A stretch of 64,000 bases of DNA from Candidatus Sulfopaludibacter sp. SbA3 (lineage in GTDB: Bacteria; Acidobacteriota; Terriglobia; Bryobacterales; Bryobacteraceae): contig CAMDCN010000007.1 in assembly GCA_945890485.1 (NCBI GenBank), forward strand, positions 186,001-250,000, in the 5' to 3' direction. A model generated the notes under the pieces. That model saw only the letters and a list, made by a program, of their open reading frames with translations. It was not told the origin of the DNA and did not search any database. The position numbers were made by a program, and so were the translations under genes. Every line of letters begins with the position of its first letter. Position 1 is the first letter of the stretch. This document shows positions 1 to 64,000 of the stretch, one piece after another.

Positions 1-800
1 GCGGGTGTGGTGATTACGGTCCGATATTCACCTTGCTACGCGAAGGCATCACGAAAGTCTCCTTCGGCGGCAAATGCAGCGTAGGACTCGTTCGGCATCG
101 CGTCTTTGCGCCGCGTGAAAAATGTACGGGGTTCCGTAGAACGGCGAGTGGGGGATGATCTGGACCTTTACCGTGCCAACCAAGTCCGTGGCCGGAAAGG
201 CCAACTCGGTGGCCTTTCGCTATGCCCAGCAGGAGGGGGTAATTTACGGCAACCAACGGGATGCGGAAATCGAACAGGTGATGGGACCGAATTCAACAAT
301 CCCCTCCCTTTCCGGCAATACGAATCGGACCTACCCCAATCCGACTTCCGGGACAGCCACCTGCCGCCTTAGAACGAACTCCTCGACGTCCGGCCGAAAC
401 CGCACTCCGGCGCCCGATTGCTCCGGACCCTCGGCGTTAGCAAAGGACTGTCCGTGGCACGCTGGTCGAAACTACGTTCCCACGATCACATCTTACCCCG
501 CCAAGCGGGCCGGACTCGAAAATGGCGACGCCGGTTCGCCCTTGAAGCCCGCACTATACGCTGCAATGGGGCCGTAACGATCCTCTCCGCTGGTGTATCT
601 GCGGAATAGCGAGCCGACGCCATTCCCCGCGCTATAACGCGGCGCCTCGCTGGTGTTCAGCGAGGTCGAGTAGCAGTGGCCTGCCGAAAGCAGATACGCT
701 GGAGCATCCGCCGGCATACCGTGCGCGGAATGCGGCCATCGTCCAACAGCAGTTCGGAACTTCCTGGCACTCTGGCCGACAAGCTCGGCCCCAAAGCAAT
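1..800. other. Region with no confident gene
   Basis: No reading frame here has convincing family motifs, a good ribosome binding site or a sensible length. Short open frames on the plus strand (155-577) and minus strand (657-1217, mostly antisense to the AsmA-like gene) look like chance frames of GC-rich DNA. The only protein-like trace is a possible trypsin-like fragment on the minus strand, listed separately. The stretch may be decayed coding sequence between the previous gene and the AsmA-like gene. Confidence 0.5.
493..717 (-). pseudogene. Possible trypsin-like protease remnant
   Basis: The minus-strand frame contains AYLLSAGHCYS, which resembles the block around the catalytic His of trypsin-like serine peptidases (consensus near LTAAHC). 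The frame stops about 60 codons later and no Asp or GDSGGP block is found, so at most a broken piece remains. Chance resemblance is quite possible. Confidence 0.18.
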
Positions 801-2381
801 ATGCGCAAATGGCAGATCATCGTCCTTATCCTCATCGTTGTCCTGGCAGGCCTCGGCGGTGCTCTCTACTACTCCGCCAAACAACTGGCCGCCCGCTTTG
901 AGCCTTACATCCGGGAGCAGGCCACCGCATACCTCCGCGATCGCTTCCAGGCCGATGTCGAACTTGGCGCCTTGCGTGTCGACTTGCCCAAATTCTCGCC
1001 CGTCGCTCTTTGGATGAACAAGGGCCGAGGATCTACGGCCGAGGTGGAAGCCGACAACATAGTTCTTCGCCGATCTAACGCCGCCCCACTCCTGAAGATT
1101 AAGCGCTTCTCCTTCACCGCCGACCTGGGCAAGCTCTTCGATCCCACGCACAAGGTTTCGCTTGTTGTCCTCGATGGCCTGGAAATCTATGTACCTCCTA
1201 AGGGCGAGCGCTCCCAATCTTCCGGCTCCAAATCTTCCGGCTCCAAGCCCTCCTCGAGCGTGATTCTCGATGAAGTCGTTGTTACGAACGCGAAGCTCGT
1301 AATTCTACCCAAGGACCCGGCCAAAAAGCCGCTCGAGTTTGAACTCCAACGCATTCGGATGCTATCGGCCGGTCTGGGTGTTCCGATGAAGTACGAGGCC
1401 TCGCTCCGCAACGCCCGGCCCCCCGGACAGATCGAAGCCAAAGGCGCTTTCGGCCCGTGGAATGCCAGTGAACCCGGCGACACCCCCCTGGACGGCGACT
1501 TCGTCTTCGACAACGCCGACCTGGGAGTCTTCTCCGGCATTGGCGGCATTCTTGATTCGAAAGGCTCGTTTCAAGGGCAACTGGCCCACATCTTCGCCAA
1601 AGGAACCGCCACCGTACCGGACTTTCAGCTAAAGATGGCCGGCAACCCGGTGCCGCTAACTGTGAACTACGACGTCGAAGTGGATGGCACCAATGGCAAT
1701 ACAACCCTCAAGCCTATCCAAGCGGTGCTCGGCAAGACCGCCTTTACCACCTCCGGTGCGGTGATTAAGCACGATGGCGATGCGCGCCGGACGATTGATC
1801 TCGATGTCCTGATGCCGAAAGGTCATCTCGCCGACCTTCTCCACCTTGCAATGAAGGGCACAACCCCCTTTATGACTGGCGACTTCTTCTTGAAGACCAA
1901 GATTCGCATTCCGCCGCTGGATGGAAAAGTGAAGGAGAAGATCCTGCTTGACGGTAACTTCAAAATCCAGAACGGCCAGTTCCTGAGTTCGCAGATCCAG
2001 GAAAAGATCGACGGCATCAGCCGCCAAGCCCAGGGTCAACCGAAGAACATGGCAATCGATGAGGTGTTCACCGATCTTACCGGGCACTTCCATCTGGAAA
2101 ACGAATCGGTGACCTTTCGGGACCTGACCTTCGCCATCCCCGGCGCATTAATGGAGATCGGCGGCCGCTACCGGATGGACACAGAAGATCTCGATTTCCG
2201 GGGCACTGCGCGGCTTCGCGCCAAGGTATCCCAGACGCAGACCGGCTGGAAACGCTGGGCCTTGAAGCCAGTTGATCCGTTCTTCTCGAAGAAAGGCGCG
2301 GGCACGTTCCTGAAGATCAAAATCGATGGCAATCGCAAAGACCCGCACTTCGGTCTCGATCGCGGCAAGAAGTCGGAGTAA
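801..2381 (+). CDS. AsmA-like membrane-anchored protein
   Basis: This 526-residue protein starts with one membrane anchor (about residues 4-25, IIVLILIVVLAGLGGALYY). A long body follows, rich in beta-strand patterns, of the kind seen in AsmA/DUF748-type envelope proteins, including blocks such as DVELGALRVDLPKFSP and repeated segments ending in GAFGPW and GGRYRMD. A Ser/Gly/Lys linker (GSKSSGSKPSSS) lies near residues 141-155. Related proteins span the periplasm and are linked to outer-membrane lipid homeostasis; the role here is inferred. The gene converges on the rrf2-like gene, with stop codons 5 nt apart. The ATG at 801 has only a weak Shine-Dalgarno sequence, but it places the anchor at the N-terminus. 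The family call is moderate; the single-pass anchor is clear. Confidence 0.72.
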   Translation: MRKWQIIVLILIVVLAGLGGALYYSAKQLAARFEPYIREQATAYLRDRFQADVELGALRVDLPKFSPVALWMNKGRGSTAEVEADNIVLRRSNAAPLLKIKRFSFTADLGKLFDPTHKVSLVVLDGLEIYVPPKGERSQSSGSKSSGSKPSSSVILDEVVVTNAKLVILPKDPAKKPLEFELQRIRMLSAGLGVPMKYEASLRNARPPGQIEAKGAFGPWNASEPGDTPLDGDFVFDNADLGVFSGIGGILDSKGSFQGQLAHIFAKGTATVPDFQLKMAGNPVPLTVNYDVEVDGTNGNTTLKPIQAVLGKTAFTTSGAVIKHDGDARRTIDLDVLMPKGHLADLLHLAMKGTTPFMTGDFFLKTKIRIPPLDGKVKEKILLDGNFKIQNGQFLSSQIQEKIDGISRQAQGQPKNMAIDEVFTDLTGHFHLENESVTFRDLTFAIPGALMEIGGRYRMDTEDLDFRGTARLRAKVSQTQTGWKRWALKPVDPFFSKKGAGTFLKIKIDGNRKDPHFGLDRGKKSE

Positions 2382-2386
2382 ACGGC

Positions 2387-2866
2387 CTAGATGTAATACA
2401 TCAGCCCGTCGTCGGCACTGTTCGCCGCGCGGGCCTTGGCCTCGTTCATCCGCTCGCAGACCTGCGCCAGCGTAGTCCCGTCCAGGATCTCCGCCATTGC
2501 ATCCCGCACTTGGCGCATCACCATTCGCGTGCCGCAAAGCCGGTCGTCCACGCACTCATCGCATTTCCGGTAAGCGGTTTCGCTCGCGCAGGGCAGCGGA
2601 GCCAGCGGCCCTTCCAGCAGACGGATCACCGCGCCCATGGTCACCTTGTCCGGGGGCATACTGAGGGAGTAGCCGCCGCCTTTCCCCTTTTTGCTTTCCA
2701 CCAAGCCCTGCCGCTTCATGCCCAGCAGGATCGCTTCGAGAAAATCCTGCGGAATCGATTCCTGCGCGGCCATCTTGGCGATCAGCGTCGGGCCCTGCCC
2801 GTAATTGCCGGCCAGGACGTACAGTGCGCGGAGCGCATATTGAGTCTTCTTTGAGAGAGTCCGCAT
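2387..2866 (-). CDS. Rrf2-family transcriptional regulator
   Basis: This 159-residue regulator opens with MRTLSKKTQYALRAL, the typical start of Rrf2/IscR winged-helix proteins. Next come the recognition region (QESIPQDFLEAILLGMKR, about 36-53) and the wing GKGGGYSL (61-68). Four cysteines cluster at C93, C102, C105 and C111, fitting an Fe-S binding loop like that of IscR or NsrR, so an iron-sulfur or redox signal is likely. The ATG at 2866 was chosen although the frame is open further upstream, because homology begins there and it overlaps the esterase stop as TAATG, implying coupled translation. The target genes are unknown; the upstream esterase/GntP/HisD series is the obvious candidate. 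Confidence 0.88.
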   Translation of the reverse strand: MRTLSKKTQYALRALYVLAGNYGQGPTLIAKMAAQESIPQDFLEAILLGMKRQGLVESKKGKGGGYSLSMPPDKVTMGAVIRLLEGPLAPLPCASETAYRKCDECVDDRLCGTRMVMRQVRDAMAEILDGTTLAQVCERMNEAKARAANSADDGLMYYI

Positions 2867-3993
2867 TAATTCCCTTGCGGCTTCGCTCCCGGCACGCCCG
2901 GAGGACGCGGCCCCCGCGGGCCCATGCGCGGAGGATTCTTCACATACTCCGCGACATCCTTCGCGGCCTTCGTCTCCACGCCCGGCTTGCTGAAGAAACC
3001 CAAGTCCCGCATCCAATCCACCATGCGGTACTGCCAAGTTCCCATCGGGATCCCGCCGCGGTCGGTCAAGCCTCCGGTCATCCGGCTGCCGTCCGGCAGC
3101 GCATCGCCCGGATGCCGCCCGTTCCCGTAAACATGCAGTTCAATATTCGGAACGCCCTTGGCGAGCATCGCATTGAAATATTCCATGGCCCAAATCGCGT
3201 GGACCCGGTCGCCGGAGCCGCCGGTGGCGACAAACGCCGGGGGGACGTTGGCCGGAATCGCCGGCGCCGTGCGGTTGCGGGCAAACGGGCTGGGGCCGGG
3301 GTAGATGATCCCCACATAGTCCGGCCGCGACGAAATCCCTCGCAGCGGATCGCCCTCTTCGTTGTACTTTTTGTCGAACTGATCGAACAAAACAGCCGCC
3401 GGCGCCGAGAGCTCCGCCCCGGCCGAAAAGCCCATGATGCCGATCTTCTGCGGGTCGAAGTTGAACTCCTTCGCGTAGGCCCGCACCATTCGGATGGCCT
3501 GCAGCGCGTCGTTGACGGCGTCCACTTCGGCGATGTAGCCATCCTTCCGGAGGCGGTTCCGCAGGATCACCGTGTTTACGCCATAGTTGTAGAAAAACGG
3601 AACAAAATCGGCGCTTTCACCACCCACATTCAGCGTATTGTGCCCGCCGCCGGCGGCCAGAATCATCACGGCGCCCGTGTTCAGGTTGCCCTCTACTCGG
3701 TGCACTTCAATCGACGGATTGTGAATGTTTACAATGCTGCTGATCCGGCCCGGCACTGCCCGGCTCATGTTATAGACTTCGGCTTCTTTCACGCGGTCGG
3801 CCTTTAGCATCGGAGAGCCCGCCGGATACAACGGAATCACCACGCCACCGGGCAGAATCGGCTGTGGAGCGTAAGGACCATTCGACACCGGACCAGGAGC
3901 CGGAATTCCCATGGGGGCCGGTAGCGGCGGCAAGCCCTGTGCCCAAATCCCGAGCGGCAGGGCCGCGATTCCAACCAAGAGCGCGTGTCTCAT
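2866..3993 (-). CDS. Secreted alpha/beta hydrolase (esterase)
   Basis: This 375-residue protein starts with a signal peptide (ALLVGIAALPLGIWAQ). A Pro-rich stretch (20-60) precedes an alpha/beta-hydrolase domain of the acetyl-xylan esterase/BD-FAE type. The oxyanion-hole block is AGGGH (114-118), the nucleophile lies in GFSAGAE with Ser190, and a His follows in NGRHPGD near the end of the domain. The C-terminus is again Pro/Gly-rich. Such enzymes remove acyl groups from plant polysaccharides or other esters; the substrate cannot be told. It lies 29 nt after the gntP-like gene and its stop overlaps the rrf2-like start, so the genes are probably one transcript. Confidence 0.82.
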   Translation of the reverse strand: MRHALLVGIAALPLGIWAQGLPPLPAPMGIPAPGPVSNGPYAPQPILPGGVVIPLYPAGSPMLKADRVKEAEVYNMSRAVPGRISSIVNIHNPSIEVHRVEGNLNTGAVMILAAGGGHNTLNVGGESADFVPFFYNYGVNTVILRNRLRKDGYIAEVDAVNDALQAIRMVRAYAKEFNFDPQKIGIMGFSAGAELSAPAAVLFDQFDKKYNEEGDPLRGISSRPDYVGIIYPGPSPFARNRTAPAIPANVPPAFVATGGSGDRVHAIWAMEYFNAMLAKGVPNIELHVYGNGRHPGDALPDGSRMTGGLTDRGGIPMGTWQYRMVDWMRDLGFFSKPGVETKAAKDVAEYVKNPPRMGPRGPRPPGVPGAKPQGN

Positions 3994-4022
3994 CTCCGAT
4001 GAGACTATCAGGATTAGGCCGG

Positions 4023-5402
4023 CTACTGCACGCCAAACCAGTAGTACAGGCCGATGACCAGGAACGCCGCGGCCGTCTTAATCACTGTCATGCCGAGGAT
4101 GTCGCGATACGATTGCCGGTGCGTCAAACCGGTCACCGTGAGTAGCGTGATCACCGCGCCGTTGTGCGGCAGTGTATCCATTCCACCGCTGGCCATCGCC
4201 GCCACCCGATGTAGAACCTCCGGCGAGATACCCGCGGCCAAGGCGTTCTGCAAGTAGGTTTGCCCCATGGCCCCCAACGCGATACTCATTCCGCCCGACG
4301 CCGATCCCGTGATGCCGGAAAGCACGTTGGTCGTGACGGCCACGTTGAGCAGCGGGTCTCGGACTGACGCCGCTACCACCTCGCGCACCGCAGCGAATCC
4401 TGGCAAGGCCGCGATCACCGCGCCGAAGCCATATTCCGATCCCGTGTTCAGCGCCGCCAGCACCGCTCCGTTCACCGCACTTTGTGATCCTGCGGCGAAG
4501 GCCGCCCGGATGCGTTCGAAAGACACCGCCGCGACGAGCAAGATCGCCGCCAGCAATGCTCCCTCGACCGCCCAGATCGCCGTAAGCTTGTCGACCTCCA
4601 CCCGCGACCCATCAGCCAGGTCCATCGTCTTCCCATACACGGCAGGAATCCATTGCGTCAGCAGTTTGTTCAAGACCCCAACGACCAGCAGGGGCGCGAT
4701 GGCAAGCGCGGGGTGGGGCAGGGAGCCGGTCCAGTGCGATACGGGCTCGTTAGCATGTCCCTCGCCGTACCCCTCGCCTGCGCGCTGCGCGCTGCGGCGC
4801 CGCCACTCGAGAAAAGCCATGCCCATCCCAAACACAAATAGCCCGCCGCACAACCCCAGCCACGGCGCCGCCCACGTGTCGGTCCCGAAGAATGTCGTCG
4901 GAATGATGTTCTGTATCTGCGGCGACCCCGGCAGCGCGTCCATCGTAAAGGTGAAAGCGCCCAACGCAATCGTCGCCGGAACCAGTCGTTTCGGAACGTC
5001 GGCTGTCCGGAATAGTTCGGCGGCGAAGGGGTACACCGCGAAGGCTACCACGAACAGGGACACCCCGCCGTACGTCAGAATCGCGCAGACTGACACAACC
5101 GCCAACATGGCGTGGCGTGGGCCGATGAAGCCCGTCACCGCTCCGATGATCGAACGTGCAAACCCGGAAACTTCGATGAACTTCCCGAAGATCGCCCCCA
5201 GCAGAAACACCGGAAAATAGAGCTTCACGAAGATGACCATCCGCTCCATGAAGATGCCGGAAAAGAACGCAGGTACCCACGCGGGGTTAGTCAGCAGTAC
5301 GGCCAGCACCGCAGCCACCGGGGCGAACAGGATCACGCTGAGGCCGCGATAGGCCACGTACATGAGGAACCCCAGCGCCAGCAGGATGATAAGAATGCTC
5401 AA
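4023..5402 (-). CDS. GntP-family organic acid permease
   Basis: This 459-residue protein is almost wholly hydrophobic with about 12 predicted membrane segments. It has the layout of the GntP/gluconate:H+ symporter family, including the block FPVFLLGAIFGKFIEVSG and the Gly/Ser-rich segments GGVSLFVVAF and TGSASGGMSIALGAMG. Family members import gluconate, hydroxy acids or other small carboxylates. The start codon overlaps the stop of the HisD-like gene by four bases (ATGA), so the two are translated together. The permease therefore probably imports the substrate of that dehydrogenase. The exact substrate is not readable from sequence. Confidence 0.87.
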   Translation of the reverse strand: MSILIILLALGFLMYVAYRGLSVILFAPVAAVLAVLLTNPAWVPAFFSGIFMERMVIFVKLYFPVFLLGAIFGKFIEVSGFARSIIGAVTGFIGPRHAMLAVVSVCAILTYGGVSLFVVAFAVYPFAAELFRTADVPKRLVPATIALGAFTFTMDALPGSPQIQNIIPTTFFGTDTWAAPWLGLCGGLFVFGMGMAFLEWRRRSAQRAGEGYGEGHANEPVSHWTGSLPHPALAIAPLLVVGVLNKLLTQWIPAVYGKTMDLADGSRVEVDKLTAIWAVEGALLAAILLVAAVSFERIRAAFAAGSQSAVNGAVLAALNTGSEYGFGAVIAALPGFAAVREVVAASVRDPLLNVAVTTNVLSGITGSASGGMSIALGAMGQTYLQNALAAGISPEVLHRVAAMASGGMDTLPHNGAVITLLTVTGLTHRQSYRDILGMTVIKTAAAFLVIGLYYWFGVQ

Positions 5403-6682
5403 GCGCCGCTCTCACTTTTCCGGTACCGGTCCACCCGCACCCGCGCCGTGATCGCGTGAGCCAGCATGTTCTCCAGGTTGCACTGCCGCTCGGTCACCTC
5501 GCCCGTCTCGATGCTCGCTTCCCGGCTCATCCGTTGATAGGTACACGTCTTCAGAAACTTGCCGACCCAGACGCCGCCCGTGTACCGCGCGGCGCGGCTG
5601 GTGGGCAGAATGTGGTTCGTCCCAATCGTCTTGTCGCCATAGGCCACTGTCGTCTCTTCGCCGATGAACAGGGAGCCGTAGTTCGTCAGGTTGGCGAAAT
5701 AGAAGTCACTGTCGGTGACGTGCAGTTCCAGGTGCTCCGGCGCGTACCGGTCGCTGAGCGTAACGGCCTCTTCCTTGGACTCCGCCACGTAAACGATGCC
5801 ATTGTCCCGCCATGCGAGCGCGGCTACATCCCGCGTGGGCAGCACGGCGAGTTGCTTCTCCAATTCGGCGATCGTTCGCCGGCCGAAGTCTTCACTCAAG
5901 CAGATGAGGCACACCCCGCTGTTCGGATCGTGCTCGGCCTGGCCGAGAAGATCGCAGGCCACCAGCGCCGGGTCGGCGCTGTCGTCGGCGATGACGAGGA
6001 TTTCGGTTGGCCCGGCGAGCAGGTCGATGCCGCAGCGTCCGAAGAGTTGTCGCTTGGCCTCCGCCACGAAACGGTTGCCTGCTCCGCACAGGATGTCGAC
6101 GGGCTCCACGCCGGACAGGCCAAACGCCATCAGCGCCATGGCCGGGACTCCGCCTACGGCGAAGATGCGGTCCGCGCCAGCCTTGTGAATCGCGTTGATC
6201 GTGGCCGGGTACCAGCCTTGCCCTTTCACAGGGGGAGTGCAGGCGACAATGCGTTTCACCCCGGCCACCCGCGCCGGAATGATGCTCATCTGCGCGGAGC
6301 CGAACATGGGATAACGGCCACCCGGAATATAGCTGCCGACGGAGTTGACGGGGATGTGCCGGTGGCCAAGAAAGACGCCGGGTCGCGTCTCCACTTCGAG
6401 TGGGAGCATGGTCGCCTTTTGCGCTTCGGCGAACTGCCGGACGTTGGCTTGGCAGTAGTCTGTGTCGCGAATGGCTTGTTCGGGCAGGCTGGCTACCGCT
6501 TCGGATATCTGCGCCGGGGAGAGTTCGAAGTCTGCTGGCGCCCAATCGTCGAACTGCTGGCTGTAGCGGCGCACGGCGTCCATGCCATGCTTCTCGAGGT
6601 CGACGAGCATTCGGGTGACCACGGCCGCCGTCTCCGCATCTTGTTCGAAGAGCCGGTGCGTACCGTCTTTCAGTATCTGCAT
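5399..6682 (-). CDS. Histidinol dehydrogenase-family protein (HisD paralogue)
   Basis: This 427-residue protein has all recognisable HisD motifs: GSYIPGGRYPMF, GQAEHDPNSG (zinc-ligand Gln and His), YAPEHLELH (the catalytic Glu-His pair), AYGDKTIGTNHILPT (the ligand Asp) and a C-terminal LENMLAHAITARVR (ligand His). HisD oxidises histidinol to histidine with NAD. There are no other his genes nearby and the gene is coupled by a 4-nt overlap to a GntP permease, which suits a catabolic HisD paralogue such as sulfopropanediol dehydrogenase (HpsN type). The YPGGRYPMF region, rather than the usual PGGTAxYPS, also points that way. True histidine biosynthesis remains possible. Confidence 0.85.
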   Translation of the reverse strand: MQILKDGTHRLFEQDAETAAVVTRMLVDLEKHGMDAVRRYSQQFDDWAPADFELSPAQISEAVASLPEQAIRDTDYCQANVRQFAEAQKATMLPLEVETRPGVFLGHRHIPVNSVGSYIPGGRYPMFGSAQMSIIPARVAGVKRIVACTPPVKGQGWYPATINAIHKAGADRIFAVGGVPAMALMAFGLSGVEPVDILCGAGNRFVAEAKRQLFGRCGIDLLAGPTEILVIADDSADPALVACDLLGQAEHDPNSGVCLICLSEDFGRRTIAELEKQLAVLPTRDVAALAWRDNGIVYVAESKEEAVTLSDRYAPEHLELHVTDSDFYFANLTNYGSLFIGEETTVAYGDKTIGTNHILPTSRAARYTGGVWVGKFLKTCTYQRMSREASIETGEVTERQCNLENMLAHAITARVRVDRYRKSESGA

Positions 6683-6719
6683 CGGCCACTATGCTATCGC
6701 TTTGCCGGGCGGGCGCTGG

Positions 6720-7100
6720 CTACCAGATCGCCTTGGCGTAGTGGGCCCGGATGTGCTCGTCACTGGTGATCAGGTAAGCGTCTCCCGCCGCGCGGGCCTG
6801 GGCTACGATCACCCGATCGAAGGCGTCGCGGGTCCAGGACTCGCGGCACGCAGCGCGGGTCACCCGGTCGAACGAAATCGTGCAAATGCGGAGCCCGATC
6901 GTATCTTCAAGGTGCTGCAGGACGTAGTCCGCAGGATGATCGCTACGCTGAATCTCGAATAGATATTGCAGCTCAATCCGAACAATTGGGGAACACAAGA
7001 GGTCATATCGTTCGATCGCCTGCTTGGCCAGACGGCTGAGCTTCTTCTTGTTGTCTGCCGCCAGGTGAGCCGCGACATGGGTATCCAGATAGGCTTCCAT
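6720..7100 (-). CDS. PIN-domain toxin (VapC-like)
   Basis: This 126-residue PIN-domain protein has the acidic metal-binding residues in the expected order: D6 in YLDTHVA, E43 in RIELQYL, D92 and D95 in TRDAFDRVIVAQA, and D114 in ITSDEH. PIN toxins are RNases that cut tRNA, rRNA or mRNA. The gene follows the antitoxin gene by 10 nt on the same strand, the usual antitoxin-toxin order. It lies just upstream of the hisD-like gene. Confidence 0.9.
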   Translation of the reverse strand: MEAYLDTHVAAHLAADNKKKLSRLAKQAIERYDLLCSPIVRIELQYLFEIQRSDHPADYVLQHLEDTIGLRICTISFDRVTRAACRESWTRDAFDRVIVAQARAAGDAYLITSDEHIRAHYAKAIW

Positions 7101-7110
7101 CGAAACCTAT

Positions 7111-7362
7111 CTAGCGATTCCGCCGTTCCCAATCGGCAACGATCTCTGCGTTCATCGTGCGGAGATCCTCTTCGAGCGTTTCGTACGTCACGCCGGGGAC
7201 CACTCCAGGCATCGGTTTCAGCCGGGCCAGCTTCGAGGGCTTCTTCTCCGCCACCAACTGGAACGTGTTCCCTTTGTAGGTAAACTGCACCTTCTCCCCA
7301 CGCGAGGCCGCATCCGCCAACGCGAATAAATTCTGCCGGGCCTTCGAGATGGTCAGTGCCAT
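7111..7362 (-). CDS. Phd/YefM-family antitoxin
   Basis: This 83-residue protein begins MALTISKARQNLFALAD, matching the N-terminal DNA-binding fold of Phd/YefM antitoxins, followed by the strand EKVQFTYKGNTFQLVAEKK. The acidic C-terminal part (YETLEEDLRTMNAEIV) would wrap the toxin. It should neutralise the downstream PIN toxin and repress the operon. Two TGTACA palindromes just upstream match the core known for YefM operators. Confidence 0.88.
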   Translation of the reverse strand: MALTISKARQNLFALADAASRGEKVQFTYKGNTFQLVAEKKPSKLARLKPMPGVVPGVTYETLEEDLRTMNAEIVADWERRNR

Positions 7363-7368
7363 ACCCTA

Positions 7369-7400
7369 ATTGTACAGCCGGTTCCAAACAGTTGTACAAC
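7369..7400 (-). promoter_or_regulatory. Toxin-antitoxin operator and promoter
   Basis: Two palindromes with TGTACA cores lie directly upstream of the antitoxin start: GTTGTACAAC at 7391-7400 (perfect 10-bp palindrome) and TGTACA at 7371-7376. Their centres are 22 bp apart, two helical turns. A -10-like TACAAT (minus strand, 7374-7369) overlaps the proximal palindrome and ends six bases before the ATG, so the mRNA may be nearly leaderless. TGTACA is the published core of the E. coli YefM-YoeB operator; binding here is inferred. Confidence 0.7.
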
Positions 7401-8141
7401 TCACTCTCGGCGCGCGCGCAACCGGCCCAGCCAGCGGAACATACCAAATGCACCGAGCGCCAAAGGCAGCAGCATCAGCCAGAGCAGCAGGCTGTCAAAC
7501 CACGTTCTCGCATGTGCGGCATACACCTCACCGACCGCTTGCAGCCGCGGCTGCAAACCCACTTGCCGCGCCGCCTCCTCCAACTCCGGTAGCGTTTCGA
7601 ACTCCGTCCTCCGGCCGGTGCCTGCCTCCAGCAGGAAGTACGACTCGACGAGGCGGTCTCCCGCCTCCGGAGTCTCAACGACCCGCCGCCCGCGACCGCC
7701 CAAAATATAGCCATTCGCCAACTGCAGCAGCCGGACGTCTCGAATTCCTTCCTTCCATCCGTTCCGCCACCGCGGCCAACCTGCCGGCCGGTACAGCGTT
7801 CCCACCTCCAGCGATCCCTTGTCCAGAAAGAGTGAATAGCCATTCGGCAAGGGGCAATCGAACTCATCCCCTCCCCTAACGCTTCTCTCGAATACAAGCA
7901 CGTTGACTGCTCCGTGGCCCAGGTACGCCGCGCCCAGCCAAAAGACGCAGAGAAACGGAAACAATGCCGTTACCACGAGGAAGCCACCCCGGCCTTGCTC
8001 CACTCCTCGCGTCAATAGTGCGCCGATGCCGACGGCAAAGACGGCGAGGACGCAGGCCAGAACGAAGCCGAAGAACAGTCCCACCACGAACAAGACAATC
8101 GCCAGTCCCATGGACCCTCCCGGCCGCTCATTGTATGCCAA
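7401..8141 (-). CDS. Membrane protein of unknown function
   Basis: This protein of up to 246 residues has two N-terminal membrane segments (about 12-45 and 50-78), an extracytoplasmic or cytoplasmic globular middle (80-215) and a C-terminal membrane segment (LLLWLMLLPLALGAFGMF). I do not recognise the family. Met11 at 8111 is an alternative start that begins right before the first membrane segment. It is divergent from the kdp sensor gene with about 40-70 nt between starts, and its stop codon abuts the toxin-antitoxin operator. Confidence 0.6.
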   Translation of the reverse strand: MAYNERPGGSMGLAIVLFVVGLFFGFVLACVLAVFAVGIGALLTRGVEQGRGGFLVVTALFPFLCVFWLGAAYLGHGAVNVLVFERSVRGGDEFDCPLPNGYSLFLDKGSLEVGTLYRPAGWPRWRNGWKEGIRDVRLLQLANGYILGGRGRRVVETPEAGDRLVESYFLLEAGTGRRTEFETLPELEEAARQVGLQPRLQAVGEVYAAHARTWFDSLLLWLMLLPLALGAFGMFRWLGRLRARRE

Positions 8142-8180
8142 CTGTGCGTCTGTGCTTCGATAGGAAGTCAGCCCGCTACG

Positions 8181-9635
8181 ATGGATTTCTCCTTACGCAA
8201 ACCGTCCTCCGCTCTCGGCCTCGCGGCTGGACTCGGTGCCGTTGCCGCGTTGACCGCCGGGTTTACGAAGCTTCTGCCGGTGAATGCCTCCACGGCCGGA
8301 TTCTTCTATCTGTTGGTCGTGCTCGGCGTTGCCACTACCAGCGGCTTCCGTGTTGCCGCCGCGGTCTCCGTGGCCGCCATGCTGTGCTTCAACTATTTCT
8401 TCTTCCCTCCCGTCGGCACGTTCACCATCGCCGATCCCGCCAACTGGGCCGCCCTCTTCACCTTCCTGCTCACCGCTCTGGTCGCCAGCCACCTCTCGGA
8501 CCGCGCGCAGGAACAGGCCGCGGAGGCCCGCCGGCGGCAACTCGAAACCGAGCAGCTCTACTCGCTCAGCCGCGCCATCCTGCTGACGGAGCCTTCCCGG
8601 CCCATCGGCAATCAGGCCGCGCAAAGTATCGCGCAGATCTTTGACTCTCCCACCGTCCTGCTGCTCGACGCCAAATCGAATCAATGTTTCCGTGGCGGCG
8701 CGCAGGATCTTGACGGCATGGAGGAGCGCCTGAAGGATGTCGTCCGCCTGGCCACCCATTACCAGGACGAATCCCGCGATCTGGATATCTGGCCCATTGC
8801 CCTCGGAGGCGACCCCATTGGCGCATTGGCGACCGTCGGCATTCGGCTGCCCGATAGCGCCGTGCACTCGATGCTGAATCTCGTCGCCATCGCGCTCGAA
8901 CGAGTGCGAACCCAGGACACCGCGAATCGCGCCGAGGCCGCCCGTCAAAGCGAAGAGTTTAAGTCCACTCTCCTCGATGCCATCGCGCACGAATTCAAGA
9001 CCCCGCTAACCTCCATCAAAGCCGCCGCCACCGGCCTCCGTACCCTTGGGCACAGCCTATCGCCGAATCAAAGAGAACTAGCGGCCATCATTGACGAAGA
9101 AGCGGACCGCTTGAGCCATCTGGTGACGGAGGCGGTGCAGATGGCGGAGATCGACGCGGGCAAAGTGACGCTTCATCGCGTTCCGATCCCGGTGGCCGAT
9201 CTGCTGGCTGCGGCGATGGAGACCTTTGACGGCCGCGGGGCGGAACGCTTGCACCTCGCCACGGCCGTGGGCGGCAAGGTGTTCGTAGATCGGGAACTGC
9301 TCATCCTTGCCGTGCGGCAGGTTTTTGACAATGCACTGAAGTACTCACCGCCGGATTCGCCGGTGGTTTGCACTGCCGCGCACACGCCCGGGCGAATGCT
9401 GCTTCGGATCGTCGACCAGGGCCCGGGTGTTCCCGAGCAGGATAGCGACCGTATCTTCGAGAAGTTCTATCGCCGCGCGAGCGTTCGAGAGCTGGTTCCC
9501 GGCAGCGGACTCGGCCTTTCCATTGCCCGCGAGATTGCGCGCGTCCATGGCGGCGACCTATGGGTGGAGGCCGCTGAAGCTGGCGGTGCGGCCTTCTGCT
9601 TCTCGTTGCCGCTGGCCCCTGGAGACGCCGCATGA
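8181..9635 (+). CDS. kdpD: KdpD-type sensor histidine kinase lacking the KdpD N-terminal domain
   Basis: This 484-residue kinase starts with the DUF4118 four-helix membrane bundle typical of KdpD (about 10-105, including FNYFFFPPVGTFTI). A GAF-like region (125-245), a HisKA domain with phospho-acceptor His270 in DAIAHEFKTPLTSIK, and a HATPase domain (DNALKYSPP, DQGPGVP, GSGLGLSIA) follow. Full KdpD carries a KdpD ATPase and USP domain of about 370 residues before this; here they are missing and are found as two separate genes at 14927-17096. The gene overlaps kdpE by 4 nt. It should sense low K+ or envelope stress and phosphorylate KdpE. Confidence 0.92.
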   Translation: MDFSLRKPSSALGLAAGLGAVAALTAGFTKLLPVNASTAGFFYLLVVLGVATTSGFRVAAAVSVAAMLCFNYFFFPPVGTFTIADPANWAALFTFLLTALVASHLSDRAQEQAAEARRRQLETEQLYSLSRAILLTEPSRPIGNQAAQSIAQIFDSPTVLLLDAKSNQCFRGGAQDLDGMEERLKDVVRLATHYQDESRDLDIWPIALGGDPIGALATVGIRLPDSAVHSMLNLVAIALERVRTQDTANRAEAARQSEEFKSTLLDAIAHEFKTPLTSIKAAATGLRTLGHSLSPNQRELAAIIDEEADRLSHLVTEAVQMAEIDAGKVTLHRVPIPVADLLAAAMETFDGRGAERLHLATAVGGKVFVDRELLILAVRQVFDNALKYSPPDSPVVCTAAHTPGRMLLRIVDQGPGVPEQDSDRIFEKFYRRASVRELVPGSGLGLSIAREIARVHGGDLWVEAAEAGGAAFCFSLPLAPGDAA

Positions 9636-10327
9636 CCTCCGCCCGCATTCTCGTCGTTGACGATGAACCGCAGATCCGCCGCGTCCTTCGCACTACGCTT
9701 TCGGCTCAAGGCTACGAAGTGTTCGACGCCAAAACCGGAGAAGAAGCTCTCCTCTCCATTCGCGACCACCGGTTCGATTTGGTCCTGCTCGACATGAACA
9801 TGCCCGGCATGGGCGGCCTCGCCGCTTGCCGCGAGATCCGTGCCGGATCCGACGCAGCCATCATCATGCTCACGGTGCGCCAGGGCGAAGGGGACAAGGT
9901 GGCCGCGCTCGATGCAGGCGCCGACGACTACATCACGAAGCCGTTCGGCATGCCCGAGATGCTGGCCCGGATTCGCGCGGTACTCCGCCGCATGCCCACC
10001 GTGCAGGGGAACGAGCACGCGCGCATTCAACTGGACGGCGTCGTCATCGACTTGGCAGCCCGCCGAGTACGCCGTGGGACGGAGGAGGTTCGGCTCACGC
10101 CCAAAGAGTTCGACCTGCTCCACTACCTCCTGGCGACGCCCCATGTCGCCATCCCTCACACCAAACTTCTCCAGGCCGTGTGGGGACCGGATTACGGCGA
10201 CCAAGTGGAGTATCTCCGCGTGTTCGTCAACCAACTTCGCAAGAAGATTGAACCCGATCCGGCCAAGCCCCGCTACCTTCTCACGGAGCCCTGGGTTGGC
10301 TATCGATTCGAATTGCCGCGGCCTTAA
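9632..10327 (+). CDS. kdpE: KdpE response regulator (OmpR family)
   Basis: This 231-residue protein has an N-terminal receiver domain with the acidic pocket D10/D11, phospho-acceptor D54 (LVLLDMNMPGM) and Lys103 (DDYITKPFG). An OmpR-type winged helix follows (RLTPKEFDLLHYLL, VNQLRKKIEPDP, GVGYRF-like end). Its ATG overlaps the sensor stop (ATGA), so the two are coupled. It is expected to activate the kdpFABC genes that begin about 70 nt downstream; a matching direct repeat lies in that gap. Confidence 0.93.
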   Translation: MTSARILVVDDEPQIRRVLRTTLSAQGYEVFDAKTGEEALLSIRDHRFDLVLLDMNMPGMGGLAACREIRAGSDAAIIMLTVRQGEGDKVAALDAGADDYITKPFGMPEMLARIRAVLRRMPTVQGNEHARIQLDGVVIDLAARRVRRGTEEVRLTPKEFDLLHYLLATPHVAIPHTKLLQAVWGPDYGDQVEYLRVFVNQLRKKIEPDPAKPRYLLTEPWVGYRFELPRP

Positions 10328-10343
10328 CGCAATCCTTAGCCCG

Positions 10344-10376
10344 CCTTTATGACTTCCTTATGGCTTGCGCCATAAG
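10344..10376 (+). promoter_or_regulatory. Candidate KdpE operator and stem-loop
   Basis: Between kdpE and the first small gene lie TTTATG (10346-10351) and CTTATG (10357-10362), a direct repeat with an 11-bp period, the spacing usual for OmpR-family dimers. The second copy is the left arm of a perfect inverted repeat, CTTATGGC TTGC GCCATAAG (10357-10376), which could form an 8-bp hairpin with a 4-nt loop. No T-tract follows, so a simple terminator is unlikely. Location and AT-richness suit an internal kdp promoter control site; this is inference. Confidence 0.5.
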
Positions 10377-10397
10377 CTGGGAAACAGGTTGGCCATT

Positions 10398-10481
10398 ATG
10401 CTTGATTTGCTCTATATCGCGGCCTCGCTGCTCTTCTTCGCATTCTGTTGGGCGCTCGTTCGCGCCTGCGAAAAACTCTAG
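10398..10481 (+). CDS. 27-residue single-pass membrane peptide at kdp locus
   Basis: ATG at 10398 opens a 27-codon frame, MLDLLYIAASLLFFAFCWAL then VRACEKL, ending in TAG. It is one hydrophobic helix with a positively charged tail and resembles short peptides I have seen encoded just before kdpF in other kdp operons. It ends 23 nt before kdpF and is on the same strand, so it is probably an extra small subunit or regulator of the Kdp complex. It is distinct from KdpF in sequence. Confidence 0.6.
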   Translation: MLDLLYIAASLLFFAFCWALVRACEKL

Positions 10482-10504
10482 CCGCGCCCCCAGGACACCC
10501 TTCC

Positions 10505-10588
10505 ATGGACTACATTCTCGCCGGCGTCTGCGCCGGGCTCTTGTGCTGTTATTTGACGTATGCACTCCTTAAACCGGAGCGCTTCTAA
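10505..10588 (+). CDS. kdpF: KdpF small subunit of potassium ATPase
   Basis: A 27-residue frame ([20 protein letters not shown] then LLKPERF) matches KdpF: one membrane helix and a C-terminal LLKPERF. KdpF stabilises the KdpABC complex by contacting KdpA. The stop is 8 nt before the kdpA start. Confidence 0.88.
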
Positions 10589-10596
10589 GGATCCCC

Positions 10597-12318
10597 ATGA
10601 CATCCAACGGTGTATTTCAGATCCTCCTCTATTGCTCACTCATCCTCGCGCTCACGAAGCCGGCCGGCGCCTTCATGGCCCGGCTCTTCGCTGGAGAGCG
10701 CACGTTTCTCCACCCTGTACTCCGGCCGTTCGAGCGGCTTTGCTACGTCCTGATCGGTGTCCGTGAAGATGCCGAACAACGTTGGACCCAGTACGCGGCC
10801 AGCCTGCTCTCGTTCAGTTTTTGGAGCTTTCTGCTTCTATTTCTCCTCCAACGGTGGCAGAGCCTGCTCCCGCTGAACCCCTCCGGCTTTGGCCCGGGCG
10901 TCACGCCGGATCTTGCGTTCAATACCGCCGTCAGCTTTGTAACGAATACGAACTGGCAGTCGTACAGCGGCGAGAGCACCTATAGCTATCTGGTCCAGAT
11001 GGCCGGTCTCACGGTGCAGAACTTCGCCTCGGCCGCGGCAGGCTTAGCGGTCGCGATCGCCGTCATACGCGGCTTCGCCCGGCAGCAGACGAACACACTT
11101 GGCAACTTCTGGGTTGACATCACCCGGGCCGCTGTTTATATCCTTTTGCCGCTTAGCGTTCTCGCTGCGCTGTTCTTCTGTTCGCAAGGCGTCATCCAAA
11201 ATTTCACACCTCCAACTGTGGTCACCACACTCGAAGGCCAACAACAGGTGATCGCGCAGGGGCCGGTCGCCTCGCAAGAGGCCATCAAGATGCTCGGCAC
11301 CAACGGCGGCGGCTTCTTCAATGCCAATTCCGCGCATCCATTTGAAAACCCGACACCGCTTACGAATCTCCTGCAAATGGTGTTGATTTTCGTTCTCCCC
11401 GCAGGCCTCACCTATACTTTTGGCCGCATGGTCGGCGACCAACGCCAGGGCTGGGCTCTGTTCTCCGCAATGAGCGTCCTGTTTCTGGCCGGTGTCTTTG
11501 TCGTCTATGCGGCCGAACAGGCGGGGAACCCGAATCTGACCCAACTCGGCGTGGCCTCGATCGCATCCGAAGACCAACCAGGCGGCAACATGGAAGGCAA
11601 AGAGGTCCGCTTTGGCATCGCCGCCACGGCGCTGTTCGCCACCATAACGACGGCTGCCAGTTGCGGCGCTGTGATCGGCATGCACGATAGCTTCACGCCG
11701 CTCGGTGGGCTCGTTCCTCTGTTCAATATGCAGGTTGGCGAAGTCATCTTCGGTGGCGTAGGCGCTGGGCTGTATGGCATGTTGCTGTTCGCCATCCTGG
11801 CCGTGTTCATCGCTGGACTTATGGTGGGCCGCACCCCGGAGTATCTGGGGAAACGGATTGAAGGCAAGGAGGTGAAGATGGCTATGCTCGGGCTAATCGC
11901 CACGGCCGCCGCGATTCTGCTCTTCTCCGGCGCCAGCACCGGCTTCACCGCCAACCTCAACAATGGCGGCCCGCATGGGTTTGCCGAGATTCTGTACGCC
12001 TACACCAGCGCCGCGGCCAACAACGGCAGCGCGTTCGCGGGCCTCAATGCGAACACGCCCTGGTTCAATACGACGCTCGGCATTGCTATGCTGATTGGCC
12101 GTTTTCTGATCATCATTCCGATGCTTGCCGCGGCGGGCAATTTGGCATCGAAGAAGAGGCTCGCCGTCACCAGTGGCACACTTCCCACCCACGGTCTGCT
12201 GTTTGTGACGCTGTTGATCGGCACCATCGTCATCGTTGGCGCCCTCACGTTCTTCCCCGCGCTTTCGCTCGGTCCCATCGTCGAACACTTCCTGCTGCAG
12301 CAAGGGAGGCTTTTTTAA
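10597..12318 (+). CDS. kdpA: Potassium-transporting ATPase subunit KdpA
   Basis: This 573-residue polytopic protein is the K+-binding channel-like subunit of the Kdp pump. The repeated selectivity-filter regions are visible, e.g. [33 protein letters not shown] and a later [10 protein letters not shown]. Length matches the family (about 560). It follows kdpF by 8 nt and precedes kdpB by 1 nt. It moves K+ inward together with the ATP-hydrolysing KdpB. Confidence 0.97.
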
Positions 12319-12319
12319 C

Positions 12320-14353
12320 ATGACTCGCTCGCGTCCGCTCTCTGACCCCGCTATTCTCCGCCGCGCCCTGCGCGACTCTTTCGTTAAGCTCCATCCGGCG
12401 AAGCTCATCAAGAATCCAGTCATCTTCGTTGTTGAAGTTGGCGCATTCATGACGACGGCCCTGCTCCTGCGGGACCTGGCCACGGGCGCCGCGGACACCG
12501 GATTCAACTTCCAGATCAGTCTCTGGCTTTGGTTCACTGTCCTGTTCGCCAACTTCGCAGAGGCCATGGCCGAAGCGCGCGGCAAAGCGCAAGCGGACTC
12601 TCTGCGCAAAACCAAAACTCACTCGGTCGCCAAACGTCTGCAGCCGAATGGGAAGACTGAGGAGGTCTCTGCCTCGCAACTGCGCGCCGGCGACCACGTG
12701 ATCTGCGAAACCGGCGACACCATTCCGGGTGACGGCGAGGTGGTGGACGGCATCGCCACGGTGGACGAGTCGGTGATTACCGGGGAGAGCGCGCCGGTCA
12801 TCCGGGAGTCGGGCGGCGACCGTTCGGCGGTGACAGGCGGCACGCGTGTCCTCTCTGACCGGATCCAGATCCGCATCACTTCCAACCCCGGCGAGACGTT
12901 CCTCGACCGGATGATTGCTCTGGTCGAAGGCGCGGATCGTAAGAAGACGCCGAATGAGATCGCGCTGAATATCCTAATCGCCGGCCTTACGCTTATCTTC
13001 CTCCTGGCTGTGGTTACGCTGCAGCCTATCTCCGCTTCTAGCGGGGCGCCTCCATCTGTTGCGGTGCTCGTCGCTCTGCTTGTCTGTCTGATTCCCACGA
13101 CTATAGGCGGTTTGCTCTCCGCCATCGGCATCGCCGGCATGGACCGTGTGATGCAGTACAACGTCCTCGCCATGAGCGGCAAGGCGGTGGAGGCGGCGGG
13201 CGACGTCAATACGCTGTTGCTTGATAAGACGGGCACCATCACCATTGGCAATCGCCAAGCGGTGGAGTTCCTGCCCGTCGCGGGCGTTCTCGAAACGGAA
13301 CTCGCCGAAGCCGGGCAGCTTTCGAGCTTCGCCGATGAGACACCGGAGGGCCGCTCGGTCGTAGTCCTGGCCAAAGAGAAGTATGGCCTGCGGGGCCGCG
13401 AACTTTCGCACCACGAAGCGCACTTTATTCCCTTCTCGGCCTATACCCGCATGAGCGGCGTCGACATGAACTCCGATCATCTGCGCAAGGGCGCTACGGA
13501 GTCCATCGCGCAGTTTGTCCGGGAGCAGGGGGGCGCGGTGCCCGATGAACTCCACGACCTCGCCGCTCGCGTCTCCCGGCAAGGAGGTACTCCGCTTGCG
13601 GTCGCCAACGGCCGCCGCGCCCTCGGCATCATCCATCTCAAAGACGTGGTGAAGGGCGGCATGAAAGATCGCCTCGCCGAACTGCGCCGCATGGGCATCC
13701 AGACGGTGATGATCACCGGCGACAATCCGCTCACCGCCGCCGCCATCGCGGCTGAGGCCGGCGTCGACAATTTTCTCGCCCAGGCGTCGCCCGCCGATAA
13801 GCTGAACTACATCAAGAAGGAGCAGGCCGAGGGGCGTCTGGTCGCCATGACCGGCGATGGCACCAACGATGCTCCGGCCCTCGCGCAGGCCGATGTCGGC
13901 CTGGCGATGAACACAGGCACCATGGCAGCCAAGGAGGCGGGCAATATGGTGGACCTCGATTCCAACCCTACCAAGCTCATTGAGGTGGTTGGCATCGGCA
14001 AGCAACTGCTCATCACCCGCGGCGCGCTGACCACTTTCTCCATCGCCAACGACGTGGCCAAGTACTTCGCCATCATCCCGGCGATGTTCATGACGGCTTA
14101 CCCGGCTCTTGGCGCGCTCAACATTATGGGGCTGCACAGTTCGCAAAGCGCGGTGCTCTCAGCCGTCATCTTCAACGCGCTGATCATCATTGTCCTGGTG
14201 CCCCTTGCTCTGCGCGGTGTGAAGTACCGGCCGGAATCGGCTGGCGCCCTGCTGCGACGCAACCTGCTGGTGTACGGCCTCGGCGGCTTGGTGTCGCCGT
14301 TCCCGGCCATCTGGATCATTGACCAATTCGTCCACGCCCTCGGCTTGGCCTAA
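12320..14353 (+). CDS. kdpB: Potassium-transporting ATPase ATP-binding subunit KdpB
   Basis: This 677-residue P-type ATPase has the TGES actuator motif (154-157), the phosphorylated Asp302 in DKTGTIT, and the hinge motif [11 protein letters not shown] in the P-domain. About seven membrane segments are seen. The ATG at 12320 lies one base after the kdpA stop and 10 nt after a strong AAGGGAGG (12302-12309). The open frame reaches further upstream inside kdpA, but the residues there are not KdpB-like. ATP hydrolysis by KdpB drives K+ uptake through KdpA. All catalytic motifs are intact. Confidence 0.97.
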
Positions 14354-14364
14354 GGAGAACGATT

Positions 14365-14925
14365 ATGCTCAACCAACTCATGCCCGGCCTGCGCCTCGCG
14401 GCGCTACTCACTGTCTTAACCGGACTGATCTATCCCGGGGTCGTCACCGCGCTTTGCCGGGCGTTCTTCCCCGGCGCAGCCAATGGTAGCCTCATCACCC
14501 GCGATGGCGCCATCATCGGCTCCGCCCTGCTCGCCCAGAACTTCACGCGTCCGGAGTATTTCCATCCCCGCCCCTCAGCCGGCAATTACGATGCCTCCGC
14601 GTCGGGCGGCTCCAACCTCGGACCCACCAGCCAAAAGCTGGTCGACCGCATCGCGGCGCAACGGGGGCAGCAAGCCACGGCCGGGCTGATTCCCGCCGAC
14701 CTGCTCACTACCAGCGCCAGCGGGCTCGATCCGCACATCAGCCCCGCGTCTGCGCAGACCCAGCTTGCCCGGGTCGCCAGCGCTCGCGGCGCGACGCCGG
14801 AGGCGATTGCCGCGCTAGTGGCTACCTTCGTCGAGCCGAGGGCTCTTGGCCTGCTTGGCGAGCCTCGCGTCAACGTGCTGCGGCTCAACTTGGCCCTCGA
14901 CGATCGCTTCCCCCTGCGCAAGTAA
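14365..14925 (+). CDS. kdpC: Potassium-transporting ATPase subunit KdpC
   Basis: This 186-residue protein has one N-terminal membrane helix (RLAALLTVLTGLIYPGVVTA) and the KdpC periplasmic domain with YFHPRPSA, YDASASGGSNLGP, and a C-terminal VNVLRLNLALD. KdpC bridges KdpA and KdpB. It follows kdpB by 11 nt with GGAGA just upstream, and ends 1 nt before the next gene. Confidence 0.95.
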   Translation: MLNQLMPGLRLAALLTVLTGLIYPGVVTALCRAFFPGAANGSLITRDGAIIGSALLAQNFTRPEYFHPRPSAGNYDASASGGSNLGPTSQKLVDRIAAQRGQQATAGLIPADLLTTSASGLDPHISPASAQTQLARVASARGATPEAIAALVATFVEPRALGLLGEPRVNVLRLNLALDDRFPLRK

Positions 14926-14926
14926 C

Positions 14927-16009
14927 ATGTCCCACTCGGAACGCCGCAAGCCAACGCCCGAAGAACTGCTGCGCCGCGTCGAGGCCGAAGAGAGCCAGCA
15001 GAGGCGCGGTCGGCTGAAGGTTTTCCTCGGCTACGCTTCCGGCGTCGGTAAATCGTTCCGGATGCTTGACGAAGGCCGGCGACGCAAGATGCGCGGCCAG
15101 GATGTGGTCGTTGCCGCCGTCCAGCCTGTGTCGTCGGGTCCGGCGGCGGAGCTTCTGGAGGCGTTCGAAGTCGTTCCGGCGGGCGCCGGTCTGCCCGGTG
15201 TAGCACTCGATCTTCCGGCGATCCGCCAGCGTCGCCCGGCCATCTGCCTGATTGACGGACTGGCCTACCGCAACCCGCCAGGCAGTCTCAATGAACGTCG
15301 CTGGCAGGACGTGGAGAACCTGCTGGCCAGCGGCATCTCGGTGATCACGACGGTGAACCTGCAGTATATCCGCGAGAAGCAGCCCATCGTTGAGGCCATT
15401 CGTGGGAAAGCGGTGGCCGACTCTGTCCCCGAGAGTTTTTTGCTCCAGGCGGATGAGATTGAGGTTGTTGACGCTCCGCCCGAATCCTGCGACGAGTCCG
15501 GCTCGCTCTCGGGCCAACTGTCCGCGCTCCGGGAAATCGCCCTCGTCCTGGCGGCAGAAGTAGTCGACGCCCAACTGATCAACTACCTCAAACGGCATGG
15601 GATCGAGCAGTCTTACGGCACGCAGGAGCGGATCCTCGTCTGCATCACTCCTCGGTCCAACGCCGACCTCATGATCGGCAGCGGCCGCCGCCAGGCGGAC
15701 CGCTTCCACGGCGATCTCTTTGTGGCCTATGTCGAGCAGCCGGATCTCTCACCCGCGGACCGAGCCACTCTCGACCGCAATCTAGCCACCGCCCGCCAGG
15801 CAAGCGCCCATCTGGCGATCCTTCACGGAGAGGATCTCGTTGCCGCAATCCTTCGCCTCGCCGCACAGGAGGGCATCACACAGATCTTCGTCGGCCATAG
15901 CCAACGCACTGGCTTCTGGGACCGGATTCGGGCGAACCCCGTCGAACGGCTGATCCTCGACTCGACGGGCCTCGATATCCGCATCTTTCCGCAGCAACCG
16001 GTACCCTGA
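14927..16009 (+). CDS. Stand-alone KdpD N-terminal domain + USP protein, divergent copy
   Basis: This 360-residue protein matches only the soluble N-terminal part of KdpD: a P-loop ATPase-like KdpD domain (30-230) and a universal-stress-protein domain (245-355, ILVCITPRSN). Walker A is intact (GYASGVGKS, 35-43). The next motif reads LIDGLAYRNPPGS, so the usual DE(L/F)xHTNxPGS has Gly111 for Glu and lacks HT. No membrane or kinase part follows. It starts 1 nt after kdpC (start chosen at 14927, since upstream residues lie inside kdpC). It may supply the sensory domain in trans to the short KdpD kinase. Confidence 0.88.
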   Translation: MSHSERRKPTPEELLRRVEAEESQQRRGRLKVFLGYASGVGKSFRMLDEGRRRKMRGQDVVVAAVQPVSSGPAAELLEAFEVVPAGAGLPGVALDLPAIRQRRPAICLIDGLAYRNPPGSLNERRWQDVENLLASGISVITTVNLQYIREKQPIVEAIRGKAVADSVPESFLLQADEIEVVDAPPESCDESGSLSGQLSALREIALVLAAEVVDAQLINYLKRHGIEQSYGTQERILVCITPRSNADLMIGSGRRQADRFHGDLFVAYVEQPDLSPADRATLDRNLATARQASAHLAILHGEDLVAAILRLAAQEGITQIFVGHSQRTGFWDRIRANPVERLILDSTGLDIRIFPQQPVP

Positions 16010-16013
16010 CCTC

Positions 16014-17096
16014 ATGCCGCCGATTGAACCAATCCGCACCGAAGGCCGGCTGAAAATTGTCCTGGGCTACGCCGCCGGGGTCGGCAAAACATTCCGGATG
16101 CTCGATGAGGGCCAGCGCCTGGCCTCGGCCGGGCACGATGTGGTGATCGGCTATTTCGAACCCCACGGCCGGCAGGACACCATTGCGCGGACCGAGGGCC
16201 TGGAAACGATTCCCCGCCGCCGCATTGCATACCGCGAACGAACTTTTGAGGAGATGGATACCGACGCCATTCTCGCCCGCCATCCGGAAATCTGCCTGGT
16301 GGACGAGTTTCCCCACACGAATGTACCCGGCTCGGCGCGGGCCAAGCGCTGGGAGGATGTGATGGCGCTGCTCGCCGCGGGCATTGACGTTCTCACGACC
16401 ATGAACATTCAGCACCTCGAAAGCCTCAACGATCAGGTGCGGGAGATCTCTGGCGTTCAGGTGCGCGAAACCATTCCAGACTGGATCCTGAAGCGCGCCG
16501 ACGAAATTGTTCTCGTCGACCTCACGCCGGGCGCGCTGCTCAACCGGCTCGACCGCGGAGTCGTCTACGCCCCGGCGAAGGCGCAACTGGCCAAGGAGAA
16601 TTTCTTTAAAGAGCCCATCCTTGCCGCCCTTCGCGAAATGGCTCTTCGTCAAACCGCGCACGAGGTGGATCCCCGCCAGTCCATGGATCACGAGAGGATC
16701 CTAATTCATGTCACCCATGCACCCAGCGCCGCCGGCCTTATCCGCCGCGGCCGCCGCGTCGCCGACTATCTGCACGCCGAATGCTTCGCCGTTTGTGTCC
16801 CGCCCGAGCCGGGGCTCAACCACTTGCCGGCAGGCGAACGGGAGGCGCTGGAGCGTCATCTCGATTTCGCCCGAAAGCTGCACATCGAAACCAGGATCCT
16901 CGACGCAGGCGACCCCGCCGACGCCCTGGTAGCCTTTGCCCGCACCAATGCGATTACGCAAATCTTTCTGGCCAAACCGAAGCGCCCCCGTTTCCCGCCG
17001 CTTTCGGCGGGCTACCAATTCGTCCGCAAGGTGATTCGCCTGGCACTGGACATCCAGGTGACGGTCGTCGCCGAACGCCCGCCTCACGCATACTAA
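16014..17096 (+). CDS. Stand-alone KdpD N-terminal domain + USP protein, canonical copy
   Basis: This second 360-residue KdpD N-terminal protein has canonical motifs: Walker A GYAAGVGKT (18-26) and CLVDEFPHTNVPGS with D97/E98. The USP domain (about 230-350) carries ILIHVTHAPSAAG. In E. coli KdpD this region binds ATP, and its USP domain has been reported to bind regulators such as c-di-AMP in other species. It lies 4 nt after the divergent copy and 6 nt before selO. The pair probably arose by duplication after KdpD was split. Confidence 0.9.
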   Translation: MPPIEPIRTEGRLKIVLGYAAGVGKTFRMLDEGQRLASAGHDVVIGYFEPHGRQDTIARTEGLETIPRRRIAYRERTFEEMDTDAILARHPEICLVDEFPHTNVPGSARAKRWEDVMALLAAGIDVLTTMNIQHLESLNDQVREISGVQVRETIPDWILKRADEIVLVDLTPGALLNRLDRGVVYAPAKAQLAKENFFKEPILAALREMALRQTAHEVDPRQSMDHERILIHVTHAPSAAGLIRRGRRVADYLHAECFAVCVPPEPGLNHLPAGEREALERHLDFARKLHIETRILDAGDPADALVAFARTNAITQIFLAKPKRPRFPPLSAGYQFVRKVIRLALDIQVTVVAERPPHAY

Positions 17097-17102
17097 AAAG
17101 TA

Positions 17103-18581
17103 GTGCTTGACCTCTCCCGCGAACTCGGCTTCCTCTTCGATAACTCCTACGCCCATGACCTTCCTGGCTTCCACGCCCCTGCCACCGCCGCTGCGGCGCC
17201 TGCTCCCCGACTCCTCAAGCTGAACCACGCCCTTGCCCGCGAACTGGGCCTCAACGCGGACGCCCTTGATTCCCCCGTCGGCGCCGAGATCTTTTCCGGT
17301 AACTACGTTCCCCCCGGCGCCGAGCCGCTGGCCCAGGCCTACGCCGGCCATCAGTTCGGCAACTTCGTGCCGCAGCTCGGCGACGGCCGCGCTCTCCTGC
17401 TCGGCGAAGTAATCGATACGAGCGGCCAACGCCGCGACATCCAGTTCAAAGGCTCCGGCCGCACCCCCTTCTCCCGGGGCGGTGATGGCAAGGCGGCGGT
17501 GGGTCCGGTCCTGCGCGAATACATCCTGGGCGAAGCGATGCACGCGCTCGGCGTGCCCACCACCCGCGCCCTCGCCGCCACCGCCACCGGCGAACCCGTC
17601 TACCGCGAAACCCCGCTGCCCGGGGCCGTGCTCACTCGCGTCGCCGCCAGCCACATCCGGGTCGGCACATTCCAGTTCTTCGCCGCCCGCGGCGACACGG
17701 CAAAACTCAAGCAACTGGCCGACTACACCATCGCCCGCCACTATCCGGACCTTGCGGGCGAGCCCAACCCCTATCTCGCCCTACTCGCCGCCGTCTCGGA
17801 CCGGCAGGCCACGCTGATCGCCCGTTGGATGCACGTCGGCTTCATCCACGGCGTAATGAACACCGACAACATGGCCATCTCCGGCGAGACGATCGACTAC
17901 GGCCCCTGTGCCTTTCTCGATACCTACAGCCCCGCCACCGTCTTCAGCTCCATCGATCGCAGCGGCCGCTATGCCTACGGCCAGCAGCCGCAGATCGCCC
18001 GTTGGAATCTCGCCCGGTTCGCTGAGACGTTGTTGCCCCTGATCGACGCCGATCAGCAGGCCGCGATCCCGCAAGCCGTTGCCGTCCTCGAAACATTCGG
18101 GGACCGGTACGATACCGCCTGGCTCTCCGGCATGCGCGCCAAGCTCGGACTGCTCGGCGACTTCCAACCGGACGACCTCGATCTTGCCAACGGCTTCCTG
18201 GCCGCCATGGACGGGCAAGCGGTCGACTATACCCTCGCATTCCGTGGGCTCTCGACCGCAGCCGGCGGCGACGATTCGCTCGTTCGCCCGCTCTTCGCGA
18301 ACTCGAAACCCTACGACGTTTGGGCTGCCCGCTGGCGCTCTCGCCTCAGCGCTCCCTCCGCCAGCGCCATTTTGATGAATTCCGTCAACCCCGTCTACAT
18401 CCCGCGCAACCATTGGGTCGAGTCCGCCCTCACCGCTGCCGTCGAGCACGACGATCTCGCCCCGTTCCACGCCCTGCTCGATGTTCTCGCCGAACCCTTC
18501 AATCCGCGGCCCGGCCTCGACGCTTACGCCGGACCCGGTCCCCGCGGCAACGCTCCCTACCGTACGTTCTGCGGCACTTAG
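17103..18581 (+). CDS. selO: SelO/YdiU protein adenylyltransferase
   Basis: This 492-residue protein is a SelO pseudokinase, which transfers AMP to hydroxyl side chains of proteins and is linked to redox stress. Motifs: the N-terminal FDNSYA, AYAGHQFGNFVPQLGDGRA (80-98), IQFKGSGRTPFSRGGDGK (113-130), HGVMNTDNM (249-257, metal site N253/D255) and the DFG-like DYGP at 265-268. The C-terminus is YRTFCGT, with Cys where eukaryotic SelO has selenocysteine. The start is GTG, 6 nt after the second KdpD-N gene, suggesting cotranscription with kdp. Its 3' half lies antisense to an extended kinase frame. Confidence 0.95.
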   Translation: MLDLSRELGFLFDNSYAHDLPGFHAPATAAAAPAPRLLKLNHALARELGLNADALDSPVGAEIFSGNYVPPGAEPLAQAYAGHQFGNFVPQLGDGRALLLGEVIDTSGQRRDIQFKGSGRTPFSRGGDGKAAVGPVLREYILGEAMHALGVPTTRALAATATGEPVYRETPLPGAVLTRVAASHIRVGTFQFFAARGDTAKLKQLADYTIARHYPDLAGEPNPYLALLAAVSDRQATLIARWMHVGFIHGVMNTDNMAISGETIDYGPCAFLDTYSPATVFSSIDRSGRYAYGQQPQIARWNLARFAETLLPLIDADQQAAIPQAVAVLETFGDRYDTAWLSGMRAKLGLLGDFQPDDLDLANGFLAAMDGQAVDYTLAFRGLSTAAGGDDSLVRPLFANSKPYDVWAARWRSRLSAPSASAILMNSVNPVYIPRNHWVESALTAAVEHDDLAPFHALLDVLAEPFNPRPGLDAYAGPGPRGNAPYRTFCGT

Positions 18582-20699
18582 CTCGCCACAAACTTTGGCC
18601 ATCATCGCGGCCAACTCCGCCAGACGAATCGGTTTCACCAGGAACCCGTCCATCCCGGCAGCCGTGCAGCGCTCCCGGTCCCCCGCCATCGCGTTCGCCG
18701 TGACGGCGATCACCGGAATGCGGCCCACCGGCCCAGGTATCCCGCGGATCGTTTTCGTCGCCGCTAATCCGTCCATCCGCGGCATTTGCCAATCCATCAG
18801 GACGAGATCGTACTGGCCCGTGCGTACGGCCTCCACGGCGTCCATTCCATCGACGGTTACCGTTGCCCGATGCCCCAGTTTCTCTAGCATCCTCACCAAC
18901 AACCGCTGATTGATCGGATTGTCCTCGGCGACCAGGACGGAATGCTCCGGACCCGGAACCCGGGCGTTCCATTCTTCTGTGTGGCTTAGCGGGGAGTTCG
19001 GTTCTCCGGTAGCCGGCGCGAGCAACGCCAGCAGCGTCTCGTAGAGTTGCTTGCGCCAACGGATTTTCGTTACGAAATGGGCCGCGGGATCCGCTGCGGC
19101 GGCGGACCTCGCGCCCGGCGCCACCACCACCGGCACGCTGCCGCTATCCGCATCGGACGAGTCGATCGGCGTTACCCCCCATCGGCGCAAAGTGCCGGCC
19201 ACGCCCAGGTCCTGGCCGCTTTGGTCGATCACCTGGGCACGCATGCCCCGCAGAGCCCCGCCATCCTGTCCCATCGAAACGACCTCAACGGGAACTTCAA
19301 ACCAAAACACCGTGCCGCCCGTCTCCCGGCCAGTGAATCCCATCTCGCCGCCCATCAGCTTGGCAAGTTCCAACGCGATCGCCAGACCCAGCCCCGTGCC
19401 CTCGTGCCGCCGTGTCGATGAGCCATCCCCTTGCACGAACGCTTCGAATAGTTGTGGCGCCAACTCCGCGGGGATGCCGATCCCGGTATCGGCCACTTCG
19501 AATCGGATTCGCGTTTCTGCTTCGTGACCGGCCACGACCGACAGGCGAACATCGATTTCGCCTCGTTCGGTAAACTTCACGGCATTTCCGATCAGATTGT
19601 TCAGAATTTGCCGTAGGCGCGTTGCATCGCCGTTCACCCACTCCGGCACCTCTCCATGGATCGTGCAGGTGGCTCGCAATCCTTTGGCCTCTGCCAGGTG
19701 GGCCAGCGAGACGAAAGCGCCCTCGACCAACTCCGGCAGGTCGAGCGCCTGGGTTACCACTTGCAACCTCCCTGCCTCAATCTTCGAGAAGTCGAGAATT
19801 TCATTGATCAGCGTCAGCAGCGACTCCGCCGAGCGATGCACCGTCGTCGCGCTCTCCAACTGCTCCTCGCTTAGATCTGATAACAGCAGGAGTTCTGTCG
19901 TCCCCAGAATTCCGTTCATCGGCGTTCGGATTTCGTGGCTCACGTTCGCCATAAACTGGCTCTTCAGTCGCGTCGATTCCACGGCCGCGTCGCGCGCCGC
20001 CGTCAACTCCTTCGTTCGCGTTTCGACGGCCAACTCGATCCTCTCGTTGATCTGCTCCAGTTCCGTCTGTTGCTGGGCCAGCCCCAGCAGTTGGCGACGG
20101 CTTTGCGCGCAGGCGATCCACAGAAAGACGTCCTCGAAGCCAATCCAAAAGGCGTGCTCGGCCGTCCGCCACAAGCCTATGTCGGATGTCCCGTAAATGG
20201 AGAGCGGTGCGATGATCCCCCGGCCGAGATGGTCAGTCAGGACAACGGCTGTCGCTGTCGCTAGCACCCACGGATCCCGATAGAAAGCCAGGAATGCAAG
20301 CGATCCAAACACATGGAAATGGGTCTCAATGCGGCCCCCGGAGATGTGGATCAGCAGAGCTCCCACAAGCATTTGGGCCACGGCCGTCGCGTGCCGCGTT
20401 ACCACTGCGTCGGGATAACGCGAGATCAGAAACAATGGAAATCCCGCCACCACAGCGCCGAACACCGCAGCTACCCAGACATGGAAATGAACGGAGGGCT
20501 GGCCGCCTTCCCAGGTGAAAGGAGAACGCCAAAGTGCGAGGAGAACCCCCGCGATCCACTGTAAGATGAACAGCCCAAAGAATAACCGATTCGTCACCCT
20601 TTGCTGGGCGCGCAAGCTAGTCGAGAACAGCTCGCCAGTCCGCCCCTCGGCGACATCGGCTTCGGACCGAAGGAATCGGGGAATTGGGAACTGCGGCAT
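17781..20699 (-). CDS. Hybrid sensor histidine kinase with receiver; 3' frame runs antisense to selO
   Basis: The frame is 972 codons. Recognisable parts: an N-terminal membrane region with about six segments (35-200) and a His-rich motif (HISGGRIETHFHVFG, 118-132), a coiled coil (205-245), HisKA with His255 (NVSHEIRTPMNG), HATPase (NNLIGNAVKFTERG, DTGIGIP, GTGLGLA), a degenerate receiver-like stretch (485-560), and a full receiver (586-707) with Asp636 (LVLMDWQMPRMDG) and KP at 689-690. Homology ends at Leu707, whose codon is exactly antisense to the selO stop. The remaining 265 residues are Gly/Glu/Val-rich and look like antisense noise. A TAA sits one frame over at 18580-18578, so a small indel may have removed the true stop. 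It starts 5 nt after the redB-like gene. Confidence 0.87.
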   Translation of the reverse strand: MPQFPIPRFLRSEADVAEGRTGELFSTSLRAQQRVTNRLFFGLFILQWIAGVLLALWRSPFTWEGGQPSVHFHVWVAAVFGAVVAGFPLFLISRYPDAVVTRHATAVAQMLVGALLIHISGGRIETHFHVFGSLAFLAFYRDPWVLATATAVVLTDHLGRGIIAPLSIYGTSDIGLWRTAEHAFWIGFEDVFLWIACAQSRRQLLGLAQQQTELEQINERIELAVETRTKELTAARDAAVESTRLKSQFMANVSHEIRTPMNGILGTTELLLLSDLSEEQLESATTVHRSAESLLTLINEILDFSKIEAGRLQVVTQALDLPELVEGAFVSLAHLAEAKGLRATCTIHGEVPEWVNGDATRLRQILNNLIGNAVKFTERGEIDVRLSVVAGHEAETRIRFEVADTGIGIPAELAPQLFEAFVQGDGSSTRRHEGTGLGLAIALELAKLMGGEMGFTGRETGGTVFWFEVPVEVVSMGQDGGALRGMRAQVIDQSGQDLGVAGTLRRWGVTPIDSSDADSGSVPVVVAPGARSAAAADPAAHFVTKIRWRKQLYETLLALLAPATGEPNSPLSHTEEWNARVPGPEHSVLVAEDNPINQRLLVRMLEKLGHRATVTVDGMDAVEAVRTGQYDLVLMDWQMPRMDGLAATKTIRGIPGPVGRIPVIAVTANAMAGDRERCTAAGMDGFLVKPIRLAELAAMMAKVCGELSAAERTVGSVAAGTGSGVSVEAGPRIEGFGENIEQGVERGEIVVLDGSGEGGLDPMVARDVDGVDGIHQNGAGGGSAEARAPAGSPNVVGFRVREERANERIVAAGCGREPTECEGIVDRLPVHGGQEAVGKIEVVRLEVAEQSELGAHAGEPGGIVPVPECFEDGNGLRDRGLLIGVDQGQQRLSEPGEIPTGDLRLLAVGIAAAAIDGAEDGGGAVGIEKGTGAVVDRLAGDGHVVGVHYAVDEADVHPTGDQRGLPVRDGGE

Positions 20700-20704
20700 C
20701 TACT

Positions 20705-21355
20705 TCAATCGCCAGACTCCAGCGGACATCCAAATACGGGGATCGCTCCCGGCGCGCTATGGCCCTCTGACAGTGCCCTTCGCAATCGGCGTCCCCCGTC
20801 GCTCTCGCCTTCATGGCCGCGCGCCGATGTCACCCCGCCCCGAAAGCGCAGATGCCCATCGGACGTAAACAACGCCACGTCCCCAGAGGTCAGCATCCCA
20901 AAAGCCCGGGCCTGTCTGCCCTCAACATCGCCGCGCACAGTCACCCGGGGAATTCGCCGCAGCTCCTCGTCGAAGGCGGCCCGGTCCCAGCCCTCCGCCA
21001 CATGATTCGGGCGGTAAAGTAGGATCTCGATGTGCGGTTGAACTACTGCCGCACTGAGGAGTCGGCTCAACTCGCGAACCGTTGCTACGCTACAAGTGCA
21101 GCGCGGATGCAAGGCCACCACCAGGGTTGGTCGATCCCCCGCTGGGGTAAAGGTCATCCCACCGGGCCAAACCGGCCCCGCGTCCCGTATCGCCCCCGGC
21201 GAATAGGCGAAGCCGGCCATCATCGCCAGCCCCCCACCCAGCAGGACAAACCATGCCATCAGGGGCCCAAAATACCCGCCGGACACCTTGCACACTTCGT
21301 CCACCTGCACTTTCATACTTCTTCCGCTATCTGATCTATCGGCGGTCGGCGGCAT
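20705..21355 (-). CDS. RedB-like membrane redoxin
   Basis: This 216-residue protein has one membrane segment (GPLMAWFVLLGGGLAMMAGF, about 30-49) and a thioredoxin-like domain with a CxC motif (HPRCTCSVATV, C86 and C88). It ends with GGVTSARGHEGES and FGCPL, a pattern I associate with RedB-type proteins near histidine kinases. It may reduce or sense disulfides in the periplasm. The hybrid kinase starts 5 nt later, so the two form an operon. Met14 (21316) is an alternative start. Confidence 0.72.
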   Translation of the reverse strand: MPPTADRSDSGRSMKVQVDEVCKVSGGYFGPLMAWFVLLGGGLAMMAGFAYSPGAIRDAGPVWPGGMTFTPAGDRPTLVVALHPRCTCSVATVRELSRLLSAAVVQPHIEILLYRPNHVAEGWDRAAFDEELRRIPRVTVRGDVEGRQARAFGMLTSGDVALFTSDGHLRFRGGVTSARGHEGESDGGRRLRRALSEGHSAPGAIPVFGCPLESGD

Positions 21356-21395
21356 TTGATTAGCCCTTTGTGCCGAATAACCTCCTTCTCCTCCT

Positions 21396-22364
21396 TTACC
21401 GCCCGCCCGAAATCTCCCCGTGCGGCTTCTTTTGCGAAATCTCTTCCGCTACGATGACCGCCTGCCCCGCCAAGCCGTCCCCCACCCAGTTCTTCGCCTC
21501 GGGCGAGAACCGTAGCGCGCCCTCAAGCGTTTTCCCCATTCCCATCTTCTGGATATCGTCGGCGGTCTTTCCGCTCTTCAGCAACCCTTGCACGCCGGCG
21601 TAGATCTCCCGCAGGAAACGCCCCTGCCCGTTGGCGATCTCGATTCCGCCGGGGCGCCCATGTCCTGGCAGCAGATGCCGGATCGGCCGCTTCGCCGCCG
21701 CCTCCACTACTTTCGGCCAGTTCGCCACGTTGGCATCGCCCATGAAATTAAACGCGCCGTTGGCGATCGCGTCCCCCGTAGCCAGAACCTGCTCTTTCGG
21801 TAGATAGACGAACCCATCCCCCCGGGTATGCGCCCACCCGAAGAAGTGGAACTCCACGCGCCGATTGCCGTCGTCGAGCACGAACGGCGTCTTGTCGAAC
21901 GTCTGCTTCGGCGGCTCGGCGGTCGTCCGCTTCAGTTCGCTAACGTCCTTTCGATTGGCCTCTGCCCAGCGCTTGGGCTCATAGCGTTTCATCTCCTGGG
22001 CCACTCCCGCGTGGGCCAGCGTGGTCGCTCCCATCTGCGTCCACACGGCGTTTCCATAGGCGTGGTCGCCGTGATGATGGGTGTCGAAAACGTACTTGAT
22101 GGGTTTGTTCGAAAGCTTTTTGGCGTCGGCCGCCGTCAGCCGCGCACCAGAAGGGAAATTGGCGTCCACCACGATCAGGTAGTCCTTCATCTCGATGATG
22201 ATGTTGTTGCAGTGGCCTTCTTTCTTGATGTCGCCTTCCCGGAACCAGACTCCGGGAACAATCTCCTGCACCGTATTCGGAGTTGCCTCGCTTTGCGTGG
22301 TGTAAATGAGGCCCACACTGAGCGCGGCGAAGCCGCATAACCGGAAGAGGAGGTTGCGATTCAT
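21396..22364 (-). CDS. Secreted metallo-beta-lactamase-fold hydrolase
   Basis: This 322-residue protein has an N-terminal signal (LLFRLCGFAALSVGLIYTT) and an MBL-fold domain with the metal motif HxHxDH at 96-101 (THHHGDHAYG), the later GWAHTRGDG (His ligand), ATGDAIANG (Asp ligand) and LLPGHGRPGG (His ligand). All dinuclear-metal positions are present. The substrate is unknown; related exported proteins include cyclases and quinoprotein-linked hydrolases. The ATG at 22364 was preferred because the open frame upstream lies antisense to nothing conserved and overlaps the CRTAC1 gene's end. It follows that gene by 26 nt. Confidence 0.84.
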   Translation of the reverse strand: MNRNLLFRLCGFAALSVGLIYTTQSEATPNTVQEIVPGVWFREGDIKKEGHCNNIIIEMKDYLIVVDANFPSGARLTAADAKKLSNKPIKYVFDTHHHGDHAYGNAVWTQMGATTLAHAGVAQEMKRYEPKRWAEANRKDVSELKRTTAEPPKQTFDKTPFVLDDGNRRVEFHFFGWAHTRGDGFVYLPKEQVLATGDAIANGAFNFMGDANVANWPKVVEAAAKRPIRHLLPGHGRPGGIEIANGQGRFLREIYAGVQGLLKSGKTADDIQKMGMGKTLEGALRFSPEAKNWVGDGLAGQAVIVAEEISQKKPHGEISGGR

Positions 22365-22390
22365 GGATTCCAGTATAGATAACCTAAACT

Positions 22391-24079
22391 TTACGGGACC
22401 GGTTGCCCGGCTCCGCGCCGAATCGTAACCATCCGATCCACCCCCTCGAATCGAAAGACCTCCCGTTTGCGGTCCGGCCAAGTCGCTTGAACCGCGACTG
22501 CCCCGCTGGCCTCTCCGAGTCCAAAATGAACCCGCGGGTCGTTCGCCGTCAAATAGCCATAGCCCCACTCCACCATCCGGCGCAACGGCGGTTGACCTGG
22601 CCGGCTCAATTCCAGCGCCGTGCCGGCTCCCAACTTGTTGCTATCCCCGCCATCCATGGTCACCAGCAACCAATGCCCCCCACGCCTCAACCCGTTCCGC
22701 AACAGCCGCACCGGGCCGCCATTGTTGGTCACGATGATGTCGATGTCGCCATCGTTGTCGAGATCGGAAAACGCCGCCGCCCGGCTGACTTCCGAAAGCG
22801 CCAAGCCCGGTCCCTCCTCGGCGCTGACGTCTCGCAGTTGGCCGCCCTCGTTGCGTAGCAGTTGATTGGTCTGCCCGTAGGGATTGGGCCCCGCACCCGA
22901 TTCGGCCTCCAGTTTCACCGCTCCATTGGCGACAAACACATCCAGTTGCCCCCGGTTCAGCGAGTCAAACCAGCCCACGCCGAAGCCGGTTCGCCGCAGG
23001 GTCGACCGGTTGACGCCGTGGTGTTGCGAGACGTCAAAAAAGCCCTTGTCGCCCTCGTTGCCGTATAGCGTCGCGCCTTCGTTTGTCAGATTCGTCACCA
23101 GCACATCGGGGGCTCCATTTCCGTCAATGTCGGCAACCGCTACGCCCATCCCGGCCCTCGCAACTCCGTTCTCCGCCATCGCCGCGCCAACCTCCTGAGC
23201 GGCCTCCCGAAACTTTCCATTCTTCTGGTTCAGCCAGAGATGATTCGGCTTGCCGTCATTGGCCACGTAGAGGTCCGGCCACCCGTCCGCATTGGCGTCA
23301 AAGGGCGTCACTCCCAATCCCGGGCCCGGCGCCGTGCCAATTCCAGACCGCTCCGTCACATCCTCGAATCGTCCGTGGCCCAGATTGCGGAACAACCGGT
23401 CCGGCAACCCGTTGTAGACCTGCGGTCCGCAGTAGTCCTTCCTCCCCTGCGCCGACTTACAGTCTTTATTCGTAGCGGGCGTGAAATCCACATAGTTGGC
23501 CACGTAGAGATCCTGCCAGCCATCCCGGTCGTAGTCGAAGAAAACCGCGCTCGTCGACCAGCGCGTCTCCGCTACCCCCGCTGCCGCCGTAATCTCGGCA
23601 AACCGTCCCTCGCCCAGATTGCGGAACAAACGGTTCGCTCCGTAGCTCGTCACATACAGGTCCGGCCGGCCGTCGTTGTCGATGTCGCCCACGGCCACCC
23701 CCATGCCCACATCCTTCGTCCCTACGCCTGCGGCTTCCGTAACGTCCGTGAACCGCAGTGTGCCCCCCGGGACCAGCTCATTACGAAAAAGCCGGTGGCC
23801 AGAGCCTCGCGCCGGGGCGTCAACGGGTTCGCCCTGCACCAGAAAGACATCCTGGTCTCCGTCGCCGTCGTAGTCGAACACCGCTACCCCGGAGCCCACG
23901 ATTTCGGGCATGAAGTATCGCTCCGTGGCGCCATTCGTGTGCGTAAACCGCAAACCCACATCGGCCGCTACATCGCGAAACTGCCAAGTCTCGCTCGCCT
24001 CGGGAACATTTCCCGGTTGGGTGCAACCGCTCAAGATCACCCAAACCCCAACCAGCAACAGCTCGTATCTCTTCATCAA
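22391..24079 (-). CDS. CRTAC1-type FG-GAP/ASPIC lipoprotein
   Basis: This 562-residue lipoprotein (lipobox VILSGC, Cys19) is built of FG-GAP/VCBS repeats of a beta-propeller, with repeated calcium-loop patterns such as DYDGDGDQDVF, DIDNDGRPDLY, DANADGWPDLY and DLDNDGDIDII. The C-terminal ASPIC/UnbV domain follows (WGYGYLTANDPRVHFGLG, about 505-545). Such proteins are very common in Acidobacteriota and Planctomycetes and are thought to bind surfaces or polymers. Its start is 48 nt from that of the divergent TPR lipoprotein; the two families are often neighbours. Confidence 0.93.
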   Translation of the reverse strand: MMKRYELLLVGVWVILSGCTQPGNVPEASETWQFRDVAADVGLRFTHTNGATERYFMPEIVGSGVAVFDYDGDGDQDVFLVQGEPVDAPARGSGHRLFRNELVPGGTLRFTDVTEAAGVGTKDVGMGVAVGDIDNDGRPDLYVTSYGANRLFRNLGEGRFAEITAAAGVAETRWSTSAVFFDYDRDGWQDLYVANYVDFTPATNKDCKSAQGRKDYCGPQVYNGLPDRLFRNLGHGRFEDVTERSGIGTAPGPGLGVTPFDANADGWPDLYVANDGKPNHLWLNQKNGKFREAAQEVGAAMAENGVARAGMGVAVADIDGNGAPDVLVTNLTNEGATLYGNEGDKGFFDVSQHHGVNRSTLRRTGFGVGWFDSLNRGQLDVFVANGAVKLEAESGAGPNPYGQTNQLLRNEGGQLRDVSAEEGPGLALSEVSRAAAFSDLDNDGDIDIIVTNNGGPVRLLRNGLRRGGHWLLVTMDGGDSNKLGAGTALELSRPGQPPLRRMVEWGYGYLTANDPRVHFGLGEASGAVAVQATWPDRKREVFRFEGVDRMVTIRRGAGQPVP

Positions 24080-24127
24080 TCGTCTCTCAGGCTAACAGAC
24101 AGCTTGTTCCCGCTATACTGGCGGACT

Positions 24128-25552
24128 GTGTTTCCGATCCCAAGTCTCCGGAGTTCCGGCCGCGGGGCAGTGGCCGGCCTTCTCCTGCTGGTGTCCTGTC
24201 GATCTCTGCCGCCGCTGCCGCCAGTCGACAGCAGCGCCTTCTCCCCGGCCGTCCGTGAGCAGATCCAGTTGGCCCGCCAGGTAGCGGAAACGAACCCGGC
24301 GGACGGCGATGCCGCTGGCCGGCTGGGGATGCTGTATCACGTCTACCAGTTGGATTCCCCCGCCATCGTCTGCTACCGCCGCGCCCACTCCCTGGATCCG
24401 CGGAATCCCCGTTGGCCCCACTTTCATGGACTCATCGCACTGCGGCAAAGTCGTTTCCCCGAAGCCGTTGACTTTTTCCGCGCTGTGGTTCAACTTGCTC
24501 CCACGTTGCCCGCCCCCCGGCTGCATCTGGCCGAAGCGCTTGCCGGCGACGGCAAGCGGGAGGACGCCGTCCGTTTGTATCGCGAGATGATTCAGTCCGC
24601 ACAGGCCCTGCCCTACGCCCATCTTGGCCTTGGCCGGCTCCTGGCCGCCCAAGGCCAAGTAGATGCCGCCATCGTTGAATTGCGGCAGGCCTGCTCTCTC
24701 GCCCCCGGCTTCAAAGAAGCTCGCTTCGCACTAGCCCAAGCCCTCCGGCGTCAGGGGGACGCCGCCGGCGCGGAGGAACACCTGGCTCTCCACCGGTCCG
24801 GCGGCAACTTGGCTCCCCCTCTTGACGACGCCTACCGTCAGGAGTTGCTCTTGCTCGATCGCAGCTCCCTCGGCTACATCAATCGTTCCGTCGCCTACGA
24901 TCAGGCCGGGCAACTCCGCCTCGCCATCGAAGAACTGCGTTCCTGTCTCGTGCGCCATCCCGGCAATACGAACGCGCAAGTGAACCTCATCTCGCTCTAC
25001 GCCCGGACGGGAGACTTCTCCGCCGCCGAAGCATCCTATAGGCAAGCGATCGCCGCCAAGCCCGACGAACCAAACGCGCACTTCTACTGGGCCAATACCC
25101 TGGCCGCCCAAGGGCGTCTGGCCGAAGCCGTGCCGGCTGTCGAAAAGACTCTCGCGCTCAGTCCGGAGTTTCCGCGAGCCGCCACTCTGCTCGGCGATCT
25201 GCTTCTCTCGCTAGGCCGCGCCGAAGCTGCGGAAATTCGCTACCGGGAGGCCTTGCGCCGGCAACCCGCGGATCCTGTCGCCAGTCTCGGTTTAGGAAGG
25301 ATTCTCGCCCGCCGCGGCGCCTCCGCCGAAGCGCTCTCCTTGCTGGAAGCTGCCCGGGCTGCACCGGGGCATGCCGCCGTCCGCGCTATTCAGGAACTCG
25401 ATACCGTGTATGGCCGGCTTGGCCTCGACGACAAGCGGTTCGCCTCGCTCGAGCGGGCGGAGCCCGTATTTCTATCGCACGGCACCCCGGACGAGAATCG
25501 TTGGCTGCGGGAACGGCTCGGCCAACGGAACGCTCCGAAGCAGCGGCCTTAG
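24128..25552 (+). CDS. TPR-repeat lipoprotein
   Basis: From a GTG at 24128 the frame gives 474 residues: a signal with lipobox (LLLLVSC, Cys24), then about ten TPR-like repeats, such as PRLHLAEALAGDGKREDAVR, AHFYWANTLAAQGRLAEAV and AATLLGDLLLSLGRAEAAEI. Open frame upstream is antisense to the CRTAC1 gene and is not protein-like, so the lipobox decides the start. TPR lipoproteins of this kind form pairs with CRTAC1 proteins and may share a complex at the envelope; this link is inferred from the divergent arrangement. Confidence 0.85.
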   Translation: MFPIPSLRSSGRGAVAGLLLLVSCRSLPPLPPVDSSAFSPAVREQIQLARQVAETNPADGDAAGRLGMLYHVYQLDSPAIVCYRRAHSLDPRNPRWPHFHGLIALRQSRFPEAVDFFRAVVQLAPTLPAPRLHLAEALAGDGKREDAVRLYREMIQSAQALPYAHLGLGRLLAAQGQVDAAIVELRQACSLAPGFKEARFALAQALRRQGDAAGAEEHLALHRSGGNLAPPLDDAYRQELLLLDRSSLGYINRSVAYDQAGQLRLAIEELRSCLVRHPGNTNAQVNLISLYARTGDFSAAEASYRQAIAAKPDEPNAHFYWANTLAAQGRLAEAVPAVEKTLALSPEFPRAATLLGDLLLSLGRAEAAEIRYREALRRQPADPVASLGLGRILARRGASAEALSLLEAARAAPGHAAVRAIQELDTVYGRLGLDDKRFASLERAEPVFLSHGTPDENRWLRERLGQRNAPKQRP

Positions 25553-25579
25553 CCTTTCCGGCCTAATCGAAAGACACAA

Positions 25580-25608
25580 TTGACAGTACAAATGTACTAC
25601 TGTAAACT
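25580..25608 (+). promoter_or_regulatory. Promoter with palindromic operator before PEP-CTERM gene
   Basis: A perfect -35 TTGACA (25580-25585) and a -10-like TAAACT (25603-25608, preceded by TG) are spaced by 17 bp. The spacer holds the inverted repeat AGTAC-AAAT-GTACT (25585-25598), a good place for a repressor. The start codon at 25620 is only 11 bases after the -10, so the transcript would be nearly leaderless, and no Shine-Dalgarno sequence is seen. Confidence 0.6.
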
Positions 25609-25619
25609 TTCGTTTCCCT

Positions 25620-26285
25620 ATGACCCTCTCCAGTGTTCTCCCTATCCTCCGGGGTGCTTTATTGGCCTCGGTGTCCCTCATGACGAGCCTCGCGGGCACC
25701 ATCTCATTGGACTTCGGCGCGAATGACGGCGGATTCACCGGTACCGCCCGGTGGAGCTACGGCAGCAACGTATGGCGGCTTGCCGGGGCAGACAATCAGG
25801 ACGACCGGCTGACCAGCCCCACGTTTCAAGCCAGCGGCGGGGAGGTGGTTTTGCAGTTTGTACACACTCGCAACTTTGAAGGCACCTTCGATGGCGGAGC
25901 GGTGGAATTGAGCGTAAACGGATCTGCGTTCTCGTACATTCCGAACGCGAGTTTTACGCTGAACGGATACAACGGCACCACAACTAGCAACGCGGCTTTT
26001 CCCAACGGAACGCAAGTCTTCAATGGCAATCTGTCTAACCCGCTAACTTCCATCGTGTCACTCGGGACCCTCGCCGACACCGATTCCTACGCCTTTCGTT
26101 TTCGTGCGGGCTCTGATCCGTCAGTTACAATATCCGGGACGAACGCCTGGTCGATCAGCAGCGTGGACTTGACCAACACCGCCACGACAGGCGGCAGCGA
26201 CATTCCGGAACCCTCCACCGCCGCACTCCTTGCCCTCGGCGGCTTGGGCCTCGCCGCCTATCGTGTTCGCCGCCGCCGGGCATAA
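25620..26285 (+). CDS. PEP-CTERM sorted secreted protein
   Basis: This 221-residue protein has a signal peptide (about 1-25), a beta-rich body of unknown fold with Asn/Gly/Thr-rich sequence, and the C-terminal sorting tag IPEPSTAALLALGGLGLAAY followed by VRRRR. The PEP motif, membrane helix and Arg tail are recognised by exosortase for anchoring or release at the cell surface, typically in strains that make exopolysaccharide. No exosortase gene lies in this window. Confidence 0.88.
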   Translation: MTLSSVLPILRGALLASVSLMTSLAGTISLDFGANDGGFTGTARWSYGSNVWRLAGADNQDDRLTSPTFQASGGEVVLQFVHTRNFEGTFDGGAVELSVNGSAFSYIPNASFTLNGYNGTTTSNAAFPNGTQVFNGNLSNPLTSIVSLGTLADTDSYAFRFRAGSDPSVTISGTNAWSISSVDLTNTATTGGSDIPEPSTAALLALGGLGLAAYRVRRRRA

Positions 26286-26541
26286 AAGAGCGCCCCTTTC
26301 TCGATCGTGACCACCAGCAGACCGGCGGCTCACTCCCGCAAATAGCGCATTAGACCAGGGACTCGTGGCTTTCCTTATGGCTGCTCGTCCCGAGTTCGGG
26401 TACACGGTTTGTACCTTCGTAGCGGCGGGCAGCCGATTAGGACAGCCCGCCTCTTCCGCCACCAGTCCCTGACAACGGACATTCACAGGTTCTCGGAATC
26501 GGACGATAAGCCCAGGAGCGGCCTATACGAACCAGCTCCCT

Positions 26542-29500
26542 GTGTCCGAACCCGTCATCCCCATCTTCCGGCGCACTCTCCCTTCGTTCAAAACCCTGGT
26601 CGTCGGCCGTCTCCTCGCGCTTACGCTTCTCTCTGTCCTCGCCGTCGCCATCTTCGGCGGCCGGTTCCTCGCTCACCAGATCCGTCAGGACTCCCAAGAA
26701 CATCTCCTCGAATCCGCCCGGAGGGTTCGCGACGGGCTTGCCGCCCATCTCCAACTCCACGAAGCCGCCCTCACCCATCTCGCCGCCTCCGCCCGCATCC
26801 CCGCTGGACAGCCGCTGACCCCTGTCGTCGCCGCGGCGTGGCTCGAGAATACGAGCAAGGTCTATCCCGGCTTCCTCACCCTCCTTGTCACCAACGCCGA
26901 CGGCCGCATCGTTCGAGCGATGCGCCGAAACGAACCCAGCTTCACTCCGGCCCCCGGCGATCGGCTTTCCGTGCAGGACCGCTCCTACTTCGCCGAGCCC
27001 AAACGAACCGGCGAGCCCTTCGTCTCCGGTGTCTTTCAGGGCCGCGGGCTCGGCCAGGACCCCATCGTCGCCATTAGCATCCCGCTGCTCGATGCACGCA
27101 GCCGGTTTGCCGGGGTAGTGGAAGGTTCCATCGACCTCACCCGGATGCCTTTGACTCTCGAAGAGGTTCACCATCTGCCTCTCGTCATCGTCTATGACGG
27201 CGCCCGCTCCGTGGTCTACTCCACCCGGCCACAACTCCATCCCCCGTTGCGACCATGGGTGCCCAGCCCGGCTGAAAGCGCAGCCGAGGCGGGCGCCGCG
27301 TTCACGTTTCGGGACGCCGCCCAGCGCGACAGCCCCCAACTTGCCGTCCGCCTTCCCTTACCTCGTGCTGGTTGGCAGGTGGTCTCCTCCCTCGCGGTCG
27401 AAGTCGCGGAATCTGACCTATACGAGTTCTATCTACTCGCCGGGTTGACTCTCCTCGTCGTCAGCGCCCTTTCCTGGTGGGTTGCCCAACGCATGGCTGC
27501 GGCCATGGCCAACCCCATCGCCGCGCTGGCAAGGGAGATACACGCGTTTGACCTCGAAACACCGTTTGCTCCCCCGGGATCGCACAAATACCCCGCGCGA
27601 GAGGTCGCGCAAATCGACTCTGAATTCCGCCGCCTCGGCCATCGCCTGCGCCTGTCTCATAGCCAGCTTCGCGCCGCGATGAACGACCTCGATCGCAAAG
27701 TGACGGAGCGCACGGCCCAATTGGCCGACTCCGAGGCCCGGTATCGCCAAGTGGTGGAGCACGCCACCGACATCATCTATCGCACCGGCCCCACCGGCGC
27801 GCTCACCTTTCATAACGAGGCCTTTGCCCATCTCGCCGGCCCCGTGCCGCTTGGTTCCAACATCCTGTCCCTTCTCGATCCGGCCCACCGTCGCGCCGTT
27901 CGCGCGGCCGCGGTTCGGCAAGTACGAAGCCGTATCCCGGTCATGGCCATGGAATTTGCTTTCCGGCTTCCTGGCGGCGAGCTGTGCTGGATCGGCCAGA
28001 GCAGCCAACTGCTGCTCACTGGCGATGGCCGTGTGGCAGGCTTTCAGGCGATCGCCCGCGACATCACGGAGCAGCGCCGCGCCAAGCTCGCGCAAAGGGA
28101 AGCCGAGGAGCGGTATGCGCTCGCCGTCCGGGGTAGCAACAGCGGCATCTGGGATTGGGACCTTCGCACCGGAAAGGTCTACTATTCACTCCGCTGGCTC
28201 GAGATGTTCGGCCTCTCCCCCGCCAGTCCCTGTGAGGCCGTCGAGTGCTGGCTCAGTCGCGTACACCCCGCTGACGCCCGCTCCCTGCGCGCCGAACTCG
28301 ATCAGTTCTTCTCGAATGGCCGTGCGGAGCTCTTTGAGTCCGAGCATCGCATCCAACACGCCGATGGTACCTGGCGCTGGGTGCTGGTCAGCGGCGCAGC
28401 CGTTCGCGGCGCTGCCGGCCGTGCCCTCCGCATCGCTGGTTCCACCTCCGATATCACCGCCGGCAAACTGGTTGACCCGCTGACGGGTCTATCGAATCGC
28501 CTGGCGGTTCTCGAGCGGCTCGAACAGCTCCTGGCCCGCCAGCACGAGAATCCAAGCCGTGCTTTCGCCCTCCTCTTCATGGACCTCGACCGCTTCAAGC
28601 TCATCAACGATAGCCTGGGCCACGTCAAGGGCGACCACCTTCTACTGGGCGTCTCCCGCCGCCTCCTCTCCGCGCTCGACCAAGTCGATGGCGCCGTCGG
28701 ATTTGTCGGCCGCCTCGGCGGTGATGAGTTCGTGATCGTTCTCGATGAGGCCCTCGAAGGCAAAACCGCCATGGCCGTCGCCCAAGCTATCCAACGAGAG
28801 ATGGAGGCGCCCCTTCACCTCGACGGCACTCTCCTCTTTGCGTCGACCAGCATCGGAATCGCCATCAGCGATCCCCACCTCGCCAGCGCCGAGGACCTCC
28901 TTCGCAACGCCGATACGGCGATGTATCAGGCCAAGGCGGATGGCCGCGGCAAGTTTCGGCTTTTCGATTCGAGCATGCATGCCCGCGCCGTTGCCCGCCT
29001 CGCACTCGAAACAGACCTGCGCCGGGCTCTCGACAACGAAGAGTTCCTGCTCCACTATCAAGCGCAAGTTGACCTCCGTACTGGCCGGCTGGCTGGGTTC
29101 GAAGCGCTCGTCCGATGGCAACACCCCACCCGCGGCTTGCTCCACCCAGCCGAATTCATTCGCGCAGCCGAAGAGAATGGGCTCATTCTGCCCCTCGGCC
29201 GATGGGTGCTCGCACAGGGGTGTCGTCAACTCGCCGCCTGGGAGGCGCGCTTTCCCGCCGGCCAGAACCTATCCATCAGCATCAATCTCTCGGCTCTGCA
29301 GTTCGCCGATCCCAAGCTTGCCACCCTGATCGCCGCCATTCTGGCTGAAACCGGCCTCGTTCCGGCCCGCGTGCATCTCGAAGTCACGGAGAGCATGCTC
29401 GCCGACGACCCAGCCGTCGCCCACTACATCCTCAACGAGCTCTCTGCCATGGGAGTCGCCCTCGAAGTCGATGACTTCGGCACCGGATACTCCTGCCTCA

Positions 29501-29895
29501 GCCAGTTGCATCAGATGCCGTTCGATACTCTCAAGGTAGATCGCAGCTTCGTGCAGGCGATGGACCAGCACCTCGACCCGCAGCAGGATGGCCGCAAGAT
29601 TGTCGAGTCCATCGTCAACCTCTCTGGCAATCTGGGCATCAGCGTGATTGCGGAGGGCATTGAAACCGAAGAACATTGGACACAGCTCGCCCGCCTCGGC
29701 TGCGACTTTGGCCAAGGCTACTATTTCTCCCGGCCGATCGATGCCGAAGCCGCCCTTCGCCTCGTCCAGTTCCGCACTGGTCAACCGTGGCCGCTCCCTG
29801 AGTCGCTCCGGTCTCATGCCCCCGGACTCGTTCATCTCCACCGTACCCTACGAAACTCGAAACCCGCTCGACGCCCGGCGCAGCCCGTGATATAG
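26542..29895 (+). CDS. Membrane GGDEF-EAL protein with extracytoplasmic sensor and PAS domains
   Basis: This 1117-residue c-di-GMP protein (GTG start) has a membrane segment (about 15-45), an extracytoplasmic dCache-like sensor domain (45-290), a second membrane segment (about 300-320), a HAMP-like helix, two PAS regions (about 400-640), a GGDEF domain with intact GGDEF at about 726-730 and an EAL domain starting with FEALVRW (EAL about 854-856). EAL metal motifs are visible (NLSALQF, EVTESML, DDFGTGYS, KVDRSF, ESIVNLS). Both synthesis and breakdown of c-di-GMP are therefore possible. The ligand sensed outside the cell is unknown. Confidence 0.94.
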   Translation: MSEPVIPIFRRTLPSFKTLVVGRLLALTLLSVLAVAIFGGRFLAHQIRQDSQEHLLESARRVRDGLAAHLQLHEAALTHLAASARIPAGQPLTPVVAAAWLENTSKVYPGFLTLLVTNADGRIVRAMRRNEPSFTPAPGDRLSVQDRSYFAEPKRTGEPFVSGVFQGRGLGQDPIVAISIPLLDARSRFAGVVEGSIDLTRMPLTLEEVHHLPLVIVYDGARSVVYSTRPQLHPPLRPWVPSPAESAAEAGAAFTFRDAAQRDSPQLAVRLPLPRAGWQVVSSLAVEVAESDLYEFYLLAGLTLLVVSALSWWVAQRMAAAMANPIAALAREIHAFDLETPFAPPGSHKYPAREVAQIDSEFRRLGHRLRLSHSQLRAAMNDLDRKVTERTAQLADSEARYRQVVEHATDIIYRTGPTGALTFHNEAFAHLAGPVPLGSNILSLLDPAHRRAVRAAAVRQVRSRIPVMAMEFAFRLPGGELCWIGQSSQLLLTGDGRVAGFQAIARDITEQRRAKLAQREAEERYALAVRGSNSGIWDWDLRTGKVYYSLRWLEMFGLSPASPCEAVECWLSRVHPADARSLRAELDQFFSNGRAELFESEHRIQHADGTWRWVLVSGAAVRGAAGRALRIAGSTSDITAGKLVDPLTGLSNRLAVLERLEQLLARQHENPSRAFALLFMDLDRFKLINDSLGHVKGDHLLLGVSRRLLSALDQVDGAVGFVGRLGGDEFVIVLDEALEGKTAMAVAQAIQREMEAPLHLDGTLLFASTSIGIAISDPHLASAEDLLRNADTAMYQAKADGRGKFRLFDSSMHARAVARLALETDLRRALDNEEFLLHYQAQVDLRTGRLAGFEALVRWQHPTRGLLHPAEFIRAAEENGLILPLGRWVLAQGCRQLAAWEARFPAGQNLSISINLSALQFADPKLATLIAAILAETGLVPARVHLEVTESMLADDPAVAHYILNELSAMGVALEVDDFGTGYSCLSQLHQMPFDTLKVDRSFVQAMDQHLDPQQDGRKIVESIVNLSGNLGISVIAEGIETEEHWTQLARLGCDFGQGYYFSRPIDAEAALRLVQFRTGQPWPLPESLRSHAPGLVHLHRTLRNSKPARRPAQPVI

Positions 29896-29904
29896 TCCCG
29901 CCAG

Positions 29905-29930
29905 CCTGAGCTCCGCCCGACGGGCTCAGG
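29905..29930. promoter_or_regulatory. Inverted repeat upstream of cytochrome-ankyrin gene
   Basis: CCTGAGC (29905-29911) and GCTCAGG (29924-29930) form a 7-bp inverted repeat with a 12-nt loop, between the GGDEF-EAL stop and the next start. No T-run follows, so it could be a weak terminator, an operator or an mRNA hairpin. A GGAGGT ribosome binding site begins three bases later. Confidence 0.35.
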
Positions 29931-29943
29931 ATGGAGGTGCCCC

Positions 29944-32190
29944 GTGCGCACATCGCTCTTTTGCTTGCTGGCGTCGCTACCCTTGGCTGCCCAGACCGCT
30001 CTTCCGCCACCCGCCACCGTGAAGGTCGACTTCATCCGCGACGTGGAACCCCTTCTCACGCAGAAATGCCACTCCTGCCATGGTCCGGAAGTCCAGCAGT
30101 CCGGCCTCCGCCTCGACCGGCGCCAAAACGCCATGCGCGGAGGCGACTACGGCCCCGTGATTGTCCCCGGCAAGAGCGCCGACAGCAAGCTCATTCGCCG
30201 CCTCGTCAGCGGGGACGGTGGCATGGTGATGCCCCCCACGGAAGCCCTTTCCCGCGACGAAATCGGCTTGCTCCGCGCCTGGATCGATCAGGGCGCCGAC
30301 TTCCGTCTCCAAGTCAAAGACGAAGCCCCGGCCAAGCCCGTCGATCCCAAACTCCACGCTCTGATCACTGCCGTTCGCGCGGACGACCAGCCCGCAGTGA
30401 AACAGCTGCTTGCGGCCTCCCCGGAGCTACTCAACGCAAAGGACGCCGCTGGCGCTACGCCACTCCATCACGCTGCCGGTTTCGCCTCCCTCGCGACGAT
30501 GCAGTTTCTGCTCGATCAGGGCGCCGACTGCAACCTGACGAACCGTCGCAAATCGACGCCCCTCTTCTGGGCGATCCACGACGAAGCCAAGGTCCGCCTC
30601 CTTCTCGCCCGCGGTGCGCAGGTCAATCATAAGCAAGCCGAAGGCCGCACGCCGCTCTTTCAAGCCGCCGGCTTGGGGAATGCGACGGCCATCGTCCGCC
30701 TACTTCTCGATAGCGGCGCCGATCCCGGCGCGACTACCGCGAACGGTCAAACCCCTCTCCACATGGCCGCCCTGCGGGGGAACCGCGCCAGCCTGAAGCT
30801 GCTTCTGGCCAGGAAAGTGAACGTCAATGCCCGCGCCGGGAATGGCGCCACCGCCCTGATGGGAGCCTCCAGCAGCGGTGACTCCATCGCCGTCCAAATC
30901 CTCCTGGCCGCCGGAGCCGATCCCAATCTCCTCACGAAGAAGAAGGATTCCGCCCTCGGCGATGCCGCCACTTCCGGCGTCGAAGCCTCCGTCCGACTTC
31001 TTCTTGATCACGGCGCGAAGGTCAATGTGCAGGATGATCGGGGCTACTCCCCGCTGATGTACGCCGCCGCATCCGATACCCAACCCGCCGCGGTCGTAAA
31101 GCTCCTCCTCGACAAAGGGGCTGACCCCTCGCTGACCGGGGAAGGGGAAACTGCCCGCACGCTTGCCGCCAAGCGCGGCGATACGGAAGTCGCCCGCCTC
31201 CTCGGCGTCCCCGAAGCGGACCGCCTGCGCGGCGGTGTCGCTCTCGTTGCCACTCGCGAACGTCCGCACTCTATCCCGGTCGCCGTGGAGAAGGCTACGG
31301 CGCTGCTCGAACAGCAGAGCCATAACTTCATTCGCATCGGCGGGTGCAACTCCTGCCATGCGCAGGACCTCACCTCCGCTGCTGCCGCGTTAGCCCGCGA
31401 GCGCGGACTCGCCGCGCCCAAACTCGTCGCCCAACTTCCCGAATCCATGCGCGGTCTGGAACCGGAACGCGTGATGGATTTCGGCGCCGTCGGCGTCGGC
31501 AGCGCCGCTTGGGAGCTTTTCGATTTCGGCGCCAATCGTGTTCCGTCCACTCCCTATACGGACGCCATTGTTCACTACATCCAGGTGATGCAGACTCCCG
31601 AGGGCCACTGGCGTACGCCGCAAAGCCGTCGCCCGCCGATGAGCTCCGGGGAGTACCAAACCGCGGCCCTCGCCATCTACTCACTGGCGAACTACTCGAC
31701 GTCAGCGCAGAAGGTTGCTTCGGAGCAGGCGATCTTGCGCGCCGCCGCGTGGCTCGAACAGGCACAGCCCACCAACACGCAGGATCGGGCCTTCCAAGTG
31801 CTGGGCCTCGCCTGGGCCAAGGCCAACGCCACCGCGATCGGTCGCAGCGCCAAGACCCTGGCGGCCTCCCAACGGGCCGACGGCGGCTGGAGCCAACTCC
31901 CCAGTATGGGTTCTGACGCCTACGCGACCGGGCAAGCTCTGTACGCCCTAACCGCCGCGGGCAAGGTGCCGACGACGGATCCACGCTATCAGAAGGGCAT
32001 TTCCTATCTCCTTCGCACGCAGGCCGAGGATGGCTCCTGGCACGTCCAAACCCGTTCCATCTGGATCCAACCGTACTTTGAAAGCGGCTTTCCCTACGCT
32101 CACGATCAGTGGATCTCGGTCGCCGGCACCGCGTGGGCTTCGATGGCGCTCTCGGTAGCTCATGGACCGCAAACCATAAGCCGCCGCTAG
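29944..32190 (+). CDS. Cytochrome c - ankyrin repeat - toroid fusion protein
   Basis: This 748-residue exported protein (GTG start after GGAGGTGCC; signal LLASLPLAAQ) begins with a planctomycete-type cytochrome c domain, with CHSCH at 42-46 and GKSADSKLIRRLVSGDGG. About eight ankyrin repeats follow (roughly 135-430; e.g. GATPLHHAAGFAS, GQTPLHMAALRGN). A second heme motif CNSCH lies near 463. The end (490-740) has repeats such as GEYQTAALAIYSLANY and ADGGWSQLPSMGSDAYATGQ, typical of the squalene-cyclase/prenyltransferase toroid fold. It may be a periplasmic electron carrier linked to substrate binding. Its stop overlaps the convergent globin stop by 3 bases (CTAG). Confidence 0.88.
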   Translation: MRTSLFCLLASLPLAAQTALPPPATVKVDFIRDVEPLLTQKCHSCHGPEVQQSGLRLDRRQNAMRGGDYGPVIVPGKSADSKLIRRLVSGDGGMVMPPTEALSRDEIGLLRAWIDQGADFRLQVKDEAPAKPVDPKLHALITAVRADDQPAVKQLLAASPELLNAKDAAGATPLHHAAGFASLATMQFLLDQGADCNLTNRRKSTPLFWAIHDEAKVRLLLARGAQVNHKQAEGRTPLFQAAGLGNATAIVRLLLDSGADPGATTANGQTPLHMAALRGNRASLKLLLARKVNVNARAGNGATALMGASSSGDSIAVQILLAAGADPNLLTKKKDSALGDAATSGVEASVRLLLDHGAKVNVQDDRGYSPLMYAAASDTQPAAVVKLLLDKGADPSLTGEGETARTLAAKRGDTEVARLLGVPEADRLRGGVALVATRERPHSIPVAVEKATALLEQQSHNFIRIGGCNSCHAQDLTSAAAALARERGLAAPKLVAQLPESMRGLEPERVMDFGAVGVGSAAWELFDFGANRVPSTPYTDAIVHYIQVMQTPEGHWRTPQSRRPPMSSGEYQTAALAIYSLANYSTSAQKVASEQAILRAAAWLEQAQPTNTQDRAFQVLGLAWAKANATAIGRSAKTLAASQRADGGWSQLPSMGSDAYATGQALYALTAAGKVPTTDPRYQKGISYLLRTQAEDGSWHVQTRSIWIQPYFESGFPYAHDQWISVAGTAWASMALSVAHGPQTISRR

Positions 32191-32618
32191 GTTCGCAATA
32201 CCGGGGGTGGCACCATCGCCGCCCCCTCTTTCATCGCGGCGCTCACCTGCCCAAGCACCGCCCGCCACGCCCCACGGGCCTCGGCATCGAAGTTGGCCTC
32301 CAGCGCCTGGCCCAGAGCCCATAGCAGCGCTTCCTCCACCACGTCATAGTGCCGGTCTGTCACCCCATACCCCGCATGGCGCTGCCCCATCGCCTGCAAC
32401 ACCGGGGTCATCGACTCCGCCCGGTCCAGATTCTCCACCACCGCCGCCAACATCTCCATCAGCTTCCGTCCCTGCGCCGCGATGTCACCCCGAAACATCG
32501 ACCGCAACCCGGGCTCCCGCTCAAAGAGCCGTCCATAGAACAGCAGTGCCAATGCCTCCGCTACGTCCCCAACACTGCGGAAACTCTCCCGAACTACCTG
32601 CTTCTCTCGCCTGGTCAT
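32187..32618 (-). CDS. Bacterial globin
   Basis: This 143-residue single-domain globin is of the bacterial haemoglobin type, with FYGRLFEREPGLRSMF in helices B-C, and proximal His81 in GQRHAGYGV. The E-helix distal region includes RKLMEMLAAVVENL. It has no reductase domain. Such proteins bind O2 or NO. Its start codon overlaps the stop of the Ser/Thr kinase gene by ATGA, so it is the last gene of a sigma-kinase-globin operon and may supply a gas-sensing or NO-protection function to it (inference). Confidence 0.88.
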   Translation of the reverse strand: MTRREKQVVRESFRSVGDVAEALALLFYGRLFEREPGLRSMFRGDIAAQGRKLMEMLAAVVENLDRAESMTPVLQAMGQRHAGYGVTDRHYDVVEEALLWALGQALEANFDAEARGAWRAVLGQVSAAMKEGAAMVPPPVLRT

Positions 32619-35392
32619 TTCACCCCCTCCAAAATTTTTGCCACCTCGCTCACGTCGCGCCGGTGCGCGCTGTTAAACACCGGATTACTCGCTTGTGCCC
32701 GATACTCTTCCAGGCTTCTCGCTAACCAGCGCCGTGCCTGCGCGGCGTCGGCGGGCTGCCTCTCCGCCGAACGCGCCAATTGCGCATACACCCTGCCCGT
32801 CGCCGCGAGTCCCCGGGCCACGAAAAGCCTTCGTGATGCCTGAGGACGTCCGAGCGTCACCGGGCTCGAAGGATCCGTCAAGGCCAACACACGGCGTGCC
32901 AAGGCTACCGCCTCTACGCGCCCGCCTCGCCTCGCCAGAACCTCCCCGAGCTTCTGATAAAGAAGCACCCCGGTTGTCGAGGTGAGACTTCCTCCGGTGG
33001 CCAGAATGGGTTCCGCGATTTTCAAGCCCGCCCGGTAGGCCTGAGCCGCATTCTCGTCCTCTTCCAGGATCTGGTAGGCGTCGCCGAGAAAGTTATAGTT
33101 GGCCGCCATGGCGGTGCGCACATCCAGATTCCGGGGGTCAAGGCGGGCGACCTCCTGCTGCAACTCCAAAGCCTGCTGGAGTATCTGGACCCGTTCTCGA
33201 GCCCGCCCATCGGGCACGAGTGCGGCCACGCGGGTCAGCGCGATCCCATAGTCGCCCCGGGCTCGCTGATCCGATGGGTCCGCTTCATGTACCTTGCGCG
33301 CCACGTCCCGCATCTTTCCGTACGCCTCCGCTGCCCGCGCTGTGTCTCCCAGGTTCGGCAGGTTCGGATTCCCCAGCACATCACCCATATGTGAGTAAGC
33401 GAACATCAGTTCCCGCTGATAGGTGACGTTCGCGTGGTCCAGCGCCACTAGCTTCTCGCGAACCGCCGCCGCTTTGCGGTGGCCGTCCAGCGCCTGTTCC
33501 ATGCGGCCCATGCGGGCATCGGAGAGCGCAACTCCCGCGTATGCCGTAGCCAGCGAGCTCTGCAGCGTCTGATTGCCGGGGTCAGCCGCTACCAGCGGCT
33601 CATACAGTTCCTGGGCCCGCACATAGCTCCGCCGCGCCGCGGGAAGGTCCCCGGCCCGGTGCAATCCTCGTCCCAAAGCCGTATGAGCGTGCGCCAGGTG
33701 CATCAGCAGTCCACTGTCTTCTGGCGACCTCTGCCGCACTTCTTCGGCAATCTGCTCGGCCTTGCGATAGGTTGCCACCGCTTCCTTTGGGTCCTTCGTG
33801 TATTCGAGCACCGCCCCCATCGCTAAATGGAGGCTCAGGATTTGGCTGAGCGCCTTCTCCTGCGCCGGATCCCTGGTTAACACGGCTTCGAGCAGCGCCA
33901 ACGCCTTTCGGTAGCTCGCCATCGCGCTGGTGGTGTCGCCCAAATTCGCCCCCATCACGGCCCCCTGCACATCGCCAATCCGCCGGTAGGCCGCGGCCAG
34001 CTCCAACTGCAGCCCCACGTCGCCGCTTGCGTTCCGGGACAGATTGTCCAAGTAACTCAAGCCGGTCTGCACGATCAACTGCCGAGCCCTTGTCGAACCC
34101 GGCAAATCGCGCACCACGTCGTAAACGTCGAAAACGAAGGTGTTCGACAACTGGCGGACCAGTTGTAGGTTCTCATTGGCAATCCGGGCTGACCGCATGG
34201 AGACCAGCACCCCCGCCAACAGGGTTAGTAGCACCAGAGCGCCGGACACCACCAGGCCATGCCGTCGCCGCACGAATTTACCCGTCCGGTAAGCCAGCGT
34301 ATCCGGCCGCGCCTTTACCGGTTGGTGGGCCAGGTGCCGCCGGATATCGGCGGCGAACTGCTCAATCGTCTCGTAGCGCCGGCAAGGATCCTTCTGCAGC
34401 GCCAACAAGAGTATGTTGTCCAGATCTCCCTGCAACTGACGGCTTAGCACCCGGCTTTCACAGACGGAGCTCGGCTTCTGAATTTCCTCTTCACAAATGC
34501 CATGCTCGATTCCCCGGAGCGTGTACTCGGCGATCTTGTGCGGCCTAACGCCGGTCAGGAGTTCGTACAAGACCGCCGCCAAGGAATAGACATCAGACAC
34601 AATCGTCGTCGCCTCGCCGCGAACCTGCTCCGGACTCGAGTAGTCCGGCGTCAATGGCGTCGGTCCGAATTCCGCTGTCTCGTCGCCCGCCACTGGCTGC
34701 GTTTGCAGTAACTTGCAGATGCCGAAATCGAGCAGCTTCACTGCGCCGGTTCGATCCACCAGAATATTGCCCGGCTTCAGATCCCGATGCACCACGAACT
34801 GCCGATGGGCGTAGTCCACTGCTTTACACACATCCAGAAACAGTTCCAGCCGACGCCCGGTGCTTAGCTCGTGCTGCCGGCAGTAGTCCGTGATCTTCTC
34901 CCCCTCAATGAACTCCATGACGATGTAGGGCTCGCCCTCAGCCGTAGTGCCACCGTCCAGGAGCCGCGCGATGTTGGGGTGCTGCAACCGGGCCAAGGTC
35001 TGCCGTTCCCGGTAGAACCGGTTCAGGATGATTCCCGTATCCATCCCGCGGCGGACCAGCTTGATCGCTACTTTCGTCTGGTACTCATCGTCGTCCCGTT
35101 CGCCCAAGTAGACCGTGCCCATGCCGCCCCGTCCCAACTCCCGGACCAATCGGTACGGTCCCGCGCGCTCCGGCGTGTCGGCTCTGAGCAGGGACTTAAA
35201 GGCAGGCTCAATTTTGCCTTCGAGAATTCTTCCCGCGCCATCAGCATCACTCCCTAACAGAGACTCCACTTCCGCAAACATTTCGGTGTCATCCCCGCAC
35301 ACCTGGCGGAGCCACCCCCGGCGCTCCCCAGCCGGCAACTCCAACGCTTCGTGAAACAACTCGCCCGCCTTCTCCCAGCGGGCCGGAGTCAT
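32615..35392 (-). CDS. Ser/Thr protein kinase with membrane helix and TPR domain
   Basis: This 925-residue protein has an N-terminal helical region (1-75, EVESLLGSD), then a Hanks-type kinase domain (80-345): GRGGMGTVYLG loop, catalytic Lys111, VHRDLKPGNIL (HRD 202-204), DFG at 222-224, TPDYSSPEQ activation segment. One membrane helix (about 385-405, GLVVSGALVLLTLLAGVLV) precedes an external domain of about 500 residues with TPR-like repeats. The ATG at 35392 overlaps the sigma-factor stop (ATGA), and its own stop overlaps the globin start likewise. Kinases with this layout beside ECF-type sigma factors are frequent in Acidobacteriota; the kinase may control the sigma factor's activity. Confidence 0.93.
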   Translation of the reverse strand: MTPARWEKAGELFHEALELPAGERRGWLRQVCGDDTEMFAEVESLLGSDADGAGRILEGKIEPAFKSLLRADTPERAGPYRLVRELGRGGMGTVYLGERDDDEYQTKVAIKLVRRGMDTGIILNRFYRERQTLARLQHPNIARLLDGGTTAEGEPYIVMEFIEGEKITDYCRQHELSTGRRLELFLDVCKAVDYAHRQFVVHRDLKPGNILVDRTGAVKLLDFGICKLLQTQPVAGDETAEFGPTPLTPDYSSPEQVRGEATTIVSDVYSLAAVLYELLTGVRPHKIAEYTLRGIEHGICEEEIQKPSSVCESRVLSRQLQGDLDNILLLALQKDPCRRYETIEQFAADIRRHLAHQPVKARPDTLAYRTGKFVRRRHGLVVSGALVLLTLLAGVLVSMRSARIANENLQLVRQLSNTFVFDVYDVVRDLPGSTRARQLIVQTGLSYLDNLSRNASGDVGLQLELAAAYRRIGDVQGAVMGANLGDTTSAMASYRKALALLEAVLTRDPAQEKALSQILSLHLAMGAVLEYTKDPKEAVATYRKAEQIAEEVRQRSPEDSGLLMHLAHAHTALGRGLHRAGDLPAARRSYVRAQELYEPLVAADPGNQTLQSSLATAYAGVALSDARMGRMEQALDGHRKAAAVREKLVALDHANVTYQRELMFAYSHMGDVLGNPNLPNLGDTARAAEAYGKMRDVARKVHEADPSDQRARGDYGIALTRVAALVPDGRARERVQILQQALELQQEVARLDPRNLDVRTAMAANYNFLGDAYQILEEDENAAQAYRAGLKIAEPILATGGSLTSTTGVLLYQKLGEVLARRGGRVEAVALARRVLALTDPSSPVTLGRPQASRRLFVARGLAATGRVYAQLARSAERQPADAAQARRWLARSLEEYRAQASNPVFNSAHRRDVSEVAKILEGVK

Positions 35393-35958
35393 TGTGCTTC
35401 GCTTTGCATTTCCCGGTATAACCATGCTTCCGCCAGCCTCTGTTCTCTTCCAACCGTAGCGGGCGATATCGCCAGCATCTGGGCTACTTCGTCCAAAGTA
35501 AGTCCTCCGAAGAACCGGAGCTCGATAATCCTGCTCTTGCGCTCATCAAACGCCGCCAGCGCCTGCAGTGCGGCGTCCAGGTTTACGATGTCCCGGCTCG
35601 ACTCGGGTGCAAACGTCAAGGCCTCATCAAAGGGCACATTGGCTCGACCCTGCCCCCGCTTTTGCGTGTTGTTCCGCCGGGCATGCTCCACCAACAATTG
35701 GCGCATCAGATAGGCCGCCACGCCGAAGAAGTGAGACCGGCTCTCCCAGTCCGGCAGGCTTTGTTGCACCAGCCGCATGTACGCTTCGTGCACCAGCGCC
35801 GTCGGTTGCAAGGTGCGCGCTCCGCTTTCGTTGCGCAGATACCGCTCCGCCATACGATGCAATTCGCCATATAGCAACGGAATCAGATGCTCCTTCGCCG
35901 CCTCGTTGCCGGCTTTCCATTCTACTAGCAGACTGGTCACATCAGCTTCGATTGACAT
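35389..35958 (-). CDS. ECF-type RNA polymerase sigma factor (TIGR02999-like)
   Basis: This 189-residue sigma factor begins MSIEADVTSLLVEWKAG. Region 2 includes PLLYGELHRMAERYLRNE and TALVHEAYMRLV; the linker FFGVAAYLMRQLLVEHARR and region 4 (SRIIELRFFGGLTLDEVAQM) follow. This pattern is that of the acidobacterial/planctomycete sigma-70 subgroup TIGR02999. The ATG at 35958 is preferred because homology starts there; the frame is open upstream. No separate anti-sigma factor is present: the next, coupled gene is a membrane Ser/Thr kinase. Confidence 0.92.
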   Translation of the reverse strand: MSIEADVTSLLVEWKAGNEAAKEHLIPLLYGELHRMAERYLRNESGARTLQPTALVHEAYMRLVQQSLPDWESRSHFFGVAAYLMRQLLVEHARRNNTQKRGQGRANVPFDEALTFAPESSRDIVNLDAALQALAAFDERKSRIIELRFFGGLTLDEVAQMLAISPATVGREQRLAEAWLYREMQSEAQ

Positions 35959-35976
35959 ACTCACCAACTGTGCCGA

Positions 35977-35982
35977 ATTATA
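35977..35982 (-). promoter_or_regulatory. -10 box of sigma-kinase-globin operon
   Basis: A perfect TATAAT on the minus strand ends 18 bases before the sigma-factor ATG, giving a leader of about 12 nt that contains GGTGAG. No good -35 hexamer is seen at 17 bp, so an activator or alternative sigma factor may be needed. Confidence 0.5.
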
Positions 35983-36214
35983 ACGCCGGAAGAAACTGGC
36001 GGCTGGCCGTCGTTCCTTTGCCGACTTACCCCAACAGGGTGTGAATCGAGGCGAATTTCCGTCACCGATCAAGAAATATTTTTCGAGCGAACGCCGCAGC
36101 CGCCGAAAATGTGGCGGCGCGCGGTCACTTGACGGCCCGCCGCCGCGTGGCCGTGCCGTAAGGGGCGCGAAAGCTCGCATTTGATTGGCCCTCGACCTGC
36201 TTTGATGTATTTTT

Positions 36215-37006
36215 ATGAAGATTGTTCCATTCAGCTTCCTATTTTGTGCAGCCGTGGTATCTCATGCTCACGGTGCCTCTCTAGCCATTGATCTCGGCAC
36301 CGCCGGTCTGTTTGCGGTCCTGGCCGGATCGGAGATCACCAACACCGGTCCCACTTTGATCAGCGGCAACGTCGGCGTTTCGCCGGGGACCGCCATCACC
36401 GGCTTTCCTCCCGCTTCCATCGGTGGCGCCAATACTCTCTACTCGGCCGGGGCGGTCGCCCTTCAGGCCCAGACCGACCTCACCACCGCCTACAACTCCG
36501 CCGCGGGCCAAGCCTGTCCGAACACACTCACCGGCCAGGATCTCGGCGGCATGACCCTGGTTCCCGGCACCTACTGCTTCACCTCCTCCGCCCAACTCAC
36601 CGGAACGGTAACCCTCGACGGTCTCGGCGATTCGGCATCCGTATTCATCTTTCAAATCGGTAGTACCCTCACGACCGCTAGCGCCTCCGTCGTAGATATG
36701 ATCAACTCCGCCCAAGGCAGCAACGTCTTCTGGCAGGTAGGTAGTTCGGCCACCCTTGGTACCACCACCGCCTTCGCCGGCAACATCCTCGCGCTCTCCG
36801 ACATCACTCTAAACACCGGCGCTACCATCGATTGCGGTAGCGCCCTCGCCCGAAACTACGCTGTAACCATGGATACGAACAGTATCTCCGTATGTTCGTC
36901 CGCCACCGGCGGCGGCTCGGATGTTCCCGAACCCGGCACTGCCACCCTCCTCGGCGCCGGACTCGTTGTTCTCGGGGTGCGCCATCTGCGGCGATCCCAG
37001 AGCTAG
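36215..37006 (+). CDS. DUF3494 (ice-binding-like) PEP-CTERM protein
   Basis: This 263-residue exported protein has a signal peptide, then a DUF3494 domain: LGTAGLFAVLAGSEITNTG, SGNVGVSPG, the block LGGMTLVPGTYCFTSSAQLTG, VFIFQIGSTL and FWQVGSSATLG, all typical of the ice-binding beta-solenoid family. It ends with DVPEPGTATLLGAGLVVLG and a basic tail, a PEP-CTERM sorting signal. The family binds ice in cold-adapted microbes, but many members in soil bacteria are probably general adhesins, so true ice binding is uncertain. Confidence 0.9.
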   Translation: MKIVPFSFLFCAAVVSHAHGASLAIDLGTAGLFAVLAGSEITNTGPTLISGNVGVSPGTAITGFPPASIGGANTLYSAGAVALQAQTDLTTAYNSAAGQACPNTLTGQDLGGMTLVPGTYCFTSSAQLTGTVTLDGLGDSASVFIFQIGSTLTTASASVVDMINSAQGSNVFWQVGSSATLGTTTAFAGNILALSDITLNTGATIDCGSALARNYAVTMDTNSISVCSSATGGGSDVPEPGTATLLGAGLVVLGVRHLRRSQS

Positions 37007-38619
37007 AATTTCACGAGAACGCCGGCTTGCCCTGGGGTATCGCTCCGCATCAACGCCCACAAGTACTGCCCGTCGAACCGGATGAGCTGCGGCTCCGAGA
37101 ATCCAGGCCAACCCACCGGCTCCACCGCCTCTCCACTTAGAGAAATTCGCACAAACAAAGGCCCCGATTCGTTCGTGCGAATTACCCAGATGTTCGCCCC
37201 GTCAAACTCCAAAAGGCCTGTCCCGCCGCCAGCATCAATTTGCCGCAGACGGAGATCGGCCCCTTCCTTCGCCACTCGCAAACGTGCCACCGTGCCGCTC
37301 GCGCCGCAGGAAACCCACAGCGCCACCCCGTCAAACACCATTCCGGGCATCGCGTTGCCGGGCGGGCAAACCGCCAGTTTCTCCACCACGCTCGCATTTG
37401 CCGCGAGCCGATAAACTTCGCCCGTCGCCGGAATCGCCGCCCACATCCCTATCCCATCCCACGTCAACGCCGAGGCCGATCCCAACTCCAGATTGCTCGC
37501 GAGCGTAGGCGGCTCCTGCGTCAGCACCCAGCCCGGCAGGGCCATTCGCCGCAGCCCGCTCGACAGCGCCACCCACAGCCCGGCTCCGTCGAACGCCATG
37601 GCCTGGGGCTGGCTGTCCATCAGCACAGTGCCAACCCCCTCGCCCGAGTGGGTCAGCGCCTGCCCAAGGAACAATGGCCCCAGATGCCAAAGGTAGCCGC
37701 CATCAAAGAGGATCGTTGCACCTGTAAGCCAACTCTTGTCGTGCAGGCCCGAGAGCGATCTGTTCCACTCCATAAACCCGTTCACCGCTCGAAACTTCAA
37801 CAGGCTCCTGGTTGTCATGAGATAGATCGCCTCCCCATCCGTCTCCAATCCCAGCGGCCGGTCGAAGTTTTCCATCGAGGAAACGCCTGGAGGAGGTGAC
37901 AGATTGGTGGTGAAGGCGTACGGGATGCGCAGTAAAGGCGTCCGCTCCGCCCCCCAGCGCCGTAGGGCCATTCGCCGTAAGTCGATGGCCGCTCCCGTGG
38001 CCGCCCACCGCTCTGCCTCGCTCTGCCCCGCCGGTCCGGCTGGTCCCGGCGGGCCAACCGGACCCGCCGGACCCCGCGCCCCGGGAGTTCCCACGCTCGT
38101 CCATTCCAACGCCAACTGAGCCGGATGGCTGGTTCCGTTACTCTCTTTGGTGTCGAAAACCACGCTCGTCCCCGCTGCCCCGGCGGTGATGAGCAGCCCA
38201 TGGTTCGTGGCCCCGTCCAGCCACGTGCTCACCAGGCGCGTCACGTCCATGGCAACGTAGCTTTGTCCGCGCGCTACGGCGATGTTCGTCGCTGTGGGGC
38301 CCCCTGCCGCCGGGAGCGTTCGCCGAGTCACCGTGACTTCTGACCAAGGCCCGCTCAGTGCCGTTACCTGAATCGTCCCCGCTCGTACTACCTGATTGGC
38401 GAACAGGGTCAAGGTGGCGCGCTCCAAAGCATGTCCCGCCGGGGACTTCGGCAGTCGAAACCGAACCAGACCTTGCCGCCGCGCGTCGACCAGCATCCTC
38501 TCTTGGGCGCCGAACGCGCTATCTCCGGCGTCGTCCGCCGTGTAACTATCGTCTGTCAGCGGAGCAACCTGGCCCCACGCCAATCCCGCCATCAGGTAAA
38601 TGAGCGCACGAAGTGCCAT
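37003..38619 (-). CDS. Secreted DNRLRE-domain protein with collagen-like linker
   Basis: This 538-residue protein has a signal peptide (MALRALIYLMAGLAWGQ), a DNRLRE/CBM96-like domain (20-172; DDSYTADDAG, VDARRQGLVRFRLP, DVTRLVSTWLDG, GLLITAG), eight Gly-X-Y triplets (177-200, starting GTPGARGPAGPVGPPGPAG), then a long domain (210-538) with repeats such as PLGLETDGEAIYLMT, MAFDGAGLWVALSSG and LTWDGIGMWAAI, probably a beta-propeller. It may be a cell-surface protein that binds polysaccharide. The start at 38619 was chosen at the signal peptide. Its stop overlaps the end of the ice-binding-like gene by 4 nt in convergent orientation. Confidence 0.82.
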   Translation of the reverse strand: MALRALIYLMAGLAWGQVAPLTDDSYTADDAGDSAFGAQERMLVDARRQGLVRFRLPKSPAGHALERATLTLFANQVVRAGTIQVTALSGPWSEVTVTRRTLPAAGGPTATNIAVARGQSYVAMDVTRLVSTWLDGATNHGLLITAGAAGTSVVFDTKESNGTSHPAQLALEWTSVGTPGARGPAGPVGPPGPAGPAGQSEAERWAATGAAIDLRRMALRRWGAERTPLLRIPYAFTTNLSPPPGVSSMENFDRPLGLETDGEAIYLMTTRSLLKFRAVNGFMEWNRSLSGLHDKSWLTGATILFDGGYLWHLGPLFLGQALTHSGEGVGTVLMDSQPQAMAFDGAGLWVALSSGLRRMALPGWVLTQEPPTLASNLELGSASALTWDGIGMWAAIPATGEVYRLAANASVVEKLAVCPPGNAMPGMVFDGVALWVSCGASGTVARLRVAKEGADLRLRQIDAGGGTGLLEFDGANIWVIRTNESGPLFVRISLSGEAVEPVGWPGFSEPQLIRFDGQYLWALMRSDTPGQAGVLVKF

Positions 38620-38676
38620 ATTTGTCTCCGCGGATTTGGCCCGTTCCACGGCCCATCGAATCCCCAAGCTCACCTT

Positions 38677-39489
38677 GTAAGAACGCAGATCCGCTTCGCC
38701 ACGGCCATTCTGGCGACGTTGGTAGCTGCCTTATCTGTCGCTGGACAAACCAATTCGAACCTGATCGTACGCCTCAATTCCTTCCTGGGTGACATCGACC
38801 GGCTCCTGTTCCCGGGTTCATCATCCAGCAGGATGGCGGATACAACTTGACCGACGGCCAATTCCGCACAATTCCCACCGATCCGTCCATCCAGCCAACC
38901 AGATCGCCGCCGTCCCAGTTTTCATCCGTTCCGCCACCATCCTCAACGACTCCCATCAACGTTCCCTGAGCCCTCAGCAACCACCTCCGGCCGGGAGATT
39001 ACCCGAACCTTTGTTTTCAGCGATCCCAACGGCGCCGACGATCTCAGTGTGGTCAACGTCCTCATCAATCGCGCCCTTGATGGATGCTGCGCCTGCTATC
39101 TCTCCTACGATAGCGCCGCCAATATTCTGGTGCTCCTATTCGATATCCGCTCCGACGCCACGCTCCTCCCCCTCCCCGGCACCTTCACCGGGTCCCACGC
39201 CGTCTCCATCCTTCCAGCCAACCCGCTCGCGCTCACGGCAGCAGGGTCGAACACCTTCCGTTCCGGCGACAACGGCGCGGCCGATGGGGCCACCTCCATT
39301 CGGAACAGCCAGTGCATCCAGTTCGCAACAGGGTCCGCCTTTCAGGACAACGGTCACCCGCTTATCCTCGAGCTCCAGATTCAGTTCAAATTCACCTTCA
39401 CCGGCCGCTGGCTCCTCTACGGTGGCGCACAAACCGCTGCCGCGGCCAACTCCGGCTGGCATGTCCTCGGCGCGATCCGCGTCGAGTAA
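38677..39489 (+). pseudogene. Frameshifted secreted-protein gene
   Basis: The 5' part encodes a signal-peptide-like start (FATAILATLVAALSVAGQ then TNSNLIVRLNSFLGDIDR) without a usable start codon (GTA at the expected place), then changes frame. The frame -FIIQQDGGYNLTDGQFRTIP- continues in a second register, and the 3' part (from about 38988) reads ITRTFVFSDPNGADDLSVVN and later GWHVLGAIRVE in the first register. This DPNG..LxVVNVLIN domain recurs in secreted proteins of Solibacter relatives. At least one stop (38849) and two frame changes are needed, so the gene is broken. Confidence 0.7.
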
Positions 39490-39493
39490 TCCG

Positions 39494-40843
39494 CTACTGC
39501 GGACGCAGCGTAACCGAACTCTCGTGCCCGCCAAACCGGAATAGCAGTGCCGCCGGAAATGCAGTGCCCGGCGGTATCGCCACGTTCACTTGATAAAGCC
39601 CCAACCACCCAGGCGCCAAGCCGCTATAGAGCACCTGCGCCCCTTCGCCGCCCACGGTAACCTCCGGCCGCAACGTCGTCACCTGATACTCTCCGCTCGG
39701 CTCGACTACCCCCAACCCTGTCGCCCACAGAATCGCCCACTCCCGCGTCGCCGTCACCGCGAAGATTCCGGGTGTCGATTCTACCCCCGCCACCGGAACC
39801 GTCACCTTCTCCGGCGCTGCCAATTCCACGGATACTGCCGGCCCGTGCACCTCCAGCGGCACATACAGGTTCACCTGCACCGGTGACGCATAGAGCAGAG
39901 GCGCCCTCACCCCGTTCAACTTGACAGTTGTACCCGCCAGCTTCGCCGCCGGCCACCCGGCCTCTGCCGCCATCGTCCCGCCCGGAGTCAGGTCCGCCCC
40001 GTATATCGAAATCAACGATCCGGGCGACACGGTCCCCCGCGGCTCGAAACTGGCACTGTTCCCGATGGTCCGGGTTGCAAACAACGGCCTCCGCACCGGC
40101 CGCGGCATCGCGTCCCCATCCACCGCTCCGGTGAGCCAAAGCAGGGCTTCCTGCATCATGCCGAGAAATCGCGCATCCCGCCAGGTGCTGTCGAAATGGC
40201 CCAGTGCGGAGTAGAAAACACGCCCCGACCCGTAGCGGCGGCACCACGTCAGCGGAAAGTCCTCTGTCCCTGGATTCACGCCCGCCGCGTTCAGGTCTAC
40301 CGACGCCGTGTCCAGCGTCATCAACACCCGCACGCGGTCCCGCGAGAAGTCCCGGAACTGGTAGACCTCTTCCAGCTTGGTGAACCCGGTTCCCAGACCC
40401 GCCATCGCTGGGTGCGCCGGGTCCTCCACATCGAACCGCACCGGCTGCACCCACGGATGCCCGTTGAAGCGCGCCCCGATCAGATCCCCATACTCCGGCC
40501 ATGTATAAAACGTGTCCGTCGCGCTATGGACCCCGCCAAACCCCTTGCCCTCCCGCACAAACTCCAGCAGATCCCGCTTCTGCTGCTCATTCACCGGCAA
40601 CTCCCCGCTTGTGAAGAACAGCACCGCGTCGAACCCGCGCAGCGTGGCCGCGTTCAGCATCCCTGCGTCTTCCGTTGCCACAATCTCCACGCGCCCACCC
40701 GCCCGCAGCACCTCCACCGATACTGGAATCGAGTCATGCCGATACCCCGCCGAGTGCGTGACATACAGCACCCGCTTCGGCTGCGCTTGCGCCGCGAGAG
40801 CCAGCAACATCGCGGCCACTACGATTCGCCATACGCCTTGCAT
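39494..40843 (-). CDS. ThuA-like domain fused to TIGR03437 domain, secreted
   Basis: This 449-residue exported protein (signal MQGVWRIVVAAMLLALAAQAQ) has a ThuA/trehalose-utilisation-like glutamine-amidotransferase fold at 23-235 (VLYVTHSAGYRHDSIP, GGVHSATDTFY, PLTWCRRYGSGRVFYSALGH). Residues 245-449 form a TIGR03437 domain (TIGNSASFEPRGTVSPGSL, SIYGADLTPGG, PVQVNLYVPLEV, GLGVVEPSG, GLYQVNVAIPPG), a domain first known from Solibacter. ThuA proteins are linked to sugar oxidation. The fusion suggests surface attachment by the C-terminal domain. The substrate is unknown. Confidence 0.92.
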   Translation of the reverse strand: MQGVWRIVVAAMLLALAAQAQPKRVLYVTHSAGYRHDSIPVSVEVLRAGGRVEIVATEDAGMLNAATLRGFDAVLFFTSGELPVNEQQKRDLLEFVREGKGFGGVHSATDTFYTWPEYGDLIGARFNGHPWVQPVRFDVEDPAHPAMAGLGTGFTKLEEVYQFRDFSRDRVRVLMTLDTASVDLNAAGVNPGTEDFPLTWCRRYGSGRVFYSALGHFDSTWRDARFLGMMQEALLWLTGAVDGDAMPRPVRRPLFATRTIGNSASFEPRGTVSPGSLISIYGADLTPGGTMAAEAGWPAAKLAGTTVKLNGVRAPLLYASPVQVNLYVPLEVHGPAVSVELAAPEKVTVPVAGVESTPGIFAVTATREWAILWATGLGVVEPSGEYQVTTLRPEVTVGGEGAQVLYSGLAPGWLGLYQVNVAIPPGTAFPAALLFRFGGHESSVTLRPQ

Positions 40844-40881
40844 TCTTCTGTTCTATCCCAAAAGTCGATATCGTTTCCCTC

Positions 40882-41298
40882 ATGCCGCCCGCCCGTCACG
40901 TTGCCTCCCTCGCCGTTCCGTTTCTCCAGGTCACCGATATCGACGTCTCTCTTCGCTTCTACCGCGAAGGCCTTGGCTTCGTCCTCACCAAACACTGGAG
41001 CCCCGCCGGCCGCATCCGCTGGTGCTGGCTCGAACTCGATCGCGTCGCCCTCATGCTCCAGGAAAGCAATCCTCCTCGCCCGCGCGGGCAAGGCGTTTCC
41101 ATCTGCATCTTCTGCGCCGACGCCGTCGCCTTCTATCGCGATCTCCAAACTCGCGGAGTTCCCGCCGAACGCCCCTATGTGGGAAACGGTCTCTGGGTCA
41201 CCGCGCTCAACGACCCCGATGGCTACCGCATCGAGTTTGAGAGCCCCACCCAAGACCTCGAAGAGTCCGTCCTTGAGGACGACCCACCGAACCAGTAA
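40882..41298 (+). CDS. VOC-family (glyoxalase/bleomycin-resistance-like) protein
   Basis: This 138-residue protein shows the VOC fold pattern: AVPFLQVTDIDVSLRFYREG at the start, RWCWLELDRVALMLQES in the first module, and FCADAVAFYRDLQTRG and WVTALNDPDGYRIEFESP in the second. The final Glu in YRIEFESP is a usual metal ligand. Possible roles include a dioxygenase, glyoxalase or drug-binding protein; none is supported over the others. It is followed 12 nt later by the 2Fe-2S subunit gene. Confidence 0.85.
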   Translation: MPPARHVASLAVPFLQVTDIDVSLRFYREGLGFVLTKHWSPAGRIRWCWLELDRVALMLQESNPPRPRGQGVSICIFCADAVAFYRDLQTRGVPAERPYVGNGLWVTALNDPDGYRIEFESPTQDLEESVLEDDPPNQ

Positions 41299-41310
41299 AC
41301 TCACCGTTAT

Positions 41311-41787
41311 ATGACGGTCACTATTAACGGCAAAGCCCACCAGCTCTCCACCGCCCCCGACCGCCCGCTTCTCGATGTCCTCCGCGAGGATCTCGGCCTC
41401 ACTGGAACCAAGTATGGCTGTGGCGAAGGCCAGTGCCGCGCCTGCACGGTGCTCCTCAACGGCAAGCCCGTCACCTCCTGCCTCACGCCCGCCCGCCTCG
41501 CCGACGGCAAGTCCATCACCACCATCGAAGGCCTCGCAACTGGCGACCGCCTCCACCGCGTCCAACAAGCCTTCCTCGACGCCGAAGCCATGCAGTGTGG
41601 CTACTGCGTCCCCGGCATGATCCTACGCACCGTTTCCCTCCTCGAAGTCACGCCCCATCCCACCGACGCCCAAATTGTCGAAGCGCTCGACGGCAACCTC
41701 TGCCGCTGCTGCGGCTACGTCCGCATCCTGGCCGCTGTCCGCCGCGCTGCCCAAACAACCGATGGAGGCCTTCCCCATGCCGAATGA
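41311..41787 (+). CDS. 2Fe-2S subunit of a molybdenum hydroxylase
   Basis: This 158-residue protein has the plant-type 2Fe-2S domain (C37, C42, C45 in GCGEGQCRACTV, and C57) and the C-terminal four-helix 2Fe-2S domain (MQCGYCVPGMI and NLCRCCGYVRI). It corresponds to the small subunit of xanthine dehydrogenase/isoquinoline 1-oxidoreductase-type enzymes. The usual CRCTGY reads CRCCGY here. It passes electrons from the molybdenum subunit, whose gene overlaps its end by 11 nt. The natural substrate is unknown. Confidence 0.94.
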   Translation: MTVTINGKAHQLSTAPDRPLLDVLREDLGLTGTKYGCGEGQCRACTVLLNGKPVTSCLTPARLADGKSITTIEGLATGDRLHRVQQAFLDAEAMQCGYCVPGMILRTVSLLEVTPHPTDAQIVEALDGNLCRCCGYVRILAAVRRAAQTTDGGLPHAE

Positions 41788-43696
41788 GCCCGAACGCTAC
41801 GAACTCTTCGAAGCCCCGCCGTATAACTTTCAACTCAACCGCCGCGACTTCCTCGAAGTCGCCGGCTTCGTCATTTGCCTCACCGCCACGCCTCTCCTCG
41901 ACGCCCAAACCGCCGCCAAGCCCCGCGCCCGCCTCGCCTTCGCCACTGACGGCACGGTCACCGTCTACTCCGGCAAAGTCGACATGGGCCAGGGCGCCGC
42001 GACTGAACTCGCCATGGCCGTCGCCGAGGAGCTCCGCCTGCCGCTTTCGAAGGTCCGCGCCGTCCTCGGCGATACCGATCTCTGCCCCAACGACGGCATC
42101 ACCGCCGGCAGCCGCACCACCCCCGCCACCGTCCCCGAAGCCCGCAAAGCCGCGGCCGCCCACCGGGGCGCGGAACTCACCCCGCCCGCCGATTGGAAGA
42201 CCCTCGGCAAGTCCCACCCCGCCCTCAACGCGCGCGCCATCGTCACCGGCCGCCACGAGTACCCTTCCGATATCCGCCGCCCCGGCATGCTCTACGCCGC
42301 CGTCCTCCGGCCCCCCAGTTTTGGCGCCAAGCTCACTGCTCTCGATTCCTCCGTCCTCAAAGACAAGACCGTCACCCTCGTCAACGACAACGGTTTCGTC
42401 GCCGTCGCCGCGCCCACCTTCTTCGCCGCCCGCCAAGCCGTCGCGACCCTCGCCGCCGCCGCCCGCTGGGAGACCAAGCCTCATCCCGCCAGCGCTGATC
42501 TCTACCGCGTCCTCAAGGAAACCGCTCAGAATCCCCGTGAAAATAGGCGCGGCGACCTGGCTCCGGCCTTTGAATCCGCCGCTAAAAAGCTAAAGGCCAC
42601 CTACCACGCTCCTTACATCCAGCACGCTCCCATGGAGCCCCGCGCCGCCGTCGCCGAGTGGGTTGATGGCAAGCTCACCGTCTGGACCGGCACCCAAAAC
42701 CCATTCGGCGTCCAGCAACAATTGCAGCAGGCTTTCCGACTCCCCGCCGAACAGGTCCGCATCATTGAACCCGGTTCCGGCGGCGGCTTCGGCGGCAAGC
42801 ACACCGGCGAAGTGGCCATTGAAGCGGCGCGCCTCGCGAAGGAAGCCGGCAAGCCCGTCCACCTCCGCTGGACCCGCGCCGAGGAGTTCGCCTGGGCCTA
42901 CTGCCGCCCCGCCGGCCTCTGGGAAATCGAAGCCGCCCTCGACGCCAACGGCCGCCTCACCGCCTGGGACTTCGCTTCCTACAACGCCGGCACCGCTGGC
43001 CTCGAATCGCCCTATCGCATCCCCAACACCCGCACCCGGTTCTTCCGCAGCGACTCTCCCCTCCGCGAGGGCTCCTACCGCGGCATCGCCGCCACGACGA
43101 ACAACTTCGCCCGCGAAGGCTTCATGGACGAACTCGCCGCCCTCGCCGGCCAGGACCCGCTCGATTTCCGTCTCGCCCATCTCGATAACCCTCGTCTCCG
43201 AGACGTTCTCGTTGCCGTAGCCGAGAAGTTTAACTGGAAAGCCCGCCGCCAGAAGCCCCGCCCCGGCACGGGTATCGGCATCGCCGCCGGCTTCGAGAAG
43301 GGTTCCTATGTGGCGGCCTGCGTCGAAGTCGCCACGGACGCCAAGTCCGGCTTCACAATCCGCGACTTCCATATGGCCTATGAATGCGGAGCCATTCTGA
43401 ACCCCTCCAACCTCCGTGCCCAAGTGGAAGGAGCGATCATCCAAGGTCTCGGTGGAGCGCTCATGGAGTCGATCGAATTCGCGAACGGTCGCCTGACGAA
43501 CGGCAGCTTCACGGCCTACCGCCTCCCCCGGCTCCGCGACGTTCCGCCCCTCACCATCACGCTGCTCGACCGCAAAGACCTCCCGTCGGTCGGCGCCGGC
43601 GAGACCCCAATCATCGCGGTAGCCCCGGCATTAGCCTCCGCTGTCTCGGCCCTGACGAACCAACGCCGCCGCGCCCTGCCGCTAAGGTCGGCGTAG
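41777..43696 (+). CDS. Molybdopterin subunit of aldehyde/xanthine dehydrogenase-type hydroxylase
   Basis: This 639-residue protein has a Tat-like segment (LNRRDFLEVAGFVICL, about residues 18-33), then molybdopterin-binding motifs: GKVDMGQGAATELAMAVAEE, GSGGGFGGKH, ASYNAGTAGLES, and the active-site Glu loop VGAGETP near the end. It is similar in layout to isoquinoline 1-oxidoreductase beta subunits, though shorter than the usual 700-750. The ATG at 41777 follows GGAGG (41764-41768) by 8 nt and overlaps the 2Fe-2S gene. It should hydroxylate an aldehyde or N-heterocycle; no separate FAD subunit is seen. Confidence 0.93.
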   Translation: MPNEPERYELFEAPPYNFQLNRRDFLEVAGFVICLTATPLLDAQTAAKPRARLAFATDGTVTVYSGKVDMGQGAATELAMAVAEELRLPLSKVRAVLGDTDLCPNDGITAGSRTTPATVPEARKAAAAHRGAELTPPADWKTLGKSHPALNARAIVTGRHEYPSDIRRPGMLYAAVLRPPSFGAKLTALDSSVLKDKTVTLVNDNGFVAVAAPTFFAARQAVATLAAAARWETKPHPASADLYRVLKETAQNPRENRRGDLAPAFESAAKKLKATYHAPYIQHAPMEPRAAVAEWVDGKLTVWTGTQNPFGVQQQLQQAFRLPAEQVRIIEPGSGGGFGGKHTGEVAIEAARLAKEAGKPVHLRWTRAEEFAWAYCRPAGLWEIEAALDANGRLTAWDFASYNAGTAGLESPYRIPNTRTRFFRSDSPLREGSYRGIAATTNNFAREGFMDELAALAGQDPLDFRLAHLDNPRLRDVLVAVAEKFNWKARRQKPRPGTGIGIAAGFEKGSYVAACVEVATDAKSGFTIRDFHMAYECGAILNPSNLRAQVEGAIIQGLGGALMESIEFANGRLTNGSFTAYRLPRLRDVPPLTITLLDRKDLPSVGAGETPIIAVAPALASAVSALTNQRRRALPLRSA

Positions 43697-43709
43697 AGGC
43701 TTGGGGAGC

Positions 43710-44177
43710 TCAGCCTCTCTGTTTCAGCCGCACGCCGCCCATCCCCAAAACTCCCAGCAGCCCAAACCCCGGCACCGCGCTCTCCACCACATCTTCGAGA
43801 AACACGATATCCCAAACCAACGCGAACCCCACCCCAAATAACAAGCCAGCAATCGCTCCACTCACCGCCCACCCAATCACGGAAAGTCGGCTCACCGTGC
43901 CGGCCCCGGGCCGCAGGAACGCCACCGGAACCCATACCAACCCCGCTAAGAACAGCGCTCCCAACACTGCTCCGGCCAATCCACGCCCCACAATTCCGCC
44001 TACCAGCGCGCCTATCATTCCCGCCAAGCAAACCCACCCAGCCAGATTCCCGATTCCGCCGCCCCCACCCCCGCCCCCGTGCCCGCGGTTTCCTCCGCCG
44101 TCTTGGGACCGAGCCCAGTAGCTATCGGGGCCGTAGGCCTCGCGAATCGCCTCAGCCCATCGCTCGCTATCGTTCAT
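43710..44177 (-). CDS. Gly-rich-linker membrane protein
   Basis: This 155-residue protein begins MNDSERWAEAIREAYGPDSY, followed by a Gly-rich linker with eight consecutive Gly (about 34-41) and four membrane segments (45-130). It ends with GFGLLGVLGMGGVRLKQRG. I do not recognise the family. Its start overlaps the stop of the small CxCWMC gene (ATGA), so both are made from one mRNA. The longer open frame upstream is the shadow of that gene. Confidence 0.6.
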   Translation of the reverse strand: MNDSERWAEAIREAYGPDSYWARSQDGGGNRGHGGGGGGGGIGNLAGWVCLAGMIGALVGGIVGRGLAGAVLGALFLAGLVWVPVAFLRPGAGTVSRLSVIGWAVSGAIAGLLFGVGFALVWDIVFLEDVVESAVPGFGLLGVLGMGGVRLKQRG

Positions 44178-44419
44178 TCGCCTGCCTCCGCAATCTCCCA
44201 CTCGGCAAACGCCCGTTCCCGCCGCGGCGGCACTTCCTTCCCCGGCCCCTGGCACATCCAGCACGCGCACCGCCGGCAGTGCGTCGATACATTCACGCCC
44301 AAGTCCCGCGGATCTTCGGGCCTCGCCCACCGCCCCGCCCACAACCGCATCACGCGCCGCGCCCGGCTCTTCATCCGCGCCGCTTGACCTCGCCGGATCG
44401 CCCGCTTTCTGTCCATCAT
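44174..44419 (-). CDS. Small basic Cys-rich protein with CxCWMC motif
   Basis: This 81-residue protein is Arg-rich (MMDRKRAIRRGQAARMKSRA) and ends in THCRRCACWMCQGPGKEVPP. A basic helix plus CxCWMC is a pattern I know from unassigned small bacterial proteins; the function is not known. The ATG at 44419 has GGGAGG 7 nt upstream; Met2 at 44416 is an alternative. It overlaps the next gene by ATGA. Cysteines could bind zinc and the basic part nucleic acid (inference). Confidence 0.6.
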   Translation of the reverse strand: MMDRKRAIRRGQAARMKSRARRVMRLWAGRWARPEDPRDLGVNVSTHCRRCACWMCQGPGKEVPPRRERAFAEWEIAEAGE

Positions 44420-44517
44420 CAAGGCACCTCCCGGAGTCACTTCCGCTTTCCAGAATCCCCCAAACTTGCCCCGTCCGCAATCCCTCACCCCAACCGCGAT
44501 ATCGTGTTATTTCACCT

Positions 44518-45825
44518 ATGCTCCGGTTAATTCTACTCGCCTTTCTCTCTCTTCCCCTCCTCGCCCAGGACCGAATCGGCACCCTCCAACTCCGCGTCTC
44601 CACCGACCGCCCCGATTGGCGCTACACCCCCGGGCAACCCGTCCGCTTCCGCATCCTCGCCATCCAGGACGGCCACCCGGTCTCCGGCCTTAAAGTCACC
44701 TACCGCATCGGCCCCGAAATGCTCCCTCCGAGAGTCGACCAAACCGTCGCCCTCCCGGCCGAAGGCCTCACTGTCGATGGCGGCACCCTCACTGAACCCG
44801 GCTTCCTCCGTTGTATCGCCACCATCGAACGAAACGGTAAGACCTACCGCGCCCTCTCGACCGCCGCCTTCGAACCCGAACGCATCCAGCCCACCCAACC
44901 GGACCCCGCTGACTTTGACCAGTTCTGGGCCGCCGGCAAAGCCGCCCTCGCCAAGCTCCCCATCGACGCCAAACTCACCCCCCTTTCCGAATACGGCAAC
45001 GCCGCTGCCAACTGCTATCACGTCAACCTCCAGAACGTCGGCCCCGGCGCCGCGCCCTCCCGGTTCTACGGTATCCTCTGCGAACCCAAAGCGCCCGGCA
45101 AATACCCCGCCCTCCTCAGCGTCCCCGGCGCCGGTGTCCGGCCCTATCGCGGTCTGGCCGAAATGGCCGCCCGCGGCGTCATCACTTTCCAGATCGGCAT
45201 CCACGGCATTCCCGTCACCATGGACCAGTCCGTCTACGACTCCCTCGCCGCCGGTGCCCTCTCCGGCTACAACACCTTCGGCCTCGACAACCGCGATCGC
45301 TACTACTACCGCCGCGTGTACCTCGGCTGCGTCCGCTCGAACGACTTCCTCACCAGCCGCCCCAACTGGGACGGCGCCAACCTCGCCGTCACCGGCGGCA
45401 GCCAGGGTGGCGCACTCTCCATCGTCACCGCCGCCCTAGACCCCCGCGTCCGCGGCCTCGCTGCCTACTACCCGGCCCTGTCCGATGTCACCGGCTATCT
45501 CCACAACCGCGCCGGCGGCTGGCCCCACATGTTCCGCGCCTCCGAAGGCCCGCTGGCCCACCGCTCCCCTGACAAGATCGCCACCACCGCCTACTATGAC
45601 GTCGTCAACTTCGCCCGCCGTGTCAAAGTTCCCGGCCTCTACTCCTGGGGCTTCAACGACGAGACCTGCCCGCCCACGTCCATGTACGCGGCCTACAACG
45701 TCATCCCCGGCCAGAAGAACCTCCTGCTCGCCCTAGAAACCGGCCACAACAACATCCCCGAACAGGTCGCCGAAGTCCTATCCTGGCTGCAAACGTTCCT
45801 GAAGGTAGCCCCGGCGAAGAACTGA
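44518..45825 (+). CDS. Acetyl-xylan-esterase-like secreted hydrolase
   Basis: This 435-residue protein has a signal peptide (LILLAFLSLPLLAQ), an N-terminal beta-sandwich (20-125) and an AXE1-type alpha/beta-hydrolase domain. The nucleophile is Ser295 (VTGGSQGG), the acid is in GFNDETCPP and the His in ETGHNN. IQIGIHGIPV and DNRDRYYYRRVYLG are family blocks. Such enzymes deacetylate xylan or cephalosporin C. It lies alone with its own promoter region. Confidence 0.9.
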   Translation: MLRLILLAFLSLPLLAQDRIGTLQLRVSTDRPDWRYTPGQPVRFRILAIQDGHPVSGLKVTYRIGPEMLPPRVDQTVALPAEGLTVDGGTLTEPGFLRCIATIERNGKTYRALSTAAFEPERIQPTQPDPADFDQFWAAGKAALAKLPIDAKLTPLSEYGNAAANCYHVNLQNVGPGAAPSRFYGILCEPKAPGKYPALLSVPGAGVRPYRGLAEMAARGVITFQIGIHGIPVTMDQSVYDSLAAGALSGYNTFGLDNRDRYYYRRVYLGCVRSNDFLTSRPNWDGANLAVTGGSQGGALSIVTAALDPRVRGLAAYYPALSDVTGYLHNRAGGWPHMFRASEGPLAHRSPDKIATTAYYDVVNFARRVKVPGLYSWGFNDETCPPTSMYAAYNVIPGQKNLLLALETGHNNIPEQVAEVLSWLQTFLKVAPAKN

Positions 45826-45827
45826 CT

Positions 45828-46148
45828 TCAGCAGGGCCCGAATTGCCTGCCGAGCCGCCGCTCATAAGCCGCCCGGATCTCCTCCGCCATCGCCAGATAA
45901 CTCTCGGCCGGCTCCGGGGCGTCTCGCCCGAACCAGCGGATGAACTCTTCCCGCACGATCCCCGCCACCTCTTCCGCCGTCGCTCCGGGCCGCAGTCGAG
46001 GCAGAATCGTCCCTGCTTCGGGGTCATACTCGTCGGTGTTGCTCTCGAACTTGATCCCCACCAGGTCATGCTGGAACAGGATTGCCGATACCTCCGCGAA
46101 CAGCTCCTGGTAGGCCTTCGCAAGCTGCTTCTGCTCCTCCCTGTTCAC
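45828..46148 (-). CDS. Small acidic protein of unknown function
   Basis: This 106-residue protein (MNREEQKQLAKAYQELFAEV) is helical and acidic with blocks LVGIKFESNTDEYDPEAG and EEFIRWFGRDAP. I do not recognise the family. Its start overlaps the stop of the YdeI-like gene (ATGA), so it is the third gene of the glxA-ydeI-like cluster. Confidence 0.65.
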   Translation of the reverse strand: MNREEQKQLAKAYQELFAEVSAILFQHDLVGIKFESNTDEYDPEAGTILPRLRPGATAEEVAGIVREEFIRWFGRDAPEPAESYLAMAEEIRAAYERRLGRQFGPC

Positions 46149-46750
46149 TCGTCTCTCTTCCGCTGCGGATAGATGGTCTCGCCTCGCCGTAGCATCGCGA
46201 CGAAAGTCTCAATCTTCCGCTTTCGTCCCGCCTCGGTCTTGATGTTGTGCATCCGGAACGCCAGCGCATACCGGTTCTGTTCGCTCAGCCCGGTCAGCAT
46301 CGCTTTGGCTAGTGGCTCGGCGTCAATCGCGGCCTGCAAATCGTCCGGAATCCTCAATTGCTTGCCGCTCAGGTAAGCCCGGTCCCATCGCCCATCGGCC
46401 TTCGCCGCTTCCACATGCCGCAACCCGTGCGGCGTCATCCGCCCTTCCGCCATCAAACGCGCGACATTGTCGACATTGATCTGGCTCCAAATGCTCTTCT
46501 TGCCCCGAGGCGTATACCGCTGCAGATAGCTGTGCTCATCGAACCCCTTCCGGATCGCATCGATCCAGCCCCAGCAGAGCACCACGTCGATCGCCTCCTT
46601 CGGAGTAATCGACGGCCGCCCCGAACCTATCTTGTGGATCTTGATCCATATCTCATCGAACCTCTCGTGATGCTCTCCCAGCCACTCGTAAAAACTCGCC
46701 GCGTCCGGAAACTCCCGAATCTTCTCCGGATTAACCTCGATAGACGCCAT
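46145..46750 (-). CDS. YdeI/OmpD-associated family protein
   Basis: This 201-residue protein has the YdeI pattern: FYEWLGEHHERFDEIWIKIH, ITPKEAIDVVLCWGWIDA, RKGFDEHSYLQRYTPR and the C-terminal KRKIETFVAMLRRGE. Related proteins are linked to cationic peptide or bacteriocin tolerance, though a mechanism is unclear. The ATG at 46750 overlaps the end of the GlxA-like gene by 20 nt. Confidence 0.88.
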   Translation of the reverse strand: MASIEVNPEKIREFPDAASFYEWLGEHHERFDEIWIKIHKIGSGRPSITPKEAIDVVLCWGWIDAIRKGFDEHSYLQRYTPRGKKSIWSQINVDNVARLMAEGRMTPHGLRHVEAAKADGRWDRAYLSGKQLRIPDDLQAAIDAEPLAKAMLTGLSEQNRYALAFRMHNIKTEAGRKRKIETFVAMLRRGETIYPQRKRDE

Positions 46751-47735
46751 GAGTCTGATCCCCCGTTCCGACGCCACCCGACCGCTGGATTGACCGCCGC
46801 ATCGCATCCGTGCTCCCAAATCCAGCGATCGCGGCCACTTCCTTCGGCGTACTTCCCGCCCCGTCCAGCAGCGCCTGCGCCAGTGTGACGCGCAACTGCT
46901 CCACGAACCGCGCCGGCGTCACACCCTTCTCTTTCGTGAACACCCGCGCAAAATGCCGCGGGCTCATCCGGCACTGTTGCGCCAGCGCCGGCACGCTCAG
47001 GTCGGCCGTCAGATGGTCGGCGATCCAGCCGCACAGATCCTCAATCGATCGACTCTCGCTCACCGGGACAGCCAGAAAACTGCTGAACTGCGAATGGCTC
47101 GCTCCCCGACGCAGGAACATCACCAAGTCCTGGGCGATGCGCCTTGCGTGGGCCGCCCCATGGTCTTCCTCCACCAGAGCCAGGGCCAGATCCATTCCGG
47201 CCGTAACTCCTCCGGATGTGTAGCACGCACCATCTTTCACGAACAGAGGCGCCCGTTCCACGCGAACATCCGGATACCCGTTCGCAAGCCTTTCGTTCCA
47301 ACGCCAATGCGTCACCGCGCGTTTGTGGTCGAGCAGTCCGGCTTCCGCGAGCACAAACGCCCCGGTACACACCGAACAGACGCGCCGCGCTGTTCCCGCC
47401 ATCGTACAGAGCCATTCGAGAAAGGCCGCACTGCATCGCCGCTCTTCTGCCCCTCCTCCGCCGGGGACAACGATTGTATCCGCCGGGCCACGGACATCGA
47501 GGAAGTGGGTGGCCGTTCCCAGCGTCAGGCCGCAACTCGAGCTGACCGGTCCCGGCTCGGAGCAGACGAGTTCCACCTGATACCCGCCGCACCGGGAAAA
47601 CACTTCGTAGGGTCCGGTCAAGTCGAGGATCTGCACCGGGGGAACCACGACGAAGAGGACGCGCTTCGGAGGCGCGGCTGATTTGGCAGAAATTGCCGGT
47701 GGAATGTCATTGCCGGGCTTTTGTGTCAGCCCCAT
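46731..47735 (-). CDS. GlxA-family transcriptional regulator (DJ-1/PfpI + AraC)
   Basis: This 334-residue regulator has an N-terminal DJ-1/PfpI-type amidotransferase domain (22-200; PVQILDLTGPYEVFSR, VVPGGGG, VCTGAFVLAEAGLL) and a C-terminal AraC-type double helix-turn-helix (about 235-320; LAQQCRMSPRHFARVFTKE, VAAIAGFGSTDAMRRS). GlxA members respond to small metabolites. The start is only 9 nt from the ATG of the divergent cytochrome P460 gene, so their promoters must lie within each other's coding regions. Confidence 0.92.
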   Translation of the reverse strand: MGLTQKPGNDIPPAISAKSAAPPKRVLFVVVPPVQILDLTGPYEVFSRCGGYQVELVCSEPGPVSSSCGLTLGTATHFLDVRGPADTIVVPGGGGAEERRCSAAFLEWLCTMAGTARRVCSVCTGAFVLAEAGLLDHKRAVTHWRWNERLANGYPDVRVERAPLFVKDGACYTSGGVTAGMDLALALVEEDHGAAHARRIAQDLVMFLRRGASHSQFSSFLAVPVSESRSIEDLCGWIADHLTADLSVPALAQQCRMSPRHFARVFTKEKGVTPARFVEQLRVTLAQALLDGAGSTPKEVAAIAGFGSTDAMRRSIQRSGGVGTGDQTHGVYRG

Positions 47736-47744
47736 ACTCGTCTC

Positions 47745-48305
47745 ATGAAACTGTTTGCGTTTGCCATTGTCGCACTGTTGCCCCTTCCGGCAGCGGCGCA
47801 GGAGGTTCGCTTCACGGCGGAGCAGCGGCTGGAATTCCCGGAGACCTATCGGGAATGGATCTTCCTATCCTCAGGTCGTGGTATGACCTATGGCCCTGCG
47901 GCCGACCCCCACGGCGCCCCACTTTTCGACAATGTCTTCGCCAGCCCCTCCGCCTATCGCAGCTTCGTGAAGACAGGCCGTTGGCCCGAAAAAGCGGCGT
48001 TCATCTTGGAAATCCGCAACGCCAAGACGGAGGGCTCGATCAACAAAGGGGGCCAGTTCCAGACGGATGTCACCGCCGTCGAGGTGCTTGTGAAGGACAC
48101 GAAGCGGTTTTCGGATACCGGCGGCTGGGGATTCTTCGAGTTCGGCACCGGCCGCAAACCCGCAGAGAAGCTGGCGAAGACCGCCAGTTGCTACGCCTGC
48201 CACTCGAAGAACGCGGCGGTGGAGCACACCTTCGTCCAGTTTTATCCCACGCTAATCCCCATCGCGACTGCCCACAAGACGATGAAGGCGACCGGCATTC
48301 ATTAG
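47745..48305 (+). CDS. Cytochrome P460-family protein
   Basis: This 186-residue exported protein (signal MKLFAFAIVALLPLPAAAQ) has the P460 layout: PETYREWIFLSSGRGMTYGP at the start and a single heme motif SCYACHSKN near residue 150. P460 proteins oxidise hydroxylamine or bind NO, while related members without the Lys crosslink act otherwise; the crosslinking Lys cannot be told by eye. The ATG at 47745 begins directly at the signal peptide. Confidence 0.88.
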   Translation: MKLFAFAIVALLPLPAAAQEVRFTAEQRLEFPETYREWIFLSSGRGMTYGPAADPHGAPLFDNVFASPSAYRSFVKTGRWPEKAAFILEIRNAKTEGSINKGGQFQTDVTAVEVLVKDTKRFSDTGGWGFFEFGTGRKPAEKLAKTASCYACHSKNAAVEHTFVQFYPTLIPIATAHKTMKATGIH

Positions 48306-48346
48306 CCGGCCGACCCGCCGCCCGCCGGCTGTTGCAGACTGGAGTC

Positions 48347-49621
48347 ATGGCTGGCCGCGGCATGGAAGTCATCGACGAATCGCAGTTGAACCAGCTCCTC
48401 GAACGCGCAGGAGCGGAGCGTTGGACCTCGTTGCGTCTAGTCTCGTCCGAGCACTCGCGGCGGTATGGCCGAGCGCCTGGCTATTGCACCGCTGCGCTCT
48501 CGCCGGCAGCGATGAGCCGCATCGGCGAACTGGAGGATCTGACCCATTTGGCCCTGAAGGGCTTCCCCCTCGAGGCGCGCGAGATTCGGGCGCTCGCCTC
48601 GTTGCCTCGGCTCGCCTCTCTCACCCTGGAGCATTGCGAACTCGGTGACGAGGCAGCTTACGTCGTGGCGACGTTCGGCGGCCTCACCTCGCTGGACCTG
48701 CGTTGCAATGCGATCAACCAGAGCGGCGTTCGTGCGCTCGCCTCACTGCGGCACCTGACCAGCCTGCAGCTCGAGTGGGCTTGCTGCGGGGAGGCGGAGG
48801 TGCAGGCGCTGGCCGCGTTACCTTCCTTGACTTCTCTTGTTCTCGGCGGCTGGCAACTGGAGGCCGACGGCATTCGCGCCCTCGACCGGCTGCAGGGCTT
48901 ACGCTCGCTTGGTGTCCGTGGTGCCAGTCTCGGTCCGGGATCGGTGGGGCCGCTAGCGTCGCTCACCGAACTCACGGCGCTGGACCTCGCCTTTAACTAC
49001 ATCGGCCCGGAAGGGGCGCGGGCTCTCGCCTCCTTGACGAAACTCACCGCACTCGACCTCCTGGAAAATGAAGTCGGCGCCGCTGGAGCCCAGGCGCTTT
49101 CGACTCTGGTAAACCTCACGTCGCTGAATCTGGGCGAGAACAGCATTGACGATGACGGTGCTGTCGCACTTTCCACTCTGACGCGTCTTACCTCGCTTGA
49201 TCTCTGGTTCAATAGGGTCGGCGAGAAGGGCGCGCAAGCTCTCGCCTCCTTACAGAACTTCACTTCGCTGACACTAGACAGGAATAAGATCGGTGGAAAA
49301 GGAGCCCAGGCGCTCGCTTCGCTGCATCTCCTCACTTCGCTCCGCCTCGATCGCTGCGGCGTCGGCTCTTCCGGCGCACGGGCCGTGGCGTCCCTCGCCA
49401 ATCTCACATCACTCTGCCTCAGCGAGAACAGAATCTATCCCGGAGGAGCGCGCGATCTCCTAAAGGCCTGGCGCGACCGGCCCACCGCCGGGAACCTAAA
49501 AATGCTCGATCTCAGGTGGAACTGCGACCTCAGTTCGCTGGTTCCGCCCCCAGTGCTCGAATCTTGCGATGCGCAAGCGATCCTGGCAGCGTACCGGCAA
49601 GGACAGAACCCGAAATCCTGA
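48347..49621 (+). CDS. Leucine-rich repeat protein
   Basis: This 424-residue protein consists of about 13 leucine-rich repeats of 23-24 residues with the ribonuclease-inhibitor-like pattern GARALASLTKLTALDLLENE (repeats from about 60 to 370). There is no signal peptide or membrane segment, so it is likely cytoplasmic. The nearly identical repeats (ALASL..LTSL) suggest recent internal duplication. The frame is open upstream over the cytochrome P460 gene; the ATG at 48347 (or 48362) is the first in the gap. Function: protein binding, partner unknown. Confidence 0.85.
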   Translation: MAGRGMEVIDESQLNQLLERAGAERWTSLRLVSSEHSRRYGRAPGYCTAALSPAAMSRIGELEDLTHLALKGFPLEAREIRALASLPRLASLTLEHCELGDEAAYVVATFGGLTSLDLRCNAINQSGVRALASLRHLTSLQLEWACCGEAEVQALAALPSLTSLVLGGWQLEADGIRALDRLQGLRSLGVRGASLGPGSVGPLASLTELTALDLAFNYIGPEGARALASLTKLTALDLLENEVGAAGAQALSTLVNLTSLNLGENSIDDDGAVALSTLTRLTSLDLWFNRVGEKGAQALASLQNFTSLTLDRNKIGGKGAQALASLHLLTSLRLDRCGVGSSGARAVASLANLTSLCLSENRIYPGGARDLLKAWRDRPTAGNLKMLDLRWNCDLSSLVPPPVLESCDAQAILAAYRQGQNPKS

Positions 49622-49658
49622 CGACTCGCGCCGCCCCGCACACCACCGGCTTGGTAGC

Positions 49659-50639
49659 ATGGACTCCATTGTGATTCGTCCCCTTACCCTGCTGCCCCTC
49701 CTCGGCCTGCTCCTCTGCGGTTGCCGTCCCACCGTCCTCGAACCCGTTCCCGCCTGGGCCTACGCCACCAATCCCCCGCCCCCGCCCGGCCCCGCGGCGG
49801 AGGTCCCCCAAGGGCCATTCCAGATCGCAACCAGCAAGCTCTCCTTCACCCGCAAGGAACTCAGCAACCTCTTCAACGCCCCTGACTGGCATCCCGAGTC
49901 TCATCCTCCCATGCCCCGCGTCGTCTCCCATGGCCGCGAGCCGGAAGTCCGCGCCTGCGGCTATTGCCACCTGCCCACCGGCAATGGGCGCCCCGAAAAC
50001 GCCCGCCTCGCGGGGCTCCCCGTCGAATACTTCGTCGCGCAAGTGAAAGCCTTTCGCGACGGCAGCCGCAAGTCCTTCGTCGAGGGCCGCGCCCCCACCA
50101 TCAACATGACCAAGTCGGCCGTCGCCATGCAAGACGACGAAATCCTGGCCGCCGCCCAGTACTTCGCCGCCCTCCCGCCCCAGTCCTTCGTCCGCGTCGT
50201 TGAGGCATCCACAGTCCCGAAATCAGAGATCGCCGGCTGGCTCTTCAAATTCAATCCCCAGGGCGGCCAGGAGCCGCTCGGCGAGCGGATCCTCGAAGGC
50301 CCCGAGGATTTCGGGCAATTCGAACTGCGGGATCCCGCCACGAAATACATCGCCTATGTGCCGCCAGGCAGCATCACGCTGGGCAAGCGCCTCGCCCAAA
50401 CCTGGGGTGACAGCCAGGAACTCGAATGTTCCAGTTGCCACGGGCCGGGCTATAAAGGCAAGGAAAACGTGCCCAACATCGCCGGACGTTCCCCGGCGTC
50501 GGTCGTCCGTCAGTTGTACGACTTCAAGTCCGGCGCCCGGCGCGGCGGCAAGAGCTCGGAAATGGACAAAGTCGTGAAGTACATGAAGAACAGCGACATG
50601 CTGGCTCTCGCCGCCTATCTGGGGTCACTCATACCGTAA
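49659..50639 (+). CDS. Diheme cytochrome c lipoprotein
   Basis: This 326-residue lipoprotein (lipobox LLLCGC) has two heme motifs, CGYCHLPTGNGRPENARLAG near residue 100 and CSSCHGPGYKGKENVPNIAG near residue 260, both in class I cytochrome c contexts with later Met residues. It precedes a cytochrome b and a molybdopterin oxidoreductase gene on the same strand, so it probably takes electrons from that enzyme. Confidence 0.9.
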   Translation: MDSIVIRPLTLLPLLGLLLCGCRPTVLEPVPAWAYATNPPPPPGPAAEVPQGPFQIATSKLSFTRKELSNLFNAPDWHPESHPPMPRVVSHGREPEVRACGYCHLPTGNGRPENARLAGLPVEYFVAQVKAFRDGSRKSFVEGRAPTINMTKSAVAMQDDEILAAAQYFAALPPQSFVRVVEASTVPKSEIAGWLFKFNPQGGQEPLGERILEGPEDFGQFELRDPATKYIAYVPPGSITLGKRLAQTWGDSQELECSSCHGPGYKGKENVPNIAGRSPASVVRQLYDFKSGARRGGKSSEMDKVVKYMKNSDMLALAAYLGSLIP

Positions 50640-50750
50640 GTTCGGTAAACCAGTCTCTTGGCAAGGAAGACCGCGAACCGGGCAAGCCCGTCGTGAGCGT
50701 CGTCTTGTTCACTGCTATCACGCGGGCATCCGAAGTGCTAACATTCCGCC

Positions 50751-51437
50751 ATGGCCGATTCCACTTGGAATGCCCCCGCAACCCGGGTTATCGCGCAGAG
50801 CGAATCGGCCCCCCACCACGCCCTCTTCGTCCGGGTGACCCACTGGCTCACTTTCCTCAGTTTCCTTGCCCTCCTCGTCACCGGCGCCGAAATCGTCATC
50901 TCCCATCCCCGTTTCTACTGGGGCGACGAAGGGAACCCCAACACCCCGGCCCTCTTCGAACTGCCCATTCCCGCCTCCCGGCCCTGGGTCAACACCGGAT
51001 ACCCCTATGTCCTGCCCGACCAGAACGGATGGAGCCGGTCGCTCCACTTTCAAGCGGCTTGGCTTTGCGTCCTCACCGGGCTCTTCTACACCGTTAGTGG
51101 ATTTGCCTCGCGGCACTTTCAAACGAACCTGCTCCCGGCCAGCCCTCCACAAACCGACGACCGCACATACAACCCGCTCCAACGCCTCACGTACCTCGCC
51201 GTCGTCTTCGCCCTCTTCCCGCTGATGATTTGGACCGGACTGGCGATGTCCCCGGCCTTAACCGCCGGCTTCCCGCTGCTCGCCAGCGCCGTCGGCGGGC
51301 ATCAGTCCGCGCGGACGCTTCACTTCTTCGCCACGCTGCTGCTCGTGCTGTTCGTCATCGGCCACGTCGTGATGGTTTGGCGGGCGGGGTTCAAGCAGCG
51401 CGTCGGCGCCATGATTACCGGAGGCCATGCAAAATGA
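50751..51437 (+). CDS. Cytochrome b561-type membrane subunit
   Basis: This 228-residue protein has four membrane segments with heme-ligand-like His in HALFVRVTHWLTFLSFLALL, WSRSLHFQAAWLC, HQSARTLHFFATLLLVLF and VIGHVVMVW. The pattern is that of FdhI/thiosulfate reductase cytochrome b. Its stop overlaps the next gene's start by ATGA, and it lies 111 nt after the diheme cytochrome. It would pass electrons between the molybdenum enzyme and the quinone pool or cytochrome. Confidence 0.88.
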   Translation: MADSTWNAPATRVIAQSESAPHHALFVRVTHWLTFLSFLALLVTGAEIVISHPRFYWGDEGNPNTPALFELPIPASRPWVNTGYPYVLPDQNGWSRSLHFQAAWLCVLTGLFYTVSGFASRHFQTNLLPASPPQTDDRTYNPLQRLTYLAVVFALFPLMIWTGLAMSPALTAGFPLLASAVGGHQSARTLHFFATLLLVLFVIGHVVMVWRAGFKQRVGAMITGGHAK

Positions 51438-52159
51438 GCAGAACTTCGCGGCGAAATCTACTCGGCGCGCTAGCGGGGTTCGGAGGCCTGGCCGTCGCCG
51501 ACCGGCTTGCCGACCGCTATGGTTTGCTCCCACCTGATGCCGGCGGCCTCTATGGCGCCGGCCACTCGTTGACCTATGCCGCGCAACGTCTTTTGGTCGG
51601 CGACTCGCTCGCCCGCGAGTTCCCCCGCCACAAGATCTCCGCATCGCCCTTCTCCACTAAAGGCCGCCCGAAGACGGCGGAGTTTGAGCGGTTGGCGAAC
51701 AACGGGTTCGCGGAATGGCGCGTGGCGATTGACGGGCTGGTCGCCCGGCCGCTATCACTTTCGCTGGCTGAGCTAAAGTCGTATGCCTCTCGGAGCCAGA
51801 TCACCCAGCTCACGTGCGAGGAGGGGTGGTCGTTCGTCGCCGAATGGACGGGCGTTCCATTGGCCGAGGTCCTGCAAGCCGCGGGCGTCCTGCCCCAAGC
51901 CAAGTACGTGGTCTACGCTTCGGCACAGCGGCATTGGGACGATAGCATCGATCTGGCCGAGGCGCTCCATCCGCAAACCCTGCTCACCTACGGCATGAAC
52001 GGGCGGGATCTGCCGTTGGATCATGGTGGCCCGGTGCGCCTGCGAGTGCCGCGCCAACTGGCCTACAAGAGCGTCAAATTCGTAAACCGTGTAACGGTCA
52101 CCGACACCCTGCAAGGCCACCCCGCCGGCGGCAGCTATGCGTGGTATGCCGGCATCTAA
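51434..52159 (+). CDS. Tat-exported molybdopterin oxidoreductase (sulfite-oxidase/YedY type)
   Basis: This 241-residue protein has a Tat signal (SRRNLLGALAGFGGLA), then the oxidoreductase molybdopterin-binding domain: WRVAIDGLVARPLSLSLAEL, the Mo-ligand Cys in QLTCEEGWSFVAEWTGVPL, and HGGPVRLRVPRQLAYKSVKF. Like YedY/MsrP and sulfite-oxidase-type enzymes it should work in the periplasm. The coupled cytochrome b makes a membrane-bound enzyme with c-type electron carrier likely. The substrate is unknown. Confidence 0.92.
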   Translation: MSRTSRRNLLGALAGFGGLAVADRLADRYGLLPPDAGGLYGAGHSLTYAAQRLLVGDSLAREFPRHKISASPFSTKGRPKTAEFERLANNGFAEWRVAIDGLVARPLSLSLAELKSYASRSQITQLTCEEGWSFVAEWTGVPLAEVLQAAGVLPQAKYVVYASAQRHWDDSIDLAEALHPQTLLTYGMNGRDLPLDHGGPVRLRVPRQLAYKSVKFVNRVTVTDTLQGHPAGGSYAWYAGI

Positions 52160-52263
52160 AGAGCCGCCCGGAGCCTGACAGCATTGCCGCAACGCTACCG
52201 GCTTAGAACGACGGAATCGCTTGTCGCAATCTGGTTGGGACTCATCCTCTTCCGCGGGTTCTC

Positions 52264-54078
52264 TCAAGGCCTCCGGCTGCCCAAATTCTCCCGCGCTAAC
52301 CGAGCCTCCTGGCTTTGGGGGCCGTAATGCTGCTCCGCGATCGCCAAAGCCTGTCGCAATACCGTCTGCGCCTCGCCGGCCGTTCCCGACTCTTTCAGGA
52401 GCAGCCCAAGGTTCATCAGATCGATGAACAATTCAGGATGGTTTGGCCCATAAACAGACTGATCTACAGCCAGAGCGCGGCGGAAATGCGTGAGCGCCTC
52501 AACTCTCTGGCCCCGGCTCCACAGCAGATCGCCTAGGTTCGTCGATACCGTAGCAAGCTCGGCCGTGCGCGGCCCACTTCGTTTCAGCAGCACCGCCAGC
52601 GCCTGACGCTCCAGGCGCTCCGCTTCGGCGATCCGGCCCGAGCTGTGTAGAAGACTGCCGAAATTGCTCAAAACGCCGACATTGTCTGGATCGAGGGCGA
52701 GAGCCTGTCGAAAGAAGCTTTCCGCCGAACGGTCGTCTTTGTTCTCCCGGTGGCTGAGCGCCAGATTGTTCATCACCGTTACCCTAAAGTCCTTCAACTT
52801 GCTGGAGGCCAGGGCCCTGCCGTAATACTCGCGAGCGCGGGCGGGCTCCATGGCGGCCAGCACAGACCAACTCCGGGCGGCCACCTCCGGGTCCGCGCTT
52901 CTCGCCGCTTGCTGGAACAGCGCCTTCGCTTCGCCGTCCCGGCGCAACTCGCCGAACAGCTTGGCCAGATTCTCCAGATCGGCCGGATCGCGGCGCGTTC
53001 TTGCGGCCTCCGACAAAGCCTCCACCGCTCCCGCGGCATCGCCCAGCGAACGGAGAAACATCCCTCGGTCGCTGGCATGCGCCCGTTGATAAATCGTACG
53101 CAACCCGTCGGGCGAAGCCGGCGATCGCACACCGGTTCGCGGAACAACTTTTACAGACCGCCCGATCGGTGTCATCGGTCGCGTCTTGTCGTAGACCCCA
53201 ATCCAATGATTCGTGAATCGCAGTGAGGCATTAGTGGGGACGCTTGGCATGTGACAGGAGACGCAAGCCGATGCCGCAGGCACGGGTGTGCGATGTTTCG
53301 GGTTGGCGTGGCAGCCCGAACATTTGGCGTCGTAGTGTTTCTGGCTCGTCTCGACAGACTGGTGAGCGCTATGGCACGTCAAGCAAGACACCGTCGCCTC
53401 CTCAAAACAGCGCGACTGACTCAAGAACGCCGGTTCGTGCCGCGCATTCCAGGAAAGGCCCCAGTCAGTGATGTCGGCGGCGGTGCGATGGCAGTCGCCG
53501 CAGTAGTCGTTCAATTGGGCGGGCGAAAAGCGCCGCGGGTTCACGATGGTGGCGGCGATGGGTTTCCTGGTATGTTCTGCCCCCGGTCCGTGGCAGGATT
53601 CACATTGGACGCCTGCTTCGGTCCAGCGAATAGCGCCATCCGCAGCGAGCGATACCGGGCCGGTGGTGTGGCAGCGAAAACAACGGAGGGCGGTGCCCGA
53701 GGGATCGAGCGTCCGGTACTTCCGGCCGCCCGCGTTCTCATGGCCAGGCGTGATGTCCATCGCCTTGCGCCCCGGATAGTAGCTGAGCCCGTGTTCAATG
53801 TAGTGCTGGGCACCGTCGCGGCTCACATAAGTGATCGCCTTGTTCCCCGCGCCGAAGGCCCACTCCCCGGGGCTTCCCATGGGCGCCTTGTTCAGGGCCC
53901 GCGCGTGCCCGGTTTTCCCATGGCCCGCGGATTGCGCGGGATGACAGGCCGCACAAGATTTCGATCCGGCATAGCCCGCAGGATTGTGGCCGGACTCCTG
54001 AGCGGATGCGGCCACCGCGAGCAGAGCGACGCACCAAAGCGGGTTGACTTTCGGAAGTCTTGAAGATTGTACTCTCAT
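52264..54078 (-). CDS. Seven-heme cytochrome c with TPR domain
   Basis: This 604-residue protein has a signal peptide and seven CxxCH motifs: SCAACHPAQ, RCFRCHTTG, QCESCHGPG, YCGDCHRTA, SCLTCHSAH, KCSGCHANP and ACVSCHMPS (residues about 40-280), resembling cytochrome c554-type proteins. The C-terminal half (330-600) has about six TPR repeats (e.g. FRVTVMNNLALSHRENKDD, DNVGVLSNFGSLLHSSGRI, DLMNLGLLLKESGTAGEAQ). It may carry electrons and dock partners in the periplasm. It converges with the preceding molybdenum enzyme gene. Confidence 0.93.
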   Translation of the reverse strand: MRVQSSRLPKVNPLWCVALLAVAASAQESGHNPAGYAGSKSCAACHPAQSAGHGKTGHARALNKAPMGSPGEWAFGAGNKAITYVSRDGAQHYIEHGLSYYPGRKAMDITPGHENAGGRKYRTLDPSGTALRCFRCHTTGPVSLAADGAIRWTEAGVQCESCHGPGAEHTRKPIAATIVNPRRFSPAQLNDYCGDCHRTAADITDWGLSWNARHEPAFLSQSRCFEEATVSCLTCHSAHQSVETSQKHYDAKCSGCHANPKHRTPVPAASACVSCHMPSVPTNASLRFTNHWIGVYDKTRPMTPIGRSVKVVPRTGVRSPASPDGLRTIYQRAHASDRGMFLRSLGDAAGAVEALSEAARTRRDPADLENLAKLFGELRRDGEAKALFQQAARSADPEVAARSWSVLAAMEPARAREYYGRALASSKLKDFRVTVMNNLALSHRENKDDRSAESFFRQALALDPDNVGVLSNFGSLLHSSGRIAEAERLERQALAVLLKRSGPRTAELATVSTNLGDLLWSRGQRVEALTHFRRALAVDQSVYGPNHPELFIDLMNLGLLLKESGTAGEAQTVLRQALAIAEQHYGPQSQEARLARENLGSRRP

Positions 54079-54140
54079 CTAGCCCTGAAGAGGGCGTCAC
54101 GCGGAGCTTCTACGTTTCCGTTGCCGGCACTATTTCGGAT

Positions 54141-55040
54141 TCAGCTTCGATCCACTGAGAATTCGAACGGCAAAGAGGCCTCAAGATGGACTGGTTCTCC
54201 GGTGATCGGGTGGTGGAGGTTCAGATAGTGGGCGTGCAGAAAATAGCCGCCATCGCCGGGCAGACCGGGAAGATTCTCAAGAGGCCGGCCGGCTATGCCG
54301 TATAGCGGGTCGCCAACAAGGGGATGGCCGATGGATGCCAGATGGATTCTGATTTGATGAGGGCGGCCCGAATAGAGGCTGACCTCGAATGTCGTCGTGC
54401 TGGGGGTGCGCGAGATCACTTTCGCCAAGGACTTCGACGGTTTACCACCGGGGTGGGCGGCCCAGACGGAACCGATGAGCGGGTGCGGGACCAGGCCGAT
54501 GGGAGCGAGGATTTCATGGGCGTCCTGCTGCGCCACGTTCTGTGCCAGCGCCCGGTAGATCTTTTGGATTCGGGGGGTATTCCAGTCGGCGAATAGGGTA
54601 GCCGCCGCCTGCGGTGTCTTGGCAAACAGGACGATCCCCGTGGTAGCTCGGCCCAACCGGTGGACTGGGTTGGCGTTGGGGGTGCGCTTTTGCACCAGGC
54701 GCAACAGGGTGTTTTCCATGAAGCCGCCGCCGGGAAGGGTAGGCAGCCCACTGGGTTTGTTGACGGCCAACAGATGAAGGTCTTCGAACAGGACCTCGAA
54801 GTGTTGCGGGGCGTCTGGTTCGATCCAGGGTGGCCGGTTCCAGACCAGGGTTTGGCCTACGATGACCGCTTCGCCGCCTGTGGCGGTGACACCGTTGAGC
54901 GTCACTTCGCCGTTGTTCAGCTTGTGTTGCCAGACTTCCGGAGTTGAGTGGGGATAAAGGCTTGCCAAGTGGGCCAGCAGGGTTTGCCCATGGTATTTAC
55001 TGCTGATGATCGTGGTGTAGGCATAGCCCCCGTTGAGCAT
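54141..55040 (-). CDS. RluA-family pseudouridine-synthase-like protein with altered catalytic motif
   Basis: This 299-residue protein has an N-terminal S4-like region (VWQHKLNNGEVTLNG) and an RluA-type domain (VNKPSGLPTLPGGG, KIYRALAQN, RPHQIRIHLASIGHPLVGD). The catalytic motif, normally HRLDxxTSG, reads HRLGRATTG (127-135), with Gly130 at the position of the catalytic Asp. Either the enzyme uses another residue, belongs to a subfamily, or is inactive and binds RNA only. The rest of the core is well conserved, so it is not simply decayed. Confidence 0.9.
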   Translation of the reverse strand: MLNGGYAYTTIISSKYHGQTLLAHLASLYPHSTPEVWQHKLNNGEVTLNGVTATGGEAVIVGQTLVWNRPPWIEPDAPQHFEVLFEDLHLLAVNKPSGLPTLPGGGFMENTLLRLVQKRTPNANPVHRLGRATTGIVLFAKTPQAAATLFADWNTPRIQKIYRALAQNVAQQDAHEILAPIGLVPHPLIGSVWAAHPGGKPSKSLAKVISRTPSTTTFEVSLYSGRPHQIRIHLASIGHPLVGDPLYGIAGRPLENLPGLPGDGGYFLHAHYLNLHHPITGEPVHLEASLPFEFSVDRS

Positions 55041-55102
55041 TTAGTTTGAGTGTAGGCCATCGCCTCCCCGGGGTGGCCAGAGGTTGCGGCGTCAGGCTGC
55101 TA

Positions 55103-55441
55103 TCAATTGAACGGGCGCACCTCGACCGGCGCCCGGCAGGCGACGACAGCCTTCCTGCCCCACTCCAGCGCCTCGTCCAGGTCAGCGGCTTGCAACACCC
55201 AAAAGCCGCCAATGTGCTCCTTGGTCTCCAGGTATGGCCCGTCCGTAATGAGCACCTTGCCGTCAGGCTGCCGCCGCAACGACCTCGCATTGCGGGCGAC
55301 GGAAAGGCCACCCACAAAAATCCTGATACCCGCCGCCACCATCTCGTCGTTGAGCACGTCGATATCGCGGGACATCGCCTCATCCTCAACGGACGGGTCG
55401 TAGTCGTCGTGGTGGTGGATCGCAACCAAATACTGGGGCAT
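55103..55441 (-). CDS. YCII-related domain protein
   Basis: This 112-residue protein begins MPQYLVAIHHHDDYDPSVED and has the YCII pattern: ITDGPYLETKEHIGGFWVLQ then LDEALEWGRKA. This DGPYxExKEHIGGF form is common in proteins paired with ECF sigma factors; none lies next to it here. The start at 55441 has a good distance to GGAGAA. Function unknown. Confidence 0.9.
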   Translation of the reverse strand: MPQYLVAIHHHDDYDPSVEDEAMSRDIDVLNDEMVAAGIRIFVGGLSVARNARSLRRQPDGKVLITDGPYLETKEHIGGFWVLQAADLDEALEWGRKAVVACRAPVEVRPFN

Positions 55442-55622
55442 GGGTTCTCCTTCTGGTCGAAATGGGCCGCTTGCCCGTCCTTCACTAAATAATCGAACGG
55501 CCGCGCCGGAATTCGACAAGTCATACAAGAAAGTTTTGCTTCGCTCTCCACGGCGCCCGCCGGGAGACAACCATAGGCATTCGGAGATACTATGAGCCTA
55601 CTTCCCGCAAGGAGCTGTTCCG

Positions 55623-56582
55623 ATGGAGCGCAACAAACCGTTCGGCATTCCCCCCAAACCGCTGGATCTCTGCAGCGAGTCTCCGCAAGGGCACATCGAC
55701 CGGAGATCGTTCCTCGACGGCGCGAGCCGGTTCTCGGCGGGCGGGCTGACCGCTGGCTCCCTCTTCGAGATGATGCGGCCCGGCCATGCCTGGGCCCAAG
55801 CGGGGAAGGTGAGCCATGCGGCCTCCGCCCGTGTCCTCGAGCAGCTCAGAACCCGCTTCACCTTCCAGATCTCCGTCGACGTCGCCACCCTGCCGCTAGG
55901 CCTGGGGGTCGCCACGGCGGCGCTGAAGGGCGGGGTCCACATTGTCGAAATGGGGACGCCGCTGCTCAAGAACGAAGGGGTCGCAAACGTCGTGCCTGCC
56001 TTCCGCAAGCAGTTTCCCACGGCGCTCCTCCTGGCTGATATGAAGACCATGGACGGCGGCGCCTCCGAGGCGCGCAGCGTCTATGCGGGCGGCGGCAATA
56101 TCATCGACTTCCTCGCCCTCGCGGGTGTGGATACGGCGAAGGCCGTCTGCGCGGTGCGCGACGAGTTCCGGCGAAACGGAGCAGAACTCCCGCGGCTCGC
56201 CTTTGCCGATATCCTGGTGCCGCATCAGGGCCCGGCCGCGAACGCTGGCGAGGTGGCGCTGCGCATGCTTGAGGCCGGGGTGGACGCGGTGGGTGTTCAC
56301 CTGCAGTCCGACGCGCGGCGCGCCGATGCCAAGCTCATCGCAAGCGACTATCTCGGCGACATGGCCCGCGCCATCTTCGAGCGGGTCGGGAAGGCCGCCC
56401 CGGTGCAGGTGGTCGGTGGGCTGAGCGGGGCGCAGACGAAAAGCCTGGCGCGCACGGGGCTGCGTGCGTTCGTCATTAGCGGCAATCTCGGCCAACCGGA
56501 TACCGTCACCCGCTATAACCTCCCACCGTCCGAGATCGAGCGCCTCATCGCTGCCTTCATCGCCGAAGTCTCGGGCGCCTGA
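55623..56582 (+). CDS. Tat-signal hexulose-phosphate-synthase-like TIM-barrel protein
   Basis: This 319-residue protein has an N-terminal Tat-like signal (HIDRRSFLDGASRFSAGGLT, ending near AWAQ at 59). The remaining part is of the orotidine decarboxylase/hexulose-phosphate synthase superfamily: FQISVDVATL (82-91), VEMGTPLLKNEG (108-119), and the DxKxxD motif LADMKTMDGG with D139, K141 and D144. The C-terminal phosphate-binding loop is GLRAFVISGNLG. Members act on sugar phosphates or orotidine in the cytoplasm. A Tat signal on such an enzyme is unusual. The gene stands alone. Confidence 0.86.
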   Translation: MERNKPFGIPPKPLDLCSESPQGHIDRRSFLDGASRFSAGGLTAGSLFEMMRPGHAWAQAGKVSHAASARVLEQLRTRFTFQISVDVATLPLGLGVATAALKGGVHIVEMGTPLLKNEGVANVVPAFRKQFPTALLLADMKTMDGGASEARSVYAGGGNIIDFLALAGVDTAKAVCAVRDEFRRNGAELPRLAFADILVPHQGPAANAGEVALRMLEAGVDAVGVHLQSDARRADAKLIASDYLGDMARAIFERVGKAAPVQVVGGLSGAQTKSLARTGLRAFVISGNLGQPDTVTRYNLPPSEIERLIAAFIAEVSGA

Positions 56583-56630
56583 AGGCCACCCTGCGGGAAC
56601 AATCCGGCGGTTCAAGGTGTCCGGGAAACC

Positions 56631-57632
56631 ATGCGCCGCGCTCGTAGGATCCTGGCAATGATTCCGTTTGTGGCCCTGCTGGGCTGCGGCCCTGTCTTCG
56701 CAAGGAATCAGCCGTCTTCGCGCGAGGAGATGCTGGCGGGCGCGAGCCTCGTCATTGTCGGTGTCATCGAAGAGCACAAACTGGAGTCGTGGCCCTACTT
56801 TCGGGTTCGTGTTCCGAGTGACGCTGACTCGAAGTTCTGGAGAGTGCTGCGGCGTCGCGTCCGAGTAGAAATGGTTCTTGCGGGCTCCGTGAAACCGGGG
56901 CCGATCGATGTGTACGAGGTCTATTGGACCGGAGGAACGTCGGGAGACTGGAATTCTACGCAAGACGGCGAACGGGCCGTGTTTCCTCTCCGAATGGATA
57001 ATGGCTTCTATCGCGTGGCCGGGGACTGGGAGCGTAGTATTTTCCCCGTTACGAGTGGCTCTCATAGTCGCCTGCCACTCGATGACTCCCGGCCCCTGTG
57101 GGAAAGGATCGCCCTGATGAATTGGTGGATTCCGCGGAGCGACGCGAAGATGCAGATCACATTCCCCTCCTTCCACTACAACGATCCAGCCGACACCCTC
57201 AGTCTGTGGCGGACTGTCAAGCTCAAACGGGGTTTAGTACGCCATCCCAGCGCGGGTGTCCGCGTGCCCGCCTGCCGCGAACTGGTTACCCTCGGGTGGG
57301 GGCAAGACGAATGTTGGGAGTTACTCTCCAGCGAGGACAGGGCGCATCTGCGGGATGGCGGATCTCGCTGCTGCACACCGGCGGAGGTTGCCAAATCCCG
57401 GCAGCAGAACCACGAGCGCGGCGCCGCATGGTGGTGGCGGCATCCCGACCGGGAGTCGCGACGCCTGCTCACCGCGATGAATCACCGGCAGATGCGGCGC
57501 GAGTTCTGCCGCCTCTACGCGCTCGAATATCCTGGCGACACGGATACGGGCTGCCCAGCCGACCAGCCACCCCCCGCGACCATCGTCACCGACAACGGAG
57601 ACGTGCCGCTGGTGGGTAGTTGGCCCTGGTAG
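56631..57632 (+). CDS. Lipoprotein of unknown function
   Basis: This 333-residue protein has a signal with lipobox (MIPFVALLGC, Cys19), a beta-strand-rich domain with WSRSIF-like segments and VYEVYWTGG (about 40-135), and a C-terminal helical part with a Cys-containing block (DGGSRCCTPAEVA) and RREFCRLYALEYPG. I do not recognise the family. It starts 48 nt after the HPS-like gene on the same strand. Confidence 0.65.
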   Translation: MRRARRILAMIPFVALLGCGPVFARNQPSSREEMLAGASLVIVGVIEEHKLESWPYFRVRVPSDADSKFWRVLRRRVRVEMVLAGSVKPGPIDVYEVYWTGGTSGDWNSTQDGERAVFPLRMDNGFYRVAGDWERSIFPVTSGSHSRLPLDDSRPLWERIALMNWWIPRSDAKMQITFPSFHYNDPADTLSLWRTVKLKRGLVRHPSAGVRVPACRELVTLGWGQDECWELLSSEDRAHLRDGGSRCCTPAEVAKSRQQNHERGAAWWWRHPDRESRRLLTAMNHRQMRREFCRLYALEYPGDTDTGCPADQPPPATIVTDNGDVPLVGSWPW

Positions 57633-57659
57633 AAATCGAGATCCGGGGCCCTCGGCTGG

Positions 57660-58976
57660 CTAGGGCTTGGGGGCGTCCTCTGCTCCACCCGTAAGCTGCA
57701 TGGGGACGATGCCTGCCTGCTCTTCGCCGCCAAGCTCAAGCACGGTCCGGAAAGACTCCTCAATCGTCCGGACGGCGTTGCTCAACTGATGCAGCCAGGC
57801 GCTCCAGAACTGTGGAATGGTGGGTACCTGCCGGGTTTCCCGGATTTCGCGGAATACGTCCTTCTTATGCGAGGCCATGTCGAAGCCGCGTAACATGGCT
57901 GCGCCAATCTCGGTGAGATTGATGCGGTCGTTGAGATCGAAGCGGGCGATGTCGCGGCGAATGTTGCGTTCGGCCCCGCTCTTGGTCGTCACGGTCATGC
58001 ATTCCTGGATGGTGAGGGCTCCAGTGACGAGCCCGGTGCCGCCGGCCATCTTGAGCAGCGTGGTGGCCATGGCGGGGTTGCGGACGGCGACGGGCGGGGT
58101 GGCTTCGTGCAGGCGGATCCGCACGGGGCCGGAGATGCCGATCCAAACGCCAGTGGCCAACTCGGTCATCGAGAAAAACTTCGAGACGATGGCCTCCATC
58201 TCCCGATCTTCCAGCTTTTCGATCTCGCTCTCTTTGAAGCGCCGGGCTTCTTCCGCGCGCTTGTCGAACTCGTCGCGGAACTGAGTGTTTTCGTAGAGCC
58301 GGTTCAGGATGGCTTCCGTCCAGTTGTGTACCGGGTAGTTCCAGGCGACGGGAACGATCTCCGCGCCGAGCCGGCTGAGGCTGACAATAATGGCCTGAAT
58401 CTGCTTCTTGTTGGTGCTTTCGATATAAATGCGGCCCTGGTGGAAGTCGAGCAGGACGGGTACCTGCGTGCGGCAGACGGCGGTAGAGTCTTGAGTTTTC
58501 TCGTCGACCGTGCGTTTGTCGGTAGGCTGCAGGAACTTGTACGGGCGCTCGAGCAAAACGTACGAGCTCTGCTCCTTGATGGAGGGAAGGTCGCTGGCAT
58601 TTTTCCACTCGTTGGCCACGGCCCAGAGGCCGAACCACGGGAGTTCGGCGTGGAGTTGGAACGCCTCGGCGGAGCGGCCGTAGCCGGTGCCTTCGAGGAT
58701 ATCCGCCGGGAGAGCGTTGGCGGCGTCCACCTGATCCGCCACGGCGTGGCGGGAGAGTTCGGTCTGCTGGTCGGGGGTGAGTTCCTGTTCCTCGTCGAGG
58801 CGGGGAGCGCTGTAGGGATTGATGCCCATGGCGTCGCCGCCATGGAGGCGGGCGACAGCGTCAGCGGCGAGTTGGGAGGCGAGCGCCATGCGGATGGGGT
58901 CGGCCAGGCTGTTCGAGAAGGCCTCGAACGACTCTTTGACGAGACCGACGATCGCCCAATTACCACGTGCAAACAT
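57660..58976 (-). CDS. Unassigned protein with loose RdgC-like block
   Basis: This 438-residue soluble protein has the block VLLDFHQGRIYIESTNKKQI then QAIIVSLSRLGAEIV (about 175-210), which loosely recalls the recombination-associated protein RdgC, and a Glu/Lys-rich helix (RFKESEIEKLEDREMEAIV, 245-265). Otherwise I do not recognise it. It may belong to a phage-derived or DNA-binding protein; confidence in that is low. The frame is long and free of stops, with no overlapping convincing gene. Confidence 0.6.
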   Translation of the reverse strand: MFARGNWAIVGLVKESFEAFSNSLADPIRMALASQLAADAVARLHGGDAMGINPYSAPRLDEEQELTPDQQTELSRHAVADQVDAANALPADILEGTGYGRSAEAFQLHAELPWFGLWAVANEWKNASDLPSIKEQSSYVLLERPYKFLQPTDKRTVDEKTQDSTAVCRTQVPVLLDFHQGRIYIESTNKKQIQAIIVSLSRLGAEIVPVAWNYPVHNWTEAILNRLYENTQFRDEFDKRAEEARRFKESEIEKLEDREMEAIVSKFFSMTELATGVWIGISGPVRIRLHEATPPVAVRNPAMATTLLKMAGGTGLVTGALTIQECMTVTTKSGAERNIRRDIARFDLNDRINLTEIGAAMLRGFDMASHKKDVFREIRETRQVPTIPQFWSAWLHQLSNAVRTIEESFRTVLELGGEEQAGIVPMQLTGGAEDAPKP

Positions 58977-59694
58977 TCTTTATTCCTGCTTTGTGACTGA
59001 GAGTTTTGATCCGGAGCCGGCGCGTGCAACTGGGAGTCCCGGGTTAGGGATCCGTTGCTCATGCGCGGTGGATTCCGCTCGCGGGCGCCTCCTGGTGCCA
59101 GGGAGGCCAACTGCTAGCGCCCGTCCGTCGATTAGCGGCTTACGGAACTGAACCACTATGATACCGTTCCCGCTGATTCGTCGCGCCAGTCGCCATTTCG
59201 CCCTCGGCGCCGGCGGCCACCGCATCCTCAAGCGTCCTCCCTCCCTAGCGCAGCGAGTGGGCGGTGCCGCATCGCCTCAGACCTCAGGAGCTGAGCAGTT
59301 TCGCGCCATGAGGCGATTTCCTTCCAAAGTGCGATCGGCACGATGTCGGCAGTTGCCTCGCTAGCTTCGTTCGACACGATCTGAATATCCATTTCAGGCA
59401 CAACTCCAATTAATCTCGCAGGAAGCGGCGAACGGTTGGGGTCGTTGACTCAGCGATACCGGCCTCTCCCATTACACAAGCGGCTGCCGGGCAACCACTT
59501 GTCTCTGTTCGCGAAGCGCAAACATCCCACGCCGAGCGCCAACTCCCCAGCCCTTCCCTCTAGCGCCACCCCGCCCCGCGATTCTTTCCCATCGCTTGCC
59601 ACCGCATGCCGCCGAGGCCTCCTCAATCAGCGCCAATAACGCCCGCCGCAACCCGCATCGCGTGATAGACTTTGCACGGAGAATCTCTGCAAAC
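58977..59694. other. Intergenic region of 718 bases
   Basis: Between the unassigned gene (minus) and the cytochrome gene (plus). Apart from the possible 54-codon minus-strand frame noted separately, I see no gene, repeat or RNA that I can support. The local base composition is slightly less GC-rich in the middle part (about 59330-59420). Both flanking genes would need promoters here. Confidence 0.4.
59228..59392 (-). other. Possible small gene or C-terminal fragment
   Basis: A minus-strand frame from ATG at 59392 gives 54 residues (MDIQIVSNEASEATADIVPI, then ALWKEIASWRETAQLLRSEA, ending LAALGREDA). The frame is open for about 17 codons further upstream (SPLPARLIGVVPE). It is amphipathic and protein-like, but has no clear ribosome binding site or recognised family. 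It could be the end of a decayed gene. Confidence 0.28.
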
Positions 59695-61638
59695 ATGGCC
59701 GCTGCTTTTGCGACCCGTCCTAAGGCGCTTTCCATATCGATGGGTCTCTGTCTGACCCTGTGCTTGGCGTCGCCTCGCGGCGCGATGGCCGCCGATCACG
59801 ACGAGCGAAAGGCCGAAGCAGACCAGTTCTTTAAAGACCGCGTCACCCCCTTTGTCACCACCTATTGCTTGCCCTGCCACCAGAACAGGCGGCCTACTCG
59901 CGGTGGCGTCAATTTTTCACCCGCACTCAAGACTCCCGGACACGCGGCCTTCACCGAACACTGGAAAAGAGCGGACGCCCGAGTGAAGGCGAATGACATG
60001 CCGCCCAAAAACGCGCCCCAGCCCAGCGAGGCCGACCGGCAAATGTTCGGCGGTTGGCTGGCGAAGCTGAAATACCTCAGCGACAAGGATCCGGGACCAT
60101 TCGTCATCCGGCGCCTGACCAAAACCGAGTACGGCAACACCCTGCGGGATCTATTCGGGGTCGATCCGTCGATTGCCGATGGACTGCCGGATGAGGTCAG
60201 CGGCCAAGGATACCTCAATTCGCTCTCCTCCCTCCAGCTTGAGCAATATCTGACGATCGCGGATAAGGTATTGCGCCAGACTGTGGCGCCGCAGGGTGGT
60301 CGGCGGTCGGAAATCGAGAAACGGCTGTTCGGCAAATCTGTCGCGCCGGGTAAGGATCCCCGGGAAGCGGCGCGGCAAGCCGCCCGGTCCCTTGCCCGGA
60401 AGGCCTACCGCCGGCCACCGACGGAAGCAGAGCTGGATGTCCTGGTGGCAACCTTCGACCTGGGGCGGCGCAACAAATTGGCCTACCCGCAGGCGCTGCA
60501 CTTGATGATCAAGGCCGTCCTCGTGTCCCCCCAGTTCCTTTTCATTACCCCGGCGGCAGAAGCCCAGTCGAGCACCGGGATCGTTCCGCTGGACGACCAC
60601 CAACTTGCCTCGCGTCTGTCCTATCTGCTGTGGGCGACCATGCCCGACGATGAACTGATGGCGCTAGCCGACAGCGGAAAGCTGCATGAGCCGGCGGTGC
60701 TGAAGGCGCAAGCGAAACGCATGCTGGACGATCGTCGTTCGCGGGCGTTATTCGACGGCTTCGGCGCCCAGTGGCTGAGCGTCGGCGGTTTGAAGCGCCA
60801 AGTCTTCGATCCCGTAATCTTCCCGCAAATGACGACGGGGATGCGCCAGGCGATGTATGACGAAGTCCGCCTGTTCTTCGAGAGCATCGTCCGGGACAAC
60901 GAGAACGTCATCCGCTTCGTCGATAGCGACTACACCTACCTGAATGGAACCGTGGCGGCGATCTACGGTCTGGAGAAAACAGTCAAGGGATCCGAGATGC
61001 GGAAGGTCCGGCTTAGTGATGGGAATCGCGGGGGAGTCCTGGGCATGCCAGGTATTCTCGCCGCCACCTCTTTCCCCAATCGCACGAGCCCGGTGAAGCG
61101 TGGCGTGTGGGTGCTGGAACAAGTGCTCGGCGAACAGGTTCCCGCCGCCCCGCCTGACGTCCCGGCCCTGGACAAGCAGGATCAGGCCGCCGTCGCCAAT
61201 CTAACCGTTCGGCAGCGGACCGAACTGCACCGCACGAATCCCGTCTGCGCCAATTGCCATCAGATCCTCGACCCCATCGGATTCGGCTTGGAGAAGTTCG
61301 ATGCCATCGGGCGATGGCGCGACCGGGATAGCAACGGCCAGCCAATCGATGCGGCCGGCGAACTGCCCGGCGCGAAGCGGTTTTCGGGCCCTGCGGATCT
61401 GAAAGCTATCCTCGCCGCGCGAAACGACGACGTGGCCCGCAATCTGGCGGAGAAACTGCTGGCCTACGCTTTGGGCCGCAAATTGGAAGGCTACGACGAA
61501 ATCGTTGTGGATGATTTGATGCGTGAGATCGCCGGCGATGGGTACCGCATGCGGGCGCTCATCAATGGGGTGATCACGAGTTATCCCTTTACGCATCGGC
61601 GAATCGAAGAAGTGAGGAGGCTCAATGAGCAGAATTAA
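59695..61638 (+). CDS. DUF1592-type planctomycete cytochrome protein
   Basis: This 647-residue protein has a signal peptide (about 12-33), a cytochrome-like motif TYCLPCHQN (C58, C61, H62), then DUF1587/1595/1592/1588/1585-type blocks: [95 protein letters not shown] (second heme motif) and [19 protein letters not shown]. It pairs with the DUF1552 gene, which overlaps its end by 14 nt. Such pairs are common in Planctomycetes and Acidobacteria; the reaction is unknown. Confidence 0.92.
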
Positions 61639-63001
61639 CCGGCGGGCTTGTCTGAAGGGGTTGGGCGTTTCACTCGCCCTGCCGCTAATGGATTCCCTGG
61701 GCTGGGCCGACATCCCCAAGGGTAAGGCGCCCAAACCGCCTGTGCGCCTGGGATTCATGTATATGCCTCATGGGGTGATCATGGATCAATTCTGGCCGGC
61801 CAATGCTGAGAGTTTTCTCTCGTCGCCGCCGCCCGCGTTGGAATCCTTGCGCCCGGTGCTGAACCAGTGTGTCGTGATGAAGGGAATTTCCGGCGTCCCC
61901 ATCGCACCCTTCAATGGGGCGCCGCACGCCCTCGAACTATCGACGTGGCTCACCGCGATGTTGCCGGCCGCCGACAAGCGCAACGAGATCAACATCGCCA
62001 TCTCCGCGGATCAGATTGCCGCCAACCACGTGGGGGCTTTCACCGCCTTGCCGTCGTTGGAGTTGGCCACCATGCCACAGACATGGAAGGAGAACCAGGA
62101 AGGCCTGAACGAGGGTTACTACTCGCACTGCAGCTTTCGGTCCCCGACGCAGGCGGTGCCTGCCGAGGTCAATCCGCGGAATGTGCTCTATCGCCTGTTC
62201 AACAAACAGGAGCAAGGCGGCGGCGTGCGTCAATCGTCGCCACTGAGTGCGCTCGATCAAAGCTTGTTGGACATCGTGCTGGGTGGCGCCCGGGACCTCC
62301 GGCGCACCTTGCCCGCCTCGGACCAGCGCAAGCTCGATGAGTACCTGGACAGCGTTCGCTCGGTGGAACGGCGCATCGCCGCGATCGAGTCCCGTCAGAA
62401 AGACGCCGCTTTGGAGAAGGCAGGCGTCCGCGCGAGCAAGCGTGACGCCTCCGATTCGCCGCCGATCGAGATCAGGATTCCCGAGGGCGAAAAGCGGAGC
62501 GAGTACATGCAGGTGATGTGCGACCTGAACATCCTCGCTTTCCAGACGGATACGACTCGTGTCAGCACGTACATCGGCTCCACACCCAACGGAGCCTCTT
62601 ATCCGGAACTGGGTTTCAACGACCAGCATCACTCGAACACCCATCACAACAACGATGCGGAAAAGGTTCGCAAGATCGCCAGGATCACCGAATTCAACAT
62701 TGCGCAGTTCGCCTATATGGTGAAGAAGATGGATGGCTTGCGGGAGGCCGGCGGCACCTTGCTGGACAACTGCATCATGATGTGGGGATCCGGGCTTGAG
62801 GATGGCAACAAGCACACTCGCGAGAACCTCCCCTTCGTGATCGCCGGCAAAGGCGGCGGTTCGATCAAAACGGGACGCTTCTTCGCGGACACCAAGGGTA
62901 ATCAAGGCGATCTGCTGACCACCCTGCTCGCCTGCGCCGGCATTCCGATCGACCGCCCCGTCGGTATCGCGACGAAGCAAATCGAGGAACTCAAGGCCTA
63001 G
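61625..63001 (+). CDS. DUF1552 family protein
   Basis: This 458-residue protein has a Tat-like start ([20 protein letters not shown]) and the DUF1552 pattern: [67 protein letters not shown]-like [15 protein letters not shown], and a C-terminal [20 protein letters not shown]. The pairing with DUF1592 and the 14-nt overlap (61625-61638) imply joint function, perhaps in periplasmic oxidation of polymers. The export signal agrees. Confidence 0.92.
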
Positions 63002-63446
63002 GAGTCAACCCTCACCACCGGCACGCTCACCCCGCGAAGCGGAGGATACAACTTGGCATCGCCGGCTCCTGCACCCAAGCCGCGATACGGCAAGCTCTGA
63101 AAAGCGAAACGGTCGGAGACTCCAACGCTTCATTTCGCCATTCTCAAAAGCCCCACCGCCTGACCGGTCCCTTTGTAATCCCGGCGAATCAACGTCTTCT
63201 CTGAAAGTCCCGTAGAGGGAGGTTGAAGCTCTGTCCGGATCGCCGGCGATCTGGAAAGTGGCACGGCAGACGAGACGCACACCAGGTCCAGCAGAGTTTC
63301 CCGGCATCGCGAGTCCGCAGCCGCTAGGGTACTGTCCCCGTGCCGGCCAACCGCTCACCTCGATAACCCGCTGACCCACCTACAAAGCAGCCTCAATTCT
63401 CAGCCACATATGCCCGATCACCCTCAATAACCGTTAGGTCCGCTAG
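63002..63446. other. Intergenic region between DUF1552 gene and IS remnant
   Basis: No gene can be supported. A minus-strand tail (about 63130-63300) reads GLSEKTLIRRDYKGTGQAVG then LLRMAK before a stop and could be the end of a decayed gene, but no start is found upstream. Confidence 0.35.
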
Positions 63447-64000
63447 TTGCTCAAGGTCACCGATACCGTGCTTGATGAGGTCAATCCGTGGCAAAGCCGG
63501 CCGATAGACAGCATGGATCCGGTGGTGAATATGCGCGATGAAGGCCGGGTGGAGATCGGAATCAATGCAGAGGGAAGGAAGGCACGAAGTTCTCGCTGGC
63601 GGTGGAGACGGTGTTTCGGCAGACGCAAGTGCAGGCGCACATCGTGCATCTGATCCGGGCGAGCTTGAACTCCGCCTCCCGGAAGGAGCGGAAGACGCTG
63701 GCGACGGACCTGAAGCCGGTGGACCGGGCGGTGAACGCCGAGGCAGCGACCGTGGCGCTGCAGAAGTTCCGGGTGCGTTGGCCGAAGCACCAGGTGGTGG
63801 CGGATGTGTGAGAGCGGAACTGGCAGCGGATGATTCCGTTCTTCCAGTTTCCGGAGGAGATCCGGCGGGTGATCTACACGACGAATACGGCGGAGAGCCT
63901 GCATAAGAGCCCGCCGAGGGTGACGAAGAACCGGGGCTCGTTCCCGAGCGAGGAGGCGACGTTCAAGCTGCTGTATTTGGCGTTGCGGAATGCCGGGAAG
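63447..64000 (+). pseudogene. IS256-family transposase remnant, partial at window edge
   Basis: Fragments of an IS256-family transposase are read in two frames. First: KVTDTVLDEVNPWQSRPID, then VVNMRDEGRVEIGINAEGRK in frame 63447, with an inner deletion of the catalytic-Asp region (the usual YLDALHVK is absent). Second, in the frame of 63602: VETVFRQTQVQAHIVHLIRA, then RKERKTLATDLKPVDRAVN; an in-frame TGA at 63809-63811 stands where IS256 proteins usually have Trp (SWRRNW). After it ERNWQRMIPFFQFPEEIRRV and ATFKLLYLALRNAGK continue to the edge. The element is therefore inactive. No terminal repeats are visible. Confidence 0.88.

Follow-up and report, generated by a model that had tools for sequence, protein, structure and literature searches.

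A complementary pair of stand-alone KdpD N-domain proteins in the split KdpD operon of Candidatus Sulfopaludibacter sp. SbA3: a possible two-gene atypical serine kinase

Introduction

KdpD has as its N-domain an atypical serine kinase (ASK), by which the KdpFABC pump is inhibited at Ser162 of KdpB (Silberberg et al. 2024, PMC11018627). According to the main text of that paper, braking of KdpB by the ASK has been demonstrated for the KdpD proteins of E. coli and D. geothermalis, the latter phosphorylating E. coli KdpB and being stimulated by c-di-AMP, and a free N-domain is known for phosphorylating KdpB Ser162, not for passing input to the histidine kinase (HK). Separate ASK and HK chains are described there as commonest in Acidobacteriota and Chloroflexota, with a single KdpD/Usp ASK chain encoded 3′ of the pump and with a TM/GAF/DHpCA HK and KdpE present; a paired or inactive copy of the ASK is not mentioned in its main text, to which our comparison refers. 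The split of D. radiodurans KdpD (locus L327 in our set) is described in PMC5716572.

The locus analysed here belongs to Candidatus Sulfopaludibacter sp. SbA3 and lies in a window, the whole stretch of DNA under analysis, of 64,000 nucleotides. An extra KdpD-N-like gene within a kdp operon is also found in kdpABCXDE of Clostridium acetobutylicum, where KdpX, in this respect different from the proteins described below, adjoins a full KdpD. With the split KdpD of Silberberg et al. 2024 (main text, PMC11018627) the locus shares the two-chain layout, the phylum, the ASK gene 3′ of the pump and the presence of HK and KdpE, so that the split as such, already in print, was rejected as a novelty. It differs in having two ASK-type chains, C1 and C2, one of them inactive-looking, and this complementary pair seems to be new.

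Sequences and samples

The C1 loci compared are 80 of the 93 C1-type entries (at least 264 bits, that of the window excluded; counted by hand). The 13 omitted entries are both copies of genome G080, one of the two copies each of G243, G276 and G084, the partial sequences of G198, G168 and G176, and those of G344, G299, G096, G293 and G347; seven of them, retrieved afterwards and kept outside the counts, show C2 after C1 in six cases and the end of the contig in one, G198. For the motif counts a further 80 loci and 5 more were added and identical segments were kept once; proteins with gaps at key positions (1 C1, 4 paired C2 and 1 protein labelled otherC2) were left unscored. In the catalytic and pocket classes the proteins of loci L131 and L153 stand as paired C2, and those of L167 and L245 as MgtE fusions, not as full-length KdpD.

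The adenosine pocket of the Usp domain was scored, in E. coli numbering and through HMMER alignments, as a signature of three residues taken from the paper on the c-di-AMP complex 7ji4 (PMC8214093): a small residue at the end of β1 (256, A/C/G/S), an aromatic one in β2 (285, Y/F/H) and the first Gly of the β4-α4 loop (343).

Organization of the operon

All genes lie on the forward strand. The operon starts with a KdpD-type sensor HK of 484 amino acids (8181..9635) that carries DUF4118, HisKA and HATPase_c and no PF02702 domain. With its DUF4118 membrane region and the two kinase domains it fits the TM/GAF/DHpCA type of split KdpD, GAF receiving no Pfam call. Overlapping it by 4 bases, the response regulator KdpE (9632..10327) contains Response_reg and Trans_reg_C domains, and its top NCBIfam match is KdpE with 216 bits, under the cut-off of 325. 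A kdpF of 27 amino acids (10505..10588) was read from the sequence, and a kdpF-like ORF precedes kdpA in 40 of 46 loci. An unannotated hydrophobic ORF, also of 27 amino acids and read from the sequence 5′ of kdpF (10398..10481), has resembling ORFs in 6 of 46 loci by regular expression, and is therefore not established. The pump genes follow: kdpA (10597..12318; TIGR00680, 780 bits), kdpB (12311..14353; TIGR01497, 1033 bits) and kdpC (14365..14925; TIGR00681, 207 bits). KdpB holds the ASK target Ser162 in its TGES motif, and a Ser after TGE is found in 51/51 KdpB sequences, that of the window included.

The operon ends with two adjacent genes for 360-amino acid proteins, C1 (14927..16009), a degenerate KdpD-N+Usp protein and proposed ligand-sensing pseudokinase, and C2 (16014..17096), a canonical KdpD-N (ASK)+Usp protein and proposed catalytic subunit. 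The start of C1 is taken as the ATG at 14927, the program-made ORF list beginning at a TTG further upstream. Both exceed the curated cut-off of PF02702 (26.1 bits) with 167.1 bits for C1 and 297.6 bits for C2; the Usp domain receives no Pfam call in either, and Foldseek matched both predicted single-chain structures to 7ji4, the Usp domain of a KdpD (E 3e-8). Thus, a kinase without N-terminal domain at one end of the operon and two KdpD-N+Usp proteins at the other, as the initial annotation had described them, were both confirmed. The two proteins share only 36% identity (119/329) and differ in their active-site motifs. Their top NCBIfam match is NF038185, KdpD-like non-kinase potassium sensor, with 214 bits for C1 and 324 for C2 against a cut-off of 550. 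C1 and C2 are the only PF02702 matches in the window's genome (97% complete), and hence no full-length KdpD is seen there with the PF02702 and NF007793 profiles. No c-di-AMP riboswitch or other known RNA was found by Rfam in positions 7000-18000 of the window, the sole match, an animal microRNA family below threshold, being taken as chance.

Stand-alone KdpD-N+Usp proteins encoded after kdpC likewise occur in D. geothermalis, D. radiodurans and cyanobacteria. The loci of this kind fetched, among them those of D. radiodurans, D. ficus, Synechocystis PCC 6714 and Allomeiothermus, have one copy with the whole catalytic set, in contrast to the pair found here. The pocket set is complete in the KdpD-N of Synechocystis PCC 6714 and Allomeiothermus, and reaches two of three residues in the short KdpD of D. 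radiodurans and D. ficus, with Thr at the aromatic position.

C1 and C2 have lost opposite sites

In the N-domain of the window's C2, K37, D109, E110, R190, E61, H63, R65 and H113 are all kept, with F at position 39, so that Walker A, D109/E110, R190 and the aromatic residue of an ASK are all present. The window's C1 keeps the P-loop and D109, has G in place of E110 and Q in place of E61, V/S/Y in place of H63/R65/H113, and a gap at the adenine-contacting R190. These states are general: the set K37/D109/E110/R190 is complete in 0/134 scored C1 and 121/121 scored paired C2, as well as in 72/72 lone ASKs, which were picked non-randomly from the listed single matches (12 plus 60 loci), and in 13/13 full-length KdpD. 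The set E61/H63/R65/H113 is complete in none of 135 C1, in 123/125 paired C2 and in 64/72 lone ASKs. Among the 135 C1 proteins the P-loop Lys is kept in 134 and D109 in all; position 61 is Gln in every one, Arg65 is lost in 132, position 110 is Gly in 123, and 99-100% have gaps in place of the lid (columns 199-204). E110 is kept in 8, all with K37 and D109, and there the catalytic set fails only at R190, in a poorly aligned stretch. An unselected map of the 90 N-domain columns conserved in lone and full-length proteins gave 21 that only C2 has kept, one that only C1 has kept and 37 retained by both. C1 also has invariant residues of its own (Q61, R47, R48, F170 and E251). On these motifs, C1 and C2 as two competing catalytic kinases were rejected.

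The Usp domains show the opposite distribution. The window's C1 carries the pocket residues C256/Y285/G343, and C2 has H256/C285/A343. In Bryobacterales bacterium F-183 (locus L183/L093) the Tyr of the C1 pocket is replaced by Cys. By this three-residue signature the pocket is complete in 111/134 C1 and 8/121 paired C2, 86 of the latter having none of the three. Retention in the lone ASKs had been predicted before they were scored, and all 72 carry the pocket set together with the catalytic set; it is also complete in 12/13 full-length KdpD. At the level of pairs (n = 124), the full signature is missing from both chains in 20 and present in both in 8. Of the 17 conserved Usp columns of the unselected map, C1 but not C2 retains C256, A314 and G343, and C2 but not C1 retains L266 and A325, a balance that weakly backs a complementary loss. 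The Usp domain of C2 has invariant residues of its own (R268, R269, R272 and C281). The Firmicutes c-di-AMP motif (A/G/C)xSxSx2N...Y/F (PMC8214093) is absent from the window's C1, whose residues at the five motif positions are C, T, R, A and Y, those of C2 being H, T, A, A and C. Since the copies have lost opposite sites, the initial proposal that they act as competing or alternative sensors is unsupported.

Conservation of the pair

Among 80 related loci, fetched for holding a C1 relative, C2 lies directly 3′ of C1 in 76, always in the same order, and none was found downstream in 3. The adjacency is thus more than chance, and its conservation in related genomes, left as a question by the initial annotation, holds. 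In genome G285, where C1 has no C2 downstream, no other PF02702 match was found. C1 and C2 overlap by 4 bases in 20 of the 76 adjacent pairs, the gap lengths resting on start codons picked by script. A 729-amino acid open frame in genome G293 was rejected as a natural C1-C2 fusion; C1 has its own stop and C2 overlaps it in another frame.

C1 (n = 43) forms one clade with SH-aLRT 100 and C2 (n = 43) another with SH-aLRT 99, and their branching, judged by eye, is largely mirrored. As each arose about once, the motif counts are of sequences and not of independent events. The dN/dS of C1 is 0.06-0.29, like that of C2, and both are under purifying selection; C1 is retained across many genera and in families outside the class. 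Partial distance correlations over 33 loci, suggestive only and without significance test, gave 0.37 for C1-C2, the strongest of C1, 0.10 for C1-HK, 0.26 for C2-HK and 0.48 for the known partners HK and KdpE.

The window's genome encodes a diadenylate cyclase, as do only 47 of the 80 C1 genomes, and lone ASKs with the pocket occur in genomes without the cyclase (G033, G040 and G044 among them). Therefore, c-di-AMP cannot be the sole ligand. The C1 pocket is intact in 43/47 genomes with cyclase and 18/32 without it (Fisher p 0.0004, kinship ignored). With phylogeny taken into account, 6 independent pairs lack the power to uphold the link, and the idea that a cyclase predicts the C1 pocket, which reached significance in the uncorrected test only, was rejected.

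Discussion

We propose that an ASK was duplicated and that the copies degenerated complementarily, C1 becoming a pseudokinase that senses a nucleotide and C2 the catalytic ASK, and that the two would jointly brake KdpFABC; we give this explanation as a whole a probability of roughly 0.47. By analogy with the described ASKs, C2 would be a stand-alone serine kinase that phosphorylates the TGES serine of KdpB when K+ is plentiful, whereupon KdpFABC stops. C1 would be its anciently duplicated sister, deprived of catalytic residues and lid but retaining the P-loop and the Usp adenosine pocket, and the two would be the sensor and catalytic halves of a heteromeric two-gene ASK. We infer that C1 binds C2 and that its ligand is a nucleotide, in genomes with a diadenylate cyclase c-di-AMP and in the others perhaps ATP or AMP; nucleotide-bound C1 would then switch the action of C2 on KdpB, chemistry and direction of control being parts of the same proposal. 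As part of the same explanation, the operon would keep transcriptional control, exerted by the membrane HK and KdpE, apart from post-translational braking of the pump.

An unlikely alternative is that C1 brakes the brake: it would bind KdpB, or ATP, without phosphorylation and shield the serine from C2, with neither a C1-C2 complex nor a sensor role. The kept P-loop and D109, the many N-domain columns common to both copies and the published model, which sets the ASK N-domain at the A domain of KdpB (main text, PMC11018627), are consistent with it, but it leaves unexplained why C2 has so often lost the Usp pocket residues that C1 keeps. That C1, C2 or both serve as a detached input domain acting in trans on the HK, as initially suggested, is quite unlikely. 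The split itself is real and the domain acts in trans if at all; full-length KdpD carries these domains and the HK in one chain, and in E. coli its Usp domain is important for signalling and binds UspC (PMC2714519). However, such a split is known already, a published short KdpD acts on KdpB (main text, PMC11018627), lone ASKs beside a separate HK manage without C1, and the correlations of C1 and C2 with the HK fall below that of HK with KdpE.

We regard it as very unlikely that C1 has remained a kinase or ATPase whose chemistry or substrate has changed. Its P-loop Lys and D109 and the few retained E110 would permit this, but Gly at 110, the universal Gln at 61 and the gapped lid argue against it, as do the E. 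coli KdpD mutants, in which E110A abolishes the activity and W39A/R190A nearly abolishes it (main text, PMC11018627). Hardly credible is a functionless duplicate in decay: it would account for the 21 conserved columns lost, but not for the low dN/dS, the invariant residues proper to C1 or its retention in many genera and in families outside the class.

Under the proposed sensor and catalytic pair, the sites for signal and for catalysis seem to lie on different chains, and could therefore be mutated and titrated separately. A bacterial serine kinase discovered not long ago has in C1 a relative that is conserved and apparently inactive. As a practical warning, counts of PF02702 genes overcount active brake kinases in Acidobacteriota. 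More tentatively, the pair may be a two-gene allosteric serine kinase, an obligate pair into which one sensor-kinase protein was divided by duplication and complementary loss, and in which a nucleotide-binding pseudokinase, C1, would control a pocketless catalytic C2. Since in a few genomes the same C1/C2 module lies beside MgtE or Nramp genes, and the kinase half is fused to MgtE at loci L167 and L245, the module may have come to serve in the post-translational control of cation transporters in general.

Operon organization

In the window, placed at C7:186001-250000 of a 7.1 Mb genome, the KdpD-type membrane histidine kinase (HK, 8181-9635, + strand) has the DUF4118, HisKA and HATPase_c domains and lacks the N-domain. 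It is followed on the same strand by kdpE, a 27-aa ORF, kdpF, kdpA, kdpB, kdpC and the genes of two stand-alone KdpD-N plus Usp proteins, C1 (14927-16009) and C2 (16014-17096), both PF02702 matches and the only ones found in the genome; a SelO gene starts at 17103 (+), 6 bases past C2. C1 and C2 are 36% identical over 329 aligned columns. The best fold match of both models is the N-domain of Pseudomonas KdpD (2r8r; rmsd 1.7 for C2 and 4.3 for C1), followed by the KdpD Usp domain 7ji4. Mean pLDDT is 86 for C1 and 90 for C2, with pTM of just 0.62 and 0.64, and therefore the domain arrangement in the models is uncertain. The 27-aa ORF (10398-10481), hydrophobic and unannotated, lies directly before kdpF; similar ORFs were matched by a loose regular expression in 6 of 46 loci. 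A small ORF on the minus strand (6720-7100) carries a PIN domain (PF01850, 41 bits) and may encode the toxin of a toxin-antitoxin pair.

The initial annotation had regarded the splitting of KdpD as a surprise and the free N-domain as an input domain that may act in trans on HK. The split is indeed present, but it is ordinary: it has been described for D. radiodurans (PMC5716572), and the short KdpD/Usp protein of D. geothermalis is reported in the main text of PMC11018627 to phosphorylate Ser162 of KdpB and inhibit the pump under the control of c-di-AMP. The same text (Silberberg et al. 2024) identifies the KdpD N-domain as an atypical serine kinase (ASK), which inhibits the pump through KdpB Ser162 and requires the Walker A motif, D109, E110 and the W39/R190 pair. 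The serine-kinase role is taken up in a later structural paper (PMC12629597). Given this action on KdpB, a brake on the pump is a better reading of the free N-domain than an input role. The new part is the C1/C2 pair. No paired or inactive KdpD-N was found in the literature searched, most subscription papers lying outside its reach; a term search of the main text of PMC11018627 gave no mention of two copies or of a degenerate or pseudokinase ASK, and none of the listed papers naming KdpD and pseudokinase together concerns such proteins by title.

Distribution and linkage of the pair

A PF02702 profile search of 101 genomes of the family gave matches in 61. Stand-alone proteins fell there into two score classes, mostly side by side, with the downstream copy at ~277-318 bits and the upstream copy at ~142-207, besides full-length KdpDs of ~900 aa and some fragments. 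Using C1 as query, 94 matches at 264-780 bits were obtained in 90 of 399 genomes of the class (hand count, window included), and the next score is 207 bits, from which point down the hits are canonical copies and a small number of C1 fragments. A C1 profile run against 396 genomes of the phylum set apart nine at 468-572 bits (next score 334), all with a canonical copy directly downstream of C1 (the ninth being G628). The best 80 of at least 540 relatives in genome_contigs have titles such as Acidobacteria, Bryobacterales, Terriglobia and similar.

C2 lies directly downstream of C1 on the same strand in 76 of 80 fetched C1 loci, the gap being within -32 to 22 bases in 70 (-4 in 20 of them) and 110-260 bases in six. 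At L090 C2 lies ~0.6 kb beyond C1, and at L113, L117 and L165 no C2 was found within ~1.0, 3.0 and 3.0 kb of downstream sequence. The genome of L117 (G285, 92% complete) has no other PF02702 match, and it could be either a natural test of C1 alone or an assembly gap. In 56 of the 80 loci, kdp pump genes precede C1 on the same strand at a distance of no more than 6.5 kb; in nine the sequence ends too early to tell, and the other 15 lack them over this distance. At least four of these 15 (L105, L125, L138, L151) have pump genes nearby in another arrangement. Where the sequence reaches 9 kb or more upstream (56 loci), the complete order HK-kdpE-kdpA-kdpB-kdpC-C1-C2 occurs in 31. As a control, HK matches adjoin the ASK in 12/12 loci of the class with a lone ASK, that is, without C1, three of them with only weak HK matches (<85 bits) and without pump genes in the surrounding sequence available; therefore, C1 is not required for the split.

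Complementary loss of the two sites

Among 135 C1 proteins, window included, D109 is present in all and K37 in 134 (E. coli numbering), position 61 is Gln instead of Glu in 135/135, and position 110 is Gly in 123 and Glu in eight. R65, H113 and H63 are retained in only 3, 7 and 2, respectively; in 99-100% the alignment shows gaps at lid columns 199-204, and Arg aligns at 190 in 67/135, within a poorly aligned stretch. Paired C2 retain the residues wherever the positions are present, with Ala61 as the one exception. The complete catalytic set (K37/D109/E110/R190) is found in 0/134 C1, 121/121 paired C2, 72/72 lone ASKs and 13/13 full-length KdpDs. An unselected map of all N-domain columns (90 conserved; mean retention 0.57 in C1 and 0.83 in C2), with 21 columns lost in C1 only and one in C2 only, clearly fits a complementary loss at the sequence level. 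The C1 of L098 (G029) is the sole one of the 135 without the P-loop lysine (GMGVS).

Three Usp pocket positions (256 A/C/G/S, 285 Y/F/H, 343 G) were taken from the S. aureus complex as described in PMC8214093 and transferred through profile alignments; that lone ASKs would carry both sites was predicted in writing before scoring. The pocket is complete in 111/134 C1, 8/121 paired C2, 72/72 lone ASKs and 12/13 full-length KdpDs, and 86/121 paired C2 have none of the three residues. In 124 C1-C2 pairs it is complete in C1 only in 96, in both in eight, in neither in 20 and in C2 only in none. The all-column Usp map (17 conserved columns; mean retention 0.68 in C1 and 0.54 in C2; three lost in C2 only, two of them pocket residues, and two in C1 only) fits complementary loss weakly. 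Taken as a whole, the Usp domains of C1 and C2 vary to the same degree (mean pairwise identity 0.50 for each, 74 matched loci), and therefore the loss in C2 is not merely that of a faster domain.

Evolution of the pair

In a quick tree C1 and C2 form one clade each (43 sequences each), with similar branching order by eye, so that the motif and pocket counts reflect few events, held by selection. Values of dN/dS are 0.06-0.29 for C1 and 0.07-0.27 for C2 (19 close, overlapping pairs, with high dS in most). The eight E110-retaining C1 correspond to two changes on the tree; five of the eight whole-pocket C2 are in it, as sister group to the C2 partners of seven E110-retaining C1, and L148 has both features. 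From these positions one lineage looks intermediate. Across 33 loci that contain the full set of seven genes, C1 reaches its highest partial distance correlation with C2 (0.37), compared with 0.10 for C1-HK and 0.48 for HK-KdpE; the value for C2-KdpA is 0.38.

Ligand and proposed mechanism

A diadenylate cyclase was found in the genome of the window and in only 47 of 80 C1 genomes (G020 by a weak match). The C1 pocket is intact in 43/47 genomes with the cyclase versus 18/32 without it (Fisher p 0.0004; 79/80 scored); with phylogeny, nothing significant was obtained in just six independent pairs, and the C1 of the window does not have the full Firmicutes c-di-AMP motif. Therefore, c-di-AMP is just one candidate ligand, and another adenine nucleotide is equally possible where the cyclase is missing.

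From the anatomy and evolution of the pair we infer, for every physical step, that the most likely mechanism is a K+-dependent C1-C2 brake. At low K+, HK and KdpE would turn on the operon, and C1 and C2 would be produced last, together with the pump. Once K+ is back, a nucleotide signal would bind the Usp domain of C1, and the C1-C2 complex would then allow C2 to phosphorylate the TGES serine of KdpB. That serine is present in 51/51 KdpB.

Transporter genes near the pair

L167 encodes a 707-aa C2::MgtE fusion (881-3001, -) after C1 (3001-4071), and L245 an 802-aa KdpD-N::MgtE fusion (8094-10499, -) on the opposite strand plus a separate C1-C2 pair. In both, KdpD-N is joined to a CBS-containing MgtE transporter of divalent cations (PF02702 + CBS + PF01769), and each fusion keeps the catalytic set and has one of the three pocket residues. 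By title, none of the papers naming KdpD and MgtE together concerns their association. At L236 (5091-6275) and L237 (6777-7961), kdpC and C1 are separated by a free MgtE gene (PF01769), which stands 33 bases ahead of C1. At L107, an Nramp metal-transporter gene (PF01566, 1677-3026) is located 56 bases before a C1-C2 pair around which no kdp genes were found in the sequence. A BBP2-type outer-membrane porin gene (PF07642) is placed between kdpC and C1 at L088 (7765-9153) and L091 (8214-9488), perhaps providing an outer-membrane route for K+.
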